The notes below the pieces were generated by a model. It searched no databases. It had not been told where the DNA came from and saw only the letters and a list, made by a program, of their open reading frames with translations. DNA of 64,000 nt from Mumia xiangluensis (lineage in GTDB: Bacteria; Actinomycetota; Actinomycetes; Propionibacteriales; Nocardioidaceae), in NCBI RefSeq assembly GCF_010994095.1, contig NZ_WJYO01000003.1, positions 62,001 through 126,000 on the forward strand, in the 5' to 3' direction. The translations under genes and the position numbers were made by a program. Positions 1 through 64,000 of the stretch are shown here, in pieces. Each line of letters opens with the position of its first letter. Position 1 is the stretch's first letter.

Positions 1-36
1 CATATGATGAAGGTCGCGACGGAGGGAAGGGACCCC

Positions 37-669
37 ATGGCGAAGGCACGTCAGGACAGCGAGGACACCCGGAGGCGCTTGCTCGACGCCGCGGACGTCG
101 TGCTGCGCGAGCGCGGCTACGCGGGCACATCGGCCCGTACGATCGCCTCCGAGGCCGGAGTCAACTCGGCGCTGGTCTTTTACCACTTCGGCGGCGTCGA
201 CCCGCTGCTGCTCGCGATGCTCGACCGGTCCTCGGAGGAGCGCATGGCGATGCACCGACGGACCGTCGCGGACGTCCGCACGGTCGAGGACCTCGTCGCC
301 GCGGCACGGCAGATCTATCGCGCCGACCTCGAACGCGGCTATCTGGCGCAGTTCAGCGAGATCGTCGGCGCAGCGCTGACGCGTCCCGAGCTGCGTGCCG
401 CGATCGTCGAGCGCGCGAACCCGTGGGTCGCCTTCGTCGAGGAGTGCTGGGAGCAGGTGACGGCGGGCTCCCCGCTCGGGCGGCTGCTCCCCGCGCGCGA
501 GGTCGCCCACGCTGCCATCACGTTCTACCTGGGCGTGAACCTGTTCTCGGTGATCGATCCCGACCAGTCGCGGACCGAGTCGGTGTTCGCGCTCGCCGGG
601 CGGATCGCGCCGCGCGCGAAGCTGCTGACCATGCGGCTCCCCCGCCGTACGCCCCGCGCCGGACGGTGA
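37..669 (+). CDS. TetR/AcrR family transcriptional regulator
   Basis: A 210-residue DNA-binding repressor-type protein. The first 60 residues hold the TetR helix-turn-helix: an Arg-rich helix 1, then 'TSARTIASEAGVNSALVFYHF', and the C-terminal two thirds is a divergent all-helical ligand/dimer domain. An in-frame ATG also lies at position 4, but GGAGG at 21-25 precedes the ATG at 37, and the latter gives the usual family N-terminus. The gene converges on the amidase gene with three bases between them, so control of the neighbouring nucleobase operon is possible but unproven. Ligand unknown. The family call is firm; the start is moderately sure. Confidence 0.88.
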   Translation: MAKARQDSEDTRRRLLDAADVVLRERGYAGTSARTIASEAGVNSALVFYHFGGVDPLLLAMLDRSSEERMAMHRRTVADVRTVEDLVAAARQIYRADLERGYLAQFSEIVGAALTRPELRAAIVERANPWVAFVEECWEQVTAGSPLGRLLPAREVAHAAITFYLGVNLFSVIDPDQSRTESVFALAGRIAPRAKLLTMRLPRRTPRAGR

Positions 670-672
670 CCG

Positions 673-2091
673 TCAGAGTGCAGGTCGAGGGCCGCCGGCG
701 CCGATGCCCGCGCCCGACACGGCCTCGTACGCCCGAGCGACCGCGAGCAGACGGCGCTCCGACCCAGCGGGGCCGACCAGCTGCACCCCGACCGGCAGAC
801 CGTCGGGCGTGAAGCCGGCCGGCACGCTGATCGCCGGACACCCCGTCACGGTGACGAAGAACGCCGATCGCATCCAGTCGAGGTACGACTCCTGCGGCCG
901 GCCGTTGATCGCGGCCGGGAACTCCTGGTCCGCAGGGAACGGCGGCACCTGGCTGACCGGCATCACCAGCACGTCGTAGGTCTCGAAGAACTCGCGCGCC
1001 TTCTCGGCGAGGGCCGAGCGCTGCGCGTACGCGACCGCGACGTCGTGACCGGACAGCGGCCGACCCGCACGGATGTTGTCGGCCAGCGACTGCTTGACCT
1101 CACCCGGGTGCGCATCGAGGACGTCGCCGAGGGCATACTCCATGAGCCACGCCCGCAGGGTCCGAAACGCCGCCTCCGCGTCCGGGAGGTCCGGCCACGC
1201 GTCGGCGACCACCGCGCCCGCGTCGGAGAGCTCTGCACGGGCGGTGCGGACGACGGCCGCGACCGCGGTGTCGACCTCGAACGCACCGCCGAGGTCGATC
1301 GAGAACGCCACCCGCAGACCGTCGAGCGAGACCGGTGCCGGATCCGCGAAGACGCCGCCCGGTGTCGAGTCGGCCGACGGCACCCGTGGATCCGGCCCGG
1401 CGAGGACGCTGAGCAGCAGGGCGAGGTCGTCGACGTCGCGGGCCAAGGGGCCTTGCACGGAGACCGTCTCCCACAGGTTCCACGTCGGCCAGGTCGGCAC
1501 ACGCCCCCAGCTCGGCCGCAGCCCGACGACGTTGCAGAACGACGCAGGGTTGCGCAGCGAGCCACCCATGTCCGACCCGTCGGCCAGCGCCACCATCCCG
1601 GACGCGAGCGCCGCAGCGGCCCCACCGCTCGACCCTCCGGCCGAGCGGCTGGTGTCGTACGGGTTGAGCGTCGTGCCGAAGACGGGGTTGAAGGTGTGCG
1701 AGCCGGCGGCGAACTCGGGCGTGTTGGACTTCGCCACGATCACGGCACCGGCGGCACGCACCCGCTCGACGACCAGGTCGTCGTACGTCGACACATGGTC
1801 AACCATCACCGGCGAGCCGAACGTGGTCCGCCACCCGGCGACGTGGTGGGTGTCCTTCACCGCGTACGGGAGCCCGTGCAGCGGACCGAGCCGGGCCCCC
1901 GACGCGGCGATGTCGTCCGCCTTGGCTGCCTGCACGTAGGCACGGTCGGCGTCGATCGACACCAGCGCGTTGACCGTGCCGTTCACCTGCTCGATCCGTG
2001 CGAGATGCAGGGCGAGCAGCTCCCGCGCGGAGATCTCCCGAGCAGCGACCGCAGCCGCCATCGCGCGAGCGCTGCTGTAGACGTCGATCAT
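673..2091 (-). CDS. Amidase (amidase signature family)
   Basis: A 472-residue amidase-signature hydrolase that would cleave a C-N amide bond. The Ser-cisSer-Lys triad is visible: Lys79 in 'YAVKDTHH', the Gly/Ser loop 'GGSSGGAAAA' near residues 152-161, and the nucleophile Ser178 in 'SDMGGSLR'. It is the last gene of a six-gene operon and its ATG overlaps the coxG-like stop by four bases (2088-2091). With a nucleobase permease and a molybdenum hydroxylase upstream, the substrate is probably a ring-opened amide or ureide. That substrate is inference; similar sequences are also annotated as aspartyl/glutamyl-tRNA amidotransferase A subunits, but no GatB or GatC lies nearby. Confidence 0.9.
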   Translation of the reverse strand: MIDVYSSARAMAAAVAAREISARELLALHLARIEQVNGTVNALVSIDADRAYVQAAKADDIAASGARLGPLHGLPYAVKDTHHVAGWRTTFGSPVMVDHVSTYDDLVVERVRAAGAVIVAKSNTPEFAAGSHTFNPVFGTTLNPYDTSRSAGGSSGGAAAALASGMVALADGSDMGGSLRNPASFCNVVGLRPSWGRVPTWPTWNLWETVSVQGPLARDVDDLALLLSVLAGPDPRVPSADSTPGGVFADPAPVSLDGLRVAFSIDLGGAFEVDTAVAAVVRTARAELSDAGAVVADAWPDLPDAEAAFRTLRAWLMEYALGDVLDAHPGEVKQSLADNIRAGRPLSGHDVAVAYAQRSALAEKAREFFETYDVLVMPVSQVPPFPADQEFPAAINGRPQESYLDWMRSAFFVTVTGCPAISVPAGFTPDGLPVGVQLVGPAGSERRLLAVARAYEAVSGAGIGAGGPRPAL

Positions 2092-2831
2092 CGCGAGCGA
2101 CGACCGAACAGGCTCCCGACCAGCACGCCCGCGAGGACGAGCGCTCCCCCGACGACAGCGCCGCGGAGGAAGTCGTCGTGGGAGCCCGTACGACGGGGTG
2201 CGCGCGGCGGAGCGGTGAAGCGTTCGCCGGGGGTGGTTTCGACTCGCTGCGCTCGCTCAACCAGCGGAGGGGCGGCGCCCTCAACCAGCGGAGGGGCGGC
2301 GCCCTCAACCAGCGGAGGGGCGGCGCCCTCAACCAGCGGAGGGGCGGCGGCCTCGGCCAGCGGAGGGGTGGCGCCCTCGGCCGGCGGGGGGCCGGCGGCG
2401 ATCGCGTCGTCGACAGCGCCGAAGAACTCGCCGGCCATCCGCTTGCTCACCGCCGCGAGCATGCGCTGACCGACGCCGCCGAGCATGCCCCCGACGATGG
2501 CGTCGGCGTCGTACCGGACGCCGGTCGTGCCGTCTCCTCGGTCGGCGAACCGCACCGCGACATCGGCGGCGACCGTGCCGCCCGCGCCTGCACCCTCGGC
2601 CCGCAGCACCAACGACTCGTGCGGGACGAGGTCGCTCAGCCGGCATGTGCCTGCGTACGTCCCGCGGATCGCAGCGACGCCGGCGTTCACCGTCATCGCG
2701 TACGCGTTGTCGCCCGTGGTCTCGAGCACCTCGCAGCCGGGGATGGTCCGCACGAGGACCCGAGGGTCGAGCAGCGCCTCCCAGACGGCATCGACGGGGG
2801 CGTTGAGCACGGCTTCTCCGGCTACCTTCAT
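2088..2831 (-). CDS. CoxG/SRPBCC-family protein with C-terminal membrane anchor
   Basis: A 247-residue protein. Residues 1-150 form an SRPBCC fold of the CoxG (CO dehydrogenase subunit G) type, starting 'MKVAGEAVLNAPVDAVWEAL'. Residues about 222-240 are a hydrophobic segment ending in basic residues, a probable membrane anchor. In aerobic CO dehydrogenase systems CoxG tethers the enzyme to the membrane or helps its maturation; here it would serve the adjacent hydroxylase. The linker at about 150-200 is built from tandem eight-residue units (EGAAPPLV) encoded by a 24-base minisatellite, followed by a copy of a genome-dispersed palindromic element read in frame. Four-base overlaps join it to both neighbours. 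Confidence 0.85.
   Translation of the reverse strand: MKVAGEAVLNAPVDAVWEALLDPRVLVRTIPGCEVLETTGDNAYAMTVNAGVAAIRGTYAGTCRLSDLVPHESLVLRAEGAGAGGTVAADVAVRFADRGDGTTGVRYDADAIVGGMLGGVGQRMLAAVSKRMAGEFFGAVDDAIAAGPPPAEGATPPLAEAAAPPLVEGAAPPLVEGAAPPLVEGAAPPLVERAQRVETTPGERFTAPPRAPRRTGSHDDFLRGAVVGGALVLAGVLVGSLFGRRSR
2235..2399. repeat. 24-bp minisatellite plus dispersed palindromic element inside coxG-like gene
   Basis: On the plus strand, 2235-2267 is a copy of the element found again at 42922-42953 (GGTTTCGACTCGCTGCGCTC followed by GCTCAACCAGCGG). From 2256 the motif CTCAACCAGCGG is amplified as six consecutive 24-base units (2256, 2280, 2304, 2328, 2352, 2376); the first three are nearly identical and the last two decayed. 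Twenty-four bases equal eight codons, so the host reading frame is kept. Confidence 0.9.
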
Positions 2832-5242
2832 GAGTCTCCCTCCACCGCGGCCACGGCCGCCTCGTCGGAACCTGCGTGCGTACGCCGCAGGTCGTACAGC
2901 TCGCTCGGCGAGATCGGCATCCGCGTGATCACGATGCCCTCGGCGTCCTCGATCGCCGAGGCGAACACCGCCGCGCTCGGGATCACGCCCGCCTCGCCGG
3001 CGCCCTTGATGCCGAGCGGGTTGAGCGGCGACGGTGTCTCGAGGTGGTCGACGTCGATCGTCTCCGGCACCTCGGTCACGTACGGCATGAGGAAGTCCAT
3101 GAACGACGCGTTGAGGAGCTGGCCGTGCTCGTCGTAGACCATGCGTTCGTACAGCGCGCCGCCCACGCCCTGGGCGACGCCACCGTGGATCTGTCCCTCG
3201 ACGATCATCGGGTTGATCAGTCGGCCGCAGTCGTGGACGACGGCGTACTTGAGGATGCGGATCTCAGCGGTGTCGGGATCGGTCTCGACGATCACGGCGT
3301 GCATGCCGGAGGCGAACGTCGAGCGCGGCGGCGAGTAGAAGTCGCGGCTCTCCAGACCGGGAGACGTCCCCTCGGGCACCGGCACCTTGTCGGGGTCGCC
3401 GACCGAGAACTGGGTCGCCGCCTTGCTCGCCTCGTCGAACGCGTAGCGCAGCGGGTTGCTCAGCACGGCGAGCGTGCCGAGGCTGATCTGCGCGCCCGGC
3501 GCACCCCGCACCTCGACGACGCCGTCACGGATCTCGAGGTCGTCGACGTTCGCCTCGAGCGCCTCGGCGGCGAGCTCGAGGGCCTTGCGTCGCACCGATC
3601 GTGCGGTCAGCGCGATCGCCGAACCGCTCATGACCGCCGCGCGCGAGGCGTACGTGCCGACGGCGTACGGCATGCGCCGGGTGTCGCCCGTGACGACCTC
3701 GACGTCCTCGAACCGCACCCCGAGCTCGTCGGCCACGATCTGCGCGAACACGGTCTGGTGGCCCTGTCCCTGGGTCGTCAGCCCGGTCGACACCTTGACC
3801 TTGCCGGTGGTCTCGACCTGGATGTGACCGCCCTCGTACGGGCCGACGCCCGTGCCCTCGACGTAGCAGGCGAGCCCGATCCCGACCCGGCGGCCCTCGG
3901 CGCGCATCTCGTCGCGGAAGGCCGCGAACTCGTCCCAGCCGACGAGGGCCTTGACCTTGTCGAGCATCTGCGGGAAGTCGCCCGAGTCGTAGATCAGCGG
4001 CTTGCCGTCCTGGAAGATCAGCCCCTGGTCGTACGGGAACTCGTCGGGCTGGATGAAGTTGGCCGCGCGCACCTCGGCCCGGTCCTTGCCCAGCGCCGCC
4101 GCGATCGCATCCATCGTGCGCTCCATCGCGTACACGCCCTGCGGGCGGCCGGCGCCACGGTACGGGGTGACGATGACGGTGTTCGTGTAGAGGCTGTGGA
4201 ACGTTGCCTTGTAGACCGGGGGCTTGTAGGGCCCGAGGAGCTGCGTGGTGGTGATGATGGGGACGATCAGGCCGTACGGGATGTAGGCGCCGTTGTCGTG
4301 CCAGATCTCGACGTCGAGCCCCAGGATGCGACCGTCGTCGTCGAAGCCGACCTCGACGTGCTGCTGCTGCGCCCGCTCGTGCGCGGCGGAGATGAAGTGC
4401 TCGCGGCGGTCCTCGGTGAACTTCACCGGCCGGCCGAGCGCCATCGCCGCCATCGGGACGAGGACCTCCTCGGGCCACGGGTGGACGACCTTGACGCCGA
4501 ACCCACCGCCTACGTCGGGCGTGATGACGTCGACGACGGACAGGTCGAGGCCGAGCTTCGCGGCGACCGCGGCGCGGACACCGGTGGAGGTCTGCGTGGA
4601 CGACCACACCTCGAGGCGACCGTTGTCGGTGTCCCACTTCGCGACCGTGCCGCGGCCCTCGAGCGGTGTGCACGCGCTCCGCTCGATGTCGAGGTCAAGC
4701 GCGAGACGGTGCGGAGCCCGCGAGATCGCCGCCATCGCGTCACCGGTCGCCTGCGTCGAGGTGGCAGCGAGGTTGCCCGGGACGTCGTCGTGGACCAGGT
4801 GGTCGGCGGCGCGGGCGGCGTCGAGCCCGACGACCGGCGGCAGGAACTCGTACGACACCACGATCCGGGCCGCGGCGTCCTCCGCGACGTAGCGGTCCAC
4901 CGCGACCACCATCGCGATCGCCTCGCCGACGTAGTTCACCTGGTCCTTCGCGAGGGCGTACTGGGTGCGGCCGTGGGTCAGGTCGGGGTGCGGGATGAGC
5001 AGCGGGAGAGGGTCCGCCATCGCGCCGGTGAGGTCCTCGTAGGTGTAGACGGCGACGACACCGTCCACGTCGAGGACGGCCTCGACGTCGATGTCGGTGA
5101 TGCGCGCGTGCGCGTGGGGCGAGCGGTGCAGCGCCACGTGCAGCGCGTCGGCCGCGAGGTCGTCGAGGTAGCGACCGCGGCCTCGCAGGAACCGCTCGTC
5201 CTCGACCCGAGCGACGCGCGCGCCGAACGCCTTGGTCGTCAC
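2828..5242 (-). CDS. Xanthine/CO dehydrogenase-type molybdopterin hydroxylase, large subunit
   Basis: An 804-residue molybdenum-cofactor subunit of the xanthine oxidase/CO dehydrogenase family. The N-terminal a/b hammerhead starts 'TTKAFGARVARVEDERFLRG', followed by the two Mo-binding domains. The active-site loop near residue 360 reads 'PYRGAGRPQG', the form II type, not the AYxCSFR loop of true CO dehydrogenase. The catalytic Glu is in 'GIKGAGEAGVIP' near residue 745. The GTG start at 5242 overlaps the small-subunit stop by four bases and gives the family's normal length; the frame runs open upstream but out of homology. It should hydroxylate a heterocycle or aldehyde-like substrate, electrons leaving via Fe-S and FAD subunits. 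The substrate is not readable from sequence; the permease context suggests a nucleobase. Confidence 0.92.
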   Translation of the reverse strand: MTTKAFGARVARVEDERFLRGRGRYLDDLAADALHVALHRSPHAHARITDIDVEAVLDVDGVVAVYTYEDLTGAMADPLPLLIPHPDLTHGRTQYALAKDQVNYVGEAIAMVVAVDRYVAEDAAARIVVSYEFLPPVVGLDAARAADHLVHDDVPGNLAATSTQATGDAMAAISRAPHRLALDLDIERSACTPLEGRGTVAKWDTDNGRLEVWSSTQTSTGVRAAVAAKLGLDLSVVDVITPDVGGGFGVKVVHPWPEEVLVPMAAMALGRPVKFTEDRREHFISAAHERAQQQHVEVGFDDDGRILGLDVEIWHDNGAYIPYGLIVPIITTTQLLGPYKPPVYKATFHSLYTNTVIVTPYRGAGRPQGVYAMERTMDAIAAALGKDRAEVRAANFIQPDEFPYDQGLIFQDGKPLIYDSGDFPQMLDKVKALVGWDEFAAFRDEMRAEGRRVGIGLACYVEGTGVGPYEGGHIQVETTGKVKVSTGLTTQGQGHQTVFAQIVADELGVRFEDVEVVTGDTRRMPYAVGTYASRAAVMSGSAIALTARSVRRKALELAAEALEANVDDLEIRDGVVEVRGAPGAQISLGTLAVLSNPLRYAFDEASKAATQFSVGDPDKVPVPEGTSPGLESRDFYSPPRSTFASGMHAVIVETDPDTAEIRILKYAVVHDCGRLINPMIVEGQIHGGVAQGVGGALYERMVYDEHGQLLNASFMDFLMPYVTEVPETIDVDHLETPSPLNPLGIKGAGEAGVIPSAAVFASAIEDAEGIVITRMPISPSELYDLRRTHAGSDEAAVAAVEGDS

Positions 5243-5757
5243 GCGTCGCCACCGCCTCGCTGCAGCTCCGCCGCCCGCAGCACCGACTTCACGATGTTCT
5301 GGTATCCGGTGCACCGGCACAGGTTGCCCGCGATCATCTCGCGTGCCGCCTCCGGCGTGGGGTCCGGGTCGTCGCGCAGCCCGGCGGTGATCGTGGTCAG
5401 GAACCCCGGTGTGCAGAACCCGCACTGCAGCCCGTGGCAGTCCTGGAACGCCTGCTGGACCGGGCCGAGCCGGTCGCCCTCCTCGGTCAGCCCCTCGACC
5501 GTGGTCAGCTCGGCGCCGTCCATCGAGACGGCGAGGAGCAGGCACGACCGCATCGGCTGTCCGTCGACGAGGATCGTGCACGCGCCGCACACACCGTGCT
5601 CGCAGCCGACGTGCGTGCCGGTGAGGCCGAGGTCGTGCCGCAACGCGTCGGAGAGCAGCCGGCGCGCCGGGATCTCGAGCGCGTACGCCGTGCCGTTGAC
5701 GATCAGCGACACGGCGTGCAGCGCGTCGGGTGCGGAGACCTGCGGCGGGGTCGTCAT
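5239..5757 (-). CDS. Molybdenum hydroxylase [2Fe-2S] small subunit (CoxS type)
   Basis: A 172-residue electron-transfer subunit with two [2Fe-2S] clusters. The N-terminal plant-type ferredoxin site is 'CEHGVCGACTILVDGQ' plus a Cys in 'MRSC'. The C-terminal four-helix site has 'CGFCTPGF' and 'CRCTGYQNI'. The ATG at 5757 overlaps the FAD-subunit stop (ATGA), and the stop overlaps the large-subunit GTG. Gene order FAD-small-large is the usual coxMSL order. Cytoplasmic side of the membrane by family knowledge. Confidence 0.94.
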   Translation of the reverse strand: MTTPPQVSAPDALHAVSLIVNGTAYALEIPARRLLSDALRHDLGLTGTHVGCEHGVCGACTILVDGQPMRSCLLLAVSMDGAELTTVEGLTEEGDRLGPVQQAFQDCHGLQCGFCTPGFLTTITAGLRDDPDPTPEAAREMIAGNLCRCTGYQNIVKSVLRAAELQRGGGDA

Positions 5758-6638
5758 CGGGCTCCTTGAGCGTCGGGGGCTGTCGCCCGGGTGTACGCGT
5801 CGCGGACGACGCGGCGGGTGAGGACACCCGAGAGGTGCCGGCGGTAGTCGGCGGTGCCGTGGATGTCGGCGTCCGGGTCGAGCGCGCCGGACGCGATCTC
5901 GGCCGCGGCGTCGAGGTTGCGGTCGCTCGCCGTGCCGTCGACGAACGCCTCCGACAGGTCGAGGACGTGCGGCGTCGGAGCGACGGCGAGGTACGAGGCG
6001 CGCACCGTCTCGATGGCTCCGTTCTCTCCCACGGAGACGACCGCCGCGACCCCGCACAGCGCGAAGTCGCCGTGCCTGCGGGCGATCTCGTCGATGGCCG
6101 TGCCGGTACGGGGCGGGTTCGCGGGGACCACCATCTCCAGCGCGAGCTCGTCGGAGCGAAGCGCCGACTCGAGCGGTCCGACGAAGAGGTCCGCCGCGTC
6201 GATCTCGCGGCGTCCGTCGACCGAGGCTGCGACCACCCGCGCACCGAGCAGCACGGCGACCGCGGGCATCTCGGCCGCCGGGTCGGCGTGGACGACCGAC
6301 CCCAGGGTCGTGCCGCGGTTGCGGATCGTCGGGTGCGCGACGAGCCGCAGCGCCTGCCGGAGCAGGGGCTGGGCCCGCCACGCATCCCCGTCGTCCTCGA
6401 CCTGGCGGTGCCGCGCGAGCGCACCGATGCGTACGCCGCTCTCGTCCGTCCGCACGAAGGCGAGCTCGCTCAGCCCGTTGATGTCGACGAGCGTGCTCGG
6501 CTGCGCGAGCCGCATCGACAGCAGCGGGACGAGGCTTTGACCGCCGGCGAGCACCTTCGCGTGCGGGTCGGCAGCGAGCGTCGCCAGCGCCTCATCGATC
6601 GTGGCGGGACGGACGTAGGAGAACGGCGCAGGCTTCAC
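5754..6638 (-). CDS. Molybdenum hydroxylase FAD-binding medium subunit (CoxM type)
   Basis: A 294-residue FAD subunit. It shows the two FAD contact motifs of the family: 'AGGQSLVPLLSMRL' near residue 31 and 'TLGSVVHADPAAEMPA' near residue 112, followed by the CO_deh_flav_C domain. It passes electrons from the [2Fe-2S] subunit to an acceptor. The start is a GTG at 6638 that overlaps the permease stop (GTGA), which fixes the start and implies translational coupling to the transporter. Confidence 0.93.
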   Translation of the reverse strand: MKPAPFSYVRPATIDEALATLAADPHAKVLAGGQSLVPLLSMRLAQPSTLVDINGLSELAFVRTDESGVRIGALARHRQVEDDGDAWRAQPLLRQALRLVAHPTIRNRGTTLGSVVHADPAAEMPAVAVLLGARVVAASVDGRREIDAADLFVGPLESALRSDELALEMVVPANPPRTGTAIDEIARRHGDFALCGVAAVVSVGENGAIETVRASYLAVAPTPHVLDLSEAFVDGTASDRNLDAAAEIASGALDPDADIHGTADYRRHLSGVLTRRVVRDAYTRATAPDAQGAR

Positions 6639-8023
6639 AGTGCTCTCGTCACCTCTTCTCCGCCCTCGTCGGTACGGCGCGTGCCGGGTCGTTTCCAGGC
6701 GACCAGGTGGTAGAAGACGATGACGACGATCGTGCCGAGCGCGATCCCCCCGAGCTGGAAGTCGTCGGAGAAGACGAGCGTGACGTTGCCGACGCCGATG
6801 ATGATGCCGGCAGCGAGCCCGACGATGTTGATCGGATCGCCGAAGTCGACACGGTTCTCGACCCAGATCTTGGCACCGACCAGGCCGATCATGCCGTACA
6901 GGACGACGGTGATGCCGCCGAGCACGCCGCCGGGGATCGCGTTGACGATCGCGCCGAACTTCGGGCAGAGGCCGAGGAGGATCGCGACGAGCGCCGCGAA
7001 GTAGTAGGCGGCGGTCGAGTAGATCCTGGTCGCCGACATGACGCCGATGTTCTCGGCGTACGTCGTGGTCGGAGAGCCGCCGAACGCGCTCGCGAACGCG
7101 GTGGCGAGACCGTCGGCGCCGATCGCGCGACCCATGTAGGGGTCGAGGTCGTCGCCGGTCATCTCCGCGACCGCCTTGACGTGACCGGTGTTCTCGGCGA
7201 TCAGGGCGATGACTCCCGGGAGCACGAGGAGGATGAAGGTCAGGCTGAAGCTCGGGCCGTGGACGACCGACACCCCGTCGGCGAGGTCTCCGGACGGGAA
7301 CCCGACCCAGTCCGCGGCCTCCACGGCGGCCCAGCTGACGCGGTCGTGCGCGACCTCCTCGCCGGCGGCAGGCACGAAGGACGTGATCGGGCCGAACACC
7401 ACATCGGCGAGCCACGAGACGACGTAGCCGAAGATCAGCGCGAGCAGGACCGCGATGCGTCCCCAGAAGCCTGGAAGCAGCACCGCCGCCGCGACCATGA
7501 CGCCCGCCGTGAGCAGCGCGATCCACTGGTCCTGGGGCCAGTAGACGCCGGCGACGACCGGCGCGAGGTTGAAGCCGATCAGCATGACGACCGCGCCGGT
7601 CACCGCCGGAGGGAGGAGCTTGTGCAGGAACGACGTGCCTGCGAAGTGCACGGCGACGCCCACGACCGCCAGCACCAGACCAGCGACGAGGATGGCGCCG
7701 GTGACGTCGGCGGAGTCACCTCCCTGGCTTCGGATCGCGGCGACCGCTGCGACGAACGAGGCGCTCGTGCCGAGGTAGCTCGGGACCATGTTGTTGGTGA
7801 TGAGCAGGAACATGATCGTGCAGATGCCCGAGAAGAGGATGGCGAGGTTCGGGTCGAGCCCCATCACCACCGGGAAGACGAACGTCGCACCGAACATCGC
7901 CACCACGTGCTGCGCGCCGAGCCCCGCCGTACGCCCCCAGCTCAGGCGTTCGCGCGGTCCGACCGCCTCTCCGGGTGGCGGCGTCCTGCCGTCGTGCACC
8001 ACGTCCCACTTGAACATCGACAT
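6635..8023 (-). CDS. NCS2-family nucleobase permease (UraA/PyrP-like)
   Basis: A 462-residue polytopic membrane protein with about 12-14 hydrophobic segments. The NCS2/NAT signature 'SPTTTYAENIGVMSATR' lies near residue 321. The family imports uracil, xanthine or uric acid with protons; the TTYAEN form is typical of the uracil-type branch, though specificity cannot be fixed here. The start chosen at 8023 follows GAGGAG at a six-base distance; a longer frame to 8131 has no homology. It is the first gene of the six-gene operon. A perfect dyad at 8116-8134 and a -10 TAGGGT at 8091-8096 lie upstream. Confidence 0.93.
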   Translation of the reverse strand: MSMFKWDVVHDGRTPPPGEAVGPRERLSWGRTAGLGAQHVVAMFGATFVFPVVMGLDPNLAILFSGICTIMFLLITNNMVPSYLGTSASFVAAVAAIRSQGGDSADVTGAILVAGLVLAVVGVAVHFAGTSFLHKLLPPAVTGAVVMLIGFNLAPVVAGVYWPQDQWIALLTAGVMVAAAVLLPGFWGRIAVLLALIFGYVVSWLADVVFGPITSFVPAAGEEVAHDRVSWAAVEAADWVGFPSGDLADGVSVVHGPSFSLTFILLVLPGVIALIAENTGHVKAVAEMTGDDLDPYMGRAIGADGLATAFASAFGGSPTTTYAENIGVMSATRIYSTAAYYFAALVAILLGLCPKFGAIVNAIPGGVLGGITVVLYGMIGLVGAKIWVENRVDFGDPINIVGLAAGIIIGVGNVTLVFSDDFQLGGIALGTIVVIVFYHLVAWKRPGTRRTDEGGEEVTRAL

Positions 8024-8090
8024 CCCGGTCTCCTCAGAGTGTGCGAGCGGCCGCCGGGGGTTCGGGCAGCGCACCCGGTCCAATGACGCG

Positions 8091-8134
8091 ACCCTAGTGG
8101 CGGCGCGGAGCCCCCGGCATGGTGCGAACATGCC
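8091..8134 (-). promoter_or_regulatory. Candidate activator-dependent promoter of the permease-hydroxylase operon
   Basis: On the minus strand a CACTAGGGT element gives a -10 TAGGGT (8091-8096), with transcription start near 8084. Upstream lies a perfect 19-base dyad, GGCATG-N7-CATGCC (8116-8134), centred near -41, where class II activators bind. No good -35 hexamer is visible. PucR, encoded immediately upstream, is the obvious candidate binder; that is inference. Confidence 0.5.
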
Positions 8135-8170
8135 AACTGCCCCCGTGTCGCGCTGGCAGCCCTTGCTCGG

Positions 8171-9862
8171 TCACTCCCTCATGTGCAGGATCTGCAGCGC
8201 GACGGCGACGTCGAGCCGGATCTGCGGGTCGGTGCTGAAGCGTCCCAGGATCGTCTCGAGCTTGGTCACCCGGTAGCGCATCGTGTTGTAGTGGAAGTGC
8301 TGCGAGCGAGCCGCCTCGGCGACGTTGAGGTTCACGTCCAGCAGCACCTGCAGCGTGGCCCGAAGGTCAGCGGCGGCGGGAGTGTCGTCCGCGAGCGGCC
8401 CGAGCACCTCGGTGACGAACTCGGCGAGCTCGCCCTGGTCCTCGACCTGCGAGAGCAGGCGGCGTACGCCGAGCCGGTCGAAGTAGGTCGTCGAGCTGTT
8501 CCCCTTCATGCGCCGGCCGACGTCGACCGCCTTGTGAGCCCGCGCGTACGCGTCGGGGAGCCGCTCGACCCCGGCGACGACCCGGCTGATCCCTGCCGAG
8601 AACGGGCGCCGCCCGCCGCCCGAGTCACCGCGGACGGCGGCCAGCGCCTCCTCGACGACGTCCACGACGTCCGAGCCGTCGGGGCTCACGGGGAGCAGCG
8701 CGACCACCTGGGACGAGAAGTCCGCCACGGCGATGGACCGCCCGCGGCGCTCCACGACCTGGCGCCACGCCGCGGCGAAGCGGTCCTGGAACCCACGGCG
8801 CGTACGGCTCGACACCACGGGCTCGTCGGCGCCCGGCGGGTCGAGCTCGGCGACCACGACGACGAGCGGCCGGTCGATGTCCCACCCGAGACTCTCGGCG
8901 TGCTCGATGACGTACTGAGGACTCTCGGCCCGCCCCGTCAGCACGTCGCGGAGGAAGTCGCCGCGGTACTTGCCTTCGACGGCGACCACCGCCTGCAGCC
9001 GCGTGATGTGCAGCGCGGCGACGGTGGCCGCCCGCTCGAGCGCGTAGACGTCGGTCGCCTGCAGGGTCCGCTTCTCGCTGACCACGACCAACCGGGCGAG
9101 CTCGGTGCCGGACGCCGCGACGTGCAGGGCCCGGATCTCTCCCGCGCCGAACGGTCGCGACCGGCGCATGCGTTCGACCCGGATCCGTCCGGAGACGTCG
9201 AGGAACTCGCTCACCTCGAGGCTGGCGCGGAGCTCGTCGCTCAGCGCCCCCGCCCACTCGCGTCCGTCGGTCGAGGTCACGATGACGCCGATGTCGAGCA
9301 CCTTCGACACCTCCGCGGCGATCTGCTCGAGGTCGCCGCCCTCGAGGACGATCAGGGTGAGCGCCGCGTGGAGGGCGTCGATCTGCGCGAGGACTCGTGA
9401 CTGGAAGGTGTTGAGCGCCGCGTAGCCGTCCTTGAGGACGTCGTCGAACGCCACGTCCTCCGGGATCTGCACGATCGGGAACCCCAGCTCGTCGGCCAGG
9501 GCGACCACGCTCTCGGGAACCTCGTCGACGTACCGGCCGAGCTTGATGGCGAAGCCGGCCGCACCCGCGTCGTACAGGCCCTGGACCAGTGCCTCCGTGC
9601 GAGGCACGTCGAGGCGCCGCGAGCTGTCGAGAAGCGGGAAGCCGGTGGTGACGAGCAGCTCGTTCCGCTTGACCCACGCGAGGACGTCCGGCACCTCCAT
9701 GACGTTCAGGCCGGTCACGGTGCGGTGGCTCCCGGTGTGACCGGCGAGCATCTTCGACCCTTGGAGGGCGTCGACAGCGATGACGTCGGCGAGCGGGAGC
9801 CCGTGCGCGTCTGATGTCAGGTTCTGGGCCGGATCGGATCCATCGTTGGCAAGTCTCGCCAT
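8171..9862 (-). CDS. PucR-family transcriptional regulator
   Basis: A 563-residue regulator with the PucR architecture: an N-terminal purine-catabolism domain (about 20-150, containing 'GLNVMEVPDVLAWVKRNELL'), a central GGDEF-like/CdaR region, and a C-terminal helix-turn-helix 'NLNVAEAARSQHFHYNTMRY' near residue 515. In Bacillus PucR activates purine-degradation genes in response to allantoin-type metabolites. The gene sits between the permease-hydroxylase operon and the divergent oxamate-carbamoyltransferase operon, so it probably controls both. A -10 TACGGT ends six bases before the ATG, so the message is probably leaderless. Confidence 0.92.
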   Translation of the reverse strand: MARLANDGSDPAQNLTSDAHGLPLADVIAVDALQGSKMLAGHTGSHRTVTGLNVMEVPDVLAWVKRNELLVTTGFPLLDSSRRLDVPRTEALVQGLYDAGAAGFAIKLGRYVDEVPESVVALADELGFPIVQIPEDVAFDDVLKDGYAALNTFQSRVLAQIDALHAALTLIVLEGGDLEQIAAEVSKVLDIGVIVTSTDGREWAGALSDELRASLEVSEFLDVSGRIRVERMRRSRPFGAGEIRALHVAASGTELARLVVVSEKRTLQATDVYALERAATVAALHITRLQAVVAVEGKYRGDFLRDVLTGRAESPQYVIEHAESLGWDIDRPLVVVVAELDPPGADEPVVSSRTRRGFQDRFAAAWRQVVERRGRSIAVADFSSQVVALLPVSPDGSDVVDVVEEALAAVRGDSGGGRRPFSAGISRVVAGVERLPDAYARAHKAVDVGRRMKGNSSTTYFDRLGVRRLLSQVEDQGELAEFVTEVLGPLADDTPAAADLRATLQVLLDVNLNVAEAARSQHFHYNTMRYRVTKLETILGRFSTDPQIRLDVAVALQILHMRE

Positions 9863-9868
9863 CGGCTC

Positions 9869-9891
9869 ACCGTAGCGAACGCTCCTACGCT
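9869..9891. promoter_or_regulatory. Divergent leaderless promoters of pucR and allH
   Basis: Only 35 bases separate the two start codons. Minus strand: TACGGT at 9869-9874, with its last T seven bases from the pucR ATG at 9862. Plus strand: TACGCT at 9886-9891, with its last T seven bases from the allH ATG at 9898. Both imply transcription starting at the A of ATG, and each -35 region would lie inside the other gene. Confidence 0.6.
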
Positions 9892-9897
9892 GGCGCC

Positions 9898-10698
9898 ATG
9901 GTCGCGACGATCACATCGCGGGCCGATGCCGCCCGATCCGTCGGTCCTCGGCGCGACGCGCATCCAACCGCTGCCACCGCAGAGGTCGCCGCCCGGCTGC
10001 ACGGGCCGCGGCGGACGGCCGAGATCGTCCACCGCAGCAGGCACGCGGTGTACGTCCGCGACGCCGAGCGCTGCCTCGCCGTGGTCGCCCGCGACGCGGT
10101 CGCCGTACCCTGCGGACTGCTCACCACGTGGCCCGACCTCGACGGCGTCCGCACCGTCGTGCTCGGGGAGGGCCAGTGCGTCGTCGACGGTCGCGCGCTG
10201 CGGGTCACCCGCTACGTCGAGGCGTGCGTCGCCGTCCGGCCCGACGGCCTCACCGACGATCTCCCCCGCACCGCGCTGCTCTCCGCGGTCGCCACCAACC
10301 TTCCCGGCGGCACGACCGCGTACGACCGCCTCGGCGGCGACGATCCACGCGCCGTCGATGCCCTGCTCGGACGCGGCCCCGGCCTGACACCACTCGGCGA
10401 CGACGTCCTTGCGGGGTGGCTCGTCACCCGGTACGCCGCCGGTGCGCGGGGCGGCCAGGTGGCCGACCGAGTCCTCGCGGTGGCCTCGACCCGTACGACC
10501 ACGGTCTCCGCGACGCTGCTCGCCCACGCCGTCCGGGGCGAGGCCGTGCCCGAGCTGCGCGCCCTGGTCGACGGGCTCGGTGACGCCGGCACGGACGAGC
10601 GCCTCTCCGACCTGCTCCGCGTGGGGCACACCTCTGGCGCCGGGCTCGCGCTCGGCGTCGCCCTCGCCGTACGCCGTCCTGCGACCGTCGCCGCGTGA
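9898..10698 (+). CDS. allH: DUF2877 protein, oxamate carbamoyltransferase subunit AllH-like
   Basis: A 266-residue DUF2877 protein. The family hallmark 'GRGPGLTPLGDDVLAGW' is present near residue 160. In E. coli the equivalent YlbF/AllH works with FdrA and YlbE in the oxamate carbamoyltransferase that ends allantoin degradation. Here the same three families are adjacent, which supports the assignment. The start at 9898 was chosen over an upstream in-frame ATG at 9814 because a leaderless -10 lies just before it and the upstream stretch would overlap pucR. The gene is followed after 19 bases by the FdrA gene. Confidence 0.82.
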   Translation: MVATITSRADAARSVGPRRDAHPTAATAEVAARLHGPRRTAEIVHRSRHAVYVRDAERCLAVVARDAVAVPCGLLTTWPDLDGVRTVVLGEGQCVVDGRALRVTRYVEACVAVRPDGLTDDLPRTALLSAVATNLPGGTTAYDRLGGDDPRAVDALLGRGPGLTPLGDDVLAGWLVTRYAAGARGGQVADRVLAVASTRTTTVSATLLAHAVRGEAVPELRALVDGLGDAGTDERLSDLLRVGHTSGAGLALGVALAVRRPATVAA

Positions 10699-10717
10699 CC
10701 TCGATCCAAGGAGTCCC

Positions 10718-12244
10718 ATGACCGACCACGTCAGCCTCCGCTCCGGCGCGTACGCCGACTCGGTGACCCTGCTCCAGGTGAGCAAGCAGGTCGCCGCAAC
10801 CCCCGGCGTACGCGAGGCCCAGGTCGCGATGGCGACGCCGCTCAACCTCGAGACCCTCGCGGTGATGGGGTTCGACGTGCCGGCCGACGCGTCGCCGAAC
10901 GACATGGTGGTGGCGCTGCGTCTCGAGAGCGCATCCCTCGACGACGCGATGGCCGCGGTCGACGCCGCGCTCGCCGCCGCGAGCGCACCCCGCGCGTCGG
11001 GGGACACGTCGGTAGCTCCCCCGCGGACCACGGCGAGCGCGCTGCGCGACGCTCCTGCGGGCACGATCGTGATGGTGTCCGTGCCTGGACCGTCCGCGTT
11101 CGTCGAGGCCATGGACGCGGTCGAGGCCGGGCACGACGTGATGGTGTTCAGCGACAACGTGCCGCTGGAGCAGGAGGTCGCGCTGAAGGAGGCCGCAGCC
11201 GCGCGCGACGTCCTCGTCATGGGTCCCGACTGCGGCACCGCGGTCGTCGGAGGTGTCGGGCTGGGCTTCGCCAACGTGGTGCGTCCCGGTCCGATCGGCA
11301 TCGTCGCCGCGTCCGGGACCGGCACCCAGCAGGTGCTCGCGCTGCTCGACCAGGTCGGCGTCGGCGTCAGCGCGGCGCTCGGCGTGGGCGGACGCGACCT
11401 CTCGGCGGCGGTCGGCGGTCGATCCACCCGTACGGCGCTGGCCAGGCTCGACGCCGACCCGCAGACGACGCACGTGGTGCTGGTGTCCAAACCACCAGCG
11501 GCCGAGATCGCCGACGGGATCACCGCGTACGCGGCGTCGCTGTCGGTCCCGGTCGAGCTCGCGCTGCTCTCCCCCGACACCGACCTCACCGGGCGCACGG
11601 AGGCGCTGCTCGCCAGCCTCGACCTGCCGGCAGCACCCTGGCGGCGATGGGGCGAGCCCGAGGAGGCGGGCGGACCCGGCGCGCTCCGAGGCCTGTTCGT
11701 GGGCGGCACGCTGTGCGACGAGGCGATGCTGATCGCATCCGCCACGCTCGGCGAGATCCGCAGCAACATCCCGCTCGCGGGCGGCGACGCGCTCGATGCC
11801 GCCGCCGTGCTGGCCGGCGACCTCGGCGACGCGCACGCGATGATCGACTTCGGCGACGACGCCCTCACCGTCGGCCGGGCGCATCCCATGATCGACCCGA
11901 GCCTTCGCCTGGCGGCGCTCGCGCGTACCGCGGCCGATCCCGCCACGGCCGTCGTCCTGCTTGACGTGGTCCTGGGCCACGGCGCGGAGCCCGACCCCGC
12001 AGCCGCTCTCGCGCCCGCCATCGCCGACGCCCGCGCCGTCGCGGTGGCCGAGCACGGCCGTACGCTCCCCGTCGTCGTCACCCTCGTCGGCACCGCGGCC
12101 GACCCGCAGGACCTCGAGCGACAGGCGGCAGCGCTCGTCTCCGCCGGGGCGTACGTCTTCTCGTCCAACGCCGAGGCGACCCGGCACGCCGTCGCGCTGA
12201 CCGCCGTGCCCGCGCCCGTCCCGACCGCAGGAGAGCTCCGATGA
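10718..12244 (+). CDS. fdrA: FdrA-like protein, oxamate carbamoyltransferase subunit
   Basis: A 508-residue FdrA-family protein, which resembles two succinyl-CoA-synthetase alpha (CoA-binding/ligase) modules. Visible motifs include 'VMGPDCGTAVVGG' near residue 168, 'ASGTGTQQVL' near 205, and the family signature 'VGRAHPMIDPSLRL' near 390. The start follows AAGGAG at 10708-10713. Its stop overlaps the next ATG (ATGA, 12241-12244). The family is established as part of oxamate carbamoyltransferase (carbamoyl phosphate plus oxamate interconverting with oxalurate). No carbamate kinase is in the window to use the product. Confidence 0.87.
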   Translation: MTDHVSLRSGAYADSVTLLQVSKQVAATPGVREAQVAMATPLNLETLAVMGFDVPADASPNDMVVALRLESASLDDAMAAVDAALAAASAPRASGDTSVAPPRTTASALRDAPAGTIVMVSVPGPSAFVEAMDAVEAGHDVMVFSDNVPLEQEVALKEAAAARDVLVMGPDCGTAVVGGVGLGFANVVRPGPIGIVAASGTGTQQVLALLDQVGVGVSAALGVGGRDLSAAVGGRSTRTALARLDADPQTTHVVLVSKPPAAEIADGITAYAASLSVPVELALLSPDTDLTGRTEALLASLDLPAAPWRRWGEPEEAGGPGALRGLFVGGTLCDEAMLIASATLGEIRSNIPLAGGDALDAAAVLAGDLGDAHAMIDFGDDALTVGRAHPMIDPSLRLAALARTAADPATAVVLLDVVLGHGAEPDPAAALAPAIADARAVAVAEHGRTLPVVVTLVGTAADPQDLERQAAALVSAGAYVFSSNAEATRHAVALTAVPAPVPTAGELR

Positions 12245-13635
12245 CTGCCGCACCCACCGTCGTCACCGTCGGTACGAGCCTGCTCGCCGACGCGATCGAC
12301 GACCAGGCCGTCTCCGCCCGTCGCGTCGACTGGCAGCCGCCGGTGCCGGGGACCGCCGACGACCTCGCCACCGTTGCCGCCGACCCCTTGCGGGCAGCGG
12401 CGAACGCCAGGGCCGTCGACGCCTACCTCGGCGTCACCGCCCAGCTCGTCGACGTCCTTCCTGCCTCCGAGGCGCTCGGACTCCGGCCTGGCGACTTCCT
12501 CCACGCCGGCCCGCCGATCACCTGGGAGCGGGCGTCCGGGCCGATGCGCGGCGCGCTGATGGGCGCCGCGGCCTTCGAGGGGATCGTCGCCGACGCCGAG
12601 GAGGCACCTGCCTTCTTCGAGTCCGGGGCCGGCTACACGCTCGACCCCTGCCACCACCACCATGCCGTCGGCCCGATGGCCGGGATCATCTCGCCGTCGA
12701 TGTGGGTGTTCGTGCTGGAGGACGCCTCCACCGGCGCACGCACGTACTGCTCGCTCAACGAGGGGCTCGGCAAGGTGCTCCGCTACGGGGCGTACTCCGA
12801 GGACGTGCTCGCGCGGCTCCGTTGGATGTCGTCGGTCCTCGGGCCCGTCCTGCAGCGGGCCGTGCGGGCCGCGGGTCCGGTCGACATCACCGCGCTCCTG
12901 GCGCAGATGCTCCAGATGGGCGACGAGGCCCACAACCGCAACCGAGCGGGCACGCTCATGCTGCTGCGCGACCTGGTGCCGGCGATGATCCGCTCGGGTT
13001 CGCGGGCCGGCGACGTGGCCGACGCGGTCGCGTTCGTCGGCGGCAACGACCACTTCTTCCTCAACCTCGCCATGCCCGCCTGCAAGCTCGCCCTCGACGC
13101 CGCCCGAGACATCGAGGGCTCCACGATGGTGGTCGCGATGGCACGCAACGGCACGGACTTCGGCATCCAGGTGTCGGGCACCGGTGACCAGTGGTTCACC
13201 GGGCCGGCGCAGGTCGCCGACGGCCTGTACCTCGGGTCGTACGGTCCCGACGACGCCAACCCCGACATCGGGGACTCGGCCATCACGGAGACGGCGGGGA
13301 TCGGCGGGTTCGCGATGGCGACCGCGCCCGCGATCGTCCGGCTGGTCGGCGGCTCGGTGCCGGACGCGCTCGCGACGACGCGGAGGATGGGCGAGATCGC
13401 GCTCGCCGAGAACCCGCGCTGGACGATCCCGGTCCTGGAGTTCGCGGGGACGCCGACCGGCATCGACGTCGCCCGCGTGTGCCGGACGGGGATCCTGCCG
13501 CAGATCAACACCGGCATGGCGGGCCGCGTCGCCGGCACGGGCCAGGTCGGCGCCGGACTCGTGACCCCACCTGCGGAGATCTTCCCGGCCGCGCTCGCGG
13601 CGCTGGCCGAGCGCGCCCGACGTCGCGCTCGCTGA
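12241..13635 (+). CDS. allG: DUF1116 protein, oxamate carbamoyltransferase subunit AllG-like
   Basis: A 464-residue DUF1116 (YlbE) protein. The characteristic His-rich stretch 'CHHHHAVGPMAGIISPSMW' lies near residue 138, and 'RAGTLMLLRDLVPAMIRSG' near 237. It is translationally coupled to the FdrA gene by a four-base overlap and completes the AllF-AllG-AllH set, in the order H-F-G. By analogy with E. coli these three form one carbamoyltransferase; the biochemical role of each subunit is less clear. Confidence 0.85.
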   Translation: MTAAPTVVTVGTSLLADAIDDQAVSARRVDWQPPVPGTADDLATVAADPLRAAANARAVDAYLGVTAQLVDVLPASEALGLRPGDFLHAGPPITWERASGPMRGALMGAAAFEGIVADAEEAPAFFESGAGYTLDPCHHHHAVGPMAGIISPSMWVFVLEDASTGARTYCSLNEGLGKVLRYGAYSEDVLARLRWMSSVLGPVLQRAVRAAGPVDITALLAQMLQMGDEAHNRNRAGTLMLLRDLVPAMIRSGSRAGDVADAVAFVGGNDHFFLNLAMPACKLALDAARDIEGSTMVVAMARNGTDFGIQVSGTGDQWFTGPAQVADGLYLGSYGPDDANPDIGDSAITETAGIGGFAMATAPAIVRLVGGSVPDALATTRRMGEIALAENPRWTIPVLEFAGTPTGIDVARVCRTGILPQINTGMAGRVAGTGQVGAGLVTPPAEIFPAALAALAERARRRAR

Positions 13636-13699
13636 CCCCGCCGGGTCGGTGTCGGGGCGTACCCCAAGACCGGTGACCTAAACTCTCGACCTTCGTGGA

Positions 13700-14692
13700 G
13701 TGGCTTCTTACCATCTCGCCATGGGGACCTTTCGCACACCTCGCCCGGACGCCTTTCTCGTGGGCGCACCCAAGGCAGGCACCAGTGCGCTGCATGCCGC
13801 ACTCGCCGTCCATCCGCAGGTGTACTCGAGCCGACCCAAGGAGCCGAAGTACTTCATGTGCGCCGACGCCCCGCCGCCGGCGTACCGCGGCCCGGGCGAC
13901 GCCCACAGCCAGCGCGAGTGGATCTGGCGTCGTGAGGACTACGAGCAGCTGTTCGCCGACGCGCGGGGCGACCAGCTGCGCCTCGAGAGCACGCCGTTCT
14001 ACCTGTACCTGCGCAACGCCCGACGGCGGATCACCGAGGAGCTCCCCGACGCGCGGCTGGTGGCCGTCGTCCGCGACCCGGTCGACCGCGCCTACTCGAA
14101 CTGGATGCATCTGTGGTCGGACGGCCTCGAGCCCGTCAGCGACTTCGTGGACGCCTTCGGGCGTGAGGAGGAGCGCATCGCCGCGGGCTGGGCGCCGTTC
14201 TGGCACTACCGGCGGCTCGGCATGTACGGAGCCCAGCTGGACGACCTCTACCGGCACGCGGACAGCGACCGGATCCTGGTCCTGCGCTACCGCGAGCTGG
14301 TGGAGAAGCCCGTCGACACCCTCGACCGCGTCTGCGTGTTCCTCGGCCTCGAACCCGGACTCGTCCGCGAGATCCCCCGCGACAACTCACGGCCGTACGT
14401 CGCTCCCGGCTGGCGCCGCGACATCGGCGCACGTGTCGTCCGGGCGGGTGCCCGCGCCGGTGCGCTGACCCATCCCTCGCTGTGGCGCCGTGCCAGCCGG
14501 CCGCTCCTGTCGGCGATGCAGTGGCGCAGCCCCGCCGTACGCCCGAAGCTCGATCCTGCCGAGCGGGCCGCGCTCATCGACCACTACCGCGAGGACATCG
14601 ACCTCCTCGAGAAGGTGACCGGCCAGTCGTTCGACGACTGGCGCAACGAGGAGAGCGGCGGGTCGTTCGCCAGCCGCGCCGGCACCGCGTGA
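13700..14692 (+). CDS. Sulfotransferase family protein
   Basis: A 330-residue PAPS-dependent sulfotransferase. The 5'-phosphosulfate loop 'VGAPKAGTSALHAAL' lies near residue 22 and the 3'-phosphate site 'RDPVDRAYSNWMH' near 124. Such enzymes sulfate glycans, lipids or small molecules in the cytoplasm. A GTG at 13700 and an ATG at 13721 are both possible starts; TAAACT at 13679-13684 could be the -10, giving a very short leader. The gene converges on the beta-propeller gene 15 bases away. Acceptor unknown. Confidence 0.85.
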   Translation: MASYHLAMGTFRTPRPDAFLVGAPKAGTSALHAALAVHPQVYSSRPKEPKYFMCADAPPPAYRGPGDAHSQREWIWRREDYEQLFADARGDQLRLESTPFYLYLRNARRRITEELPDARLVAVVRDPVDRAYSNWMHLWSDGLEPVSDFVDAFGREEERIAAGWAPFWHYRRLGMYGAQLDDLYRHADSDRILVLRYRELVEKPVDTLDRVCVFLGLEPGLVREIPRDNSRPYVAPGWRRDIGARVVRAGARAGALTHPSLWRRASRPLLSAMQWRSPAVRPKLDPAERAALIDHYREDIDLLEKVTGQSFDDWRNEESGGSFASRAGTA

Positions 14693-14707
14693 CCGAGCTC
14701 TACGGCG

Positions 14708-15613
14708 TCACCCCGCGGCGGCGACCGACGTCATGAGGTCGTGGGACCCGTCGGAGCGCGCGGCCTCGAAGTAGAAGCGGGTGCGCCCGTCCGGCAGCTC
14801 GACCGCGCACGCGTAGCGCAGCGCCCCGTCGGACTCCGGCGACGCAGCCACGGGCGCCTCGCCGACAGCGTCCAGGATCCCGGGGATGCTCCGCTCCCGC
14901 GCGAGGCCCGTGCGCTCGAACCAGTTCGACGCGGCATCCGCACGGCCGTCGTACAGCACGGTCAGCGGATCTCGACCGAGCACCGCCGTGACCCTGGCCC
15001 CTCGGGCGTCCCACGTGCCGGGGGTGGGCGCGAGCGCCTCCCCTTGGTCGGTCCACGCGAGACCGTCGGCGCTGGTCGCGTACCGGGTCGTCATCCGGTC
15101 CTCAGCGCCCGGGACGTCCAGCGGGTGGCAGCAGACCCACATGTGCCAGCCGTCGTCGTCGCGGAGGACGACAGGGTCCTTGACCCCGACCGTGTCGTCG
15201 CCGGGGAGCACCACCGTACGACGCCCGGCGGCGAGGCCTTCCGGCGTCGCCGCGTCGACGGCCTCGATCCACCAGTGCTTGGAGTCGGGGGTGGCGCAGC
15301 TGAGGTAGACCCGCCAGCCGCCGTCGCCGCGGTGGACGAGGGCCGGGCGTTCGAAGGACTCCGCACCGAAGTCGTCGCGCCAGATCTCGGCGACCGTCTC
15401 GAACCGCACCCCGTCCTCGGAGCGGGCGACCACGACGCTGACGCCACGACCCGCGGTGATCGGGCGGCGTACGCGGTAGGCGAGCCAGAACGCGCCGTCG
15501 GCGTAGATCGCGGACGGAGCGCCGGTCCAGTTTCCGGGGCCGGGCGCGGGGGCTTCGACGACGACCTCGGCGCCGTCGAAGCGGGGAAGGGCCGATTCGA
15601 CGATGATGCTCAC
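14708..15613 (-). CDS. Five-bladed beta-propeller protein, glycoside hydrolase 43/130-like
   Basis: A 301-residue protein without signal peptide. Repeated Trp/Asp-rich beta motifs ('[18 protein letters not shown]', '[11 protein letters not shown]', '[15 protein letters not shown]') indicate the propeller superfamily that includes GH32/43/62/130. Possible acidic residues are in 'FERPALV', 'KDPVV' and 'WDARGARV', but a catalytic set cannot be assigned with certainty. It may act on a glycoside or may be a non-catalytic relative. The GTG start lies six bases after a TAGACT -10, so it is probably leaderless. Confidence 0.6.
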
Positions 15614-15619
15614 CGGGAA

Positions 15620-15635
15620 AGTCTACAAAAAGACT
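15620..15635 (-). promoter_or_regulatory. Leaderless promoter with overlapping inverted repeat
   Basis: TAGACT (15620-15625 on the minus strand) ends six bases before the GTG at 15613. It is one arm of an AGTCT-N6-AGACT inverted repeat, so an operator may overlap the -10 box. Confidence 0.5.
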
Positions 15636-15724
15636 CAAGTTCGGTCTCGGGTTTCGCTCATCCGCGCGCGGCGGAGGCGTACGGCGTACGGGAGGTGACT
15701 CGGAGACGCCAGGGAGTGAACCGG

Positions 15725-16564
15725 TCAGAAGAGGGAGACGCGGTCGCCGAGGAGGCGCGCCGCCTGGTCGGGCGCCGTGGTGTTGACGCCCAGGTCGTAG
15801 CCGATCTTGCCGGTCCCGTGGTAGTCGCTCGACCCGGTGACGACGAGGTCGAGCTCGTGCGCGATCGCGCGCAGCCGTGCACGCGTGTCCGCGTCGTGAT
15901 CGTTGTGGTCGACCTCCAGGCCGACGAGACCGACGTCGACGAGTCGAGCCACCGCGTCAGCGGTCAGCACGGACCGGCTCTGCCGCGTCCACGGGTGGGC
16001 GATCACGGGACGACCTCCGGCCGCGACCAGCAGCCGGATCATCTCCTCGAGGTCCGCGGCGTACCGGTCGACGTACGCAGGGCGGCCGGGCATCAGGAAG
16101 CGCTCGAACGCCTCGTCGCGGTTGAGGACGACCCCTTTCGCGATCAGCGCGTCGGCGACGTGCGGCCGTCCGGTCGCCGCCGCGTCGCCGGAGACCGCGA
16201 GCACGTCGGCCTCGTCGATGTCGATGCCGAGGTCCTGCAGGCGCGCGATCGTCTTCGGGAGACGGTCCTGGCGGCCACCGAGGACACGCTCCAGCTCGAC
16301 GAGGAGCGCCGTGTCCGTCGGGTCGGGCTCATAGCCGAGCAGATGCACCCCGCGGTGCTGGTAGCGGCACGAGATCTCGAGACCCTTCACCAGGGTGACA
16401 CCGACGCGATCGGCTGCGGCCTGCGCCTCGTCCCACCCCGTCATCGCGTCGTGGTCGGTGAGCGCGACCACGTCGAGACCCGCCCGGGCGGCGTTCTCGA
16501 CGAGCTCCGTCGGGCTGTCCGTGCCGTCGGAGCGCCGCGAGTGAGTGTGGAGGTCGATGAGCAC
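15725..16564 (-). CDS. PHP-domain metal-dependent phosphoesterase
   Basis: A 279-residue PHP protein of the TrpH/YciV type. Metal ligands are evident: 'LIDLHTHSRRSDGT' at the N-terminus, 'ALTDHD' near residue 35, 'EISCRYQHRGVHLLGY' near 62, 'VIAHPW' near 190 and 'GSSDYHG' near 247. E. coli relatives hydrolyse 3',5'-nucleoside bisphosphates or 5'-phosphorylated oligonucleotides. The start is GTG at 16564, directly behind a TAGCCT -10 at the leaderless distance. Substrate not certain. Confidence 0.87.
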   Translation of the reverse strand: MLIDLHTHSRRSDGTDSPTELVENAARAGLDVVALTDHDAMTGWDEAQAAADRVGVTLVKGLEISCRYQHRGVHLLGYEPDPTDTALLVELERVLGGRQDRLPKTIARLQDLGIDIDEADVLAVSGDAAATGRPHVADALIAKGVVLNRDEAFERFLMPGRPAYVDRYAADLEEMIRLLVAAGGRPVIAHPWTRQSRSVLTADAVARLVDVGLVGLEVDHNDHDADTRARLRAIAHELDLVVTGSSDYHGTGKIGYDLGVNTTAPDQAARLLGDRVSLF

Positions 16565-16570
16565 GCGGTC

Positions 16571-16576
16571 AGGCTA
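16571..16576 (-). promoter_or_regulatory. Leaderless -10 box of the PHP gene
   Basis: TAGCCT on the minus strand; its last T is seven bases from the GTG start at 16564, so transcription should begin at the start codon. Confidence 0.55.
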
Positions 16577-16668
16577 CCGGCCGGGAACGACGTCGGCGGT
16601 GAGCCGAGCCGCCACCAGCGCGTGCTGGTGACGACCGACCCACCGCCGACGGGTGGCGCGGGTGAGCG

Positions 16669-18276
16669 TCAGTGCATGACGACCGGAGCCGCTGCAGCGC
16701 CCTCCTCGGTGTCACGCTCGATCCGCTTGCGCGGCAGGAACGCCGCCGGGATCAACGTCAGCGCGATGAGGATCGTCGCGAGGACGAACGTCGTGCCGAA
16801 AGCGTCCGCAGCCTCGGCGAAGCCTTGGCGCAGCAGGTTCGCCGGGACCATGTCGAGGATCCGCGCGCTGTCCCAGGACTCGATGGCGAGGCCGGCGAGC
16901 GGGATGTCGGTCTCCTTGGTCGCCGGAGCACCGGTCGCCTCGGCGAGTGTCGTGCCCCCCGACAGCTGGTTGGTGAGCACGACCGAGAACACCGCCGTGC
17001 CGATCGACGCCGCGACCTGCTGGACGATGTTCATCAGCGTCGAGCCACGAGCGATCGTGTGGTCGGTGAGCGTCGCGAGCGCGGCGGTCATCGTCGGCAT
17101 CATCGTCAGACCCATGCCGAGGCCCATCACGAACAGACCCGGCAGCAGGATCCAGTAGGAGGTGTCCGCCGCGACCTGGGTGAACACCGCCATGCCGGCC
17201 GCAGTGAGCGCGAGTCCGGTCAGGACGATCTTGCCGGGCCCGATCTTGTCGGTCAGCATGCCGCCGATCGGCATCGTGAGCATCGCGCCGACACCCTGCG
17301 GGACGAGCAGGAAGCCGGCCATCAGCGTCGACTCACCGCGCACCTGCAGGAAGTAGGCCGCGAACAGGATGCTCGCTCCGAAGAACGCGACCGCGAAGGC
17401 GGCCATGGTGATCACGGCCACCGTCAGGTTGCGGTGCTTGAAGAGGCGAAGATCGACCAGCGGGTGCTCCGGCCGGAAGGCGTGGAACACGAACGCCACG
17501 ATGAGCACAGCGCCGATGGCCGCCGTGACGAGCACCTTGGTCGCCCAGATCGTGCCCTCCTCAGGGATCGAGGAGACGCCGAACAGGAACAGCGCGAGAC
17601 CGGGCGACAGCAGGAGCATGCCCGTCCAGTCGAACGACTCCGACGGCTCGGGCGAGTCCTTGGGGAGCACGCGCCACGCGTAGACGAGCGCGGCGATGCC
17701 GATCGGGAGGTTGATCAGGAAGATCCAGTGCCAGGTCAGGCTCTCGATGAGCCAACCGCCGATGATCGGGCCGAGGATCGGTCCGAGCAGCATCGGGACG
17801 CCCAGGACGGCCATGACGCGACCGATCCGGTGCGGACCGGCAGCACGGGTCATGATCGTCATGCCCAACGGCATCAGCATGCCGCCGCCGAGGCCCTGGA
17901 TCACGCGGAACGCGACCAGCTCGGTGATGCCGCCGGCGAGGCTGCAGAGCACGGAGCCGAGCGTGAACAGCGTCAGCGCGATCATGTAGAGACGCTTCGT
18001 GCCGAAACGATCAGCAGCCCACCCTGTCAGTGGGATGACGGTCGCGAGCGCGAGCGTGTAGGCGGTCATGGTCCAGGCGACCTCGGCGTACGAGGCGTTG
18101 AACTCGTTCTGGAAGGTCGGCAGCGCGACCGTCACGACGGTGATGTCGAGGATCGACATGATCGCGCCGAGCACGACCACGCCGGCGATCTTGAGGACGG
18201 CCGCGTCGAGCTTGTCGCTCTGCGGGTCCACGTTGCCGGGCACGCCGCCCGGCGCGGATTGGATGTCTTGACTCAT
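16669..18276 (-). CDS. MFS multidrug transporter, DHA2 (EmrB/QacA) family
   Basis: A 535-residue major-facilitator protein with about 14 membrane segments. The motif 'LTGWAADRFGTKRLYMIAL' marks loop 2-3, and 'GGGMLMPLGMTIM' with 'LGPILGPIIGGWLIE' marks motif C of drug/proton antiporters. It should export hydrophobic compounds with proton entry. It follows the marR-type gene by 14 bases on the same strand, so the two form a regulator-pump operon. Substrates are unknown. Confidence 0.93.
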   Translation of the reverse strand: MSQDIQSAPGGVPGNVDPQSDKLDAAVLKIAGVVVLGAIMSILDITVVTVALPTFQNEFNASYAEVAWTMTAYTLALATVIPLTGWAADRFGTKRLYMIALTLFTLGSVLCSLAGGITELVAFRVIQGLGGGMLMPLGMTIMTRAAGPHRIGRVMAVLGVPMLLGPILGPIIGGWLIESLTWHWIFLINLPIGIAALVYAWRVLPKDSPEPSESFDWTGMLLLSPGLALFLFGVSSIPEEGTIWATKVLVTAAIGAVLIVAFVFHAFRPEHPLVDLRLFKHRNLTVAVITMAAFAVAFFGASILFAAYFLQVRGESTLMAGFLLVPQGVGAMLTMPIGGMLTDKIGPGKIVLTGLALTAAGMAVFTQVAADTSYWILLPGLFVMGLGMGLTMMPTMTAALATLTDHTIARGSTLMNIVQQVAASIGTAVFSVVLTNQLSGGTTLAEATGAPATKETDIPLAGLAIESWDSARILDMVPANLLRQGFAEAADAFGTTFVLATILIALTLIPAAFLPRKRIERDTEEGAAAAPVVMH

Positions 18277-18290
18277 GTAAAAGCGGTTCC

Positions 18291-18740
18291 TTACCCGGGG
18301 GTGGTGGGTTGGCGTTCGGCGATCGCGGCTGTCAGCGCACGATCAAGAAGGCTACGTGTGGGCTCGGACAGATCGCGAACGATTTCTAGCAGGGCGACCC
18401 GCTTCGTCCGGAGCTGTCGGGCGACGAGGTCACGTCCCTCGTCGGTGAGGGTGACGACCCGTACGCGACGGTCCTGCTGGCACTCGTGGCGGCTCGTCAG
18501 CCCGACGCCGACCAGCTGGTCCACGGCCCTGCCGGCAGCAGCGACCGAGATGCCCAGTGCTCGGGCGATGTCGGTGATCTGCGTCTCGGCCGCGCGGGAC
18601 GAGACCAGCAGCAGAGTGCGCACCTGGGTGGCGGAGAGGTCGGCCTCGACGAAGGCGTCCAGCCCCTCCTCCTCACAGCACGCAGCCACCTGGAGGAAGA
18701 ACTCCTCCAGGTGGCCGGCGAGAGATTCAGGCGTCGTCAC
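18291..18740 (-). CDS. MarR family transcriptional regulator
   Basis: A 149-residue winged-helix regulator. 'ITDIARALGISVAAAGRAVD' is the recognition region and 'QDRRVRVVTLTDEGRDLV' the wing, as in MarR. It is the first gene of a two-gene operon with the efflux pump and probably represses both until a ligand binds. The start is GTG at 18740, six bases after a TAGTAT -10, so the regulator is probably leaderless. Confidence 0.92.
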   Translation of the reverse strand: MTTPESLAGHLEEFFLQVAACCEEEGLDAFVEADLSATQVRTLLLVSSRAAETQITDIARALGISVAAAGRAVDQLVGVGLTSRHECQQDRRVRVVTLTDEGRDLVARQLRTKRVALLEIVRDLSEPTRSLLDRALTAAIAERQPTTPG

Positions 18741-18746
18741 CGAAAA

Positions 18747-18777
18747 ATACTAACCCGAACGCAAATGTTTCACGAAA
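18747..18777 (-). promoter_or_regulatory. Leaderless promoter and possible operator of marR-MFS
   Basis: TAGTAT (18747-18752, minus strand) is placed exactly for transcription from the GTG at 18740. The unusually AT-rich 18741-18785 stretch also holds a short TTTC-AC-GAAA dyad at 18768-18777, near -33, a possible autoregulatory MarR site. Confidence 0.45.
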
Positions 18778-18798
18778 GCGATTATTGCGTGAGGTACA

Positions 18799-19332
18799 TC
18801 ACTCTGCGGACGGGCCGGGCCAGTTCTTGTCCGGCTCGGGCACCGGGCGGCCGGGCTGCTCGCCCCCGCGCGCCTCGAGGTAGTTCTCCTTCGGCACCAT
18901 CACCTTGCGGCGGAAGATGCAGACCACCTTGCCGTCCTGGTTGTAGCCGATCGTCTCGACGTGCACGACGCCGCGATCGTCCTTCGAGGTGCTCTCCCAC
19001 TTGTCCAGCACGGTGGTCTGGCCGTACAGCGTGTCACCGTGGAACGTCGGAGCGACGTGGCGCAGGGACTCGATCTCGAGGTTCGCGATGGCCTTGCCCG
19101 AGATGTCCGGCACGCTCATGCCCAGCAGGATCGAGTACACGTAGTTGCCGACCACCACGTTCTGGCCGAACTGCGTCGTCTTCTCGGCGTAGTTCACGTC
19201 CATGTGGAGCGGGTGGTGGTTCATCGTGAGCAGGCAGAAGAGGTGGTCGTCGTACTCGGTGACCGTCTTCCCGGGCCAGTGCTTGTAGGTCGCGCCGACC
19301 TCGAACTCCTCGTAGCTGCGGCCGAACTGCAT
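18799..19332 (-). CDS. MaoC-family (hot-dog) acyl-CoA hydratase
   Basis: A 177-residue single hot-dog protein. The MaoC hydratase motif appears as 'LFCLLTMNHHPLHMDVNYA' near residue 31, with Asn/His in the catalytic positions. The ATG at 19332 follows GAGGAG and excludes a longer unhomologous frame. It resembles M. tuberculosis Rv2499c, which is clustered with a CitE-like lyase and an acyl-CoA dehydrogenase; here those two lie 10 kb away at 29529-31764. It probably hydrates a branched enoyl-CoA from leucine or itaconate breakdown. The family is firm and the pathway is inferred. Confidence 0.85.
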   Translation of the reverse strand: MQFGRSYEEFEVGATYKHWPGKTVTEYDDHLFCLLTMNHHPLHMDVNYAEKTTQFGQNVVVGNYVYSILLGMSVPDISGKAIANLEIESLRHVAPTFHGDTLYGQTTVLDKWESTSKDDRGVVHVETIGYNQDGKVVCIFRRKVMVPKENYLEARGGEQPGRPVPEPDKNWPGPSAE

Positions 19333-19394
19333 GGGGACTCCTCGCGTCAGGTGGCTGCCGTTGCGAGTCATCATGACCGACCGCCGCGCGAAAC

Positions 19395-20570
19395 CTACCG
19401 GCGGGTCACTTCCCGCCGGAGCAGCGTCGCCGTCATCGGAAGCACCAGGACGGTGATCGCACCACCCGCGACCAGGATCGAGCCGGTCTCGGGAGACATC
19501 TCGCCCGCGTCCACCGCGACCGCCGTCACCGCCACGATCAACGGCAGGCCGGTCGAGGCCCACAACGAGATGCGTACGGAGTCCCTCGTGTCGAAGCTCT
19601 TGGTGCCGTCCGGCTCGCGCTGGCGCAGCGTCGCCACCAGCACAGGGCCGCCCCGGACCAGGAGGATGAGCGCGACGAACGTGACCAGGACCAGCGGCTC
19701 GGCAGCGATCGCGCCGGGGTCGATCCCCATCCCCGAGGTCACGAAGAAGATCGGGACGAGGAAGCCGAACGCCAGCCCGTCCAGCTTGGTCTCGAGGCGC
19801 TCGTCGCCGCCGGGGAGCACCCTTCTCAGGATGAAGCCGGCCGCGAACGCCGCCAGGATCGTGTCCAGCTCGAACACCACCGCGAGGGCGCTCAGAGCCA
19901 CGAGCAGGAGCACCGTGAACCGGACCGTCGTCTGGGCCGTCGTCTCCGCTCCGGCCCGCACGAGGCCCGGCACGATCGACGCGCGCGGGTAGAGGCGTGT
20001 CGGCACCGCCCCGACGAGGATCGCGGCACCGACGAAGATCGCGAGGGTGATGGCCGAGCGCTCAGGGCCGTTGACGCCGAGGAGGATCGCCATCGCCACG
20101 ACCGGTCCCAGCTCACCGAACGTCCCGTGGTTCACGACGGTCCGTCCGAACCGTGTCCCCATCAGGTCCATGTCCTTGAGGATCGGCAGCAGCGTGCCGA
20201 GCGCCGTCGAGGTCAGCGCGATGGCGACCGCGACCTCGGCGTGACGCTCGTCCGCCGAACCGAGAACGGCGACCGTCGCGAACGCGAGCACGAGGCACGT
20301 CAGCCACGTCCCCAGCGCGCGCCGCCCTCCCCGCCCCCGCAGCTCGTCGACCTCGATCTCGTAGCCGGCGAGGAGGAAGAGCATCCCGAGCCCGAGCTCG
20401 TTGAGCAGATCGATGGGCGCGTCCACCGTCGCAACGTCGAAGCCGAACGGCCCGATGAGGATCCCGCCGGCCAGCAGCAGGACGACCTCGGGGACGAGAC
20501 GCCGAGGGACCGCCGCGGCCACGACGGGCGCGATCGCGGCCACCAGCACGATCCAGAACAGCGACTCCAC
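19395..20570 (-). CDS. Cation:proton antiporter (CPA2/Kef-type membrane domain)
   Basis: A 391-residue integral membrane protein with about 11-12 hydrophobic segments and the Na/H exchanger fold (PF00999 type). 'LLNELGLGMLFLLAGYEIE' near residue 55 and 'LTSTALGTLLPIL' near 118 are typical. It lacks a C-terminal nucleotide-binding (TrkA-N) domain, so gating by NAD is not expected. The GTG start lies 19 bases after the phosphatase stop, at the end of a four-gene operon. The transported ion (Na+ or K+) cannot be told. Confidence 0.88.
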   Translation of the reverse strand: MESLFWIVLVAAIAPVVAAAVPRRLVPEVVLLLAGGILIGPFGFDVATVDAPIDLLNELGLGMLFLLAGYEIEVDELRGRGGRRALGTWLTCLVLAFATVAVLGSADERHAEVAVAIALTSTALGTLLPILKDMDLMGTRFGRTVVNHGTFGELGPVVAMAILLGVNGPERSAITLAIFVGAAILVGAVPTRLYPRASIVPGLVRAGAETTAQTTVRFTVLLLVALSALAVVFELDTILAAFAAGFILRRVLPGGDERLETKLDGLAFGFLVPIFFVTSGMGIDPGAIAAEPLVLVTFVALILLVRGGPVLVATLRQREPDGTKSFDTRDSVRISLWASTGLPLIVAVTAVAVDAGEMSPETGSILVAGGAITVLVLPMTATLLRREVTRR

Positions 20571-20589
20571 GCGCGCGCCCCCTGGCCGA

Positions 20590-21159
20590 TCAGCTGTTCC
20601 AGCGCTCGATCACGGGGTCCGAGCCGTGCTCGTAGCCGAGGATGGAGAGCGTCGCGGTCCCGAGCGCGAGCCGGGCCCCCATCGTGACGGGCTCGTCGAG
20701 GAACCGCGCCGTGAGCGCGCGGAGCGCGTGGCCGTGCCCGAAGACGAGCACCCGGCCGTCGCTCGCGCGCACCCGCGCGACGACGCGGTCGAGCCTCGCC
20801 GCGACCTGGTCGGCGCTCTCGCCGCCGGCGTCCGCGGCACCCCGCGTCCAGATCGTCCAGCCCGGCACCTGCTCCCGGATCTGCGGCGTGGTCAGGCCCT
20901 CGTACGACCCGTAGTCCCACTCCGCGAGGTCCGGCTCGACCTCGGCGTCGGGGAACCCCGCGAGCTCGGCCGTCCGACGGGCGCGCAGCCGCGGGCTCGT
21001 GAGAACCGCGGCGAACTCCGTACCCGCCAGTCGCGCGGCGAGCTCGCGGGCCCGCTCCTCACCGCTCGGCAGCAGCGGCAGGTCCGTACGGCTGGTGTGC
21101 CGTCCGTTCTCGGCCCACTCGGTCGGCCCGTGCCGGACCATCCACAACGAAACCGTCAT
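20590..21159 (-). CDS. Histidine phosphatase (phosphoglycerate mutase-like)
   Basis: A 189-residue enzyme of the PGM/histidine phosphatase clan. The catalytic 'VRHGPTEW' is at residues 8-15, followed by 'LTSPRLRARRTAEL' with the phosphate-binding Arg, a Glu in 'AEWDYGSYEG', and the second His in 'VFGHGHALRAL'. It could be a general phosphatase or an alpha-ribazole-5'-phosphate phosphatase-like enzyme. The ATG at 21159 is preceded by a GA-rich RBS and sits eight bases after the DUF2332 stop. Confidence 0.88.
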   Translation of the reverse strand: MTVSLWMVRHGPTEWAENGRHTSRTDLPLLPSGEERARELAARLAGTEFAAVLTSPRLRARRTAELAGFPDAEVEPDLAEWDYGSYEGLTTPQIREQVPGWTIWTRGAADAGGESADQVAARLDRVVARVRASDGRVLVFGHGHALRALTARFLDEPVTMGARLALGTATLSILGYEHGSDPVIERWNS

Positions 21160-21167
21160 CCCCGTCC

Positions 21168-22226
21168 TCACCCCGTCCACGTCGTCGGAAGCCCGTGCGG
21201 TGGAGCTGAGCCGATCACGGTCGCCTCCCCGAACGGCCAGGTGGTGAGCACCACGTCGTACGGGCCGCCGAGCTCGCCGCTGCTCTCCAGCGTCACCCGG
21301 GCGAGGACCCGGTCGGCGCCTGCTCCCTCGGCCAAGGCTGCCAGCCGCGCGTCGATCCGGGAGCGCTCGGCGTCGTCGACGTACATCCACATCACGGAGT
21401 GCCAGACCACGGTCGCCGTGCCCTCCGCGAGCTCGAGCCGGTCGAGCCCGTCCGCGGCGCTCGCCCGCTCGACGACCGCCGGGACCTGCTGCGCGACGTC
21501 GCACGCTGCGCGCAGCCGGTCGAGCCGCTCCACCATGTCGGGCCAGGTGTACGCCTCGAGCGTGCGTCGGTCCTCGGCGCGCGTCGGGTCGAGCGGAGCC
21601 ACGTCGAAGCCCACCCGCTCGACCACCTCGAGCGGAGCGTCCACCGCGGGCGTGAGACCGGCCCACGCGCCCGGCATCACCACCGGCGACTCGGGCGGGC
21701 CCCACCAGCCTCGTGGCGAGCTGAACCGGAAGTGGTCCGCCCGCAGGTTGAGCCCGGCGCTCGCGCCGATCTCGACCAGCCGGACCGGCAGCGCGAAGCG
21801 GTCGGCGACGCGCAGCAGACCGCCGATCAACGCCGCGGACCGCCCGACCTCGTTGGTCTGCGGCACACGGTCGAGCGCAGCGTGGAGGGTGTCGCGACGC
21901 TCCTCGAGCACCGCGCGTACGACGGGCCAGGCGGCGGCCTGGTCCCACCGTCCGCCGACGCTCGCGTAGTACGGAGCGAGGCTCGGCGCCTCGCCGTCGA
22001 GCACGAGCCGGTGGAGCCCGCCGACCAGGCGGAGGCCGAGCGCCGTCGGCAGCTCAGCGTCGTCGTCGAGCAGGTCACCGAGCACCGCACGGGTCGGTCC
22101 GCCCGAGGTGACGTCCTCGGCGAGGGCGGCCAGCAGGCTTGCGTACATCGGCGAGCCGAGCCGGCCGCAGGCGCGTGCCTGCCAGTCCAGGGCCTCGGCC
22201 GCGCGTGCGCTCCCCTGCTCGTTCAC
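21168..22226 (-). CDS. DUF2332 domain-containing protein
   Basis: A 352-residue protein of unknown function. It contains 'LVEIGASAGLNLRADHFRF' near residue 150 and 'ATVVWHSVMWMYV' near 272. The first resembles motif I of SAM-dependent methyltransferases but no activity is established. The GTG start overlaps the stress-protein stop by four bases (22223-22226). Position in the stress protein-phosphatase-antiporter operon hints at a stress role only by association. Confidence 0.8.
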   Translation of the reverse strand: MNEQGSARAAEALDWQARACGRLGSPMYASLLAALAEDVTSGGPTRAVLGDLLDDDAELPTALGLRLVGGLHRLVLDGEAPSLAPYYASVGGRWDQAAAWPVVRAVLEERRDTLHAALDRVPQTNEVGRSAALIGGLLRVADRFALPVRLVEIGASAGLNLRADHFRFSSPRGWWGPPESPVVMPGAWAGLTPAVDAPLEVVERVGFDVAPLDPTRAEDRRTLEAYTWPDMVERLDRLRAACDVAQQVPAVVERASAADGLDRLELAEGTATVVWHSVMWMYVDDAERSRIDARLAALAEGAGADRVLARVTLESSGELGGPYDVVLTTWPFGEATVIGSAPPHGLPTTWTG

Positions 22227-22768
22227 ACCCCTGGCGCGGTCGGCGGCTGGGGCGGCGGCGACGACTGCTGCTGGGGCGTCGACTGCTGCGTCGGGTGGAT
22301 CAGTCCGGACAGTGCCTGCTGCCCGTCAGCCAGGAGCTTGTGCTCGACCAGGAGCTCGTACCGGGAGGCCACGACCTGGGAGATCGACGTGAAGTCGCGG
22401 CGCCCACCGGTGAACGCGTAGCCGATCAGCGCCCAGATCAGGCCGAACACGAGGCCGATGAGGATCGCCGACAGCACCACGGCGAGCCAGCGGCCGGGCT
22501 CGGCGAAGATCCCGACGATCAGGCCCAGCAGGAGGCCGAACCACCCGCCGGTCGCGGCGCCGTACCCCGCGACCTTGCCCCAGGTCAGACGCCCCGTCAC
22601 ACGCTCGACCTGCTTCAGGTCGGTGCCCACGATCATGATGTTCTCGACCGGGAATCGCTGGTCCGAGAGATAGTCCACCGCACGCTGCGCGTCCGCGTAC
22701 TTCTCGAAGTACGCGAGGTGCTGCGGGTACTCCAGCGTGAACCCTTCCCTGCCCTGCTGCTGCACCAT
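22223..22768 (-). CDS. General stress protein 17M-like membrane protein
   Basis: A 181-residue protein with a YflT/GSP17M-type N-terminal domain ('YFEKYADAQRAVDYLSDQRF'), two adjacent membrane segments at about 75-118, and a Gln/Pro-rich tail. In Bacillus YflT is a SigB-dependent stress protein of unknown biochemical role. A GAGGAGG ribosome site precedes the ATG. The -10 TAGGGT (22796-22801) lies in the same nine-base CACTAGGGT seen before the permease operon. First gene of the four-gene operon ending with the antiporter. Confidence 0.8.
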   Translation of the reverse strand: MVQQQGREGFTLEYPQHLAYFEKYADAQRAVDYLSDQRFPVENIMIVGTDLKQVERVTGRLTWGKVAGYGAATGGWFGLLLGLIVGIFAEPGRWLAVVLSAILIGLVFGLIWALIGYAFTGGRRDFTSISQVVASRYELLVEHKLLADGQQALSGLIHPTQQSTPQQQSSPPPQPPTAPGV

Positions 22769-22938
22769 CCGAATCCTCCTCGTCGACTGCTGATCACCCT
22801 AGTGACTACCGTCGCCCGGCGCCCGGACCGCCACGTTCGCGAGGCACCGCTCTCGGCGTGCGTTCGGGCAGCGGCGACGACAGACTGGCACGGAAGGGTG
22901 CCGCACGTGCCGCCGATGGCTGCCCGGGAGGAGGGTCG

Positions 22939-24168
22939 ATGCCGGACGAGACGGTGCTCGTCGTCAACGCCGGTTCGTCGTCGCTGAAGTACGAGCTGCG
23001 TGACGCCTCCGGGGGCGCCCGACTCGGGCGCGGGATCATCTCCCGCATCGGCCACGACGGCACAGCGCTGCGCTACCAGGTGTCCGGCGGGTCCGCCGTC
23101 GAGCAGCCGCTGCCCGGAGCCTCGTACGCCGATGCGATCGCCGCGATGTTCGGGCGGTTCGACGAGGCGGGTGAACGGCTCGACGGCCTGATCGGCGTCG
23201 GTCACCGCGTCGTGCACGGAGGCACGGCCTTCAGCGAGCCGGTGGTGGTCGACGACGACGTCCTCGCGCAGATCGATGCGCTGTCGTCGCTCGCTCCGCT
23301 GCACAACCCCGTCGCGGTCGAGTGCCTGCGGCTGATGAAGGAGCGCGACCCGGACCTTCCGCAGGTGGCTGTCTTCGACACCGCGTTCCACGCGACGCTC
23401 CCCAGGGAGGCGTACGCGTTCGCGATCCCGGAGGACGTCGCCGAGGCGCACCGGCTGCGGCGGTACGGCTTCCACGGCACGTCGGTGGAGTACGTGACCG
23501 GCCGCACCGCGGAGCTGCTAGGCATCGAGGAGGACGACGTCAACCTGATCGTGTGCCACCTCGGCAACGGCGCCTCGATCACCGCCGTCCAAGGCGGTCG
23601 CAGCGTCGACACGTCGATGGGGTTCACGCCGCTGTCGGGGCTCGTGATGGGCACCCGCGCGGGTGACTTCGACGCCTCCGCGGTGCTCTACCTCCTGGAC
23701 GAGGCCGGGATGTCGACGAAAGACGTCGCCGAGCTCCTCGAACGCCGTAGCGGCCTGCTCGGGATGACCGGCGACTCCGACATGGCGACGGTCCGCGACC
23801 ATGCCGCAGCCGGCGACGAGGCAGCGCAGCGGGCGGTGCAGCTCGCGGCGTACCGCGTCCGTCACTACGTCGGCGCCTACCTCGCGCTCGTCCCCGGCGT
23901 CCACGCGCTCGTGTTCACCGGCGGCATCGGCGAGAACGACGCCGCCTTCCGGGCCGCGGTCTGTGGCCCGCTCGTCCATCTCGGCATCGAGATCGACCCA
24001 CGCCGCAACGCGCTCGCCGTCGACGACAGCGTCGTGGTCGGCGACGGCCCGATCCCGGTGGCCGTCGTCCCGACCGACGAGGAAGCCGAGATCGCCCACC
24101 ACACCGTCACTCTCGTCCGCGGCAGATCGCCGTCCGCGGACCACGTGGCCGACCACTCCCAGACCTGA
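22939..24168 (+). CDS. ackA: Acetate kinase
   Basis: A 409-residue acetate kinase (acetyl phosphate plus ADP giving acetate plus ATP). N-terminal 'VLVVNAGSSSLKYEL' is the first acetokinase signature; 'RYGFHGTSVEYV' near residue 175 is the second; 'FTGGIGEND' near 325 is the adenosine loop. The start follows GGGAGGAGG at 22929. The phosphoketolase gene begins ten bases after its stop, so acetyl phosphate made by the latter is converted directly to ATP. Confidence 0.96.
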   Translation: MPDETVLVVNAGSSSLKYELRDASGGARLGRGIISRIGHDGTALRYQVSGGSAVEQPLPGASYADAIAAMFGRFDEAGERLDGLIGVGHRVVHGGTAFSEPVVVDDDVLAQIDALSSLAPLHNPVAVECLRLMKERDPDLPQVAVFDTAFHATLPREAYAFAIPEDVAEAHRLRRYGFHGTSVEYVTGRTAELLGIEEDDVNLIVCHLGNGASITAVQGGRSVDTSMGFTPLSGLVMGTRAGDFDASAVLYLLDEAGMSTKDVAELLERRSGLLGMTGDSDMATVRDHAAAGDEAAQRAVQLAAYRVRHYVGAYLALVPGVHALVFTGGIGENDAAFRAAVCGPLVHLGIEIDPRRNALAVDDSVVVGDGPIPVAVVPTDEEAEIAHHTVTLVRGRSPSADHVADHSQT

Positions 24169-24178
24169 GGAGAGCTCC

Positions 24179-26566
24179 ATGACAGCGACGACCACCTCCA
24201 CGCTCGCGAACCCGACCGACGACGAGGTCGCTGCTCTCGACGCGTGGTTCCGGGCAGCGAACTACCTCACCGTCGCCCAGATCTACCTCAAGAGCGACAC
24301 GCTGCTCGAACGCCCGCTCTCGGCCGACGACATCAAGCCGCGACTCCTCGGCCACTGGGGCACCGGCCCCGGTCAGGCGTTCGTGTACGCCCACGTGTCG
24401 CGGCTGATCCGGCACACCGGGCAGCGGGCGATCTACTTCTCCGGCCCCGGGCACGGTGGGCCGACGCTGGTCGCCGCCGGGTGGCTCGAGGGCACGTACT
24501 CCGAGGTCTACCCGGACGTGACGCGCGACGCCGAGGGCATCACCCGGCTCTGCCGCCAGTTCTCCTCGCCGGGCGGCATCCCGAGCCACGTCTCGGTGAC
24601 GACCCCGGGCTCCATCCACGAGGGCGGTGAGCTCGGCTACGCCCTGATCCACGCCTTCGGATCGGTCTTCGACAACCCCGACCTGCTCTCGATCTGCGTG
24701 GTCGGCGACGGCGAGGCAGAGACCGGCCCCCTCGAGGGCTCGTGGAAGGGCATCTCGTTCGTCAACCCCGAGCGTGACGGCGCCGTCCTGCCGATCCTGC
24801 ACCTGAACGGCGCCAAGATCGCCGGCCCGACGGTGCTCGCCCGGAAGGACCCCGCGGAGGTGCGCGCCCTGTTCACCGGCCACGGGTACGACGTCCTGGA
24901 GATCGAGGGCGACGACCTTCCCGGGATGCACCACCGCTTCGCCGCGGTGCTCGCCGAGGCGTACGAGAAGATCCACGCGATCCAGACCGCGGCGCGCGAC
25001 GGCAGCTGGGACGGCGCGATGCCGAAGTGGCCGATGATCGTCATGCGCACCCCGAAGGGATGGACCGGTCCCGAGGAGGTCGACGGCGTCCGCGTCACCG
25101 GCACGTGGCGCGCGCACCAGGTCCCGCTGTCGGGAGTCCGCGAGAACCCCGAGCACCTCGCGATCCTCGAGTCGTGGATGAAGTCGTACGGGCCCGACGA
25201 GCTGTTCCCCGGCGGCGTCCCGTCGGAGCTGATCGACGCCAACAACCCCGAGGGCGACCTCCGGATGAGCGCGAACCCCATGGCCAACGGCGGTGTGCTG
25301 ACCGAGGAGCTCACGATCCGCCCGTTCCGCGACTACGCGGTCGAGGTGATCAACCCGGCCGGCGAACGCCTCGAGTCGACGCGGCTCCTGGGCGCGATGA
25401 TGGCCGACCTCTATCGCGACAACCCGCACAACTTCCGGCTCTACTGCCCGGACGAGACCAACAGCAACCGCCTGGGCGCCGTGTTCGACGTCTCCGACCG
25501 TGCGTTCATGGAGCGGGTGACGCCCGACGACGTGAAGCTGTCGCGTGACGGCAGGGTCATGGAGGTGCTGAGCGAGCACAACTGCCACGGCTGGCTGGAG
25601 GCGTACAACCTGACGGGCCGGCACGGCCTGTTCGCGACGTACGAGTCGTTCGCGATGGTGAGCGCGTCCATGACCGTGCAGCACGCCAAATGGCTGGAGG
25701 AGGCCAACCACCTGCCGTGGCGGGCGAAGATCCCGAGCCTCAACATCCTGCTGACGTCGACCACGTGGCGCAACGACCACAACGGCTTCTCCCACCAGGG
25801 CCCGGGACTGATCAACGTGGTCCTCAACATGCGGTCGGCCGTGTCGCGGGTCTACCTGCCGCCGGACGCCAACTGCCTGCTGTCGGTCGCGGACCACTGC
25901 TTCCGGTCGAAGTCGTACGTGAACCTCATCGTCATCGACAAGCAGCCGCACCTGCAGTACCTCACGATCGACGAGGCCGCCGTGCACTGCGAGAAGGGCG
26001 CCGGCATCTGGGACTGGGCGGGCAACGAGGAGGGCTCGGGGAAGGAGCCCGACATCGTGATGGCGTGCGCCGGCGACGTGCCGACGGCGGAGACGATCGC
26101 CGCGGCGCAGCTGCTCAAGGAGTGGGTGCCCGACCTGACCGTCCGGGTCGTCAACGTCGTCGACCTGATGACGCTGCCGCGCCAGAAGGACCACCCGCAC
26201 GGGATGTCGGAGGCCGAGTTCAGCGCGCTCTTCACCGACGACGTTGACGTGCTGTTCGCGTTCCACGGCTACCACGGCGCGATCCACAAGCTCGTCCACG
26301 GACGCCCTCGCGCCGACCGTTTCCACGTCCGCGGGTTCATCGAGCAGGGCACCACGACGACACCGTTCGACATGACGGTCCTCAACGAGACGTCGCGCTA
26401 CCAGCTCGTCGCGGACGTCCTCAACAACACGCGAGCGACTCCGGCCGGCGCTCAGGAGCTGCGCGAGCACTGCCAGCAGATGCTCGACCGGCACCACTCC
26501 TACATCCGGGAGCACCTGGAAGACATGCCGGAGGTGAAGGACTGGGTGCTGAACCCGGCGACCTGA
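24179..26566 (+). CDS. xfp: Xylulose-5-P/fructose-6-P phosphoketolase
   Basis: A 795-residue thiamine-diphosphate enzyme that splits xylulose 5-phosphate (and often fructose 6-phosphate) with phosphate to acetyl phosphate plus glyceraldehyde 3-phosphate or erythrose 4-phosphate. Family signatures are present: 'GTGPGQAFVYAH' near 62, 'YFSGPGHGGPT' near 85, the ThDP motif 'VVGDGEAETGPLEGSWKG' near 175, and 'HQGPGLINVVLNMRS' near 540. The length is normal for the family. It forms an operon with ackA. The ATG follows GAGGAG. Confidence 0.97.
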   Translation: MTATTTSTLANPTDDEVAALDAWFRAANYLTVAQIYLKSDTLLERPLSADDIKPRLLGHWGTGPGQAFVYAHVSRLIRHTGQRAIYFSGPGHGGPTLVAAGWLEGTYSEVYPDVTRDAEGITRLCRQFSSPGGIPSHVSVTTPGSIHEGGELGYALIHAFGSVFDNPDLLSICVVGDGEAETGPLEGSWKGISFVNPERDGAVLPILHLNGAKIAGPTVLARKDPAEVRALFTGHGYDVLEIEGDDLPGMHHRFAAVLAEAYEKIHAIQTAARDGSWDGAMPKWPMIVMRTPKGWTGPEEVDGVRVTGTWRAHQVPLSGVRENPEHLAILESWMKSYGPDELFPGGVPSELIDANNPEGDLRMSANPMANGGVLTEELTIRPFRDYAVEVINPAGERLESTRLLGAMMADLYRDNPHNFRLYCPDETNSNRLGAVFDVSDRAFMERVTPDDVKLSRDGRVMEVLSEHNCHGWLEAYNLTGRHGLFATYESFAMVSASMTVQHAKWLEEANHLPWRAKIPSLNILLTSTTWRNDHNGFSHQGPGLINVVLNMRSAVSRVYLPPDANCLLSVADHCFRSKSYVNLIVIDKQPHLQYLTIDEAAVHCEKGAGIWDWAGNEEGSGKEPDIVMACAGDVPTAETIAAAQLLKEWVPDLTVRVVNVVDLMTLPRQKDHPHGMSEAEFSALFTDDVDVLFAFHGYHGAIHKLVHGRPRADRFHVRGFIEQGTTTTPFDMTVLNETSRYQLVADVLNNTRATPAGAQELREHCQQMLDRHHSYIREHLEDMPEVKDWVLNPAT

Positions 26567-26584
26567 GCCGCGTACCCAGCTCCC

Positions 26585-26721
26585 GAGGCCCTTCGCGCAC
26601 CCCGAGCGGTGAGCCTGGTCCCACCCGAGCCCCTTCGCGCACCCCGAGCGGTGAGCCTGGTCCCACCCGAGCCCCTTCGCGCACCCGAGCGGTGAGCCTG
26701 GTCCCACCCGAGCCCCTTCGC
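26585..26721. repeat. Tandem 42-bp repeats downstream of phosphoketolase gene
   Basis: Three near-identical units (26585-26626, 26627-26668, 26669-26709; 42, 42 and 41 bases) each contain CCCCTTCGCGCACC and CGGTGAGCCTGGTCCCAC. A truncated fourth begins at 26710 and turns into the inverted complement of the unit, forming the hairpin at 26690-26739. Confidence 0.9.
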
Positions 26722-26739
26722 GTGGGACCAGCCTCACCG
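26690..26739 (+). terminator. Hairpin terminator after ackA-xfp
   Basis: Arms 26690-26707 and 26722-26739 are 18 bases with a single mismatch (stem end CGGTGAG / CTCACCG) around a 14-base loop. There is no U-tract, as is common in high-GC actinomycetes. It lies about 125 bases after the phosphoketolase stop. Confidence 0.6.
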
Positions 26740-26771
26740 CCGGGGGCGCCGGATTTCGGTCACGTCCGTTC

Positions 26772-26805
26772 GTGTGACGCAGATGTAACACACCGCACGT
26801 AGCCT
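26772..26805 (+). promoter_or_regulatory. Leaderless promoter with operator-like dyad
   Basis: TAGCCT at 26800-26805 is spaced for transcription from the ATG at 26812. Over the -35 region lies GTGTGAC-N6-GTAACAC (26772-26791), six of seven positions symmetrical. It is CRP-like in look but two bases longer than the CRP/GlxR spacing. Confidence 0.45.
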
Positions 26806-26811
26806 CCCGGG

Positions 26812-27198
26812 ATGGGCACCCAGGCACGGGAGAACCTCACTGCGTTCATCGCCGCCTGCGAGTACCGCCGCATCCCGACCGAGGACGTCTACGCGCGGGT
26901 GCAGACCACGCAGGGGCGGCTCCTCACCTACACGGCGTCGCGCAAACCCGTCACGGTCGGCTGGATCCTGCCGGTGCCGGTGCCGGTGGAGGACGCGACC
27001 CACGCGCTGGTGCTGCCGGTGGGGCTGGTCTACGGGGCGACGACCGTACGGCGCAAGGGCGGCCGCAGCAGTGCTGCACCCGCCGAGGTGTGGGCGAAGC
27101 TGGAGACGTGGTGGCGTCCGGCGTCGGAGCACGACCACGGGCTCGCGCAGGCGATGTACGACCTGGTCGTGGAGTGGGACCGTCTCCGAGTGACGTGA
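26812..27198 (+). CDS. Conserved hypothetical protein, 128 aa
   Basis: I do not recognise this protein. It is 128 residues, soluble, with no signal peptide or membrane span, begins 'GTQARENLTAFIAACEYRRI', and contains a beta-rich centre 'TVGWILPVPVPVEDATHALV' and an aromatic C-terminal helix. Codon use matches its neighbours, and a precisely placed -10 box before the ATG supports real expression. It converges with recQ 19 bases away. Confidence 0.65.
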   Translation: MGTQARENLTAFIAACEYRRIPTEDVYARVQTTQGRLLTYTASRKPVTVGWILPVPVPVEDATHALVLPVGLVYGATTVRRKGGRSSAAPAEVWAKLETWWRPASEHDHGLAQAMYDLVVEWDRLRVT

Positions 27199-27217
27199 CG
27201 GAGCAGGTGGTGCGTCG

Positions 27218-29365
27218 TCACACGCGCCGGTGCAGGAGGAGCGGGAGCACCGCCGAGGCACCGGCGTCACGCAGTGCCGCGCCGACGACCGTGAGCGGCC
27301 ACTGCGACGAGGACGCATCGGCGACGAGCAACACCGTACGGCCGGCCACCGCGGACCGCGTCTGGGCCGGCACCGTCACCGAGTCGCGCCACAGCGCCGC
27401 CTCGTCCGCCGACGTGAGGTCACGGACGTCGGGGCCGGTGCGGGGCGCGAGCTCGAGATCGGCACGGTCGAGCCGTCCGACCGTGGCGAGGTGGTCGGCG
27501 ACGCTGCCGACGAGCGTGCCGAAACCCGCTGCCGGGAGCGCGACCGCCACCTCCGGTCGGCTCCGCCACTGGGACTTCCACCGCGCGAGCACCTGGACGG
27601 ACGCGTCGAGCACCTCCTGCGGCGCGGGAGCGTCGGCGGCGAACATGGTGTGCACGGCCTCGCGCCACTCGGGCGCGTCGGCGTGCACGATCGCCCGACC
27701 GGGCTCGACGGCACGGTCGGGAGGAATGCGGCCACGCGTGCCGAACGCTCCCCCGGGCCACATCTTGCGCGGCTCGAGCAGGTGGTCCTCGCCGCGCAGG
27801 ACGCCCGCCACCGCGCGTACGGTGTCGGGCGTGGGAGCGGCGGCGAGTCCGTCGGGCAGCGTGCCGCGGCACACCGAGCAGCGCCCGCACGGCGCGGCCT
27901 CCGGATCGTCGAGGGACTCCTGCAGCAGCTGCATGAGGCACCGCTCGCCGCGGGTGTAGGCGCGCATGATGTCGGCCTCGCGGCGCCGCACGGCCACGAC
28001 TCCGTCGTAGTGCGCGGCGTCGTACGTCCAAGGAGTGCCCGTCAGGATCCACCCGCGGTCGACACGCTCCGTCACGCCGTCGACGGCGAGCTGCTTGAGC
28101 ATCAGCTCGACGCGGCCGCGCCGCAGGCCCGTCTCGGCCTCCAGGCTGACCACGGTCGCGGGCGCGTCCGGGGTCGCGTCGCCCATCGCCGCGAGCATCC
28201 GCTCGACCTGGTCGGCCTTCGGGATCGTCGCGGTTGCGAAGTAGTCCCAGACACCGTCATCGGCACCGGACGGAAGCAGCACCGCGTGGGCATGGTCGAT
28301 CGCACGCCCCGCACGCCCGACCTGCTGGTAGTAGGAGACCGGCGACGGCGGCGCACCCACGTGCACGACGAAGCCGAGGTCGGGCTTGTCGTAGCCCATC
28401 CCGAGCGCCGACGTCGCGACCAGCGCCTTGACGTGGTTGTCGCGGAGCGCATCCTCGAGGCGCTCACGTTCTGCGGCCTCGAGCTGGCCGGTGTAGGCGG
28501 CGACCGGCACCGACGGGCCGTGCACCGCCTGGATGGCCGCGGTCAGCCGATGAGCGTCGGCCACCGTGAGCGCGTACACGATGCCGGAGCCCGGCAGCGT
28601 CGGCAGGTGGTCGACCACCCACGCGTACCGCTCGAGCGGCGAGAGCCGGTCGACGACCGACAGCTCCAGGCTCGAACGTGCGAGCGGACCGCGGAGCACG
28701 AGCGTCTCGTCGCCGAGCTCTCCGGACTGCTTGCTCCGCAGCTGAGCGGCCACGTCGTCGGTCACGCGGGCGTTGGCGGTCGCCGTCGTCGCGAGGACCG
28801 GCGTGTCGGGGTTGAGCTGCTGCAGGACGTCGGAGACCCGACGGTAGTCGGGCCGGAAGTCGTGCCCCCAGTCGGACACGGCGTGGGCCTCGTCGACGAC
28901 CAGGAGGCCGATGCGGCCGGCCAGCGCGTCGAGGACCCGGCGACCGAAGCCCGGGTTGGCGAGCCGCTCCGGCGACACCAGGAGCACGTCGACCTCGCCG
29001 TCGCGCAGTGCACCCTCGATGCGCGACCACTCCTCGATGTTGGAGGAGTTCAGGGTCTCGGCCCGCAGGCCCGCCCGCGCTGCGGCCGCGACCTGGTCGC
29101 GCATCAGCGACAGCAACGGCGAGACGACGAGGGTCGTGCCGTGGCCCTCGTCGCGACGGATCGCGGTCGCCGCCCAGTAGACCGCCGACTTGCCCCACCC
29201 GGTTGCCTGGACGACGAGGACGCGCGCCCGCGGCTCGGACAGGGCCGCGACGGCGGTGACCTGGTCGGGGCGCAGCGTCGCCCCCGGGCCGGCGAGCGCA
29301 CCGATGACCCGGTCAGCGACGGCGGCACGGGACGGCGAGAGCGTGGCAGCTGCGGCGGGGGGCAT
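27218..29365 (-). CDS. RecQ-family DNA helicase with PRTase-like C-terminal domain
   Basis: A 715-residue superfamily 2 helicase. Walker A is 'QATGWGKSAVYW' near residue 50, the DEAH box with RecQ extension is 'DEAHAVSDWGHDFRPDYRR' near 150, motif VI is 'YYQQVGRAGRAID' near 345, and a Cys cluster 'CGRCSVCRG' near 485 stands for the RecQ zinc site. The last 110 residues ('VAVALPAAGFGTLVGSVADH' and 'VLLVADASSSQWPLTVVGAA') look like a phosphoribosyltransferase fold in place of an HRDC domain. The start at 29365 is favoured by a TACGGT -10 at 29373-29378; an ATG at 29383 is possible. It unwinds DNA in repair or replication restart. Confidence 0.88.
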   Translation of the reverse strand: MPPAAAATLSPSRAAVADRVIGALAGPGATLRPDQVTAVAALSEPRARVLVVQATGWGKSAVYWAATAIRRDEGHGTTLVVSPLLSLMRDQVAAAARAGLRAETLNSSNIEEWSRIEGALRDGEVDVLLVSPERLANPGFGRRVLDALAGRIGLLVVDEAHAVSDWGHDFRPDYRRVSDVLQQLNPDTPVLATTATANARVTDDVAAQLRSKQSGELGDETLVLRGPLARSSLELSVVDRLSPLERYAWVVDHLPTLPGSGIVYALTVADAHRLTAAIQAVHGPSVPVAAYTGQLEAAERERLEDALRDNHVKALVATSALGMGYDKPDLGFVVHVGAPPSPVSYYQQVGRAGRAIDHAHAVLLPSGADDGVWDYFATATIPKADQVERMLAAMGDATPDAPATVVSLEAETGLRRGRVELMLKQLAVDGVTERVDRGWILTGTPWTYDAAHYDGVVAVRRREADIMRAYTRGERCLMQLLQESLDDPEAAPCGRCSVCRGTLPDGLAAAPTPDTVRAVAGVLRGEDHLLEPRKMWPGGAFGTRGRIPPDRAVEPGRAIVHADAPEWREAVHTMFAADAPAPQEVLDASVQVLARWKSQWRSRPEVAVALPAAGFGTLVGSVADHLATVGRLDRADLELAPRTGPDVRDLTSADEAALWRDSVTVPAQTRSAVAGRTVLLVADASSSQWPLTVVGAALRDAGASAVLPLLLHRRV

Positions 29366-29428
29366 GGCGTCCACCGTACGCATCCACGCCGACACGCGTC
29401 GTACGGCATCCACAGGCTCCGGCCGGCG

Positions 29429-29518
29429 GCGTTTGCCACGCTCCCCACGCAAATGCCTCTGGTGCACCGCAGATTCACGGTGCACCAGAGGCATTTGCGG
29501 TGCGGGCGTGGCAAACGC
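29429..29518 (-). terminator. Two-tier hairpin after citE-acd operon
   Basis: Outer arms GCGTTTGCCACGC (29429-29441) and 29506-29518 are perfect over 13 bases. Inner arms 29448-29469 and 29478-29499 are perfect over 22 bases with an eight-base loop. A symmetrical 6/6 internal loop separates them. It starts 11 bases past the acyl-CoA dehydrogenase stop and precedes recQ on the same strand. Confidence 0.65.
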
Positions 29519-29528
29519 CCGAGCGGGG

Positions 29529-30725
29529 TCAGCGGAGCTTGTAGTCCTTCAGCAGGCTGCGCCCGATGATCATCTTCTGGATGTCGCTCGTGCCCTCGCC
29601 GATCAGCATGAACGCCGCCTCGCGGTAGAGCCGCTCGATCTCGTACTCCTTGGAGTAGCCGTAGCCGCCGTGGATGCGGAACGACGCCTCGACGACCTCG
29701 TTGCAGTACTCCGAGGCGACCATCTTGGCCATGCCGGCCTCCACGTCGTTGCGCTCGCCGGCGTCCTTCTTGCGCGCGGCCCGCACGACCATCGCGTGCG
29801 CGGTCTCGACCTTGGTCCCCATCTCCGCGAGGCGGAACAGGATCGCCTGGTGCTGCGCGATCGGCTTGCCGAAGGTCTCGCGCTGCTGCGCGTACGCGAT
29901 GCCGAGCTCGAAGGCACGGTTCGCGATGCCGACCGCACGGGCGCCGACGTTGACGCGGCCGACCTCGACCCCGTCCATCATCTGGTAGAAGCCCTTGCCC
30001 GGCTCGCCACCAAGGATCTGCTCGGCCGAGATCTGGTGCTTGTCCAGGATCATCTCGGTCGTGTCGATGCCCTTGTAGCCCATCTTGTCGATCTTGCCCG
30101 GGACGGTGATGCCCTGGGCCGTCTCGCCGAACCCCGGCTCCTTCTCGACCAGGAACGTCGTCATGTTCCGGTAGACGGAGTCGGCACCCTCGTCGGTCTT
30201 GGTGAGCACCGCGACCAGGTTCGACGAACCACCGTTGGTGAGCCACATCTTCTGACCGGTGATGCTGTACGACCCGTCGTCCTGCTTCGTCGCCTTCGTC
30301 GCGACCGCCGACACGTCCGAGCCCAGCGACGGCTCCGACATCGAGAACGCACCGCGCACCTCGCCGGTGGCCATCCGCGGGAGGTACTTCTGCTTCTGCT
30401 CCTCCGTGCCGTGCTGCACCAGCATGTAGGCGACGATGAAGTGCGTGTTGATGACGCCCGAGACGCTCATCCACCCGCGCGCGATCTCCTCGACCACCAG
30501 CGCGTACGTCAGCAGCGACTCACCGAGGCCGCCGTACTCCTCGGGGATCGTCAGCCCGAACAGGCCGAGCTCCTTGAGGCCGTCGACGATGGCCTGCGGG
30601 TACTCGTCCTTGTGCTCCAGCTCGGTCGCGACCGGGATGATCTCCTTGTCCACGAACTCGCGGACGGTCTTGAGGATCTCCTGCTGGATGTCGGTCAGTC
30701 CGTCGGTGGTGACCAGGCGGCCCAT
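29529..30725 (-). CDS. Acyl-CoA dehydrogenase
   Basis: A 398-residue FAD flavoenzyme introducing a C2-C3 double bond in acyl-CoA. 'AFSMSEPSLGSDVSAV' near 129 and 'QKMWLTNGGSSN' near 157 bind flavin and substrate, 'RETFGKPIAQHQA' near 283 is the second family signature, and the catalytic Glu is in 'LIGEGTSDIQ' near 376. It lies 61 bases after the CitE-like gene in the same operon. The pair resembles M. tuberculosis Rv2500c (FadE19) with Rv2498c, associated with branched-chain (leucine) or itaconyl-CoA degradation. Substrate chain is inferred. Confidence 0.93.
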   Translation of the reverse strand: MGRLVTTDGLTDIQQEILKTVREFVDKEIIPVATELEHKDEYPQAIVDGLKELGLFGLTIPEEYGGLGESLLTYALVVEEIARGWMSVSGVINTHFIVAYMLVQHGTEEQKQKYLPRMATGEVRGAFSMSEPSLGSDVSAVATKATKQDDGSYSITGQKMWLTNGGSSNLVAVLTKTDEGADSVYRNMTTFLVEKEPGFGETAQGITVPGKIDKMGYKGIDTTEMILDKHQISAEQILGGEPGKGFYQMMDGVEVGRVNVGARAVGIANRAFELGIAYAQQRETFGKPIAQHQAILFRLAEMGTKVETAHAMVVRAARKKDAGERNDVEAGMAKMVASEYCNEVVEASFRIHGGYGYSKEYEIERLYREAAFMLIGEGTSDIQKMIIGRSLLKDYKLR

Positions 30726-30786
30726 GCTCTTCTCTCTTCTCTGATCGGTGCGCTCGTACGACGGCAGCTGAGGTTGTCAGCCGACC

Positions 30787-31764
30787 TCACTCGGTCGGCG
30801 GCTCCCACGTCGAGCTGCGCTGCATGCCGGCGGCGCGGCCCTTGGCCGAGATCACGAGCGCCATCTTGCGAGAGGCCTCGTCGATCATCTCGTCGCCGAG
30901 CATCGCCGAGCCCTTCTTGCCGCCGGCCTCGGACGTGAACCAGTCGTACGCGTCGAGGATGTTCTCGGCGTGGTCGTAGTCCTCCTGGCGGGGGCTGAAG
31001 ACCTCGTTGGCGACGTCGACCTGGCCGGGGTGCAGGACCCACTTGCCGTCGAAGCCGAGGGCCGCCGAGCGCGAGGCGACGCGGTTGTAGCCGTCGGTGT
31101 CGCGGATCTGGAGGTACGGGCCGTCGATGGCCTGCTTGTCGTACGCGCGTGCCGCCATGAGGATGCTCATGAGGATGTGGTGGTAGGCGTCGCCGACGTC
31201 GTAGCCCGGGGGCTGCTCGCCCACGACGAGCGACTTCATGTTGATGCTCGCCATGAAGTCGGCGGGGCCGAAGATGATGGTCTCGACGCGCGGCGACGCG
31301 GCAGCGATCGCGTTGACGTTGGTCAGGCCGAGGGCGTTCTCGATCTGCGCCTCGATGCCGATGCGGCCGACCTCGTAGCCCATCGTCTTCTCGATCTGGG
31401 TGAGGAGGACGTCGAGCGCGATGACCTGCTCGGCGGTCTGGACCTTCGGGAGCATGATGCAGTCGAGGTTGGCGCCGGCGCCCTCGACGACCTCGATCAC
31501 GTCGCGGTAGGTCCACTGGGTCGTCCAGTCGTTGACGCGGACCACGCGGACCTTGTCGCCCCAGCCGCCCTCGTTGAGCGCCGCGACGATGTTCTTGCGG
31601 GCGTCCGGCTTGGCAAGCGGCGCGACTGCGTCCTCGATGTCGAGGAAGACCTGGTCTGCGGGCAGGCCCTTGGCCTTCTCCAGGAAGCGCGGGTTCGAGC
31701 CGGGCACGGCGAGGCACGAGCGGCGCGAACGCAGGGACTTGTTCTCTTGGGACACAGCAGACAC
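30787..31764 (-). CDS. CitE-like HpcH/HpaI aldolase, 3-hydroxyacyl-CoA lyase
   Basis: A 325-residue TIM-barrel CoA-ester lyase. 'RSCLAVPGSNPRFLEKA' at the N-terminus, 'DQVFLDIEDAV' near 37 with the metal-binding Asp/Glu, 'IEAQIENALGL' near 141 and 'IIFGPADFMASI' near 164 are hallmarks. No CitD or CitF is nearby, so it is not citrate lyase. The closest functional model is Rv2498c, which cleaves citramalyl-CoA and HMG-CoA. GTG start with GAGGTGA four bases away. A 24-base dyad lies 46 bases upstream. Confidence 0.9.
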   Translation of the reverse strand: MSAVSQENKSLRSRRSCLAVPGSNPRFLEKAKGLPADQVFLDIEDAVAPLAKPDARKNIVAALNEGGWGDKVRVVRVNDWTTQWTYRDVIEVVEGAGANLDCIMLPKVQTAEQVIALDVLLTQIEKTMGYEVGRIGIEAQIENALGLTNVNAIAAASPRVETIIFGPADFMASINMKSLVVGEQPPGYDVGDAYHHILMSILMAARAYDKQAIDGPYLQIRDTDGYNRVASRSAALGFDGKWVLHPGQVDVANEVFSPRQEDYDHAENILDAYDWFTSEAGGKKGSAMLGDEMIDEASRKMALVISAKGRAAGMQRSSTWEPPTE

Positions 31765-31809
31765 GGGTCACCTCGGTGCTACGGGGACGGGATCAGGCCT
31801 GACTGTACC

Positions 31810-31833
31810 TACGAGTAGTGTTAACGACTAGTA
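31810..31833. promoter_or_regulatory. Operator-like 24-bp dyad upstream of citE-acd
   Basis: The site reads TACxAGTxGTxxxxACxACTxGTA around a central TTAA, with 16 of 24 positions paired. It lies in an AT-rich patch between the CitE-like gene and the EamA gene. Its length and symmetry fit a TetR-type repressor site. No regulator gene is adjacent. Confidence 0.5.
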
Positions 31834-31873
31834 ACAGCGAGGTCAGTGTGACCTGCTTCTCACGCCCCGCGAC

Positions 31874-32755
31874 TCAGTCGGAGTCGGGCACCTCGCTCGG
31901 CCGCGGGGGCCTGCGCGTGACGACGACGGCGAGCCCTCCCAGGATCAGCGCGAGCCCTGCATAGACCCCCACGCCAGGCGCCTGACCGAGCATCGCGGTC
32001 GCGAGCAGCGCCGCTCCCGGGACCTCGATCAAGAGGATCAGCGACACCAGCATCGGGCTCATCACCGCGAGGAGATGGTTGATGAGTGAGTGCCCGAGAA
32101 GCTGCGCGGTGACCGTCACCGCCAGGATGCCCGCCCACGCCTGGGCGCTGAAGCCGACCAGCGGTACGCCGCCGACCAGGCACCCGATCAACAGGATCAC
32201 CGCGCAGGAGCCGTAGCAGAGGAACGTGTACGTGGTCGTGGACAGCGACTCCCGCGCCCGCGCCCCGGTGATGGTGTAGATCGCCGCCGTCAGCCCGCCG
32301 ACGAGCGCGAGCAGGTCGCCGATCAGCGCGTCGCGCGACAGCGTCAGGTCCACCCCGGTGATGACGAGGACCCCGCTGAACGCCAGCCCGACACCGAGCA
32401 GGACCGCCGGCGCGATCGCCTTCCCGCGCAGCCGGTCGATGAGGGCGATCCAGCCCACCTGCATCGACACGAGCGCGATGGCAGCGGCGACCGACGTCAG
32501 CTTGAGCGCGGTCACCCAGGTCGCGAAGTGGGCGGCCAGCGCTGCCCCCGCGAACAGACACGTACGCACGTCGGCGCGGGTCATCGTCCGGAGCTCGCGC
32601 CGGTTGCGCGTGGTGAGGACGGCCGGCAGCAGGACGGCCTCGGCGAGGGCGTTGCGCCAGAACGCGATCGCGAGCGCCGGTGCCGGTGTCCCCGCCATCA
32701 GCGGACCCGACAGGGACACGCCGAGCACGGCGACGGCGGCGAGGAGGACGTTCAC
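31874..32755 (-). CDS. EamA/DMT-family transporter
   Basis: A 293-residue membrane protein with ten predicted hydrophobic helices in two EamA repeats, beginning 'NVLLAAVAVLGVSLSGPLMA'. Drug/metabolite transporters of this type export amino acids or metabolites. The start is GTG at 32755: CATACT on the minus strand (32762-32767) is seven bases from it, so the message is probably leaderless. It is divergent from the 184-residue gene with 79 bases between starts. Substrate unknown. Confidence 0.87.
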   Translation of the reverse strand: MNVLLAAVAVLGVSLSGPLMAGTPAPALAIAFWRNALAEAVLLPAVLTTRNRRELRTMTRADVRTCLFAGAALAAHFATWVTALKLTSVAAAIALVSMQVGWIALIDRLRGKAIAPAVLLGVGLAFSGVLVITGVDLTLSRDALIGDLLALVGGLTAAIYTITGARARESLSTTTYTFLCYGSCAVILLIGCLVGGVPLVGFSAQAWAGILAVTVTAQLLGHSLINHLLAVMSPMLVSLILLIEVPGAALLATAMLGQAPGVGVYAGLALILGGLAVVVTRRPPRPSEVPDSD

Positions 32756-32761
32756 CTCGGC

Positions 32762-32827
32762 AGTATGCGCTGCGGCGTACGGCCCCCGGTCGACGACCAC
32801 CGCCCCGTGGCTGGGGACGCCTATGCT
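32762..32827. promoter_or_regulatory. Divergent leaderless promoters of EamA and 184-aa genes
   Basis: Minus strand: CATACT at 32762-32767 for the GTG at 32755. Plus strand: TATGCT at 32822-32827, eight bases before the ATG at 32835. Both -10 boxes are at the leaderless distance. Confidence 0.5.
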
Positions 32828-32834
32828 GTCGCTC

Positions 32835-33389
32835 ATGGAGCCTGTCGAGCCTGTCGCCGACTTCGATGCCCTGTTCCGCCGAGCCTTCGTGGCGGAGGTC
32901 GCCAAGAAGTCGGGGCTGCTCTGGATCCTGTACGCCGGCACCTGGCACCCCGTCTGGCACGTGTGGCACGGAGACGCCGTCTGCGTCGTCGCCGGTGGTG
33001 ACGAGCAGCCGCTGCCGGGGATCAGTGGCGAGCGCGAGGTCGTGCTCGACCTCCGCGCGAAGTCGACCCGCGCCCAGGTCGCGAAGGTCCGGGCCGACGT
33101 CGAGGTCATCAGCCCCGACCACCCGGACTGGGACGACATCACGGCCGCGCTCGCCGCCGACCGCCTCAACCTGTTCGAGGCGGACGAGGCTGCCGCGCGG
33201 TGGGCCCGCGAGTGCGTCGTCGTCCGGCTGCGGCCGACCGACCTCCTCGCCTCGCCAGGCGGAGGGCTCGGCGACTCGGACCAGCGCGAACGTCCGTTGG
33301 AGTCGCCCGCCCGGACCGTACGCGCCAGGCCGTTCTCCTTGCACCGGCAGCGCCGCGCGCCCCGGCTGTCCGAGCCGACGGACTCATGA
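32835..33389 (+). CDS. Hypothetical protein, 184 aa, coupled to molybdoenzyme gene
   Basis: Not recognised. It is a soluble 184-residue protein. The first 130 residues are a compact alpha/beta region ('WILYAGTWHPVWHVWHGDAV'), somewhat like split-barrel flavin folds in pattern but with no diagnostic motif. The last 50 are Arg/Pro-rich and look disordered. Its stop overlaps the ATG of the FdhF/YdeP gene by four bases, so the two are made together; a chaperone or partner role for the molybdoenzyme is possible. It is not FdhD: no CxxC sulfurtransferase motif. Confidence 0.65.
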   Translation: MEPVEPVADFDALFRRAFVAEVAKKSGLLWILYAGTWHPVWHVWHGDAVCVVAGGDEQPLPGISGEREVVLDLRAKSTRAQVAKVRADVEVISPDHPDWDDITAALAADRLNLFEADEAAARWARECVVVRLRPTDLLASPGGGLGDSDQRERPLESPARTVRARPFSLHRQRRAPRLSEPTDS

Positions 33390-35638
33390 CCGACCCCGAG
33401 CTGGAGGTCGGCCGTCCGAAGAAGGCTGCCGCAGGCGTCACGGGTGTCGCCGTCGCGCTGGACCGCGCCGTCCGGGCGATGGGACCCGTGCGCGCGACGA
33501 AGACGCTCCGTCAGCTCAACCAGGTCGGCGGGTTCGACTGCCCGAGCTGCGCCTGGCCGGATCCCGAGCACCGGTCGGTCGCGGAGTTCTGCGAGAACGG
33601 CGCCAAGGCCGTCGCGGAGGAGGCGACCCGCCGTCGCGCGACGCCCGACCTGTTCGCGTCGCACTCGATCGCCGCGCTGGCCGCCCACGACGAGATGTGG
33701 CTCGGCCAGCAGGGTCGCCTCACGCATCCGATGGTGAAACGACCTGGAGCGACGCACTACGAGCCGATCGGCTGGCACGACGCGTTCGACCTGATCGCAG
33801 AGCATCTCGCCGCGCTCGACTCGCCCGACGAGGCGGCGTTCTACACCTCGGGCCGCGCCTCGAACGAGGCCGCCTACTCCTATCAGCTGTTCGCCCGCGC
33901 CTTCGGCACCAACAACCTGCCGGACTGCTCGAACATGTGCCACGAGTCCACCGGCGTAGCGCTGCAGGAGACGATCGGCATCGGCAAGGGCAGCGTCCAG
34001 CTGCACGACCTGTACGACGCGGAGCTGATCGTGGTCGCGGGACAGAACCCCGGGACCAACCATCCCCGCATGTTGAGCGCGCTCGAGACCGCCAAGCGCC
34101 GCGGGGCCAGGATCCTCGTGATCAACCCGCTGCGCGAGACCGGCCTGGTCGCGTTCAAGAACCCGCAGAAGGCCCGGGGGGTCGTCGGGTCCGGCACCCC
34201 GTTGGCGGACCTCCACCTCCCGGTGCGCGTCAACGGCGATCTCGCGCTGCTGCAGGCGATCGGGTCGCTGCTGGTCGAGTGGGACGCGATCGACCACGAC
34301 TTCGTCGCGCGGCACACTCGTGGTTACCCCGCCTGGGCCGCCCACGTCGCGGCCGTCGACTGGGCGGTGGTCGAGTCGGCGACCGGTCTGACGCGGGGCC
34401 AGATCACCGAGGCCGCCGAGATGCTGCGGGGCTCGAAGGCGACGATCTGGTGCTGGGCGATGGGCCTCACCCAGCACCGCAACGCGGTCGCCACGATCAA
34501 GGAGGTCGTCAACCTCGCGCTCGTCCGCGGCGACATCGGCCGGCGCGGGGCGGGGCTGTGCCCGGTACGCGGCCACTCGAACGTGCAGGGCGACCGGTCG
34601 ATGGGGATCTGGGAGCGCCCTCCGCAGCACTTCCTCGACACGCTCGCGCGCGAGTACGCGTTCGAGCCACCGCGCGAGCACGGCTACGACACGGTCGATG
34701 CGATCCGGGCGATGCGCGACGGTCGCGTGAAGGTGTTCATGGCGCTCGGGGGCAACTTCGTCCAGGCAGCGCCCGACACCGGCGTGACCGCGGACGCGCT
34801 GCGGCGTACGGACCTCACCGTGCAGGTGTCCACCAAGCTCAACCGCTCGCACCTGGTCTGCGGTCGCACCGCGCTCATCCTCCCCACCCTCGGCCGCACC
34901 GAGATCGACCGCCGTCCGTCCGGTGAGCAGCACGTGACCGTCGAGGACTCGATGTCAGTCGTCCACGCGTCGCGCGGAAGCCTCGAGCCGGCGGGCGAGA
35001 TGCTGCTGTCGGAGACGGCGATCGTGTGCCACGTCGCGGAGCACACGCTGGCGCGTCGCCCCGGCGCGCCGCAGATCGACTGGGCGGCGATGCGCGACGA
35101 CTACACCGTCGTACGCCGCCACATCGCGCGGGTCGTGCCCGGGTGCGCCGGGTACGAGGCGAACACCGACCGGCAGGGCGGCTTCGTGATGCCGCACCCG
35201 CCCCGGGACTCGCTGACGTTCCCGACACCGGCGGGCGCGGCCGTGCTCACCGTCTCTCCGATCGACGTGCTCCAGGTGCCGGACGGGCACCTCCTCCTTC
35301 AGACGCTGCGCAGCCACGACCAGTTCAACACCACCATCTACGGGCTGTCCGACCGCTACCGCGGGATCGAGGGCGGGCGCCACGTCGTCTTCGTCCACCG
35401 CGAGGACATCGCGACACTCGGGTACGACGACGGTGACGTGGTCGACCTGGTGTCGGTGGCCGAGGACGGCTCCGAACGGCGCGCGCCGGCGTTCCGGGTC
35501 GTCGCCTACGACGTGCCTCGCGGGACGGCCGCCGCGTACTACCCGGAGACCAACCCGCTGGTACCGCTGGACTCGGTCGCGGTGGGGTCGAACACCCCGA
35601 CGTCGAAGTCGGTCGTGGTGCGGCTGGAGCGCCGCTAG
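33386..35638 (+). CDS. FdhF/YdeP-family molybdopterin oxidoreductase
   Basis: A 750-residue bis-MGD enzyme related to formate dehydrogenase H and E. coli YdeP. A short 'CPSCAW' lies near residue 52, but the full N-terminal four-Cys [4Fe-4S] motif of FDH-H is absent. 'DCSNMCHESTG' near residue 182 places a Cys where FDH-H has selenocysteine. 'LCPVRGHSNVQGDR' near 390 and the C-terminal molydop-binding region ('LQTLRSHDQFNTTIYG') are typical. Physiological substrate of the family is unsettled; YdeP is linked to acid resistance. It is translated from an ATGA overlap with the preceding gene. Confidence 0.9.
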   Translation: MTDPELEVGRPKKAAAGVTGVAVALDRAVRAMGPVRATKTLRQLNQVGGFDCPSCAWPDPEHRSVAEFCENGAKAVAEEATRRRATPDLFASHSIAALAAHDEMWLGQQGRLTHPMVKRPGATHYEPIGWHDAFDLIAEHLAALDSPDEAAFYTSGRASNEAAYSYQLFARAFGTNNLPDCSNMCHESTGVALQETIGIGKGSVQLHDLYDAELIVVAGQNPGTNHPRMLSALETAKRRGARILVINPLRETGLVAFKNPQKARGVVGSGTPLADLHLPVRVNGDLALLQAIGSLLVEWDAIDHDFVARHTRGYPAWAAHVAAVDWAVVESATGLTRGQITEAAEMLRGSKATIWCWAMGLTQHRNAVATIKEVVNLALVRGDIGRRGAGLCPVRGHSNVQGDRSMGIWERPPQHFLDTLAREYAFEPPREHGYDTVDAIRAMRDGRVKVFMALGGNFVQAAPDTGVTADALRRTDLTVQVSTKLNRSHLVCGRTALILPTLGRTEIDRRPSGEQHVTVEDSMSVVHASRGSLEPAGEMLLSETAIVCHVAEHTLARRPGAPQIDWAAMRDDYTVVRRHIARVVPGCAGYEANTDRQGGFVMPHPPRDSLTFPTPAGAAVLTVSPIDVLQVPDGHLLLQTLRSHDQFNTTIYGLSDRYRGIEGGRHVVFVHREDIATLGYDDGDVVDLVSVAEDGSERRAPAFRVVAYDVPRGTAAAYYPETNPLVPLDSVAVGSNTPTSKSVVVRLERR

Positions 35639-35714
35639 ACCCCAGCGAGATCGTTGAAACCCATACCACATGACCGCGATGCGAGGGATGGACCTTTCAT
35701 CGGTTATCTTTCTG

Positions 35715-35739
35715 TAGCATCGTTCGTCCTGCCAGGAAG
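35715..35739 (+). promoter_or_regulatory. Promoter and RBS of secreted-protein gene
   Basis: TAGCAT (35715-35720) in an AT-rich stretch, followed by AGGAAGG (35733-35739) nine bases before the GTG start. Unlike many neighbours this gene has a conventional leader. Confidence 0.5.
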
Positions 35740-35748
35740 GCACCCCCT

Positions 35749-36498
35749 GTGAAGACCCTCCTCAAGCGCGCCTCCGCCGTCGTGGCGGGTGGCGCTCTCG
35801 CGTTCTCCGGCCTCGCGGTCGCGTCCGCCGCCCCGGCCGCCGCCGCGGTGTCCCCGGTCGACGTCACCGGCATCAAGGTCTACCCGTCGTACGGCGGCAC
35901 GGCCATCAACGCGTCGACGAAGGGCTACCGGATCGCGACGACCGCGCGCCAGGTCGCCCCCATCCCTTACTCGGCGACCATCTACGTCGACGTCTACCGG
36001 GCTGGCACGCGTGTCGCCGCGAACGTCCAGGCCGCCTACATCGGCTCGGGCTACACCAACATGACCGGCTATCTCACGGTCCAGAACAGCTGGGGTCGTG
36101 GCCCGTTCTACGTCTCCAACGTGCGGGTCCAGTGGAACGACGCCAACTACGTCAAGCAGACCGCAGTCGACTCCAGCGTCGCCGGCCGCACGTTCTCGGT
36201 GAAGTCCGGCCTCAAGGCCAGCGGCAAGGTCCGCTACTGGTACGGCTCCTCCAAGAAGGTCGCCAACATCAAGCTCCAGCGCTTCTCGTCCAACGGGAAG
36301 TACACGAACTACAAGACCAAGGTCAAGCTGCAGCGCAAGAAGAGCGGCAAGTGGCGCACGGTCAAGACCCTCAAGCTCAACAGCAAGGGCAAGGCCAAGT
36401 ACACCTTCCGCTCGTCGAAGAAGTACAAGTACCGGTTCGTCGTGAAGGGCACCTCCACCACGGCCGGCGGTGTCTTCACCACCTACGGCAAGGCCTGA
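35749..36498 (+). CDS. Secreted Lys/Tyr-rich protein of unknown function
   Basis: A 249-residue exported protein. A Sec signal peptide ends near residue 33 ('VASAAPAAAAVSP'). The mature part has a Tyr/Thr-rich beta domain (about 35-150) and a strongly basic C-terminal domain (about 155-249) with repeated Lys/Tyr motifs such as 'SGKVRYWYGSSKKVAN' and 'SSKKYKYRFVVKG'. The basic domain resembles the Ig-like repeats of actinobacterial wall-associated proteins and could bind anionic wall polymers. Monocistronic: its own promoter precedes it and a hairpin follows it. Confidence 0.75.
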   Translation: MKTLLKRASAVVAGGALAFSGLAVASAAPAAAAVSPVDVTGIKVYPSYGGTAINASTKGYRIATTARQVAPIPYSATIYVDVYRAGTRVAANVQAAYIGSGYTNMTGYLTVQNSWGRGPFYVSNVRVQWNDANYVKQTAVDSSVAGRTFSVKSGLKASGKVRYWYGSSKKVANIKLQRFSSNGKYTNYKTKVKLQRKKSGKWRTVKTLKLNSKGKAKYTFRSSKKYKYRFVVKGTSTTAGGVFTTYGKA

Positions 36499-36525
36499 CA
36501 CAGGTCGCTCGCCCGAGCACTCCTT

Positions 36526-36562
36526 CGACGCCCCGTCACCGCGCAGCGGTGGCGGGGCGTCG
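36526..36562 (+). terminator. Hairpin terminator after secreted-protein gene
   Basis: Seventeen-base arms (36526-36542 and 36546-36562, stem starting CGACGCCCCG) with one G-U pair and a three-base loop, 27 bases past the stop. Confidence 0.75.
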
Positions 36563-36590
36563 TACGTCCGGCGCGGGAGCAGACCACGGC

Positions 36591-36596
36591 TAGGCT
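36591..36596 (+). promoter_or_regulatory. Leaderless -10 box of MgtE-N/CBS gene
   Basis: TAGGCT ends six bases before the GTG at 36603; no Shine-Dalgarno sequence is present. Confidence 0.6.
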
Positions 36597-36602
36597 GACC
36601 CC

Positions 36603-37850
36603 GTGACCTCGACGAGCCGCATCTTCCTCGCCAGGCTGGCGGGGCATGCCGTCTTCGACCCCGCTGGCGACCAGGTCGGCAAGCTGCGTGACGTCGTCGT
36701 CACCCAACGCAGCGCCGGCCGGCTCCCTCGTGTCCTCGGCCTGGTGATCGAGGTGCTGGGGCGTCGGCGCGTGTTCCTCCCGATGACGCGGGTGACGTCG
36801 CTGGACGGCGGGCAGATCATCACGACGGGGGTCCTCAACCTTCGGAGGTTCGAGAAGCGGCAGACCGAGACGCTGGTCTTCGGTGAGTTCTTCGACCGGA
36901 CGGTCAACGTGCCGTCGCTGGGACTGACGGGCGACGTGTACGACGTCGCCATGGAGGAGGACCGCAGCCACGACTGGCACCTCTCCGACGTCGCCGTCCG
37001 CGAGCGCTCGAAGCGGTTCAGCCGACGCGGCCACGGCGTCGTCGTCGCCTGGAACGACGTGGCCGACCTCACGGGAGAGCAGCCCTCGCAGGGCGCCACG
37101 CACCTGCTCGCCACGATGGACACGATGCGCCCGGCCGACCTCGCCAACGCGCTGCGAGAGCTGCCGGTCCAGCGCCGTACGCAGATCGCCGCCGAGCTCG
37201 ACGACGAGCGGCTCGCCGACGTCCTCGAGGAGATGCCCGAGGGCGCCCAGGTCGAGATCCTCGGGCGCCTCGATCCCGAGCGCGCCGCCGACGTCCTCGA
37301 GGAGATGTCCCCCGACGACGCGGCCGACGTGATCGCGGAGCTGCCGCTCGAGACCGCCGAGGCGCTGCTCGCGCTCATGGAGCCCGACGAGGCGGAGGAC
37401 GTCCGACGCCTCATGGTCTACGAGGAGGGCACGGCCGGCGGCCTCATGACCTCGGACGCGGTGATCCTCCCCCCGGATGCGACCCTCGCCGAGGGACTCG
37501 CCCGGATCCGGGAGCCCGAGCTGTCGCCGTCGCTCGCTGCCCTCGTGTACGTCGCCCGGACGCCGGTCGAGACACCGACGGGGCGCTTCCTCGGCGTGGT
37601 GCATTTCCAGCACCTGCTCCGTGAACCCCCGTCGTCACTGGTCGGAGCCATCGCCGTCAACGACATCGACTGGCCGCGCCCCGACACGTCGCTGCACGAG
37701 GTCGCCCGCATCCTCGCGACGTACAACCTGGTGGCGTGTCCCGTCGTCGACGAGTCCAACCACCTCGTCGGCGCGATCACGGTCGACGACGTCCTGGACG
37801 AGCTGCTGCCCGAGGGTTGGCGCGACCACGAGTCAGAGGTCGTTCGATGA
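36603..37850 (+). CDS. MgtE N-domain and CBS-domain protein without channel domain
   Basis: A 415-residue cytosolic protein. Residues 1-130 look like PRC-barrel modules ('DPAGDQVGKLRDVVV'); residues about 175-280 are an MgtE N-terminal superhelix ('LDPERAADVLEEMSPDDAAD'); residues 280-410 are two CBS domains ending 'LVGAITVDDVLDELLPEGW'. The transmembrane Mg2+ channel of MgtE is absent. The architecture matches mycobacterial Rv1232c, which also sits near mrp. It may sense Mg2+ or adenine nucleotides for a partner. GTG start, leaderless. It overlaps the DUF1003 gene by four bases. Confidence 0.85.
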   Translation: MTSTSRIFLARLAGHAVFDPAGDQVGKLRDVVVTQRSAGRLPRVLGLVIEVLGRRRVFLPMTRVTSLDGGQIITTGVLNLRRFEKRQTETLVFGEFFDRTVNVPSLGLTGDVYDVAMEEDRSHDWHLSDVAVRERSKRFSRRGHGVVVAWNDVADLTGEQPSQGATHLLATMDTMRPADLANALRELPVQRRTQIAAELDDERLADVLEEMPEGAQVEILGRLDPERAADVLEEMSPDDAADVIAELPLETAEALLALMEPDEAEDVRRLMVYEEGTAGGLMTSDAVILPPDATLAEGLARIREPELSPSLAALVYVARTPVETPTGRFLGVVHFQHLLREPPSSLVGAIAVNDIDWPRPDTSLHEVARILATYNLVACPVVDESNHLVGAITVDDVLDELLPEGWRDHESEVVR

Positions 37851-38392
37851 GCGACCGCGAAGATCGTCGCGTCCGGCTCGACCAGCCGCGCGAGGCCGGT
37901 CGAGGCTGGCGCCGCGAGGGGCGGCGCCGGATGGACGCCGAGACGTTCGGCAAGTTCGCCGAGGGGTTCGCGCGGTTCATGGGGACGGCGACGTTCATCG
38001 CGTGGATGACGGTGTTCGTCGCGGCGTGGATCCTCTGGAACACGCTCGCACCTACCTCGTGGCGCTTCGACGAGTTCCCGTTCATCTTCCTCACGCTGAT
38101 GTTGTCGCTGCAGGCCTCGTACGCCGCGCCGCTGATCCTGCTCGCCCAGAACCGCCAGGAGGCGCGTGACCGGGTGACCCAGGAGCAGGACCGCGAGCAG
38201 ACCGCCCGGGCCCACGCCGACATGCAGTTCCTGGCGCGCGAGGTCGCGAGCCTCCGGCTGGCGCTGGGCGAGGTCGCGACGCGCGACTTCATGCGCTCGG
38301 AGCTGCGCGGGCTCGTCAGCGACCTCGAGGACCGGCTGGCGGGCGGCGAGGAGGAGCCGACCGACGGGCTGGCCGACCCGACCCCTCGGTGA
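37847..38392 (+). CDS. DUF1003 membrane protein
   Basis: A 181-residue protein with a basic N-terminus, two membrane segments at about 55-115 ('ATFIAWMTVFVAAWILWNT') and a C-terminal coiled coil rich in Glu/Arg. It belongs to DUF1003, function unknown. It is translationally coupled (ATGA) to the MgtE-N/CBS gene, and could be its membrane partner; that is inference. The mycobacterial locus has the same pair. Confidence 0.85.
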   Translation: MSDREDRRVRLDQPREAGRGWRREGRRRMDAETFGKFAEGFARFMGTATFIAWMTVFVAAWILWNTLAPTSWRFDEFPFIFLTLMLSLQASYAAPLILLAQNRQEARDRVTQEQDREQTARAHADMQFLAREVASLRLALGEVATRDFMRSELRGLVSDLEDRLAGGEEEPTDGLADPTPR

Positions 38393-38407
38393 TGCCCACC
38401 ACGCACG

Positions 38408-38413
38408 TAGCAT
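38408..38413 (+). promoter_or_regulatory. Leaderless -10 box of mrp
   Basis: TAGCAT ends seven bases before the ATG at 38421; no ribosome-binding site between. Confidence 0.5.
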
Positions 38414-38420
38414 CGGAGTC

Positions 38421-39566
38421 ATGCCCGTAGAGACCGTGGTGAATCCCGACGCCGTCAACCAGGCGCTGTCGACCGTCAACGACCCCGAGATCCGCCGACC
38501 GATCACCGAGATCGGCATGGTGGACCGGGTCGAGATCGACGGCGGGTCCGTCACCGTGCACCTGCTGCTGACCGTCGCCGGCTGCCCGCTCAAGGACACC
38601 CTGACGCGCGACGTCACCGCGGCCGTGTCCAAGGTCGACGGCGTCTCCGACGTGAGCGTCCCGATGGGCGTCATGAACGACGACCAGCGCAAGAACCTCC
38701 AGGAGGTCCTGCGCGGTGGGCAGGCGCAGCGCGAGATCCCGTTCGCGGCCCCCGGCTCCCTCACCAAGGTCTACGCGATCGCGTCGGGCAAGGGTGGTGT
38801 CGGCAAGTCGTCGGTCACCGTCAACCTCGCCGCGGCGCTCGTCGCGCAGGGCCTGAAGGTCGGCATCGTCGACGCCGACATCTACGGACACTCGATCCCC
38901 GACATGCTCGGCGTCGGCGACGCCCGGCCGACGCAGGTCGAGGACATGATCATGCCCGTGCCCGTCGGCGGCATGCAGGTCATGAGCATCGGCATGCTCA
39001 AGCCGCGCAAGGACCAGGTCGTGGCGTGGCGCGGACCGATGCTGGACCGTGCTCTCGTGCAGATGCTGTCCGACGTCTACTGGGGCGACCTCGACGCGCT
39101 GCTCCTCGACCTCCCGCCCGGCACCGGTGACATGGCCATCAGCCTCGGCCAGCACCTCCCCAACGCCGAGGTCGTCGTCGTGACCACGCCGCAGGAGGCC
39201 GCCGCGTCGGTCGCCGAGCGCGCGGGCACGATGGCGTCGATGATGCACCAGCGCGTCGTCGGGGTCGTCGAGAACATGTCGTGGCTCGAGCTCCCGAACG
39301 GCGACCGCATGGAGGTCTTCGGGTCCGGCGGTGGCCAGCAGGTCGCCACCACGCTCAGCCAGCGACTCGGCTACGACGTGCCGCTGCTCGGCCAGATCCC
39401 GCTCGACGAGCAGATGCGGGTCGGCGGCGACACCGGCGTCCCCATCGTCGACGAGGCTCCGGACAGTGCGGCCGGCAAGGCCCTGCTGCAGGTCGCGCAG
39501 ACGCTGTCGGGTCGCGCTCGTGGTCTCGCGGGCATGCAGCTCGGCCTCTCGCCCACCGGCCGCTGA
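38421..39566 (+). CDS. mrp: Mrp/NBP35-family iron-sulfur cluster carrier ATPase
   Basis: A 381-residue P-loop protein that assembles or carries [4Fe-4S] clusters. An N-terminal MIP18 (DUF59) domain spans about 1-95 ('EIRRPITEIGMVDRVEIDGG'). The deviant Walker A 'SGKGGVGKSSVTVNLA' is near residue 120, Walker B 'LLLDLPPGTGDMAI' near 230, and 'VENMSWL' near 284. The usual C-terminal CxxC of Mrp/ApbC is not seen, as in several actinobacterial orthologues such as Rv1229c. Cytosolic. Confidence 0.93.
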   Translation: MPVETVVNPDAVNQALSTVNDPEIRRPITEIGMVDRVEIDGGSVTVHLLLTVAGCPLKDTLTRDVTAAVSKVDGVSDVSVPMGVMNDDQRKNLQEVLRGGQAQREIPFAAPGSLTKVYAIASGKGGVGKSSVTVNLAAALVAQGLKVGIVDADIYGHSIPDMLGVGDARPTQVEDMIMPVPVGGMQVMSIGMLKPRKDQVVAWRGPMLDRALVQMLSDVYWGDLDALLLDLPPGTGDMAISLGQHLPNAEVVVVTTPQEAAASVAERAGTMASMMHQRVVGVVENMSWLELPNGDRMEVFGSGGGQQVATTLSQRLGYDVPLLGQIPLDEQMRVGGDTGVPIVDEAPDSAAGKALLQVAQTLSGRARGLAGMQLGLSPTGR

Positions 39567-39586
39567 CCCGCTGCCGGTCTACGGGC

Positions 39587-39592
39587 TAGGCT
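39587..39592 (+). promoter_or_regulatory. Leaderless -10 box of tatB
   Basis: TAGGCT with its last T seven bases before the A of the ATG at 39599, in the 32-base gap after mrp. Confidence 0.6.
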
Positions 39593-39598
39593 TCCCGC

Positions 39599-39943
39599 AT
39601 GCTCGACATCGGGATTCCGGAGATGATGGTGATCGCCATCGTCGCGATCGTGGTCTTCGGGCCGGAGCGACTCCCCGAGTTCGCGCGTCAGCTCGGCCGG
39701 CTCGTGCGCACCGTCCGCCAGATGGCCGACAACGCCAAGGCTGACCTCCAGCGCGAGATGGGCGACGACTACACGTCCCTGCGCGACGAGCTGAAGGGCC
39801 TCGACCCGCGCGAGATGATCAAGGGCGCCGTCGACTCCGACCCGGACGACGACGACGACGAGCCCTCGTCGGCAGCGAAGTCGCCCGGCCAGCGCCCGCT
39901 GGCGGCCGGGGAGCCTGCGCCGTTCGACGTCGACGCCACCTGA
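39599..39943 (+). CDS. tatB: Sec-independent protein translocase subunit TatB
   Basis: A 114-residue TatA/B-family protein: one N-terminal membrane helix 'MMVIAIVAIVVFGPERLPEF' with the FGPxRLP hinge, an amphipathic helix to about residue 55, then an acidic disordered tail with a run of Asp. The Glu at the start of the helix ('GIPEM') is the TatB-type residue, and the position near sigE and mrp matches Rv1224 of M. tuberculosis. It recognises twin-arginine signal peptides together with TatC. Confidence 0.9.
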   Translation: MLDIGIPEMMVIAIVAIVVFGPERLPEFARQLGRLVRTVRQMADNAKADLQREMGDDYTSLRDELKGLDPREMIKGAVDSDPDDDDDEPSSAAKSPGQRPLAAGEPAPFDVDAT

Positions 39944-40008
39944 GACTGCCGAGCTGGCCGTACGACCGGCTGCACCGCGGCGACCCGGCACCGTACGACG
40001 ACGACGGC

Positions 40009-41268
40009 TCAGGAGTCGCGCGACCCCGGCGTCACCCAGGCGGTCAAGCGGCCGAGACCGGTGCGTACGCGGTCGAGGGGACCCACGTCGTACGGCCGCT
40101 GCGGCAGGTCGGCGACGGCCTCGCGGAGGTGGTCCACCGAGCCGTCGGTGACCGCCGTGTAGACGACGCCCTCGGCGTCCCAGGTCGCCACCGCGGGAGA
40201 CCCGTCGCGCACCCACATCGCGTCCTTGCCGACCTGGACGCGTTCGTAGCCCTCAGTGGCCGCCTTGTCGAGGGAGCCGTGCTGCTCGTAGACGGTCAGG
40301 GTGGACTCTCCGTCGGTGTAGGTGAGGGCGATCACGCGCTCACCCTGGACGTCGATCCAGTGCGCCTCGACGCGTTCGAGCGTGGTGCCGAGCCGCTCGT
40401 GGCAGGGCCAGCCGTCGGCGACGAGTCGCTCCATCACCGCGGGTTCGATCGGCTGGGCACCCCCTGCACTCTGCGGCTGCTGGCCGGACGGGTGCGTGCG
40501 GACCGCCGTCGAGGCGCCGCGGGCGACCGGACGGATGGCGCGGACCACGGAGTCGAGCGCGTCGTGCTGGGCGTACCGGACGACCTCGCGGACCTTGCCG
40601 GACGCCTCGTCGAGCGCGTAGGTCGCGACCCGCTGCCCGCCGGACGCGACGACGACCTCGGCCACGCCCGTACGCGGGCGGACGACCGACAGGTCGTACC
40701 GGTGGGCGAGCAGCTGGACGCTCACCGCCGACCCGAGCGCCCGCTCGAGCAGCGTCACTGCCTCGCGCTCGGCGGCCTCGTCCGCCGGGGATGTGGCGTG
40801 GGCGGGAAGGGACGCCACCGAGACCTCCGCGGGTGCCGCCGCGCGGACGCTCTGCGACACGGGGTCCGCTGCGCCCTGGAACTGGGAGACGAGCTGGCCG
40901 ACCGGCGGGGTCACGGTCTCGACCGGCTGGTGCGGGGCACCGACGACGTACGCGATGCCGGCCAGGACCGCGGTCGCACCGGTAGCCGCGATGGTGGCGC
41001 GCACGACAAGGTGGTCGAAGATCACCGTGAGGCGCGAGGGAGGGCCGGCCGCGGCGAGGCGCTCAGGATCCGAGAGGGCTGAGAGCAGCGTCGTCGACGG
41101 CGCCGGTGTCGCACCGAGGCCGGTCATCCGGCGCTTGAGCGCTCGTTGGGCACGGACGGCCTCGCGGCACGCCTCGCACGTCGCGAGGTGGGAGTCCGCA
41201 CGCGACGCCTCGTCGGCGGGCAGCTGCCCGTCGACGTACGCCGCGACGCGATCTCCCAGGTGTGCCAT
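40009..41268 (-). CDS. Anti-sigma factor with zinc motif and long extracytoplasmic domain (RseA-like)
   Basis: A 419-residue partner of the sigma factor upstream. Residues 1-55 form a zinc-associated anti-sigma domain with HxxxCxxC in 'SHLATCEACREAV'. A membrane helix lies at about 95-118 ('ATGATAVLAGIAYVV'). About 300 residues outside follow, with two blocks that resemble MucB/RseB-type lipid-sensing modules in general pattern ('QLLAHRYDLSVVRPRTGVAE', 'LTYTDGESTLTVYEQHGSL'). The start at 41268 overlaps the sigma-factor stop (TGATG). Mycobacterial RseA is much shorter and lacks such a domain. It should hold the sigma factor inactive until envelope stress. Confidence 0.85.
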   Translation of the reverse strand: MAHLGDRVAAYVDGQLPADEASRADSHLATCEACREAVRAQRALKRRMTGLGATPAPSTTLLSALSDPERLAAAGPPSRLTVIFDHLVVRATIAATGATAVLAGIAYVVGAPHQPVETVTPPVGQLVSQFQGAADPVSQSVRAAAPAEVSVASLPAHATSPADEAAEREAVTLLERALGSAVSVQLLAHRYDLSVVRPRTGVAEVVVASGGQRVATYALDEASGKVREVVRYAQHDALDSVVRAIRPVARGASTAVRTHPSGQQPQSAGGAQPIEPAVMERLVADGWPCHERLGTTLERVEAHWIDVQGERVIALTYTDGESTLTVYEQHGSLDKAATEGYERVQVGKDAMWVRDGSPAVATWDAEGVVYTAVTDGSVDHLREAVADLPQRPYDVGPLDRVRTGLGRLTAWVTPGSRDS

Positions 41269-41873
41269 CAGCGGGGGGCCACCGCCGGCTCCATCGGCCC
41301 GGCGAACCGGGTGCGCGTCCCGGAGGGCGCTCGGTGCTCCAGCGACGCGCGGAGCAGCTTGCGGCCGCGGTGGATGCGCGAGCGGACGGTGCCGAGCTTG
41401 ACGCCCAGGACGTCGGCGATCTCCTCGTACGAGAGGCCCTCGATGTCGCACAGGACGACGGCGACCCGGAAGTCGTCGGGGAGCGCCGCGAGCGCGGCCT
41501 CGACGTCGGCGTCGAGGTTCGCGTCGGACCAGGCAAGCTCAGGCGACGGGTCGGCGGCACGGAGCCGCTCCTCGGCCCCTTCGCCGAAGCGGTCGAACCG
41601 GTACTTCGACTTCCTGCGGACGCGGTCGAGGAAGAGGTTGGTGGTGATGCGGTGGATCCAGCCCTCGAAGGAGCCGGGCTTGAACGAGTCGAGTGAGCGA
41701 AACACGCGGATGAAGACCTCCTGCGTGAGGTCCTCCGCGTCGTGCTGGTTGCCCGTCAGGCGGTAGGCCAGCCGGAAGACGCGAGCCGAGTGCTGCTCGA
41801 CGATCTCTTCCCAGCTGCCGACGGTCGCGCCGGAGGCAGTCTGCGATCCGGCCGGGGTTCCGGTGGTGCCCAT
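41268..41873 (-). CDS. sigE: SigE-like ECF RNA polymerase sigma factor
   Basis: A 201-residue ECF sigma factor. Region 2 is '[20 protein letters not shown]' to '[17 protein letters not shown]'; region 4 is '[20 protein letters not shown]' followed by '[13 protein letters not shown]'. It recruits RNA polymerase to envelope-stress promoters. The ATG at 41873 is preceded by a perfect AGGAGGT; a longer frame to 41930 is rejected. Neighbouring anti-sigma, tatB, mrp and O-methyltransferase match the M. tuberculosis sigE locus. A GGAAC/CGTT promoter upstream suggests positive autoregulation. Confidence 0.93.
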
Positions 41874-41928
41874 GTGTGACGACCTCCTGTGCTGCTCGGA
41901 TCCCGATCGTCTCCCGACAACCTGAGAC

Positions 41929-41954
41929 AACGATGAGACGGGGCTGGGCGTTCC
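41929..41954 (-). promoter_or_regulatory. ECF-type (self-regulated) promoter of sigE
   Basis: On the minus strand GGAAC (41950-41954) and CGTT (41929-41932) are separated by 17 bases, the layout recognised by SigE-type ECF factors. The -10 lies 55 bases upstream of the sigE ATG. Confidence 0.65.
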
Positions 41955-42071
41955 CTATGACGCCGGTTCGTCGCCCGTGCCTCCGGCGGCGGGGTGATGA
42001 TCGCCACACACGGCCTGCAGCGGCTGCGGCGAGGCGGCCCGGAGATCCCCGGAGTTCCGGCGCGGATGCCT

Positions 42072-42077
42072 TAGGCT
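42072..42077 (+). promoter_or_regulatory. -10 box of the O-methyltransferase gene
   Basis: TAGGCT predicts transcription near 42084. This start point leaves only three bases before a GTG at 42087, or a 39-base leader with GAGAGGAG before an ATC at 42123. Confidence 0.5.
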
Positions 42078-42086
42078 GTGGGCCAG

Positions 42087-42770
42087 GTGCCGGGCCTCCC
42101 CGGCGTGCGAGAGGAGTCCGTCATCGCCACCGCGATCACCCCGCAGAGCTGGCTGTACGCCGAGGAGTTCGTCGTCGAGGACGAGCACCTGCAGAACGCG
42201 CGCGCCCGTGCGGACGAGGTGGGCGTGGCACCGATCGGACCCGGTGGCGGAGCCGCACTGCGGCTGCTCGCCGCGGTCGCCAACGCCGGTGCCGTCGTCG
42301 AGGTCGGCACGGGCACCGGGGTCTCCGGGTTGTGGCTGCTGCGCGGCATGCGTGCCGACGGCGTGCTCACGTCGGTCGACCGCGAGGCCGAGCACCAACG
42401 GCTCGCACGAGCGACGCTGACCGAGGCAGGCATCGCCGCCAACCGTTTCCGCCTCATCTCCGGTTCCGCCCTCGAGGTGCTCCCCCGTCTGGCCGACGGG
42501 GGGTACGACCTGGTGTTCGTCGACGCGGACAAGCGCGACTACCCCCAGTTCGTCGACGAGGCCGTCCGTCTCCTGCGCCCCGGCGGGGTCCTCGCGTTCG
42601 ACAACGCCCTGTGGCACGACCGTGTGGCCGACCCCGCCCGTCGGGACGAGGACACCGTCGCAGTCCGCGACCTCGGTCGCACGCTCCTCGAGGACGAGCG
42701 GTTCCTGCCGGCCCTGCTGCCGGTCGGCGACGGGCTCCTGGTCGCGCAGCTGGCCATCACCGCTGGTTGA
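42087..42770 (+). CDS. Class I SAM-dependent O-methyltransferase (Rv1220c-like)
   Basis: A roughly 215-227-residue O-methyltransferase of the caffeoyl-CoA/catechol type. Motif I is 'VVEVGTGTGVSGLW' and the metal-binding motif 'LVFVDADKRDYPQF'. Rv1220c occupies the same place beside sigE in M. tuberculosis. The start is unclear: GTG at 42087 is the conventional choice, but the best ribosome site (GAGAGGAG, 42109-42116) sits six bases before an ATC at 42123, which would give the N-terminus seen in relatives. The last codons and the TGA come from the first copy of the 42761 repeat. Confidence 0.87.
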   Translation: MPGLPGVREESVIATAITPQSWLYAEEFVVEDEHLQNARARADEVGVAPIGPGGGAALRLLAAVANAGAVVEVGTGTGVSGLWLLRGMRADGVLTSVDREAEHQRLARATLTEAGIAANRFRLISGSALEVLPRLADGGYDLVFVDADKRDYPQFVDEAVRLLRPGGVLAFDNALWHDRVADPARRDEDTVAVRDLGRTLLEDERFLPALLPVGDGLLVAQLAITAG

Positions 42771-43019
42771 GCGAGCGGTCCCCGCTGGTTGAGCGAGCTA
42801 TTTCCGCTGGTTGAGCGAGCCGTCGTCCCCGCTGGTTGAGCGAGCCGTCGTCCCCGCTGGTTGAGCGAGCCCCTCATCCCCGCTGGTTGAGCGAGCTTGC
42901 GAGTCGAAACCACCGCACCGGGGTTTCGACTCGCTGCGCTCGCTCAACCAGCGGGAGGGTGCACATGCTCAACCAGCGGAGGGCGCATCTGCCCAACCAG
43001 CGGGAGGGTGCGCTCGCTC
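42761..43019. repeat. Array of dispersed palindromic repeats (CGCTGGTTGAGCGAGC family)
   Basis: Six direct copies of CGCTGGTTGAGCGAGC (42761, 42783, 42805, 42830, 42855, 42881) are followed by an inverted full-length copy (42922-42953) and three decayed inverted copies up to 43019. Copy 6 plus its extension (42881-42911) pairs with 42922-42953 to form a stem of about 30 bp. The same element is inside the coxG-like gene at 2235. No gene fits this gap. It may also end transcription of the two converging genes. Confidence 0.92.
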
Positions 43020-45780
43020 ACCCGGCGGACCGGCGCAGCTCGGCGTCCTCGCTCAGCCGCGCGGCAAGCTCCGCACGCGTGGAGATGCCGAGCTTGATGT
43101 AGACGTGCCGCAGGTGGTACTCGACGGTCTTCGGGCTCAGGAACAGCGCGGCGGCGGCCTCCCGCGTCGTACGCCCGTCCCCGAGGAGGCGCGCCACCTG
43201 GATCTCCTGCGGGGTCAGCGGCTGCTCAGCCCCCACCGCCCGGCGCTGCACCCGCTCCCCGCTCGCTGCGAGCTCGGCCGACGCCTGCTCCGCCCAGGGT
43301 GCCGCCGTCAGCCGGTCGAACGTGGCGACGGCCTCGCGCAGGACGTCACGGGCCTCACTCGGGCGACGCTCGCGCCGCAGGTACGCGCCGTACGCCAGCT
43401 GTGTGCGCGCCCGCTCGTACGCATCCGGGCTGTGCGCGTGCTCGGCGAGGGCTGCGGCGTACCGCTCCTCAGGGTCGATCCCGGCCAGCGCGACCGCGCG
43501 GTGGGCACGGGCCCGCGCCCAGGGCTGCCCCTTCGCCTCCGCCAGCCGCTCGAACGCCTCCGCCTCTGTCCGGGCGGTCGTGGCGTCGCCGACGCGTACG
43601 AGGCAGTCGACCAGCTCCGGCGCGGGTGACAGGTCGGCGTCGTCGACTCCGAGACGGCGTACGAGTGCCTGCTGGTCGCGATATTGCCCGACCGCCACCT
43701 CGTGCTGCCCGAGCCCGGCCGCGAGGTCGCCCCACGCGAACCGCAGCCACGTCTTGCCGAAGTTCAGCCGGCTGCGCACGCACAGGCGCTCGGCCTCCTG
43801 CGCCACGGCACGCATCTCGTCCTCGCGCCCGCGCCGCGCGAGCAGCCATGCGAGGCCGGCGTGCGCGATCGCCTCGTCGGTGCGCTGGCCGGACTCGCGG
43901 GCGAGGGCGATCGCCTCCCGGTACGCGGCCTCTGCCGAGGTCCAGCGGTCGGTCGCCGCGTCGTCGCGCGCGGCGTGGAACAGCAGGAACGGCAGCGTCC
44001 CCACGGCGGCCTGCCCGCGGGCGTCGTTCACCACTGCCTCGACCAGCGCGCGGGCGTCGCCGGACTCGCGCAGCCACATCGGCCCGAGGAGCCCCCAGGC
44101 TCGCCATCTCGGGTCCTCGAGGAGGTCCCCGGCCCCCGATGCCGAGACGGCGCGCCGGATGCGTTCCGCGCCCTCGTCGCCCTCGCCGACGATCACACGA
44201 GCAATGCCGCCCGCGAGATCGCCGATGATCCGGCTCCGGTCGTGCTCGGTCCGGTCCTGGACCCCGTCGAGGCGGGCGATGACGGTCCGTGCGGCTGCGG
44301 CATCACACAGGTACACGCACGCATACGCAGCCTCCGCGAGCAGCAGCACCGCAGTGTCGGGATCGTCGACGGCGATCGGGGCTGATGCCTCGAGAAGCAG
44401 GTCTCGTGCCTCGACCAACGAGCCGCAGCGCGCGCTGACGACGCCGCGCAGGGCCAGTGCGCGGCGGTGCGTCGCATCGGTCGGTGCGCTCGCGACGGCC
44501 TCGCCGAAGATCTCCAGAGCACGGTCCGCCAGCCCGCCGAGCCAGGCGTGCTCACCCGCGGCCACCAGCCTGCGGGCACGCTCCTCGGGGTCGTCGCTCG
44601 CGTGGGCAGCGCGCTCACCCCAGCCGGACGCCACCGCGTACGCGCGCCGCTGCGCCGCCGACGCGGTCGCCGCGTCAAGGACGGCAGCGACCTCGGCGTC
44701 GGGGCCGATGGTCGACGCCGACAGGTGGAGCGCTCGGCGGTCGAGATCGCCCGGGGGCAGCGCGCCGGCGATCGTGCGGTGCAGCCGACGGCGTACGGAC
44801 GGCTCGGTCGCCTGGACCAGCGACGCCCGCATGAGCGGGTGCAGGAACCGGACCCGGTCCGGGTCGACCTCGATCAGCTCGGCGTTCTCGGCCTCACCGA
44901 GGTCGCTCAGGGCGCACCCGGCAGCGACGCACGCGCGGGCGATCGTCCCGAGGTCGACGTCTCCGGCCAGCGCGGCGACGGTCATCGCGGTGCGTGCCTG
45001 GGGAGCCAGCGCGTCGAGACGACCCGCGAACGCCTCCTCGATGAGGCGCGGCACCGGCATCGTGCCCGGGTCACGTGCCAGCAGGTCGGGCGTACGGGCC
45101 ATCTCGAGCGCCGCGAGCGGGTTGCCTCCGCTGACCACGTGCAGCCGCTCGACCTGCGTGCTCGACAGGCCTCGCGTCGCGACCAGGGTGCTGCACTCCT
45201 CGCGCGACAGTCCGCCGAGCTCGATCGTGTCGAGATCGGCGACGAGGTCGTCGACGCCCTCCCCCACCCGCGCCGCGACCACCACCGCGACGGCGTCGGT
45301 GAGCAGCCGCCTGGCCGTGAACAGGATCGCGTCGACGGAGGGGCGGTCGAGATGGTGCAGGTCGTCGACGAGCAGCAGCAGCGGCTCGTCCTCGGCCGCG
45401 CGGCTCACCAGGCCCAACGTCGCCGCGGAGATCGCGAAGCGCTCGCCCGGCCCGGTCGGCGCCTCCCCTCGTCCTCCGGCGCGGAGCGCGAGGGCTTGGG
45501 CCAGCGCCTCGGACTGGACCGCGGGGAGCGTGTCGAGATGGCCCAGGATCGGCCGCAGGAGCTGCGCGAGGCCCGCGAACGGCAGCTCGCGCTCCGGCAC
45601 CGCGCCCGAGGTCGCCAGCACGCGGATGTCGGGTGCCGCCGCGTCGACGGCCTGCGCGAGGAGCGTCGACTTGCCGATCCCGGCCTCGCCGAGGACCACG
45701 ACGGCGCCGCTGGTGCCGTGCCGAGCGCGCTCCAGCAGCGTGAGCATCGCGGAGGTCTCCCGCGCCCGCCCGACGAGCAT
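43018..45780 (-). CDS. LuxR-family regulator with AAA/STAND ATPase (LAL type)
   Basis: A 920-residue large ATP-binding LuxR regulator. Walker A is 'VVLGEAGIGKSTLL' near 28 and Walker B 'LLLLVDDLHHLDRPS' near 138. A long TPR-like helical middle follows, and the C-terminal LuxR helix-turn-helix is 'LTPQEIQVARLLGDGRTTRE' with 'AAALFLSPKTVEYHLRHVYI' near 860-905. Such proteins activate transcription after inducer and ATP binding. The start at 45780 is set by TACATT at 45787-45792. The gene is divergent from the methyltransferase gene, a likely target. Its TGA lies in the edge of the repeat array. Confidence 0.92.
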   Translation of the reverse strand: MLVGRARETSAMLTLLERARHGTSGAVVVLGEAGIGKSTLLAQAVDAAAPDIRVLATSGAVPERELPFAGLAQLLRPILGHLDTLPAVQSEALAQALALRAGGRGEAPTGPGERFAISAATLGLVSRAAEDEPLLLLVDDLHHLDRPSVDAILFTARRLLTDAVAVVVAARVGEGVDDLVADLDTIELGGLSREECSTLVATRGLSSTQVERLHVVSGGNPLAALEMARTPDLLARDPGTMPVPRLIEEAFAGRLDALAPQARTAMTVAALAGDVDLGTIARACVAAGCALSDLGEAENAELIEVDPDRVRFLHPLMRASLVQATEPSVRRRLHRTIAGALPPGDLDRRALHLSASTIGPDAEVAAVLDAATASAAQRRAYAVASGWGERAAHASDDPEERARRLVAAGEHAWLGGLADRALEIFGEAVASAPTDATHRRALALRGVVSARCGSLVEARDLLLEASAPIAVDDPDTAVLLLAEAAYACVYLCDAAAARTVIARLDGVQDRTEHDRSRIIGDLAGGIARVIVGEGDEGAERIRRAVSASGAGDLLEDPRWRAWGLLGPMWLRESGDARALVEAVVNDARGQAAVGTLPFLLFHAARDDAATDRWTSAEAAYREAIALARESGQRTDEAIAHAGLAWLLARRGREDEMRAVAQEAERLCVRSRLNFGKTWLRFAWGDLAAGLGQHEVAVGQYRDQQALVRRLGVDDADLSPAPELVDCLVRVGDATTARTEAEAFERLAEAKGQPWARARAHRAVALAGIDPEERYAAALAEHAHSPDAYERARTQLAYGAYLRRERRPSEARDVLREAVATFDRLTAAPWAEQASAELAASGERVQRRAVGAEQPLTPQEIQVARLLGDGRTTREAAAALFLSPKTVEYHLRHVYIKLGISTRAELAARLSEDAELRRSAG

Positions 45781-45786
45781 GCCCCG

Positions 45787-45792
45787 AATGTA
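45787..45792 (-). promoter_or_regulatory. Leaderless -10 box of LAL regulator gene
   Basis: TACATT on the minus strand; its last T is seven bases from the ATG at 45780. The frame is open 17 codons further upstream but without a promoter or RBS. Confidence 0.55.
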
Positions 45793-45813
45793 GCCCGTCC
45801 AGAGGGCCCCTGG

Positions 45814-45838
45814 CCCCTGGTCTGCCATCAACCAGGGG
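45814..45838. promoter_or_regulatory. Operator-like dyad between LAL regulator and methyltransferase
   Basis: Perfect eight-base arms CCCCTGGT and ACCAGGGG flank nine bases. The centre is near -46 from the regulator's predicted start and near -58 from the methyltransferase's (-10 TAGCGT at 45872-45877). This is suitable for an activator acting both ways. Confidence 0.5.
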
Positions 45839-45913
45839 GGTCGCCGGATGCCCCGGGACAGCGCTGGTTCCTAGCGTCAGGACCACGACAACCAGCTCAC
45901 CTAGGAGGGTGAC

Positions 45914-46990
45914 ATGACCACACAGATCGACGCTGAGCAGATCGACGAAGGCGTACTGATGTCCTTCGTGTTCCGTGCCGTGGACGAGGTCGGGGCGACG
46001 CTCAACGCAGCTCTGGTCGTGCTCGGCGACAAGCTCGGCTACTACCAGGCGCTCGCAGACGGCGGCGCACTCACGCCGGCGGAGCTCGCCGAGCGCACCG
46101 GCACCGCCGAGCCGTACGCCCGGGAGTGGCTCAACGCCCAGGCCGCCGGATCGTTCGTCCGGTACGAGGCCGACACCGGCCGGTACGTCCTGCCGGCCGA
46201 GCACGCCGTCGCGCTCACCGACGAGTCCAGTCCCGCCTTCCTGCCGGGGCTGTTCCAGATCGCGCTCGGCACGGTCGCCGACTCCGACCGCATCGTCGAG
46301 GCTGCGCGCGACTCCGCCGGCGTCGGCTGGCACGAGCACAACGGCGACGTGCACCTCGGCTGCGAGCGCTTCTTCCGCCCCAGCTACCTGGCGTACCTCG
46401 TCGACGCCTGGCTGCCAGCAGCCGGCGTGACCGACAAGCTGCGCTCCGGCGCCACCGTCGCCGACATCGGCTGCGGCCACGGCTCGTCCACGATCCTCAT
46501 GGCCGAGGCGTTCCCGAACTCGACGTTCGTCGGGTCGGACTACCACGCAGCATCCATCGACGTGGCCCGTGAGCGCGCCGCGGCCGCCGGTGTCTCGGAC
46601 CGCACGCGGTTCACGGTGGAGCCTGCGCAGCGGCTGGGCGAGGCGGGGTACGACGTGGTGACCACGTTCGACGCCCTGCACGACATGGGCGATCCCGTCG
46701 GAGCGGCGCGGCACGTGTACGGCGCGCTGGCCGACGACGGCGTGTGGATGATCGTCGAGCCGATGGCCGGCGACCGGGTCGAGGACAACCTCAACCCCGT
46801 CGGGCGGGCCTACTACGGCTTCTCGACGCTGCTCTGCACGCCTGCCTCGCTGTCGCAGGAGGTCGGACTGGCCATCGGCACGCAGGCCGGTCCGGCGAAG
46901 ATCCGCGAGATCACGTCCGCGGCGGGGTTCACGCAGTTCGCCTCGGTGGCCGAGACGCCCTTCCACCGGGTGATCGCCGTACGCAAGTGA
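45914..46990 (+). CDS. SAM-dependent methyltransferase with N-terminal winged helix
   Basis: A 358-residue methyltransferase. Residues 15-90 are a winged-helix dimerisation domain ('LTPAELAERTGTAEPYAREW'), and the Rossmann domain has motif I 'VADIGCGHGSSTILMAEAF' near 178 and 'VTTFDALHDMGDP' near 250. It resembles the Rv2258c family. A TAGGAGGG ribosome site precedes the ATG at a good distance. It lies beside the divergent LAL regulator and upstream of the hydrolase-glycosyltransferase fusion, so it may take part in a small-molecule or lipid modification. Substrate unknown. Confidence 0.87.
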   Translation: MTTQIDAEQIDEGVLMSFVFRAVDEVGATLNAALVVLGDKLGYYQALADGGALTPAELAERTGTAEPYAREWLNAQAAGSFVRYEADTGRYVLPAEHAVALTDESSPAFLPGLFQIALGTVADSDRIVEAARDSAGVGWHEHNGDVHLGCERFFRPSYLAYLVDAWLPAAGVTDKLRSGATVADIGCGHGSSTILMAEAFPNSTFVGSDYHAASIDVARERAAAAGVSDRTRFTVEPAQRLGEAGYDVVTTFDALHDMGDPVGAARHVYGALADDGVWMIVEPMAGDRVEDNLNPVGRAYYGFSTLLCTPASLSQEVGLAIGTQAGPAKIREITSAAGFTQFASVAETPFHRVIAVRK

Positions 46991-47085
46991 CGTCGGTCCA
47001 CCACCGCCGGGCTGACAACCTCGGGCCGTCGCACCCGTCTGCGGGAGCAGACTGGGTGCTGCGGCCCGTCGGCGGGAGGAGAGCG

Positions 47086-49245
47086 ATGCGAGCCAGGGAA
47101 CCCGACAGCACGGGATTCGTCGAGCGCGACAGCGTGAGACTGGCGTACGAGGTGTTCGGCGACGCACCGCACACCGTCCTCCTGATGCCGACCTGGTCGA
47201 TCATCACGTCGCGCTCCTGGAAGGCGCAGGTGCCGTACCTCGCCCGGCGCTATCGCGTGGTGACCTTCGACGGGCGAGGCTCCGGCGCCTCCGACCGCCC
47301 GGTCGGCGAGCGCGCGTACCTCGACGAGGAGTTCGTCGCCGACGCCCTGGCTGTGCTCGACGCGACGCGCCGCGGACCCGACGACACCGCGCCGGTGGCC
47401 GTTGTCGGGTTCTCGTGCGGCGTAGCGTGGTCGCTGGCGCTCGCCCTCGAGGCGCGCGAACGGGTCGCCGGGATCGTCGCGATCGGCCCGGCTGTCGGGC
47501 TGGTCCCGGGTCTGAAGGAACGTGACCAGGCGGTCTTCCTGGCCGACCCGCCCGAGCCCGCCGACGCCCCCCGCACGCCGGACCTGACCGGCTGGGCATC
47601 GTACAACCGCCACACCTGGCTCCACGGCGACTACGACGCGTTCCTGAGGTTCTTCTTCGGCCGGATGTACACCGAGCCGCACTCGACCAAGCAGATCGAG
47701 GACTGCGTCGGGTGGGGGCACGAGATCGGACCCGAGCGGCTCGTCGACACCGAGCTGGCACGCACGGTGTGCCGTCGCCCGGGGTTCGCGCAGGCCGTCA
47801 CCGCGGTCGACGTCCCCCTGCTGGTGATCCACGGCGACGACGACCACGTCCGTCCCAGCACCGAGGCCGTGGCGCTCGCGGACGCGATGCACGGCTCGCT
47901 GCTGACGATCGAGGGCGGTGGGCACGCTCCGCACAGCCGCGAGCCCGTCGTCGTCAACCGCGCGATGGGCCGGTTCCTGGAGCGTCTGTGGCCCGGAGCG
48001 CCCGATCCCGTCCGTACGACCTGGACGCGCGCGGGCCGCCGTACCCCTCGCGCGCTGTTCCTCACGTCCCCGATCGGCCTCGGCCACGTCCGGCGCGACA
48101 TCGCGATCGCCGACGCCCTCCGCAAGCGGCGCCCCGAGCTCCAGATCGACTGGCTGACGCAGGCGCCCGCGACCGGCGTCCTCGAGCGGGCGGGCGAGCG
48201 GGTCCACCCCGCATCGGCGCACCTTGCCAGCGAGTGCGCCCACATCGAGGACGAGGCCGCCGAGCACGACCTGCACGCCTTCCAGGCGATCCGCCGGATG
48301 GACGAGATCCTCGTCGCCAACTTCGGGGTGTTCGACGACCTCGTGAGCGCCGAGCCGTACGACCTGGTGGTGGGCGACGAAGCCTGGGACGTCGACTACT
48401 ACCTCCACGAGAACCCCGAGCTGAAACGGTTCGCGTTCGCGTGGCTGACCGACTTCGTCGGGTGGATGCCGATGCCCGACGGCGGTGCGGCCGAGGCGGC
48501 GCTCACAGCGGACTACAACGCCGAGATGCTCGAGCAGCGGGCCCGCCTCGCGCGCATCCGCGACCGTTCGCTGTTCGTCGGCAACCCGGCCGACGTCGTC
48601 GACCAGACCTTCGGACCCGGGCTGCCGGGGATCCGCGAGTGGACCCAGGACCACTTCGCGTTCACCGGCTACGTCACCGGGTTCGAGCCGGTGAGCGAGG
48701 CCGACCGCGCCGCGATTCGCGCGACGGTCGGCGTCGGGCCGGACGAGCTGCTGTGCGTCGTCACGGTGGGCGGTTCCGGCGTCGGTGAGGCGTTCCTGCG
48801 ACGTGTGCTCGACGCCGTGCCTCGACTGCGCCGCGAAGAACCGCGCCTCCGGTTCCTCGTGGTCACCGGCCCACGGATCGACCCGCGTACGCTCCCGCGC
48901 CGCCGCGGGGTGCACGTGCGCGGGTTCGTGCCGGACCTGCACCGGCACCTCGGCGCCGCCGACGTCGCCCTCGTGCAGGGCGGCCTGACGACGTGCATGG
49001 AGCTCACCGCGCAGCGCGTGCCGTTCGTGTACGTCCCGCTGCGCCACCACTTCGAGCAGAACGTCCACGTGCCGCAGCGGCTCGCGCAGTACGGCGCCGG
49101 CCGGCGTCTCGCGTACGAGGACGCCGTCGATCCGGACCAGCTCACTGCCGCGCTGCTCGCGGAGCTGCGTACTGTCCCGGCGGGACCGGCAGTGGAGACC
49201 GACGGCGCTGACCGTGCGGCAGCGATGCTCGCCGACCTCGTCTGA
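47086..49245 (+). CDS. Alpha/beta hydrolase fused to GT1/MurG-like glycosyltransferase
   Basis: A 719-residue two-domain protein. Residues 1-300 are an alpha/beta hydrolase with nucleophile elbow 'VGFSCGVAWSLAL' (Ser near 107), acid in 'IHGDDDHVRPST' and His in 'GGGHAPHSREP'. Residues about 320-719 are a GT-B glycosyltransferase starting 'RALFLTSPIGLGHVRRDIAI', with donor-site motifs 'VTVGGSGVGEAFLRRV' and 'ALVQGGLTTCMELTAQRVPF' near the C-terminus. Both active sites look intact and the frame is continuous with no frameshift. The RBS GGGAGGAG precedes the ATG. It could deacylate and glycosylate the same molecule; this is inference. Confidence 0.88.
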   Translation: MRAREPDSTGFVERDSVRLAYEVFGDAPHTVLLMPTWSIITSRSWKAQVPYLARRYRVVTFDGRGSGASDRPVGERAYLDEEFVADALAVLDATRRGPDDTAPVAVVGFSCGVAWSLALALEARERVAGIVAIGPAVGLVPGLKERDQAVFLADPPEPADAPRTPDLTGWASYNRHTWLHGDYDAFLRFFFGRMYTEPHSTKQIEDCVGWGHEIGPERLVDTELARTVCRRPGFAQAVTAVDVPLLVIHGDDDHVRPSTEAVALADAMHGSLLTIEGGGHAPHSREPVVVNRAMGRFLERLWPGAPDPVRTTWTRAGRRTPRALFLTSPIGLGHVRRDIAIADALRKRRPELQIDWLTQAPATGVLERAGERVHPASAHLASECAHIEDEAAEHDLHAFQAIRRMDEILVANFGVFDDLVSAEPYDLVVGDEAWDVDYYLHENPELKRFAFAWLTDFVGWMPMPDGGAAEAALTADYNAEMLEQRARLARIRDRSLFVGNPADVVDQTFGPGLPGIREWTQDHFAFTGYVTGFEPVSEADRAAIRATVGVGPDELLCVVTVGGSGVGEAFLRRVLDAVPRLRREEPRLRFLVVTGPRIDPRTLPRRRGVHVRGFVPDLHRHLGAADVALVQGGLTTCMELTAQRVPFVYVPLRHHFEQNVHVPQRLAQYGAGRRLAYEDAVDPDQLTAALLAELRTVPAGPAVETDGADRAAAMLADLV

Positions 49246-49262
49246 GTGCAGGCACCACGAAC

Positions 49263-49305
49263 TGCGGTAGTCCGCGGTCGGATCCCGACCGTGGACTACC
49301 GCAGT
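49263..49305. terminator. Bidirectional hairpin terminator
   Basis: Twenty-base arms (49263-49282, 49286-49305, beginning CTGCGGTAGTCC) with one G-U pair and a three-base loop, between the converging fusion gene (stop 49245) and the 116-aa gene (stop 49321). Confidence 0.7.
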
Positions 49306-49320
49306 CCTGTGTCGTGCGGG

Positions 49321-49671
49321 CTAGCCGAAGGACGGGGTGGGCACGAAGCCCCCTGCACCCTCTGCGATCGCCACGACCTCGCACTCCTCGATCAGCTCCG
49401 GCCCGCTCCCGATGATCTGCGACCCAGGGGCGGTTTCCGCGGTGGCCGCGAAAGACTCCTGGAAGGCGGCGCGAGAAGCATCGTCGACGAACACGTACAC
49501 GCCTTCGAACCAAGCACCCTCACGGGCACGCCAGGTCTTGTACGCGAGGCCGTCCATGCCGGTGAACCGATCGTGGGAGGTGTCCCGGACGTAGGTCTTC
49601 AGCTGGTCGAGCGTGCCGACGGGGGCGTCACGCAGCGACCATCGGACCGTCAGACCGGGCTGCGAGGCCAC
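49321..49671 (-). CDS. YdhR-like small monooxygenase-fold protein
   Basis: A 116-residue protein with a ferredoxin-like dimeric alpha/beta-barrel pattern: 'GLAYKTWRAREGAWFEGVYV' followed by 'FVDDASRAAFQESFA', as in YdhR/antibiotic-biosynthesis monooxygenase relatives. No cofactor motif is expected for this fold. The start is a GTG at 49671 directly after the TGA of the upstream 53-codon gene (TGAGTG), so it is translated by re-initiation. Function unknown. Confidence 0.65.
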   Translation of the reverse strand: MASQPGLTVRWSLRDAPVGTLDQLKTYVRDTSHDRFTGMDGLAYKTWRAREGAWFEGVYVFVDDASRAAFQESFAATAETAPGSQIIGSGPELIEECEVVAIAEGAGGFVPTPSFG

Positions 49672-49833
49672 TCAGACAGCCTTCAGGGCGTCGCCGAGAT
49701 CGGAGGCTTCGTCGTTGGTCAGCTCGACGACGAGTCGTCCGCCACCTTCGAGCGGAACCCGCATCACGATGCAGCGTCCTTCCTTGGTGACCTCCAGCGG
49801 GCCGTCCCCGGTCCGAGGCTTCATGGCCGCCAT
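49672..49833 (-). CDS. Small protein, 53 aa (DUF3117-like)
   Basis: A 53-residue protein. The core 'AAMKPRTGDGPLEVTKEGRC' followed by 'VELTNDEASDLGDAL' matches the very conserved small actinobacterial DUF3117 family, function unknown. The ATG at 49833 follows GGAGAGGGG; a longer frame to 49899 adds only an unhomologous basic stretch. It abuts the YdhR-like gene. Its promoter probably lies in the AT-rich stretch 49875-49897 (TATTCA). Confidence 0.78.
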   Translation of the reverse strand: MAAMKPRTGDGPLEVTKEGRCIVMRVPLEGGGRLVVELTNDEASDLGDALKAV

Positions 49834-49934
49834 GCGTTCCCCTCTCCTCCGTGCGCAGCGCGGGCGCGTGCACCTTTGAATACACCCATTATCGCGCACG
49901 CCAGCGTCAGGAGTGAATGCGGCAGACTGAGGCC

Positions 49935-50729
49935 ATGACCGAACCCCATGCTCCCGTCTCGTACGAGGTCGTCGACGGGGTCGCCACGATCACTCTGGCG
50001 CGCCCCGATTCCCTCAACTCCTTCGACGACGCGACCAAGGTCGCGTTCCGTGACTACCTCCACACGGCGGCCGCCGACGACGCCGTCCGCTGCGTCGTCC
50101 TGACCGGATCCGGACGCGCCTTCAGCGCAGGTCAGGACCTCAAGGAGCACGTCGCCCAGATGCGCGAGGGGGGTCAGCTGAACTCCACCGTCGAGGAGCA
50201 CTACAACCCGATGGTACTCGCGATCACCACGATGCCGAAGCCGGTGATCGCCGCCGTCAACGGGATCGCCGCCGGTGCGGGGGCCTCGATCGCGTTCGCG
50301 GCGGACTTCCGCATCGTGGCGGAGTCGGCCGGGTTCAACCTCGCCTTCGCCGGGATCGCGCTGTCGGCCGACACCGGTGCCTCGTGGACGCTGCAGCGGC
50401 TCGTCGGGCTGCCTAAGGCGACCGAGCTGCTCCTGCTCCCCCGGACCATCCGCGCCGAGGAGGCGCTGCAGCTGGGGCTCGCGACCCAGGTGGTCGCCGA
50501 CGACGCGTTCGCGGGGACCGTCCAGGACCTCGCGGCGCGGCTCGCGAACGGGCCGACCCTCGCGTACGCGTCGCTGAAGCGGGCACTCGCGTTCTCGGCC
50601 AGCCACTCGCTGCCCGAGTCCCTCGCCAACGAGGCTCGCCTGATGGCGCTGACCGGCGCGTCGGAGGACCACAAGGTCGCCGTCGACGCGTTCCTCGCGA
50701 AGGAGAAGCCGACCTTCGTCGGTCGCTGA
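49935..50729 (+). CDS. Enoyl-CoA hydratase/isomerase (PaaG-like)
   Basis: A 264-residue crotonase-fold protein. The oxyanion-hole motifs are 'GSGRAFSAGQDLKEHV' near 63 and 'AAVNGIAAGAGASIAF' near 106. The first hydratase Glu is missing ('LAFAGIALSADTG'); instead an Asp is placed as in PaaG, the ring-1,2-epoxyphenylacetyl-CoA isomerase. Isomerase activity on a phenylacetyl- or enoyl-CoA is therefore more likely than hydration. No other paa gene is in the window. The start at 49935 lies seven bases after a weak CAGACT -10. Confidence 0.87.
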   Translation: MTEPHAPVSYEVVDGVATITLARPDSLNSFDDATKVAFRDYLHTAAADDAVRCVVLTGSGRAFSAGQDLKEHVAQMREGGQLNSTVEEHYNPMVLAITTMPKPVIAAVNGIAAGAGASIAFAADFRIVAESAGFNLAFAGIALSADTGASWTLQRLVGLPKATELLLLPRTIRAEEALQLGLATQVVADDAFAGTVQDLAARLANGPTLAYASLKRALAFSASHSLPESLANEARLMALTGASEDHKVAVDAFLAKEKPTFVGR

Positions 50730-50734
50730 GACGT

Positions 50735-50818
50735 CCGTCCCGTCCGCGATTTGACGGGTTCCGCAAGGAAACCGCTGCCGAATTCCTTGCGGAACCCGTC
50801 AAATCGTGGACGGGACGG
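50735..50818. terminator. Very long bidirectional hairpin overlapping a gene end
   Basis: Thirty-six-base arms (50735-50770 and 50783-50818, stem start CCGTCCCGTCC) with one G-U pair and a 12-base loop. It begins six bases after the isomerase stop. The right arm contains the last codons and TGA (50799-50801) of the converging M14 peptidase gene. Confidence 0.8.
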
Positions 50819-51596
50819 GGCGGCGGCCGCCAAGGGCCTTCAGCAGGCCGCGCGGAGCGGTGCGGGTCAGGTACGCCTTGGTCGGGCGCCGGCCGAGCTC
50901 GACAGTGACGAGCTGACCGTCGAGCCGGTGGTTGAACCACTGCGACATCGTGCCGTGGCACCCGGAGCCGCAGGAGAAGGTCCTCTTCGGGAGCCGCAGG
51001 TGCTTGGCGAGGCGCCGCGCGAGCGGGCGGTTGCCGGTACCGCTGGTGTCGATCCCATACAGCGGCTGGTGGAACGACACGACCTGGTCCGGCTGGACCT
51101 TGCGGAGGAACCGCATCATCGCCTTCGTCTCCGGCTCCGAGGCCGCGCTCGGACCGGACCACGTCGGGCCGCGCTTCGACCGCTTCCACCTGCGGGGGAA
51201 GTTGCGGTTGAGGTCGACGCCACGGGCGTTGCGTCGAGCCTTGCGCGCGACCCCGTCAGGGTTGGCGCTGGGGATCACCCACAGGTCGAGGCCGGTGATG
51301 GGAGCCCCGTCGCGCAGGTTGCGCAGGATGGCCTGCGGCTTGCGCTCGTCTCCATGCATCGCCGCGATCACCACGGCCGACCGCTTCGCGTCGGGGTCGC
51401 CCAGCCGGAACGCCAGGATCTCCCGGCCCTTGCGGGAGTGCCCGATGACGACGCGCTCGACGACCGCAGGGCGCGGTGCCGCCGTACGGGGTGAGGAGTC
51501 CACCACCGCGGCCTCGGCGGGCGACGGTGCGACGAGGGCGAGAGCCACCCCCGAGAGGACGGTGCCGACGAGGGCGCCACGCGGTGCTCGGACCAT
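50799..51596 (-). CDS. Secreted M14-family zinc carboxypeptidase
   Basis: A 265-residue peptidase with a signal peptide (cleavage near residue 29, 'PSPAEAAVV'). The zinc ligands are 'AAMHGDERKPQAIL' (HxxE) and the His in 'VSFHQPLYGID'; 'GVDLNRNFPRRW' holds the substrate-binding Asn-Arg; the catalytic Glu is in 'VTVELGR'. Small M14 enzymes of this kind often cleave peptidoglycan peptides (gamma-D-Glu-mDAP type). Its 3' end lies inside the terminator hairpin. Extracellular. Confidence 0.9.
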   Translation of the reverse strand: MVRAPRGALVGTVLSGVALALVAPSPAEAAVVDSSPRTAAPRPAVVERVVIGHSRKGREILAFRLGDPDAKRSAVVIAAMHGDERKPQAILRNLRDGAPITGLDLWVIPSANPDGVARKARRNARGVDLNRNFPRRWKRSKRGPTWSGPSAASEPETKAMMRFLRKVQPDQVVSFHQPLYGIDTSGTGNRPLARRLAKHLRLPKRTFSCGSGCHGTMSQWFNHRLDGQLVTVELGRRPTKAYLTRTAPRGLLKALGGRRPVPSTI

Positions 51597-51611
51597 GACG
51601 CCGATCCTTGC

Positions 51612-52187
51612 TCAGCTCGTCGAAACCCGCACGTGGCAGTCGGCGAGGTGGTCGTCGACCATCCCGGTGGCCTGCATCATCGCGTACGCCGTCGTCGGTC
51701 CCACGAAGACGAAACCGCGCTTCTTGAGCCCCGCCGCGAGCGCCTTCGACTCAGGAGTCACCGCGGGCACGTCCTCGAGCGTGGCGGGCCGCGGGCGCGG
51801 CGCCGGCGCGAAGGACCACACGAGCTCAGCGAAGCCGCCGTCGAGCGCGCGCACGGCGGTGGCGTTGGCGATCGTCGCCTCGACCTTCGTGCGGTTGCGG
51901 ATGATGCCGGCGTCGTCGAGCAGCTCGGCGACCCGCCTGCCGTCGTACGCGGCGACGACGGCCGGATCGAAGTCGGCGAAGACCTCGCGAAAACGAGGCC
52001 GCTTCCGCAGCACGATCGCCCACGAGAGACCCGACTGGAACGCCTCGAGGGTCAGGCGCTCGAACAGGCCCCGCTCGTCGCGGACGGGCTGACCCCACTC
52101 GGTGTCGTGGTAGGTCTGCATCTCCCCCGGCGTCGCGCCCCACGGGCACCGCGCCAGGCCGTCGGGCCCGATCACCGCGTCACTCAT
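51612..52187 (-). CDS. tag: DNA-3-methyladenine glycosylase I
   Basis: A 191-residue base-excision enzyme. 'RCPWGATPGEMQTYHDTEWG' at residues 12-31, with Cys/His zinc ligands, and 'FERLTLEAFQSGLSWAIVLR' near 41 are family signatures; the C-terminal zinc site includes 'DHLADCHV'. It removes 3-methyladenine from DNA. Its ATG overlaps the end of the DivIVA-like gene by eight bases (ATGAGTGA), so the two are coupled. Confidence 0.95.
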   Translation of the reverse strand: MSDAVIGPDGLARCPWGATPGEMQTYHDTEWGQPVRDERGLFERLTLEAFQSGLSWAIVLRKRPRFREVFADFDPAVVAAYDGRRVAELLDDAGIIRNRTKVEATIANATAVRALDGGFAELVWSFAPAPRPRPATLEDVPAVTPESKALAAGLKKRGFVFVGPTTAYAMMQATGMVDDHLADCHVRVSTS

Positions 52188-52551
52188 CTGCGCCCTCACG
52201 CAGCTCGGGCTTGGGCGCTGGCGCTGGCGCTGGCTTGGGCGCGGGCTTGGGCTCGGGCTCGGGCGCTGGCTCGGGCGCTGGCCCGGGCGCCTCGGCCTCA
52301 GGCGTCGCACGCGAGGCCAGATCTCGCTCCAGCCGATCGAGCAGCGCATCGACCTCGTCGCGGGCGTAGCCGCGCCACGCCCAGCTGAAGCGCACCGCGC
52401 GCAGGTCCTCGGCCGTCAGCGCGCGGTCGGCGGGCACGAGGACGTCCCGGCGCGAGGACGGCAGCGGAGCGAGTGCCCCGGTGCGTCCGGCGATCCACGT
52501 GACGGCAGCACCCACGAGCACCGCGACGACGACCACTCCGATCCAGATCAC
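52180..52551 (-). CDS. Membrane-anchored DivIVA-domain-like protein with Pro/Ala tail
   Basis: A 123-residue protein: one N-terminal membrane helix ('VVVVAVLVGAAVTWIAG'), a short DivIVA-like motif 'FSWAWRGYARDEVDALLDRL' at about 54-73, and a low-complexity Pro/Ala/Glu/Lys tail. The motif is the membrane-curvature or cell-pole type found in many small actinobacterial proteins. GTG start. It is translated with tag. Confidence 0.75.
   Translation of the reverse strand: MIWIGVVVVAVLVGAAVTWIAGRTGALAPLPSSRRDVLVPADRALTAEDLRAVRFSWAWRGYARDEVDALLDRLERDLASRATPEAEAPGPAPEPAPEPEPKPAPKPAPAPAPKPELREGADE
52195..52300. repeat. Low-complexity hexanucleotide-like repeats in the DivIVA-like gene
   Basis: Runs of GGGCGCTGGCGCTGG and GGGCTCGGGCTC encode alternating Pro-Ala/Pro-Glu/Pro-Lys pairs. 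Such tracts are prone to length change. Confidence 0.7.
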
Positions 52552-52605
52552 GCCACGATCGTGCCATGGACGTGCGACGAGCCGGGACCGCGCCCGCCGC
52601 GCGGA

Positions 52606-53205
52606 CTACGCGAGCGGCCGCGCGAACGTGGCGAACTGGCGGATGAACGTCCCGTACACCTCGCGAGCCTTGGCGGCGTCCCGGTCGACCAGCCACGCCA
52701 GCACGACACCGTCGTTGATCGCGACGACCATCCGCGCCAGCAGCTCGACCGGCACCGTCCACTCGATCTTGCAGACCGAGGCCACCTGCTCCAGCGCCTG
52801 AGCAGCGACCGCGCGATAGGTGTCGTACTGCCACCGGGCGAGGTCGTCGAAGCCGGCGTTGCGAAGCGCGTGGGCGGCGACCTCGAAGGTCAGCAGGTGC
52901 CCCTCAGGGTCGGTCTCGACGGAGGACCACATGTGGCTGAAGCTCTGCTCGAGGAGCCCTGTCACGTCAGCCTCGTCGGGGGGCGGCAGCTCGCTGACGC
53001 TGACGACGTAGTCCTCGGCCATCCGCGAGATCATCGCGCGCAGCAGCTCCTCCATCGACGAGAAGACGTAGTGCACGATCCCGGGGGTGGCTCCGGCCTC
53101 GGCGGCGACCGTACGGGTGCTGACCCCGCCCACGCCCTCACGCTTCGCCACGACCAGAGCGGCCTCGATGAGCTGTTCGCGTCGTTCCTCCGACGAGACC
53201 CGCAC
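52606..53205 (-). CDS. TetR family transcriptional regulator
   Basis: A 199-residue regulator. The N-terminal helix-turn-helix is 'VGGVSTRTVAAEAGATPGIV' near residues 25-44, followed by 'HYVFSSMEELL'. The C-terminal half resembles the BetI/TetR_C_6 type. GTG start at 53205 with GGAG five bases upstream. Its closest neighbours are LOG and the tag pair; no target is evident. Confidence 0.9.
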   Translation of the reverse strand: MRVSSEERREQLIEAALVVAKREGVGGVSTRTVAAEAGATPGIVHYVFSSMEELLRAMISRMAEDYVVSVSELPPPDEADVTGLLEQSFSHMWSSVETDPEGHLLTFEVAAHALRNAGFDDLARWQYDTYRAVAAQALEQVASVCKIEWTVPVELLARMVVAINDGVVLAWLVDRDAAKAREVYGTFIRQFATFARPLA

Positions 53206-53256
53206 GTGTTCTCCGTCCTTCGACCTTGTCCCCCTGATTGTGCCGCACGCCGCCTG

Positions 53257-54012
53257 TCAGGAGGGCACGAACTGCGCGACGACCTCGTCCAGGTCGTCCG
53301 TCACGATCAGCCGGTCGACGTCTGCCGAGGAGATCGCGCCGTGCTCGAGCACCGCCGAGCGCAACCAGTCGATCAGGCCCGCCCAGTACGCCGTGCCGTA
53401 CAGGACCACCGGGAACTGCGTCACCTTGCGGGTCTGCGCCAGCGTCAGCGCCTCGAAGAGCTCGTCGAACGTGCCGTACCCGCCGGGGAACACCACGAAA
53501 CCCTGTGCGTACTTCACGAACATCGTCTTGCGGGCGAAGAAGTAGCGGAAGTGCACCCCGAGGTCGACCCAGGGGTTCATGCGCTCCTCGAACGGCAGCT
53601 CGATGCCGAGGCCCACGGAGACTCCACCGGCCTCGCAGGCGCCGCGGTTCGCGGCCTCCATGATCCCGGGGCCGCCGCCGGTGATCACGCCGATACCCGC
53701 CTCGGCGAAACGTCGGCCCAGGTCCTCGGCAGCGGTGTAGAAGGGCGAGTCGGGCTTCGTCCGGGCAGACCCGAAGACGCTCACCGCGGGACCGAGCTTC
53801 GCGAGCGCACCGAACCCCTCGACGAACTCCGCCTGGATACGCATGACCCGCCACGGGTCGGTGTGCAGCCAGTCGGCCCGGCCCGAGTCGTCCAGCAGCC
53901 GCTGGTCGGTCGTGGTGGCGGGGATCTGGTCGCGGCGCAGCAGCACCGGGCCCTTGACCCGCTCGTCGTCGTGAATCTCGGCGTCCATCTGGTCGCGCAC
54001 GTCGTCACTCAT
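53257..54012 (-). CDS. LOG-family nucleotide 5'-monophosphate phosphoribohydrolase
   Basis: A 251-residue LOG (Lonely guy/TIGR00730) protein. The nucleotide-binding 'VSVFGSARTKPDS' is near residue 78, 'GVITGGGPGIMEAANRGA' near 108, and the catalytic PGGxGTxxE in 'VVFPGGYGTFDELFEAL' near 173. Such enzymes release free cytokinin-type bases or purines from nucleoside monophosphates. M. tuberculosis Rv1205 is the relative, and it also lies near dapD/dapE. The ATG at 54012 overlaps dapE's end by eight bases and follows GAAGGAGG. Confidence 0.92.
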   Translation of the reverse strand: MSDDVRDQMDAEIHDDERVKGPVLLRRDQIPATTTDQRLLDDSGRADWLHTDPWRVMRIQAEFVEGFGALAKLGPAVSVFGSARTKPDSPFYTAAEDLGRRFAEAGIGVITGGGPGIMEAANRGACEAGGVSVGLGIELPFEERMNPWVDLGVHFRYFFARKTMFVKYAQGFVVFPGGYGTFDELFEALTLAQTRKVTQFPVVLYGTAYWAGLIDWLRSAVLEHGAISSADVDRLIVTDDLDEVVAQFVPS

Positions 54013-55087
54013 CACGGCCTCCTTCTTCGCCCCGCAGCCAGCGGAACAGGCGCTGCTCCGTCAGACGGAGCTGGTCGACAGGGACGCGTTCGTCCTGCTT
54101 GTGGGCGAGCAGCGGGTCACCGGGCCCGAAGTTGACGGCCGGCACGCCGATCGTGGTGAACTGCGCGACGTCGGTCCACCCGAACTTCGGGTTGACCTCG
54201 ACGCCCATCGCCTTGACGAAGGCTGCGGCCGCCGGGCGGTCCAGGCCGGGCGCGGCAGCGGGCGACGAGTCGGTGACGACGACCTCGAAGCCGGAGAAGA
54301 GCTCCTGGAGGTACTCGAGCGCCTCCGCCTCCGTACGGTCCGGCGCGAAGCGATAGCTCAGCGAGACGCGAGCCTCGTCGGGCACGACGTTCGACGCGAC
54401 GCCGCCCGACACGGCGACGGCGTTGAGGCCCTCGTGGTAGGTCAGGCCGTCGATGACCGGCGTACGGCGGACCGCGGCGACGAGCCGCTGAAGCACCGGC
54501 TCGAGCAGGTGGATCGCGTTGCTGCCCATCCAGGAGCGGGCCACGTGGGCTCGCTCCCCGCGGGCGATCACGTCGACGCGCACCACACCCTGGCACCCGG
54601 CCTCGATCACGGAGTTCGACGGCTCCATGAGGATCGCGAAGTCACCGGCGAGGAGCTCGGGCCGCTCACGGGCGAGTCGGCCGAGCCCGTTGGCGGACGC
54701 CTCGATCTCCTCGGCCTCGTAGAACACGTAGGTCACGTCGCGGACAGGCTCGGGGAGCTGGGCGGCAGCACGCAGGGCGACGGCGACGCCGCCCTTCATG
54801 TCGCACGAGCCGAGCCCCCACAGCTGGTCGCCGTCGAGCCGCGACGGGAAGTTGTCGTTGGCGGGGACGGTGTCGAGGTGCCCTGCGATGACGACACGGC
54901 TGTCGCGGCCGAGGCTGGTGCGAGCGACGACGGTGTGCCCGTCGCGCACCACGTCGAGGTGGGCGTACGCACGCAGGGCGGCCTCGACGGCGTCCGCGAT
55001 CGCCGCCTCCTGGCGACTCTCGGAGGGGATGTCGACGAGGGCAGCCGTCAGGGAGACGACGTCGGCGTCGAGGTCGAGCGAGATCAT
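54005..55087 (-). CDS. dapE: Succinyl-diaminopimelate desuccinylase
   Basis: A 360-residue M20 metallopeptidase-like enzyme converting N-succinyl-LL-diaminopimelate to LL-diaminopimelate and succinate. Metal ligands: '[13 protein letters not shown]' near 64, '[12 protein letters not shown]' near 86, '[13 protein letters not shown]' with the catalytic Glu near 122. The C-terminal dimer-type domain is present. Start candidates are ATG 55087 and 55096; both give similar N-termini. Divergent from dapD, the enzyme two steps earlier, and coupled to LOG. Confidence 0.94.
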
Positions 55088-55148
55088 GTCGCCCATCCCA
55101 TCACGTCCACGGCGCAACGGTGCGGCTCGGCGCGCTGGGGTCGCTCGA

Positions 55149-55154
55149 TAGCCT
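55149..55154 (+). promoter_or_regulatory. Leaderless -10 box of dapD
   Basis: TAGCCT ends seven bases before the ATG at 55162. It lies in the short dapE-dapD divergent gap. Confidence 0.5.
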
Positions 55155-55161
55155 GTCTCGC

Positions 55162-56097
55162 ATGACCTCCACTGTGCAGCCAGCCTGGGCCTACGGGATC
55201 GCCACCCTGACCGAGGACGGCACTGTCCTCGACGTCTGGTACCCGAATCCGGCCCTCGGCGCGTACGACGGGACGGCTGAGCCGACCGGGCTGACGGCGC
55301 TCGAGGGCGCCGACGACGTACGCCAAGTCCGGAAGACGTTCGTCCGGATCGAGATCGCGGACCTGGCCGCACCGCCGGCGGACGCGTACGACGCCTATCT
55401 GCGCCTCCACCTGCTCTCGCACCGACTCGTCCAGCCGCACGGTGCCAACCTGGACGGCCTGTTCGGGCTGCTCGCCAACGTGGTCTGGACGACGATCGGG
55501 CCGTGCGCGGTCGCCGGATTCGAGGAGACGCGCCTGCGCGCCCGTGCGGCCGGCCTCCACGTGGCGGTGACGAGCGTCGACAAGTTCCCGCGGATGACCG
55601 ACTACGTGGTGCCCAGCGGCGTCCGCATCGGCGACGCCGACCGCGTCCGCCTCGGCGCCCACCTCGCCGAGGGCACGACCGTGATGCACGAGGGCTTCGT
55701 GAACTTCAACGCGGGCACGCTCGGCCACGCGATGGTCGAGGGCCGCATCAGTGCCGGTGTGGTCGTCGGCGACGGCACCGACATCGGCGGGGGCGCGTCG
55801 ATCATGGGCACGCTGTCGGGTGGCGGCAAGCAGGTCATCAGCCTCGGCCGCAACTGCCTCCTCGGCGCGAACGCCGGCATCGGCATCTCGCTCGGGGACG
55901 ACTGCGTCGTCGCCGCCGGCTGCTACGTCACCGCGGGCGCCAAGGTGACGCTCCCGGACGGCAGCGTCGTGAAGGCGTCCGAGCTGTCGGGGCGCGACGG
56001 GCTGCTCTTCCTCACGAACTCGGAGACGGGCCGCCTCGAGGTGCGCCCGCGCACCGGCTCCGGGATCGAGCTCAACGCGGCGCTGCACGCCAACTGA
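55162..56097 (+). CDS. dapD: Tetrahydrodipicolinate N-succinyltransferase
   Basis: A 311-residue actinobacterial-type DapD (like Rv1201c), a trimeric left-handed beta-helix acyltransferase that succinylates tetrahydrodipicolinate. The hexapeptide repeats run through '[20 protein letters not shown]' and '[20 protein letters not shown]' near 195-255. The start at 55162 is supported by a leaderless -10 and family length. The next gene begins five bases after its stop. Confidence 0.95.
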
Positions 56098-56102
56098 GCG
56101 CC

Positions 56103-57080
56103 ATGGACGCCATCGCACGACGCTCGGGTCGTGCCGGTGTCGCCCTGCTCGTCCTCCTCGTCCTCGTCGGGGTGGTGGCCGCAGGCATCGCCGTGCTCGC
56201 CCGCAGCGGATTCGTCCCCACGCTGCGCGGCGAGGAGTGCACCGTCGAGGTCGGCGAGACCTCCGCGACGCTGGACCTCGAGCAGGCCGAGCACGCGTCG
56301 CTGATCGCCGCCATCGCCGTACGCCGGGGTCTGCCCGCGCGCGCGGTGACGATCGCCATCGCGACGGCGTTCCAGGAGTCGAAGCTCCACAACATCGACT
56401 ACGGCGACCGCGACTCCCTCGGACTCTTCCAGCAGCGCCCCTCGCAAGGCTGGGGCACCCCCGAGCAGATCATGCGGCCGCGGTACGCGATCAACCGCTT
56501 CTACGACGGGCTCGAGAAGGTCGACGGCTACCGCTCGATGTCGGTCACCGAGGCGGCGCAGGCGGTCCAGCGGTCGGGCTTCCCTGAGGCGTACGCCGAC
56601 CACGAGGCGTACGGCCGTGCGCTCGCGTCGGCGCTCCCCGGCAACTCACCGGCGGCGTTCTCGTGCGAGATCAGACCGGCCGAGGCCGAGACCGCTGCTC
56701 CCGGGACGAACGGGCTGACGCCCGCGGCAGACGCCGTACGGGTCGACCTGCGGGAGGCGTTCGGGCGGCTCCCGACCGGGGGCTACGCGCCCGAGGGCGT
56801 CAGCACGGGCCACTCGGAGGGCTCGAAGCACTACGAGGGGAAGGCCGTCGACGTGTTCTTCAGGCCGGTGACCCCGGAGAACACCAAGGACGGCTGGGCA
56901 GTCGCGCAGTACCTCGTGGCGAACGCTGATCGCCTCGGCATCGCCACGGTCATCTTCGACGCGAAGATCTGGACGGCGCGACGCTCGCAGCAGGGCTGGC
57001 GCGACTACACGGTCCCCGACCGGAGCGGGGACCGGGCGATCCTGGAGCACCGCGACCACGTGCACGTCGACGTGGCCTGA
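56103..57080 (+). CDS. Membrane-anchored murein hydrolase-like protein (lytic transglycosylase-like plus LAS-type domain)
   Basis: A 325-residue protein with an N-terminal membrane anchor ('ALLVLLVLVGVVAAGIAVL'). Residues 60-160 are lysozyme-like: 'ATAFQESKLHNIDYGDRDSL' contains the candidate catalytic Glu, followed by 'GLFQQRPSQGWGT'. Residues 210-325 carry a LAS/VanY-like metal pattern: 'HSEGSKHYEGKAVDVFF' (H-x6-D) and 'HRDHVHVDV' at the C-terminus. Both parts point to peptidoglycan cleavage outside the membrane. It is often mislabelled 'heavy metal transporter'. Co-transcription with dapD links it to wall metabolism. Confidence 0.8.
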   Translation: MDAIARRSGRAGVALLVLLVLVGVVAAGIAVLARSGFVPTLRGEECTVEVGETSATLDLEQAEHASLIAAIAVRRGLPARAVTIAIATAFQESKLHNIDYGDRDSLGLFQQRPSQGWGTPEQIMRPRYAINRFYDGLEKVDGYRSMSVTEAAQAVQRSGFPEAYADHEAYGRALASALPGNSPAAFSCEIRPAEAETAAPGTNGLTPAADAVRVDLREAFGRLPTGGYAPEGVSTGHSEGSKHYEGKAVDVFFRPVTPENTKDGWAVAQYLVANADRLGIATVIFDAKIWTARRSQQGWRDYTVPDRSGDRAILEHRDHVHVDVA

Positions 57081-57081
57081 C

Positions 57082-57675
57082 TCAGCTCCACTGCCACGAC
57101 GCGAGCACCGAGCGCGCGAGATCGTCGCGGGCGGCCTGGTCGACCGTCGGGCTGAACGAGAACGTCGCGACGTACAGGCTGTCGTCGCGTACGGGGTAGT
57201 ACTGCTCGATCGTGTACTTCTGACTGCCGAGCGACATCACCCCGCTCACGTGCGCGGCCTCGGCACCGTCGATCACCGCGCGTTCACCGACCTCCACCTC
57301 CGTGGCGCCCACGGCGCGCAGCTCCTGCAGCGCCTGCTCCTCGACCGCGTCGGCGTCGGCATCGGGTGGGGCAGGCAGCTTCAGGACGTTGAGGTTGTCG
57401 CCGAAACCGTCGGAGACGTCGTCCTGGGAGATCAGCGTGTCCGGGTCGAAGCCCGCGACCTCCTCGTCGGGCTCGCCCCAGCCTTCGGGGATGCGGTAGG
57501 AGTAGCCGTCGCCCTCGACCGTCTCACCGTCGGCTGCGGGCACCGACGTCGTGGACGCCGAGGCAGGCGTACCGGTGGCCTCGCTCCCGGGGGAGTCGAC
57601 GGCGTCCCCCGCGCTGCCGCAGCCGGTGAGCGCGAGACCGACGAGCAACGACAGGGCGGCGATCCGAGACGTCAT
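57082..57675 (-). CDS. Lipoprotein of unknown function
   Basis: A 197-residue exported lipoprotein with lipobox 'LVGLALTGCGSAG' (Cys19), a Ser/Thr/Pro linker to about 50, and a single alpha/beta domain ('GYSYRIPEGWGEPDEEVAG' to the C-terminal Trp) of the PsbP/LpqN-like type. Converges with the preceding gene one base away. A TAGACT -10 (57683-57688, minus strand) lies seven bases before the ATG, so it is probably leaderless. Function unknown. Confidence 0.8.
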   Translation of the reverse strand: MTSRIAALSLLVGLALTGCGSAGDAVDSPGSEATGTPASASTTSVPAADGETVEGDGYSYRIPEGWGEPDEEVAGFDPDTLISQDDVSDGFGDNLNVLKLPAPPDADADAVEEQALQELRAVGATEVEVGERAVIDGAEAAHVSGVMSLGSQKYTIEQYYPVRDDSLYVATFSFSPTVDQAARDDLARSVLASWQWS

Positions 57676-57682
57676 GCCGCGG

Positions 57683-57688
57683 AGTCTA
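57683..57688 (-). promoter_or_regulatory. Leaderless -10 box of lipoprotein gene
   Basis: TAGACT on the minus strand ends seven bases before the ATG at 57675. Confidence 0.5.
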
Positions 57689-57704
57689 GGGTCCGGAGAC
57701 GCAG

Positions 57705-57750
57705 CGATCTCGAGGGGTTGCGGCGAGATCGCCGCGACCCCTCGAGATCG
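57705..57750 (-). terminator. Hairpin terminator after Gly/Pro-rich membrane protein gene
   Basis: Twenty-one-base arms (57705-57725, 57730-57750, starting CGATCTCGAGGGG) with one G-U pair and a four-base loop, 12 bases past the stop at 57763 and just upstream of the lipoprotein promoter. Confidence 0.7.
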
Positions 57751-57762
57751 GTCGTCCTCCCG

Positions 57763-58788
57763 TCAGCCGATCGGCTGACGAGTCAGGAACTTGTAGCTGT
57801 AGCCGGTCGCGAGCAGCGTCAGCGGGACCGTCACCAGCAGACCCACGAGGCAGAGGATCGCACCGAGGATGTTGATGCCGATGAGGGCCAGCGCCAGCAG
57901 GAAGATCGGGCCGAGGTTGTTGCCGACGAGCTTGAAGCTCGACTGCAGGGCGTCGATCGGGCTCTGCCGCTGGTCCAGGACGAACCACAGCGTGTACCAG
58001 GCGAAGAACGTGAAGATGATGCCCGGCAGGATGCACAGGAGGAAGCCGACGAACGACAGGACGGCGAGCAGCAGGAAGGTCAGGATGACCGCACCGGCGC
58101 GGTCTCCCCACTGGAAGAAGTCGCCGATGCCCGGCTTGCGGCCCTCGGTCTCGGCCAGCGCGCCCTTAGTCTGGGCGGCCTGCATGAGCCAGCTCACGAG
58201 CGTGTTCAGGAGGTTGAACAGCAGCGCGAGGAACGAGAACCCGCCGGCAGCCGCCCACACGCCGTTGTCCATGGCGCTGTCGCTGCCGGACTGCGCAGCG
58301 GTGCCGATACCGCCGATGACGGCCTGGATCACGAAGAAGATGAGCGTGATCACGACCCAGACGGCCCAGTTCGCCTTGAACTTGTTCCAGCCGTACGAGA
58401 TCGCGTCGCCGACGCTCAGCGCCGGGGGCTCGCCGTACGCCTCAGGTCCACCGGTGTAGCCGGGAGGCGGACCGTAGCCTCCGGGCGGAGGCGGGTAGCC
58501 GCCACCGGGCGGAGGTCCGTAGCCACCGGGCGGGCCCTGCGGCGGCTGGCCGTAGCCACCGCCGGGCGGCGGGCCCTGCGGAGGGGGTCCGTAGCCGCCG
58601 GGCGGCGGACCCTGGGGCGGCGGCCCCTGCGGAGGAGGGCCCTGCGGGGGCGGCGGCGGGTATCCACCGGGCGGCCCGGGCGGAGGCTCGTACGGGGGCG
58701 GTCCGCTCGGCGGTTCGCCCCCGGAGGGCGTGCTGCCCGGCTGGCCGTCGTTCGGCTCGCCGCCGGGCGGGTTCTGGGGGTCGCTCAT
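57763..58788 (-). CDS. Membrane protein with Pro/Gly/Tyr-rich N-terminal domain
   Basis: A 341-residue protein. Residues 1-135 are low complexity with repeats such as 'PPPQGPPPQGPPPGGYGP'. Residues 150-335 have about five hydrophobic segments ('WVVITLIFFVIQAVIGG', 'FVGFLLCILPGIIFTFFAWY'). The core resembles the YciC/DUF975-like integral membrane family, and the cytosolic tail may mediate protein contacts. The ATG at 58788 follows GGAGGAGAT, and a longer frame to 58872 is not supported. Function unknown. Confidence 0.8.
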   Translation of the reverse strand: MSDPQNPPGGEPNDGQPGSTPSGGEPPSGPPPYEPPPGPPGGYPPPPPQGPPPQGPPPQGPPPGGYGPPPQGPPPGGGYGQPPQGPPGGYGPPPGGGYPPPPGGYGPPPGYTGGPEAYGEPPALSVGDAISYGWNKFKANWAVWVVITLIFFVIQAVIGGIGTAAQSGSDSAMDNGVWAAAGGFSFLALLFNLLNTLVSWLMQAAQTKGALAETEGRKPGIGDFFQWGDRAGAVILTFLLLAVLSFVGFLLCILPGIIFTFFAWYTLWFVLDQRQSPIDALQSSFKLVGNNLGPIFLLALALIGINILGAILCLVGLLVTVPLTLLATGYSYKFLTRQPIG

Positions 58789-58916
58789 CGACCGATCTCC
58801 TCCGTTGAGGTACGGCGCAGGGAATGCGGTCCCCACGCTCTCCCTTGCGAGGCTATCGAGGTCAGGGGCCACCTGTCCGCAACCGACACGCGAGAGACCC
58901 TCGGCGCGTCGCGCGA

Positions 58917-60077
58917 TCAGGCGAAGGAGGCGAGCCTGTCCGCCGCTGTCGCGATGCGTTCGTCGGTCGCGGTGAACGCGATGCGGACGTGACGGGCGCC
59001 GGCGGCACCGTAGAACTCGCCGGGCGCCACGAGCACGCCGATCTCGGCCAGCGCTGCCACCGTGTCGCGCGCTGGCTCGTCACGGGTCGCCCACAGGTAG
59101 AGCGCGGCCTCGGAGTGGTCGATCCGGAACCCGGCGCCGAGCAGGGCGTCACGCAGCACGGCTCGGCGCGCGGCGTACAGCGCGTGCTGCGCATCGGCGT
59201 GGGTGTCGTCGTCGAGGGTCGCGCGCATCGCGTGCTGGATCGGCCCCGGCATGATGAGGCCGAGGTTCTTGCGGACCTCGAGCAGCTCCTTGACGATCGC
59301 CGTGTCACCGGCGACGAAGGCCGCGCGGTAGCCCGCGAGGTTCGACCGCTTCGACAGCGAGTGGACCGCGAGGATGCCGTCGTGCGAGCCGCCGCTGATG
59401 TCGGGGTGGAGGATCGACTGCGGGACGGTGTCCCAGGCGCACTCGAGGTAGCACTCGTCCGAGATCAGCAGCACGCCTCGCTCACGCGCCCACTCCACGG
59501 TCTTGCGGAGGTGGTCGGCGCCGAGGACGCGCCCGCTGGGGTTGGACGGCGAGTTGATCCACATGATCGCGGGGGCCGTGGGGCCGAGCGCGACGGTGGA
59601 GTCGGAGACCACGACGTCGCAACCGGCGAGACGCGCACCCACCGCGTACGTCGGGTAGGCGAGCTCCGGGATCACGACCGTGTCGCCGGCGCCGAGCCCG
59701 AGGTGCAGGGCCATCGCGCCGATGAGCTCCTTGGAGCCGATCGCCGGGAGCACACCGTCGATGTCGAGCCCGGTGACGCCGTGCCGGCGCGCCAGCCAGT
59801 CGACGGCGGACTGCCGCAGCGCGGGCGTACCGACCGTCTGCGGGTAGCCGGGCGCATCGGCCGCGGCGGTGAGCGCGACCTGGGCGACGAGTGGTGTGGA
59901 GTCGACCGGCGTCCCGATCGACAGGTCCACGATCCCGTCAGGGTGCGCGGCAGCACGCGCCTTGACCTCGGCCAGCGAGTCCCACGGAAAGTCGGGCAGG
60001 CGCTGCGAGACCGCTCCGGACGACAGACGCGCCGCCACGCTCGGGCGTGGCGGCGCAGACGATGTCGGGTCGAGCAT
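58917..60077 (-). CDS. dapC: Succinyldiaminopimelate aminotransferase (DapC)
   Basis: A 386-residue class I/II PLP aminotransferase. 'SPSNPSGRVLG' near 180 and the PLP Lys in 'AVHSLSKRSNLAGYR' near 240 are visible, with the phosphate-binding Arg just downstream. It converts N-succinyl-2-amino-6-ketopimelate to N-succinyl-LL-DAP, the step between dapD and dapE, both about 4 kb away. It overlaps the ferredoxin stop by one base (TGATG at 60077). The fdxC-aminotransferase pair is conserved in mycobacteria (Rv1177-Rv1178). Confidence 0.92.
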   Translation of the reverse strand: MLDPTSSAPPRPSVAARLSSGAVSQRLPDFPWDSLAEVKARAAAHPDGIVDLSIGTPVDSTPLVAQVALTAAADAPGYPQTVGTPALRQSAVDWLARRHGVTGLDIDGVLPAIGSKELIGAMALHLGLGAGDTVVIPELAYPTYAVGARLAGCDVVVSDSTVALGPTAPAIMWINSPSNPSGRVLGADHLRKTVEWARERGVLLISDECYLECAWDTVPQSILHPDISGGSHDGILAVHSLSKRSNLAGYRAAFVAGDTAIVKELLEVRKNLGLIMPGPIQHAMRATLDDDTHADAQHALYAARRAVLRDALLGAGFRIDHSEAALYLWATRDEPARDTVAALAEIGVLVAPGEFYGAAGARHVRIAFTATDERIATAADRLASFA

Positions 60078-60400
60078 CAGTCCTGGTTCTGCGGGGGCAG
60101 TGCGGCGATCATCGGGTGATCCTTGTCGATCGCCCCCATCTTGGCGGCACCGCCGGGCGAGCCCAGGTCGTCGAAGAAGTCGACGTTGGCGGTGTAGTAG
60201 TCCTTCCACTCCTCAGGAGTGTCGTCTTCGTAGAAGATCGCCTCCACAGGGCACACCGGCTCGCATGCGCCGCAGTCGACGCACTCGTCGGGATGGATGT
60301 AGAGCATCCGCTTGCCTTCGTAGATGCAGTCGACCGGACACTCGTCCACGCAGGCACGGTCCTTGAGGTCCACGCACGGCTGAGCGATGACATACGTCAC
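60077..60400 (-). CDS. fdxC: 7Fe ferredoxin (FdxC/FdxA type)
   Basis: A 107-residue ferredoxin with [3Fe-4S] and [4Fe-4S] sites: 'CVDLKDRACVDECPVDC' for the first set and 'CVDCGACEPVCPVEAI' for the second, with the long C-terminal tail of mycobacterial FdxC. It carries electrons in the cytosol. GTG start at 60400 with AAGGAG ten bases upstream; a GATACT-like -10 lies near 60436-60444 on the minus strand. Its link to DapC may be positional only. Confidence 0.94.
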   Translation of the reverse strand: MTYVIAQPCVDLKDRACVDECPVDCIYEGKRMLYIHPDECVDCGACEPVCPVEAIFYEDDTPEEWKDYYTANVDFFDDLGSPGGAAKMGAIDKDHPMIAALPPQNQD

Positions 60401-60465
60401 GAGGGGTCCACTCCTTCTGTCGAGCTGTCGGAACTAGTATCACCCTCGGCGTGGAGGGCCCGTGC

Positions 60466-60498
60466 GTAAGGTCCGCCTTACGGACGGAACGCTGTTCC
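60466..60498. promoter_or_regulatory. Two operator-like dyads between fdxC and GNAT gene
   Basis: GTAAGG-N4-CCTTAC (60466-60481) and GGAAC-N3-GTTCC (60486-60498), both perfect, lie in the divergent gap. They may bind regulators of either gene. The binding proteins are unknown. Confidence 0.4.
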
Positions 60499-60520
60499 AA
60501 TTTCACTGAGGAGACTACCC

Positions 60521-61534
60521 GTGAGCCGTTACGACGCCCTCGTCGGGCAGCGCGTCGTCGTCCGGTCGACCGTGCCCGGCGAGCGGGGCCCGACCGGCGG
60601 ACCCGCCTACACCGACGTCATCGGACGGCTGCTCGAGCACGACGGCGCGCGCCTGCGCATCCAGCGCCGGGACGGCTCCGAGGTCGAGGTCGACACCGCC
60701 GGTGTCGTCGCTGCCAAAGCCGTGCCCGACGGCCGTGCCCGGGTCCGCACGCGGCCGGCGGGAGACTTCTCGCCCGAGGAGCTCGCCCGGATCTGCACCC
60801 GCGGTTGGCCGCCGCGGTTCTCCGAGCCGCTCGGCGAGTGGACGCTCCGCGCCTCCGGGGGCTTCACCGGGCGCGCGAACTCCGTGGCGGTCCACGGAGA
60901 CCCCGGTACGCCGCTGCCTGAGGCGCTCGCCCACGTGCAGGCCTACTACGCCTCGCACGACCTCCCGGCGAAGGCCCAGGTCATCGACGAGACCGTCTGG
61001 GCCGCACGGTTCGCAGACGCAGGCTGGGTCGGCATCGGCGGCACCCACGACCACGCCGTGGTCCAGGTCGCCGACGTGGCCACGATCGAGGCTGCGCCGG
61101 CCGTGACCACCACGGACGCGGACCCGGCCCGTACGCCCCAGGTCCGGATCGACGACGCCCTGACCGATGCGTGGCTCGAGGCCGCCGAGCGCGACACCAC
61201 CTCCGTGACCAGCGAGGACGTCGGCTTCGTGCTCGCGTCCCCCCCGGTGGTCGGCTTCGCGGTCGTCGAGGGAGCCGAGGGCGTCGAGGCCGTGGCGCGC
61301 ATCGTCGTCACCGGCGAGTGGGCAGGGCTCTCCAGCGTCCACACGCTCCCGCACGCGCGCAGGCGCGGGCACGCTGCCCGGCTGCTCGAGGAGAGCACCC
61401 GCTGGGCCGCCGAGCGCGGCGCGGACAAGGTCTACCTGCAGACCATGCGCCACAACACGCCTGCGCTCTCGCTCTACGCGGGGTACGGCTTCGTGACGCA
61501 CCACTCGTACAGGTACGTCACCCCACCCGCGTGA
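60521..61534 (+). CDS. GNAT-family N-acetyltransferase, two-part
   Basis: A 337-residue protein. Residues 1-85 are a small beta-barrel-like region ('LLEHDGARLRIQRRDGSEVE'), and residues about 100-337 hold one or two GNAT folds; the acetyl-CoA loop is 'LPHARRRGHAARLLEEST' near 285, followed by 'YLQTMRHNTPALSLYAGYGF'. GTG start with GAGGAG. Acetyl acceptor unknown; a relative occupies the same place beside fdxC in other actinomycetes. Confidence 0.85.
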   Translation: MSRYDALVGQRVVVRSTVPGERGPTGGPAYTDVIGRLLEHDGARLRIQRRDGSEVEVDTAGVVAAKAVPDGRARVRTRPAGDFSPEELARICTRGWPPRFSEPLGEWTLRASGGFTGRANSVAVHGDPGTPLPEALAHVQAYYASHDLPAKAQVIDETVWAARFADAGWVGIGGTHDHAVVQVADVATIEAAPAVTTTDADPARTPQVRIDDALTDAWLEAAERDTTSVTSEDVGFVLASPPVVGFAVVEGAEGVEAVARIVVTGEWAGLSSVHTLPHARRRGHAARLLEESTRWAAERGADKVYLQTMRHNTPALSLYAGYGFVTHHSYRYVTPPA

Positions 61535-61555
61535 GTCGCGAGATCGGCGCGGGTG
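61524..61555. terminator. Compact bidirectional hairpin at a converging gene pair
   Basis: Perfect CACCCGCG/CGCGGGTG arms (61524-61531, 61548-61555) with a 16-base loop. It spans the GNAT stop and ends one base before the VanW stop codon. Confidence 0.45.
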
Positions 61556-63322
61556 TCAGTCGCGCTTCTTCGGCGGCTTCTGGCACTTGACGTTGTCGGC
61601 GGCGTTGTAGTTCGCGGTGATCGTCTCGCGGTCGACGACCTTGCCGTCGATCTTGAACGTCCGGTAGACGTCGATGTCGAACCCGGTCACGCCGGACTGC
61701 GGGACGCACTTGTCGGTCGCGTCGTAGCGCGTCGCCGGTGAGCGGAAGTTGCGCTTGCTCGACACGCCCGCGGTGACGTCCCACTTCTTGGTGCCCCACA
61801 TGGTGACGTTCATGGAGCCCTGGGACGACGGCGTGCTCTTGTTGACCCACGCCTGGATGTAGATGCCGTGATCGGTCGTGTTCTTGAACTTCAGGTCGAG
61901 CGTCGGCCAGGCGACGGTCGCCTCACGACCGACCGGGTAGCGGTCGATGTAGAAGCTGTGCGGCTTGTGGTTCACGTCCTCGAGCCCGGCGAAGAAGCCC
62001 GCGTTGTAGAGGGTTGTCGCCACCTGCGAGACGCCGCCGCCGAGGTCCTCGCGGAAGACGCCGTTGCTGATCATGAAGCCTGCCGTGAAGCCGTTCGCGG
62101 CGGTGCGCTCACCGACGGTGTCGTTGAAGCTGAACGTCTCGCCGGGCTCCAGGATCGTGCCGTTCACGAGCTCGGCGGCGCGGCCCTGGTTGATGTTGCG
62201 GTAGGTGGCGTAGGGGAACCGCGTGGTGAACGAGCTGACCTTCTCGACGATCGCGAGCTTCTTGAGGTCGTCGGTCGTACGGTCGGGCTGCTTCTTCGAG
62301 GCCTCGACAGTCAGGACCCGCTCGTCGCCGGACTTCGCGAGCACGGGGACGATCGCCGTCGCGACGTCGGCAGCCGCGACGCCGACACCCGGCGTGCCGG
62401 GAACGACGGTCGGTGCGCCGTTGCGGATCGCGATCGTGGCGTCCTTCGCCGGCGTCCCGATGCCCGAGGTCGCCTCCGCCAGCGGCTCGGCGAGCTTCTT
62501 GGGGTCGAGGACCGGCTCGAGCTTGCCGTCGGTCACCTGGATGCTGAGCGCCGCGGCGTAGTCGGCGGGTTCGAGCTCGGCCGACTTCTTGCCGACCACG
62601 ATCTTGACCGGCCCGGAGACGGCCGGCTCGGCGACCTCGGACACGGCCGCCGTCAGGTCGTCGCTGGTGACGCTGGGCTCCAGCGAGTCGACGGGGAGCT
62701 CCAGCGCGGTGTGCTCGAGCGGGTAGGCATCGCGCACCATCGCCACCGTCGCCTCCTGGTCGACCGCGCGGCCGGCCTTCGGCTCCGTGACCTCGGGGCG
62801 ACCGTCGGGGAAGTCGATGCGTCCTTCGGCGACCTCGCGGTCGGTGTCCTCCGCGATCGACACCACGGCGCTGTCGAGAGTCTTCTGGTCCACGTCGAGC
62901 TCCACCGGGAAGTCCTCGGACCCGATCAGCACGTCGATCATGGTGAGGGGGTTCCAGACGGACGACGCAGCACCCGTCTGGTCGATCGAGGCATCGAGGT
63001 CGACCGCGAGGCCCGCCTCCTTGGGCGTCAGCTCGTACGTCTTCTTGCCGCGCACGATCCGGACGGGCTCAGCCGCCGGCTCCTTCAGCGCGTCGCCGAG
63101 CGTGCTGCGGGCCTCGTCGAGGGAGAGCATCCCGACGTCGACGCCTCCGATCTCGGTCCCCGACGGCACCCGGTCGGAGGTCGCGAAATGGAGCACCACG
63201 TAGCCGACCACGACGACGATCCCGACCGCGGCGAGCACGATCAGGGCGATGATGTTGCCGCGCTTGCGGCTCTGCTCCTGGAGCGTCGGGTCCTGCTCGG
63301 AGAGCGTCGGTGCGGTGGCCAA
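61556..63322 (-). CDS. VanW-family protein with PG-binding repeats
   Basis: A 588-residue membrane-anchored wall protein. One membrane helix lies at about 25-48 ('IIALIVLAAVGIVVVVGYVV'), followed by two peptidoglycan-binding-4-like repeats (about 60-380) and a VanW domain (about 385-580) with 'FSFNDTVGERTAANGF' and 'GGGVSQVATTLYNAGFFAGL'. VanW is associated with glycopeptide-resistance clusters but its activity is unknown. The start is a TTG at 63322 preceded by GAGGAC; no ATG or GTG fits the family N-terminus. Confidence 0.87.
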   Translation of the reverse strand: MATAPTLSEQDPTLQEQSRKRGNIIALIVLAAVGIVVVVGYVVLHFATSDRVPSGTEIGGVDVGMLSLDEARSTLGDALKEPAAEPVRIVRGKKTYELTPKEAGLAVDLDASIDQTGAASSVWNPLTMIDVLIGSEDFPVELDVDQKTLDSAVVSIAEDTDREVAEGRIDFPDGRPEVTEPKAGRAVDQEATVAMVRDAYPLEHTALELPVDSLEPSVTSDDLTAAVSEVAEPAVSGPVKIVVGKKSAELEPADYAAALSIQVTDGKLEPVLDPKKLAEPLAEATSGIGTPAKDATIAIRNGAPTVVPGTPGVGVAAADVATAIVPVLAKSGDERVLTVEASKKQPDRTTDDLKKLAIVEKVSSFTTRFPYATYRNINQGRAAELVNGTILEPGETFSFNDTVGERTAANGFTAGFMISNGVFREDLGGGVSQVATTLYNAGFFAGLEDVNHKPHSFYIDRYPVGREATVAWPTLDLKFKNTTDHGIYIQAWVNKSTPSSQGSMNVTMWGTKKWDVTAGVSSKRNFRSPATRYDATDKCVPQSGVTGFDIDVYRTFKIDGKVVDRETITANYNAADNVKCQKPPKKRD

Positions 63323-63356
63323 TGGGTGTCCTCGTGTTCCGGGGAGTGCGTGCCGG

Positions 63357-63959
63357 TCAGCGATGCTGCTCGACCGGCGACGGGCCCGAGTTCTTCTCGC
63401 TCTCGGGAGAGCGCACGAGGGCACCGTAGTGCGAACGGTAGTAGAGCAGCGGCTCGCCGAGCCGGGTCTGGTCCAGATCGAGACCAGACTGTTCCGCATC
63501 GCTGCGGACGGAGGCGGCGAGGACCTGCCCGACGACGATCGTGTGGTCACCACCGTCGTACGTCTGCCAGGTGGTGCACTCGAGCCAGGCGATGCCGCGG
63601 TCGAGCAGCGCGGCACCGGTCTCGGCGCCGCGGTGGTGCGGCACCCGGGCGAGCTGGTCCTCCAGCGGGCGGCCCCGGTGCGCGAGCCACGTCGCGTCGT
63701 CCTGGCCGTCCTCCGACAGGATCGAGACGCCCCACGTGCCCGAGTCGAGCACGGCGTCGTGGAACCGGTTGCGACGGTCCACGACGACGAGCACGAGCGC
63801 GGGGTCGAGCGAGACCGACGTGAAGGCGCTCGCCGTCATCGCATGGTCGACCCCGTCGGCGACGCTCGTCACGACGGTCACACCGCTGGCGAAGCGGCCC
63901 AGGACGTCACGGAAGGCCCGTGACGTCGCGGGATCCAGAGGGTGGGACGCGGAGTTCAC
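63357..63959 (-). CDS. Flavin reductase-like FMN-binding protein
   Basis: A 200-residue split-barrel flavoprotein. 'FASGVTVVTSVADGVDHAMT' and 'SAFTSVSLDPALVLVVVDRR' near residues 23-61 are the FMN-binding signatures of the HpaC/flavin reductase family; 'GDHTIVVGQVLAAS' is the C-terminal core. It would supply reduced flavin to a monooxygenase or reduce another substrate. GTG start at 63959; TACGCT at 63966-63971 (minus strand) is at the leaderless distance. Confidence 0.9.
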   Translation of the reverse strand: MNSASHPLDPATSRAFRDVLGRFASGVTVVTSVADGVDHAMTASAFTSVSLDPALVLVVVDRRNRFHDAVLDSGTWGVSILSEDGQDDATWLAHRGRPLEDQLARVPHHRGAETGAALLDRGIAWLECTTWQTYDGGDHTIVVGQVLAASVRSDAEQSGLDLDQTRLGEPLLYYRSHYGALVRSPESEKNSGPSPVEQHR

Positions 63960-63965
63960 GATCCC

Positions 63966-63971
63966 AGCGTA
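63966..63971 (-). promoter_or_regulatory. Leaderless -10 box of flavin reductase gene
   Basis: TACGCT on the minus strand; its last T is seven bases from the GTG start at 63959. Confidence 0.55.
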
Positions 63972-64000
63972 CGGGGACCGCCCGCCGGACCGGGGACGGT

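Follow-up and report, generated by a model that had tools for sequence, protein, structure and literature searches.

Two divergent operons of Mumia xiangluensis as probable parts of an oxidative pyrimidine degradation pathway through barbiturate

We analysed a stretch of 64,000 nucleotides from Mumia xiangluensis (assembly GCF_010994095.1, contig NZ_WJYO01000003.1, positions 62001-126000, written C3:62001-126000 hereafter), which we call the window, and propose that two of its operons encode the proteins for uptake, oxidation, and carbamoyl transfer in oxidative pyrimidine degradation via barbiturate, with an AllFGH-type carbamoyltransferase and a carbamate kinase giving ATP. We assign this reading a probability of about 0.72; all the reactions proposed here are inferred from the sequences of the genes and their context. 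Descriptions of oxidative pyrimidine degradation date from the 1950s; an excerpt of PMC3758960 calls the pathway rare and cites Soong et al. (2001, 2002) for the version with barbiturase and ureidomalonase. The characterised barbiturase comes from Rhodococcus erythropolis.

The first operon lies on the minus strand and comprises, in order of transcription, an NCS2 nucleobase permease (positions 6635-8023 of the window), the FAD (5754-6638), 2Fe-2S (5239-5757), and Mo-cofactor large (2828-5242) subunits of a Mo hydroxylase, a CoxG-like protein (2088-2831; PF06240), and an amidase-signature amidase of the PRK07486 subfamily (673-2091; 480.5 bits, cut-off 465). Its five junctions are all 4-base ATGA/GTGA overlaps. 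The gene of a PucR-family regulator (pucR, 8171-9862, also on the minus strand) is found 147 bp upstream of the permease start, and a gap of 35 bp separates it from the divergent plus-strand operon allH-fdrA-allG, which encodes an AllH-like subunit (DUF2877, 9898-10698; PF11392, 78.1 bits), an AllF/FdrA-like subunit (10718-12244), and an AllG-like subunit (DUF1116, 12241-13635; PF06545, 331.2 bits). The spacing between allH and fdrA is 19 bp, while fdrA and allG share a 4-base overlap. Each family of both operons scores above its Pfam cut-off, and both the six-gene operon with its five overlaps and the position of pucR between the two operons, as given in a preliminary description of this DNA, are confirmed by the coordinates and by Pfam. 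PucR would probably control both operons. In positions 1-14000 of the window, the scan for sigma-70 promoters returned none (shuffle mean 0.3) and that for terminators returned one terminator-like site (shuffle mean 1.6). The CoxG-like gene carries a 24-bp tandem repeat within its 3' half.

The gene that ties these operons to barbiturate lies beyond the window and was missed by the preliminary description. A carbamate kinase gene and a barbiturase gene, sharing a 4-base overlap, are located at C3:47182-49298, about 13-15 kb to the left of the window edge with other genes in between, and hyuA/hyuB-like genes are found at about C3:52.2-56.5 kb. The barbiturase is 83.7% identical over 368 residues to PDB entry 5hwe ("Barbiturase"), whose sequence is in turn 100% identical to that of R. 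erythropolis NBRC 15567. It scores 671 bits against the characterised barbiturase, compared with 323.5 bits against the best cyanuric acid hydrolase, and it has the five residues (N194, H324, K328, V348, and S349) of the barbiturase signature, given in an excerpt of PMC3758960 for AtzD/Bar group VI as Asn194, His324, Lys328, Val348, and Ser/Ala349 in Bar numbering. We infer that this ring-opening gene encodes a barbiturase making ureidomalonate.

The association of these genes recurs in other genomes. In our order sample of 245 genomes, the Mo subunit occurs in 58, each of which also encodes AllG and a barbiturase-family protein (PF09663), with the Mo subunit and AllG on the same contig in 56 of them, so that the two operons do occur together, rare co-occurrence being the outcome that the preliminary description had named as counting against their link. 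Among the 187 genomes of this sample without the Mo subunit, PF09663 was found in 1 and AllG in 11; 61 of the 69 AllG-positive genomes entered the count with coordinates, and the other 8 (AllG only) through totals. In the phylum sample of 326 genomes, 25 have the Mo subunit, of which 17 have AllG and PF09663 as well, five have AllG without PF09663 (G257, G272, G276, G379, and G401, some of them fragmented), and three, of family f53, have PF09663 without AllG. These counts come from genomes that are not phylogenetically independent, and the Mo subunit was searched with stricter E-value limits (1e-250 and 1e-230) and with scores taken for just the few best candidates of each genome. The association recurs across the phylum and is therefore not due to chance. 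Near-continuous clusters are present in relatives (L033, L034, L149 with L150, and L151 with L152). In the best 80 named barbiturase loci, 16 of which extend less than 9 kb upstream of the barbiturase, carbamate kinase is directly upstream of it in 73, with no gap above 149 bp when measured between tblastn edges. A search of plasmids with the barbiturase gave 132 records, 130 of them below 60% identity.

The AllF, AllG, and AllH families are clustered in the window, with the Pfam families AllG, AllH, and Ligase_CoA above their cut-offs; the FdrA protein reaches 381 bits, under the 433-bit cut-off of the curated model NCBIfam PRK06091. In the AllG tree (45 rows, 42 distinct and some partial, with four long rows of unsure place, after removal of L014 and L125, which duplicated the rows for the window and for E. 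coli), the 24 barbiturase-associated rows all fall on one side of a branch with support 94/88, and together with L031 and two f12 rows they form a group with support 97/97. The E. coli AllG is placed elsewhere, in a group with support 100/100, and the cluster AllG does not group with it. A cluster at L030 was not counted as the same pathway, its AllG falling with that of E. coli; it contains a divergent PF09663 gene with two of the five signature residues, an E. coli-type FdrA, two carbamate kinases, and two amidohydrolases.

We propose that the NCS2 permease would take up uracil, perhaps also thymine, and that the three-subunit Mo hydroxylase would convert them to barbiturate or 5-methylbarbiturate. 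The best NCBIfam model of the permease is RutG (355.3 bits, under its cut-off of 758.65). A point against this reading is that in L015 the f19 permease comes closer to a xanthine permease model (244.3 bits, under the cut-off of 414.15). To our knowledge, no sequences have been assigned to the uracil/thymine dehydrogenase and ureidomalonase activities, and the Mo large subunit is, from its sequence and context, a candidate for the catalytic subunit of the former. Barbiturase would then open the barbiturate ring to ureidomalonate, which the AllFGH-type complex would split by phosphorolysis into carbamoyl phosphate and malonamate; carbamate kinase would turn the carbamoyl phosphate into ATP, NH3, and CO2, and the amidase may remove the last nitrogen from malonamate, leaving malonate. 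An excerpt of PMC11326118 gives oxalurate as the substrate of E. coli AllFGH; context and chemical analogy make ureidomalonate, which is oxalurate with one additional CH2, the likely substrate here. The general scheme of the preliminary description, a chain of nucleobase degradation that delivers an acylurea resembling oxalurate to a carbamoyltransferase of the AllFGH type, is thus retained with ureidomalonate as the likely acylurea. Its amidase, however, had fed the carbamoyltransferase and probably acts after it, and malonamate takes the place of the oxamate it had as product. The literature search returned, among the matches listed, no paper linking AllFGH with barbiturate.

PucR and AllFGH are known from purine and allantoin catabolism, and local identities to the E. 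coli proteins reach 38.2% for AllF (FdrA), 47.8% for AllG (YlbE), and 36.6% for AllH, the last over 101 residues only, so a purine or ureide route in which the hydroxylase and the amidase yield oxalurate for an oxamate carbamoyltransferase has to be considered. The large subunit, however, scores far under the cut-off of the xanthine dehydrogenase XdhA model (422.3 bits against 780). The absence of standard xdhABC, urate oxidase, and allantoinase noted earlier is a statement on the window; in the genome, uricase lies beside OHCU decarboxylase on another contig (C4), and purine-route genes are therefore encoded elsewhere. Since barbiturase is the constant, conserved partner and uricase is located elsewhere, we reject this as the main reading and regard it as very unlikely. 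We give still less weight to the idea that the hydroxylase is an aerobic CO dehydrogenase with unrelated neighbours, even though its large subunit scores 1514.7 bits (cut-off 950) against NCBIfam NF040766, named "CODH_aero_grp5", and has a CoxG neighbour. Where form I CO dehydrogenases have the active-site motif AYXCSFR, this subunit reads PYRGAGR (residue 360), and it is because of this motif that the reading is rejected. PYRGAGR recurs in 37 of 40 fetched Mo-subunit loci and the form I cysteine in none, a set in which some genomes are repeated, L011 is a paralogue, and L031 is a distant Mo enzyme. The tight linkage to barbiturase and to a nucleobase permease also argues against CO oxidation, and form II CO dehydrogenase activity is called unresolved in an excerpt of PMC13240472. 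We consider it least probable that the cluster in truth acts on cyanuric acid or some other ring resembling barbiturate: the ring-opening protein does exceed the cut-off of the NCBIfam cyanuric acid hydrolase model (480.2 bits against 360), but the 83.7% identity that it shares with the barbiturase of R. erythropolis and its complete set of signature residues disfavour this. The breakdown of cyanuric acid, as far as we know, needs no Mo hydroxylase.

The amidase has two candidate roles, malonamate amidase or ureidomalonase, and the second leads to an alternative that we consider unlikely, in which the pathway has the classical hydrolytic end, with the amidase releasing malonate and urea, and a different acylurea, for example oxalurate, is the one handled by AllFGH and carbamate kinase. 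It finds support in R. erythropolis, where the amidase near the barbiturase and the Mo enzyme belongs to the same PRK07486 family (712.9 bits); in family f53, which combines the Mo subunit, a barbiturase-like gene, and the amidase without AllG; and in the presence of urease in some cluster-bearing genomes. Against it, AllG is found in all 59 PF09663 genomes of the order sample, carbamate kinase adjoins the barbiturase in most loci, and the cluster AllG is set apart from that of E. coli. R. erythropolis itself shares with Mumia an NF040766 Mo subunit (1401.3 bits), barbiturase, NCS2 permeases, PucR, CoxG, and hyuAB, but AllG, present in Mumia, is absent from its whole genome and from two near relatives, and carbamate kinase, likewise present in Mumia, was not found in its locus (L035, L126). 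The genes flanking the Rhodococcus barbiturase may already have been described (Soong et al. 2001/2002; Seffernick 2012). A further point against the hydrolytic end in Mumia is that no urease alpha match was found in its genome. In the 80-genome test, urease was found in all four Rhodococcus-type genomes, in one of four named AllFGH-variant genomes, in 34 cluster-bearing f1 genomes as 8 strong and 1 marginal match (5 of 18 in cluster-less f1 genomes, no different), in 16 cluster-bearing phylum genomes as 4 strong and 1 marginal match, and in three f53 genomes as 1 marginal match, while the single genome G170 was negative; urease thus does not separate the two pathway variants.

In the phosphorolytic pathway that we favour, the AllFGH-type transcarbamylase and carbamate kinase would replace or bypass ureidomalonase, and energy is probably recovered as ATP rather than urea being made, whereas R. 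erythropolis would use the hydrolytic version, with barbiturase and an amidase/ureidomalonase giving urea. A second hydrolase that opens the ring at the expense of ATP may be formed by HyuA/HyuB, which are conserved in both variants. We give even odds to a broader view in which this AllFGH clade is a ureidomalonate (N-carbamoylmalonamate) transcarbamylase, NF040766 proteins are uracil/thymine dehydrogenases, and HyuAB uses ATP to open the ring of 5-methylbarbiturate, or of barbiturate in lineages without barbiturase, in a phosphorolytic branch spread over several classes of Actinomycetota.

Compared with known systems, the Mumia set shares its three subunit families and carbamate kinase (44.2% local identity to AllK) with the E. 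coli AllFGH oxamic transcarbamylase and AllK covered in an excerpt of PMC11326118, and differs in its association with barbiturase, its separate supported AllG group, and its FdrA under the cut-off. According to an excerpt of PMC4016543, Rubrobacter has a ureidoglycine carbamoyltransferase and a carbamate kinase in place of a ureido-hydrolase, the same substitution logic, although that enzyme is ATCase-like, of another family, and acts in purine catabolism. With the form II or "group 5" CoxL Mo hydroxylases the Mumia subunit shares NF040766 membership by score; it is without the form I motif, and its context is that of barbiturase and nucleobase transport.

Mumia, a bacterium of soil type, thus appears to carry a rare oxidative use of uracil via barbiturate, as a variant of the known pathway. 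These results link the oxidative pyrimidine pathway to a gene set found in many actinobacterial genera and offer candidate genes for ureidomalonase activity and for uracil/thymine dehydrogenase, an activity known since the 1950s. If the curated family NF040766 is misnamed as a CO dehydrogenase, as it may be, estimates of CO oxidation made from genomes would be affected. The AllFGH transcarbamylase family may have a second role, the recovery of ATP from pyrimidine nitrogen.

The arrangement proposed in the preliminary description was found in the window as it had been laid out: a six-gene operon on the minus strand (673-8023; NCS2 permease, FAD, 2Fe-2S and Mo large subunits, CoxG and amidase), pucR, and a divergent allH-fdrA-allG operon on the plus strand (9898-13635), with the 4-base stop/start overlaps of the first operon present at all five junctions. 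The products match, above the cut-off in every case, the Pfam families Amidase, CoxG, the Mo-hydroxylase large, 2Fe-2S and FAD domains, Xan_ur_permease, PucR, AllH, Ligase_CoA (FdrA) and AllG. The nearest model of the permease is RutG, followed by the general NCS2 and uracil permease models, and its scores are below the cut-off of each. The large subunit falls far below the xanthine dehydrogenase models and reaches 1514.7 bits (cut-off 950) with NF040766, the NCBIfam model for aerobic CO dehydrogenase group 5. According to PMC13240472, CO use has been validated for form I enzymes, which carry a cysteine motif, while the activity of form II is unresolved. At the site of this motif the window protein has PYRGAGR, as do the large subunits of 37 of the 40 fetched loci in which it could be aligned, and none of the 40 has the cysteine; the 40 include more than one locus from some genomes, a paralogue and a distant Mo enzyme.

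Within coxG there is a 24-bp tandem repeat of 5.9 copies (window 2256-2397), and its edge matches a repeat element that also forms an array at 42761-42978. The 16-base core of this element has 22 matches in the window with up to three mismatches, against 2.4 expected. The array at 42761-43027 is made of CGCTGGTTGAGCGAGC, with seven exact copies (six on the plus and one on the minus strand) and two imperfect ones, and looks like a dispersed palindromic element.

The window corresponds to C3:62001-126000 of the 4.62-Mb genome of Mumia xiangluensis. A search of this genome found one gene of PF09663, the barbiturase/cyanuric acid hydrolase family (match at C3:47191-48273, on the contig of the window and to its left). 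The open reading frame spans C3:47182-48342 on the minus strand, and its start overlaps the stop codon of a carbamate kinase gene (C3:48339-49298) by the four bases ATGA. Between these genes and the window lies a HyuA/HyuB-like pair (C3:52.2-56.5 kb; 10223-14502 of the fetched region L009), related to caprolactamase and acetophenone carboxylase and below the cut-offs of both. The order allG-fdrA-allH / pucR-NCS2-M-S-L-CoxG-amidase-hyuA-hyuB-carbamate kinase-barbiturase, in which M, S and L are the FAD, 2Fe-2S and large subunits, is found in two other members of the genus (L149 with L150, L151 with L152) and in locus L034. L033 and L032 have the order of L034, with pucR undetected in both and allH also undetected in L033. 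In M. xiangluensis and its two same-genus relatives, extra genes (TetR, AMP-ligase and phosphotriesterase-like) separate the amidase from hyuA.

Over 368 residues, the M. xiangluensis protein shares 83.7% identity with PDB 5hwe, "Barbiturase", which is itself 100% identical to the gene product of R. erythropolis NBRC 15567. The M. xiangluensis protein has all five of the residues that, in PMC3758960, tell barbiturases from cyanuric acid hydrolases. The same source describes an oxidative pathway in which pyrimidines are converted into barbiturate, and barbiturase and ureidomalonase then yield malonate and urea.

These genes occur together well beyond the genus. Among the 245 genomes of the order sample, NF040766 is present in 58, PF09663 in 59 and AllG in 69, and all 58 NF040766 genomes have both of the others; the only additional PF09663 genome (G241) has a divergent gene, and AllG occurs without NF040766 in 11 genomes. 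In 56 of the 58, the Mo subunit and AllG are on one contig (5.3-14.8 kb apart, always on opposite strands); barbiturase likewise lies on the contig of the Mo subunit in 56 (7.1-30.6 kb apart, on the same strand in 55). In the phylum sample (326 genomes), PF09663 is present in 23, AllG in 41, NF040766 in 25 and all three in 17; the remaining combinations are NF040766 with AllG (5), NF040766 with PF09663 (3), PF09663 with AllG (1), PF09663 alone (2) and AllG alone (18). The Fisher p-values for co-occurrence, which ignore kinship, are all below 1e-13 in both samples. In three families (f19, f42 and f50), eight regions (L015-L022) have Mo subunits, FdrA, and amidase or HyuA close together, with carbamate kinase in seven (not L020) and barbiturase in seven, being just past the fetched end in L017.

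Carbamate kinase lies directly upstream of barbiturase on the same strand in 73 of the best 80 barbiturase loci; the other seven belong to Rhodococcus/Rhodococcoides (four), Arachnia (one) and Streptosporangiaceae (two). Within the fetched flanks of these 80 loci (10 kb at most), a Mo subunit is found in 20 and any AllFGH subunit in 4. Whole-genome searches of ten of the genomes detected AllG in seven, with no match in R. erythropolis, Rhodococcus sp. IEGM 1409 and R. fascians. R. koreensis has two distant copies (250.8 and 244.9 bits), and the best copies of the other six score 314.6-329.2 bits. One distant R. koreensis copy (locus L129, about 5238-7597 onward) adjoins an amidase match 54% identical to the window amidase.

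The R. erythropolis locus (L035 and L126) contains two pucR, two NCS2 permeases, barbiturase, a PRK07486-family amidase (712.9 bits), Mo subunits with a large subunit of 1401.3 bits against NF040766, CoxG, hyuA and hyuB; no carbamate kinase or AllFGH gene was detected there. The amidase is separated from the second permease by a class III aminotransferase-like gene (L035 12768-13991). HyuAB is common to this Rhodococcus variant and to the variant with AllFGH. Urease alpha has no match in the M. xiangluensis genome, and urease presence across genomes generally does not separate the two variants. Ureidomalonase and uracil/thymine dehydrogenase activities have been measured in R. erythropolis. 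The species also uses pyrimidines (PMC3961730, citing Soong 2002), and PMC3758960 names strain JCM 3132 in the group of the characterised barbiturase. Together, these properties point to the Mo enzyme of its locus as the obvious candidate for oxidising the pyrimidine; judging by its family, the window enzyme is a candidate likewise.

Several clusters depart from this pattern. The three NF040766 genomes of family f12 (G276, G379 and G401) have AllG and no PF09663 match. In the two with loci covered here (L138 and L139), the genes for the Mo subunits, HyuAB, FdrA and AllG directly follow one another, an arrangement suggesting that HyuAB is able to open the ring. Family f53 has a Mo subunit, a barbiturase-like gene (40-42%) and an amidase without AllG; in L027 one of the five signature residues is retained in this gene, so barbiturate is just a possible substrate. 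In L030 (5050-14731), a divergent PF09663 gene is clustered with FdrA and AllG of E. coli type, two carbamate kinases and amidohydrolases; AllFGH may serve a further ring-opening pathway there. L031 (1329-13736), from a 2.5-Mb genome, has barbiturase, adjoining FdrA/AllG, a thiolase-like gene and a Mo hydroxylase that differs from that of the window (29% identity, motif PYRGFGY).

The literature searched, mostly outside subscription journals, gave no title or abstract opening joining AllFGH to barbiturate or assigning the Mo enzyme; PMC12625717 names allFGH alongside genes for triuret, and "barbitur" appears nowhere in its text. The two operons had been read as a purine-to-oxamate system. The observation holds, and its interpretation moves to pyrimidines and barbiturate. 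The analysis demonstrates gene content, co-occurrence, the barbiturase signature, the grouping of AllG and the lack of an AllG match in three Rhodococcus-type genomes; all of the reactions are inferred.

Local identities to the E. coli proteins are 38.2% for AllF, 47.8% for AllG, 36.6% for AllH (over 101 residues only) and 44.2% for AllK. In an AllG tree of 45 rows, the 24 barbiturase-associated rows lie on one side of a 94/88 branch (not starred) and form a 97/97 group with L031 and two f12 rows, and E. coli AllG groups with three others (100/100). Oxalurate and ureidomalonate are both acylureas with a terminal carboxylate, one CH2 apart. Because of this small difference, phosphorolysis of ureidomalonate to carbamoyl phosphate and malonamate by an AllFGH-type complex would be a small step from the known AllFGH reaction (PMC11326118). 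A precedent in PMC4016543 has a transcarbamylase and carbamate kinase replacing a ureido-hydrolase, with an enzyme of another family than AllFGH. For the organisms with AllFGH we infer, reaction by reaction, a pathway in which uracil or thymine would be converted into barbiturate and ureidomalonate before this carbamoyl transfer.
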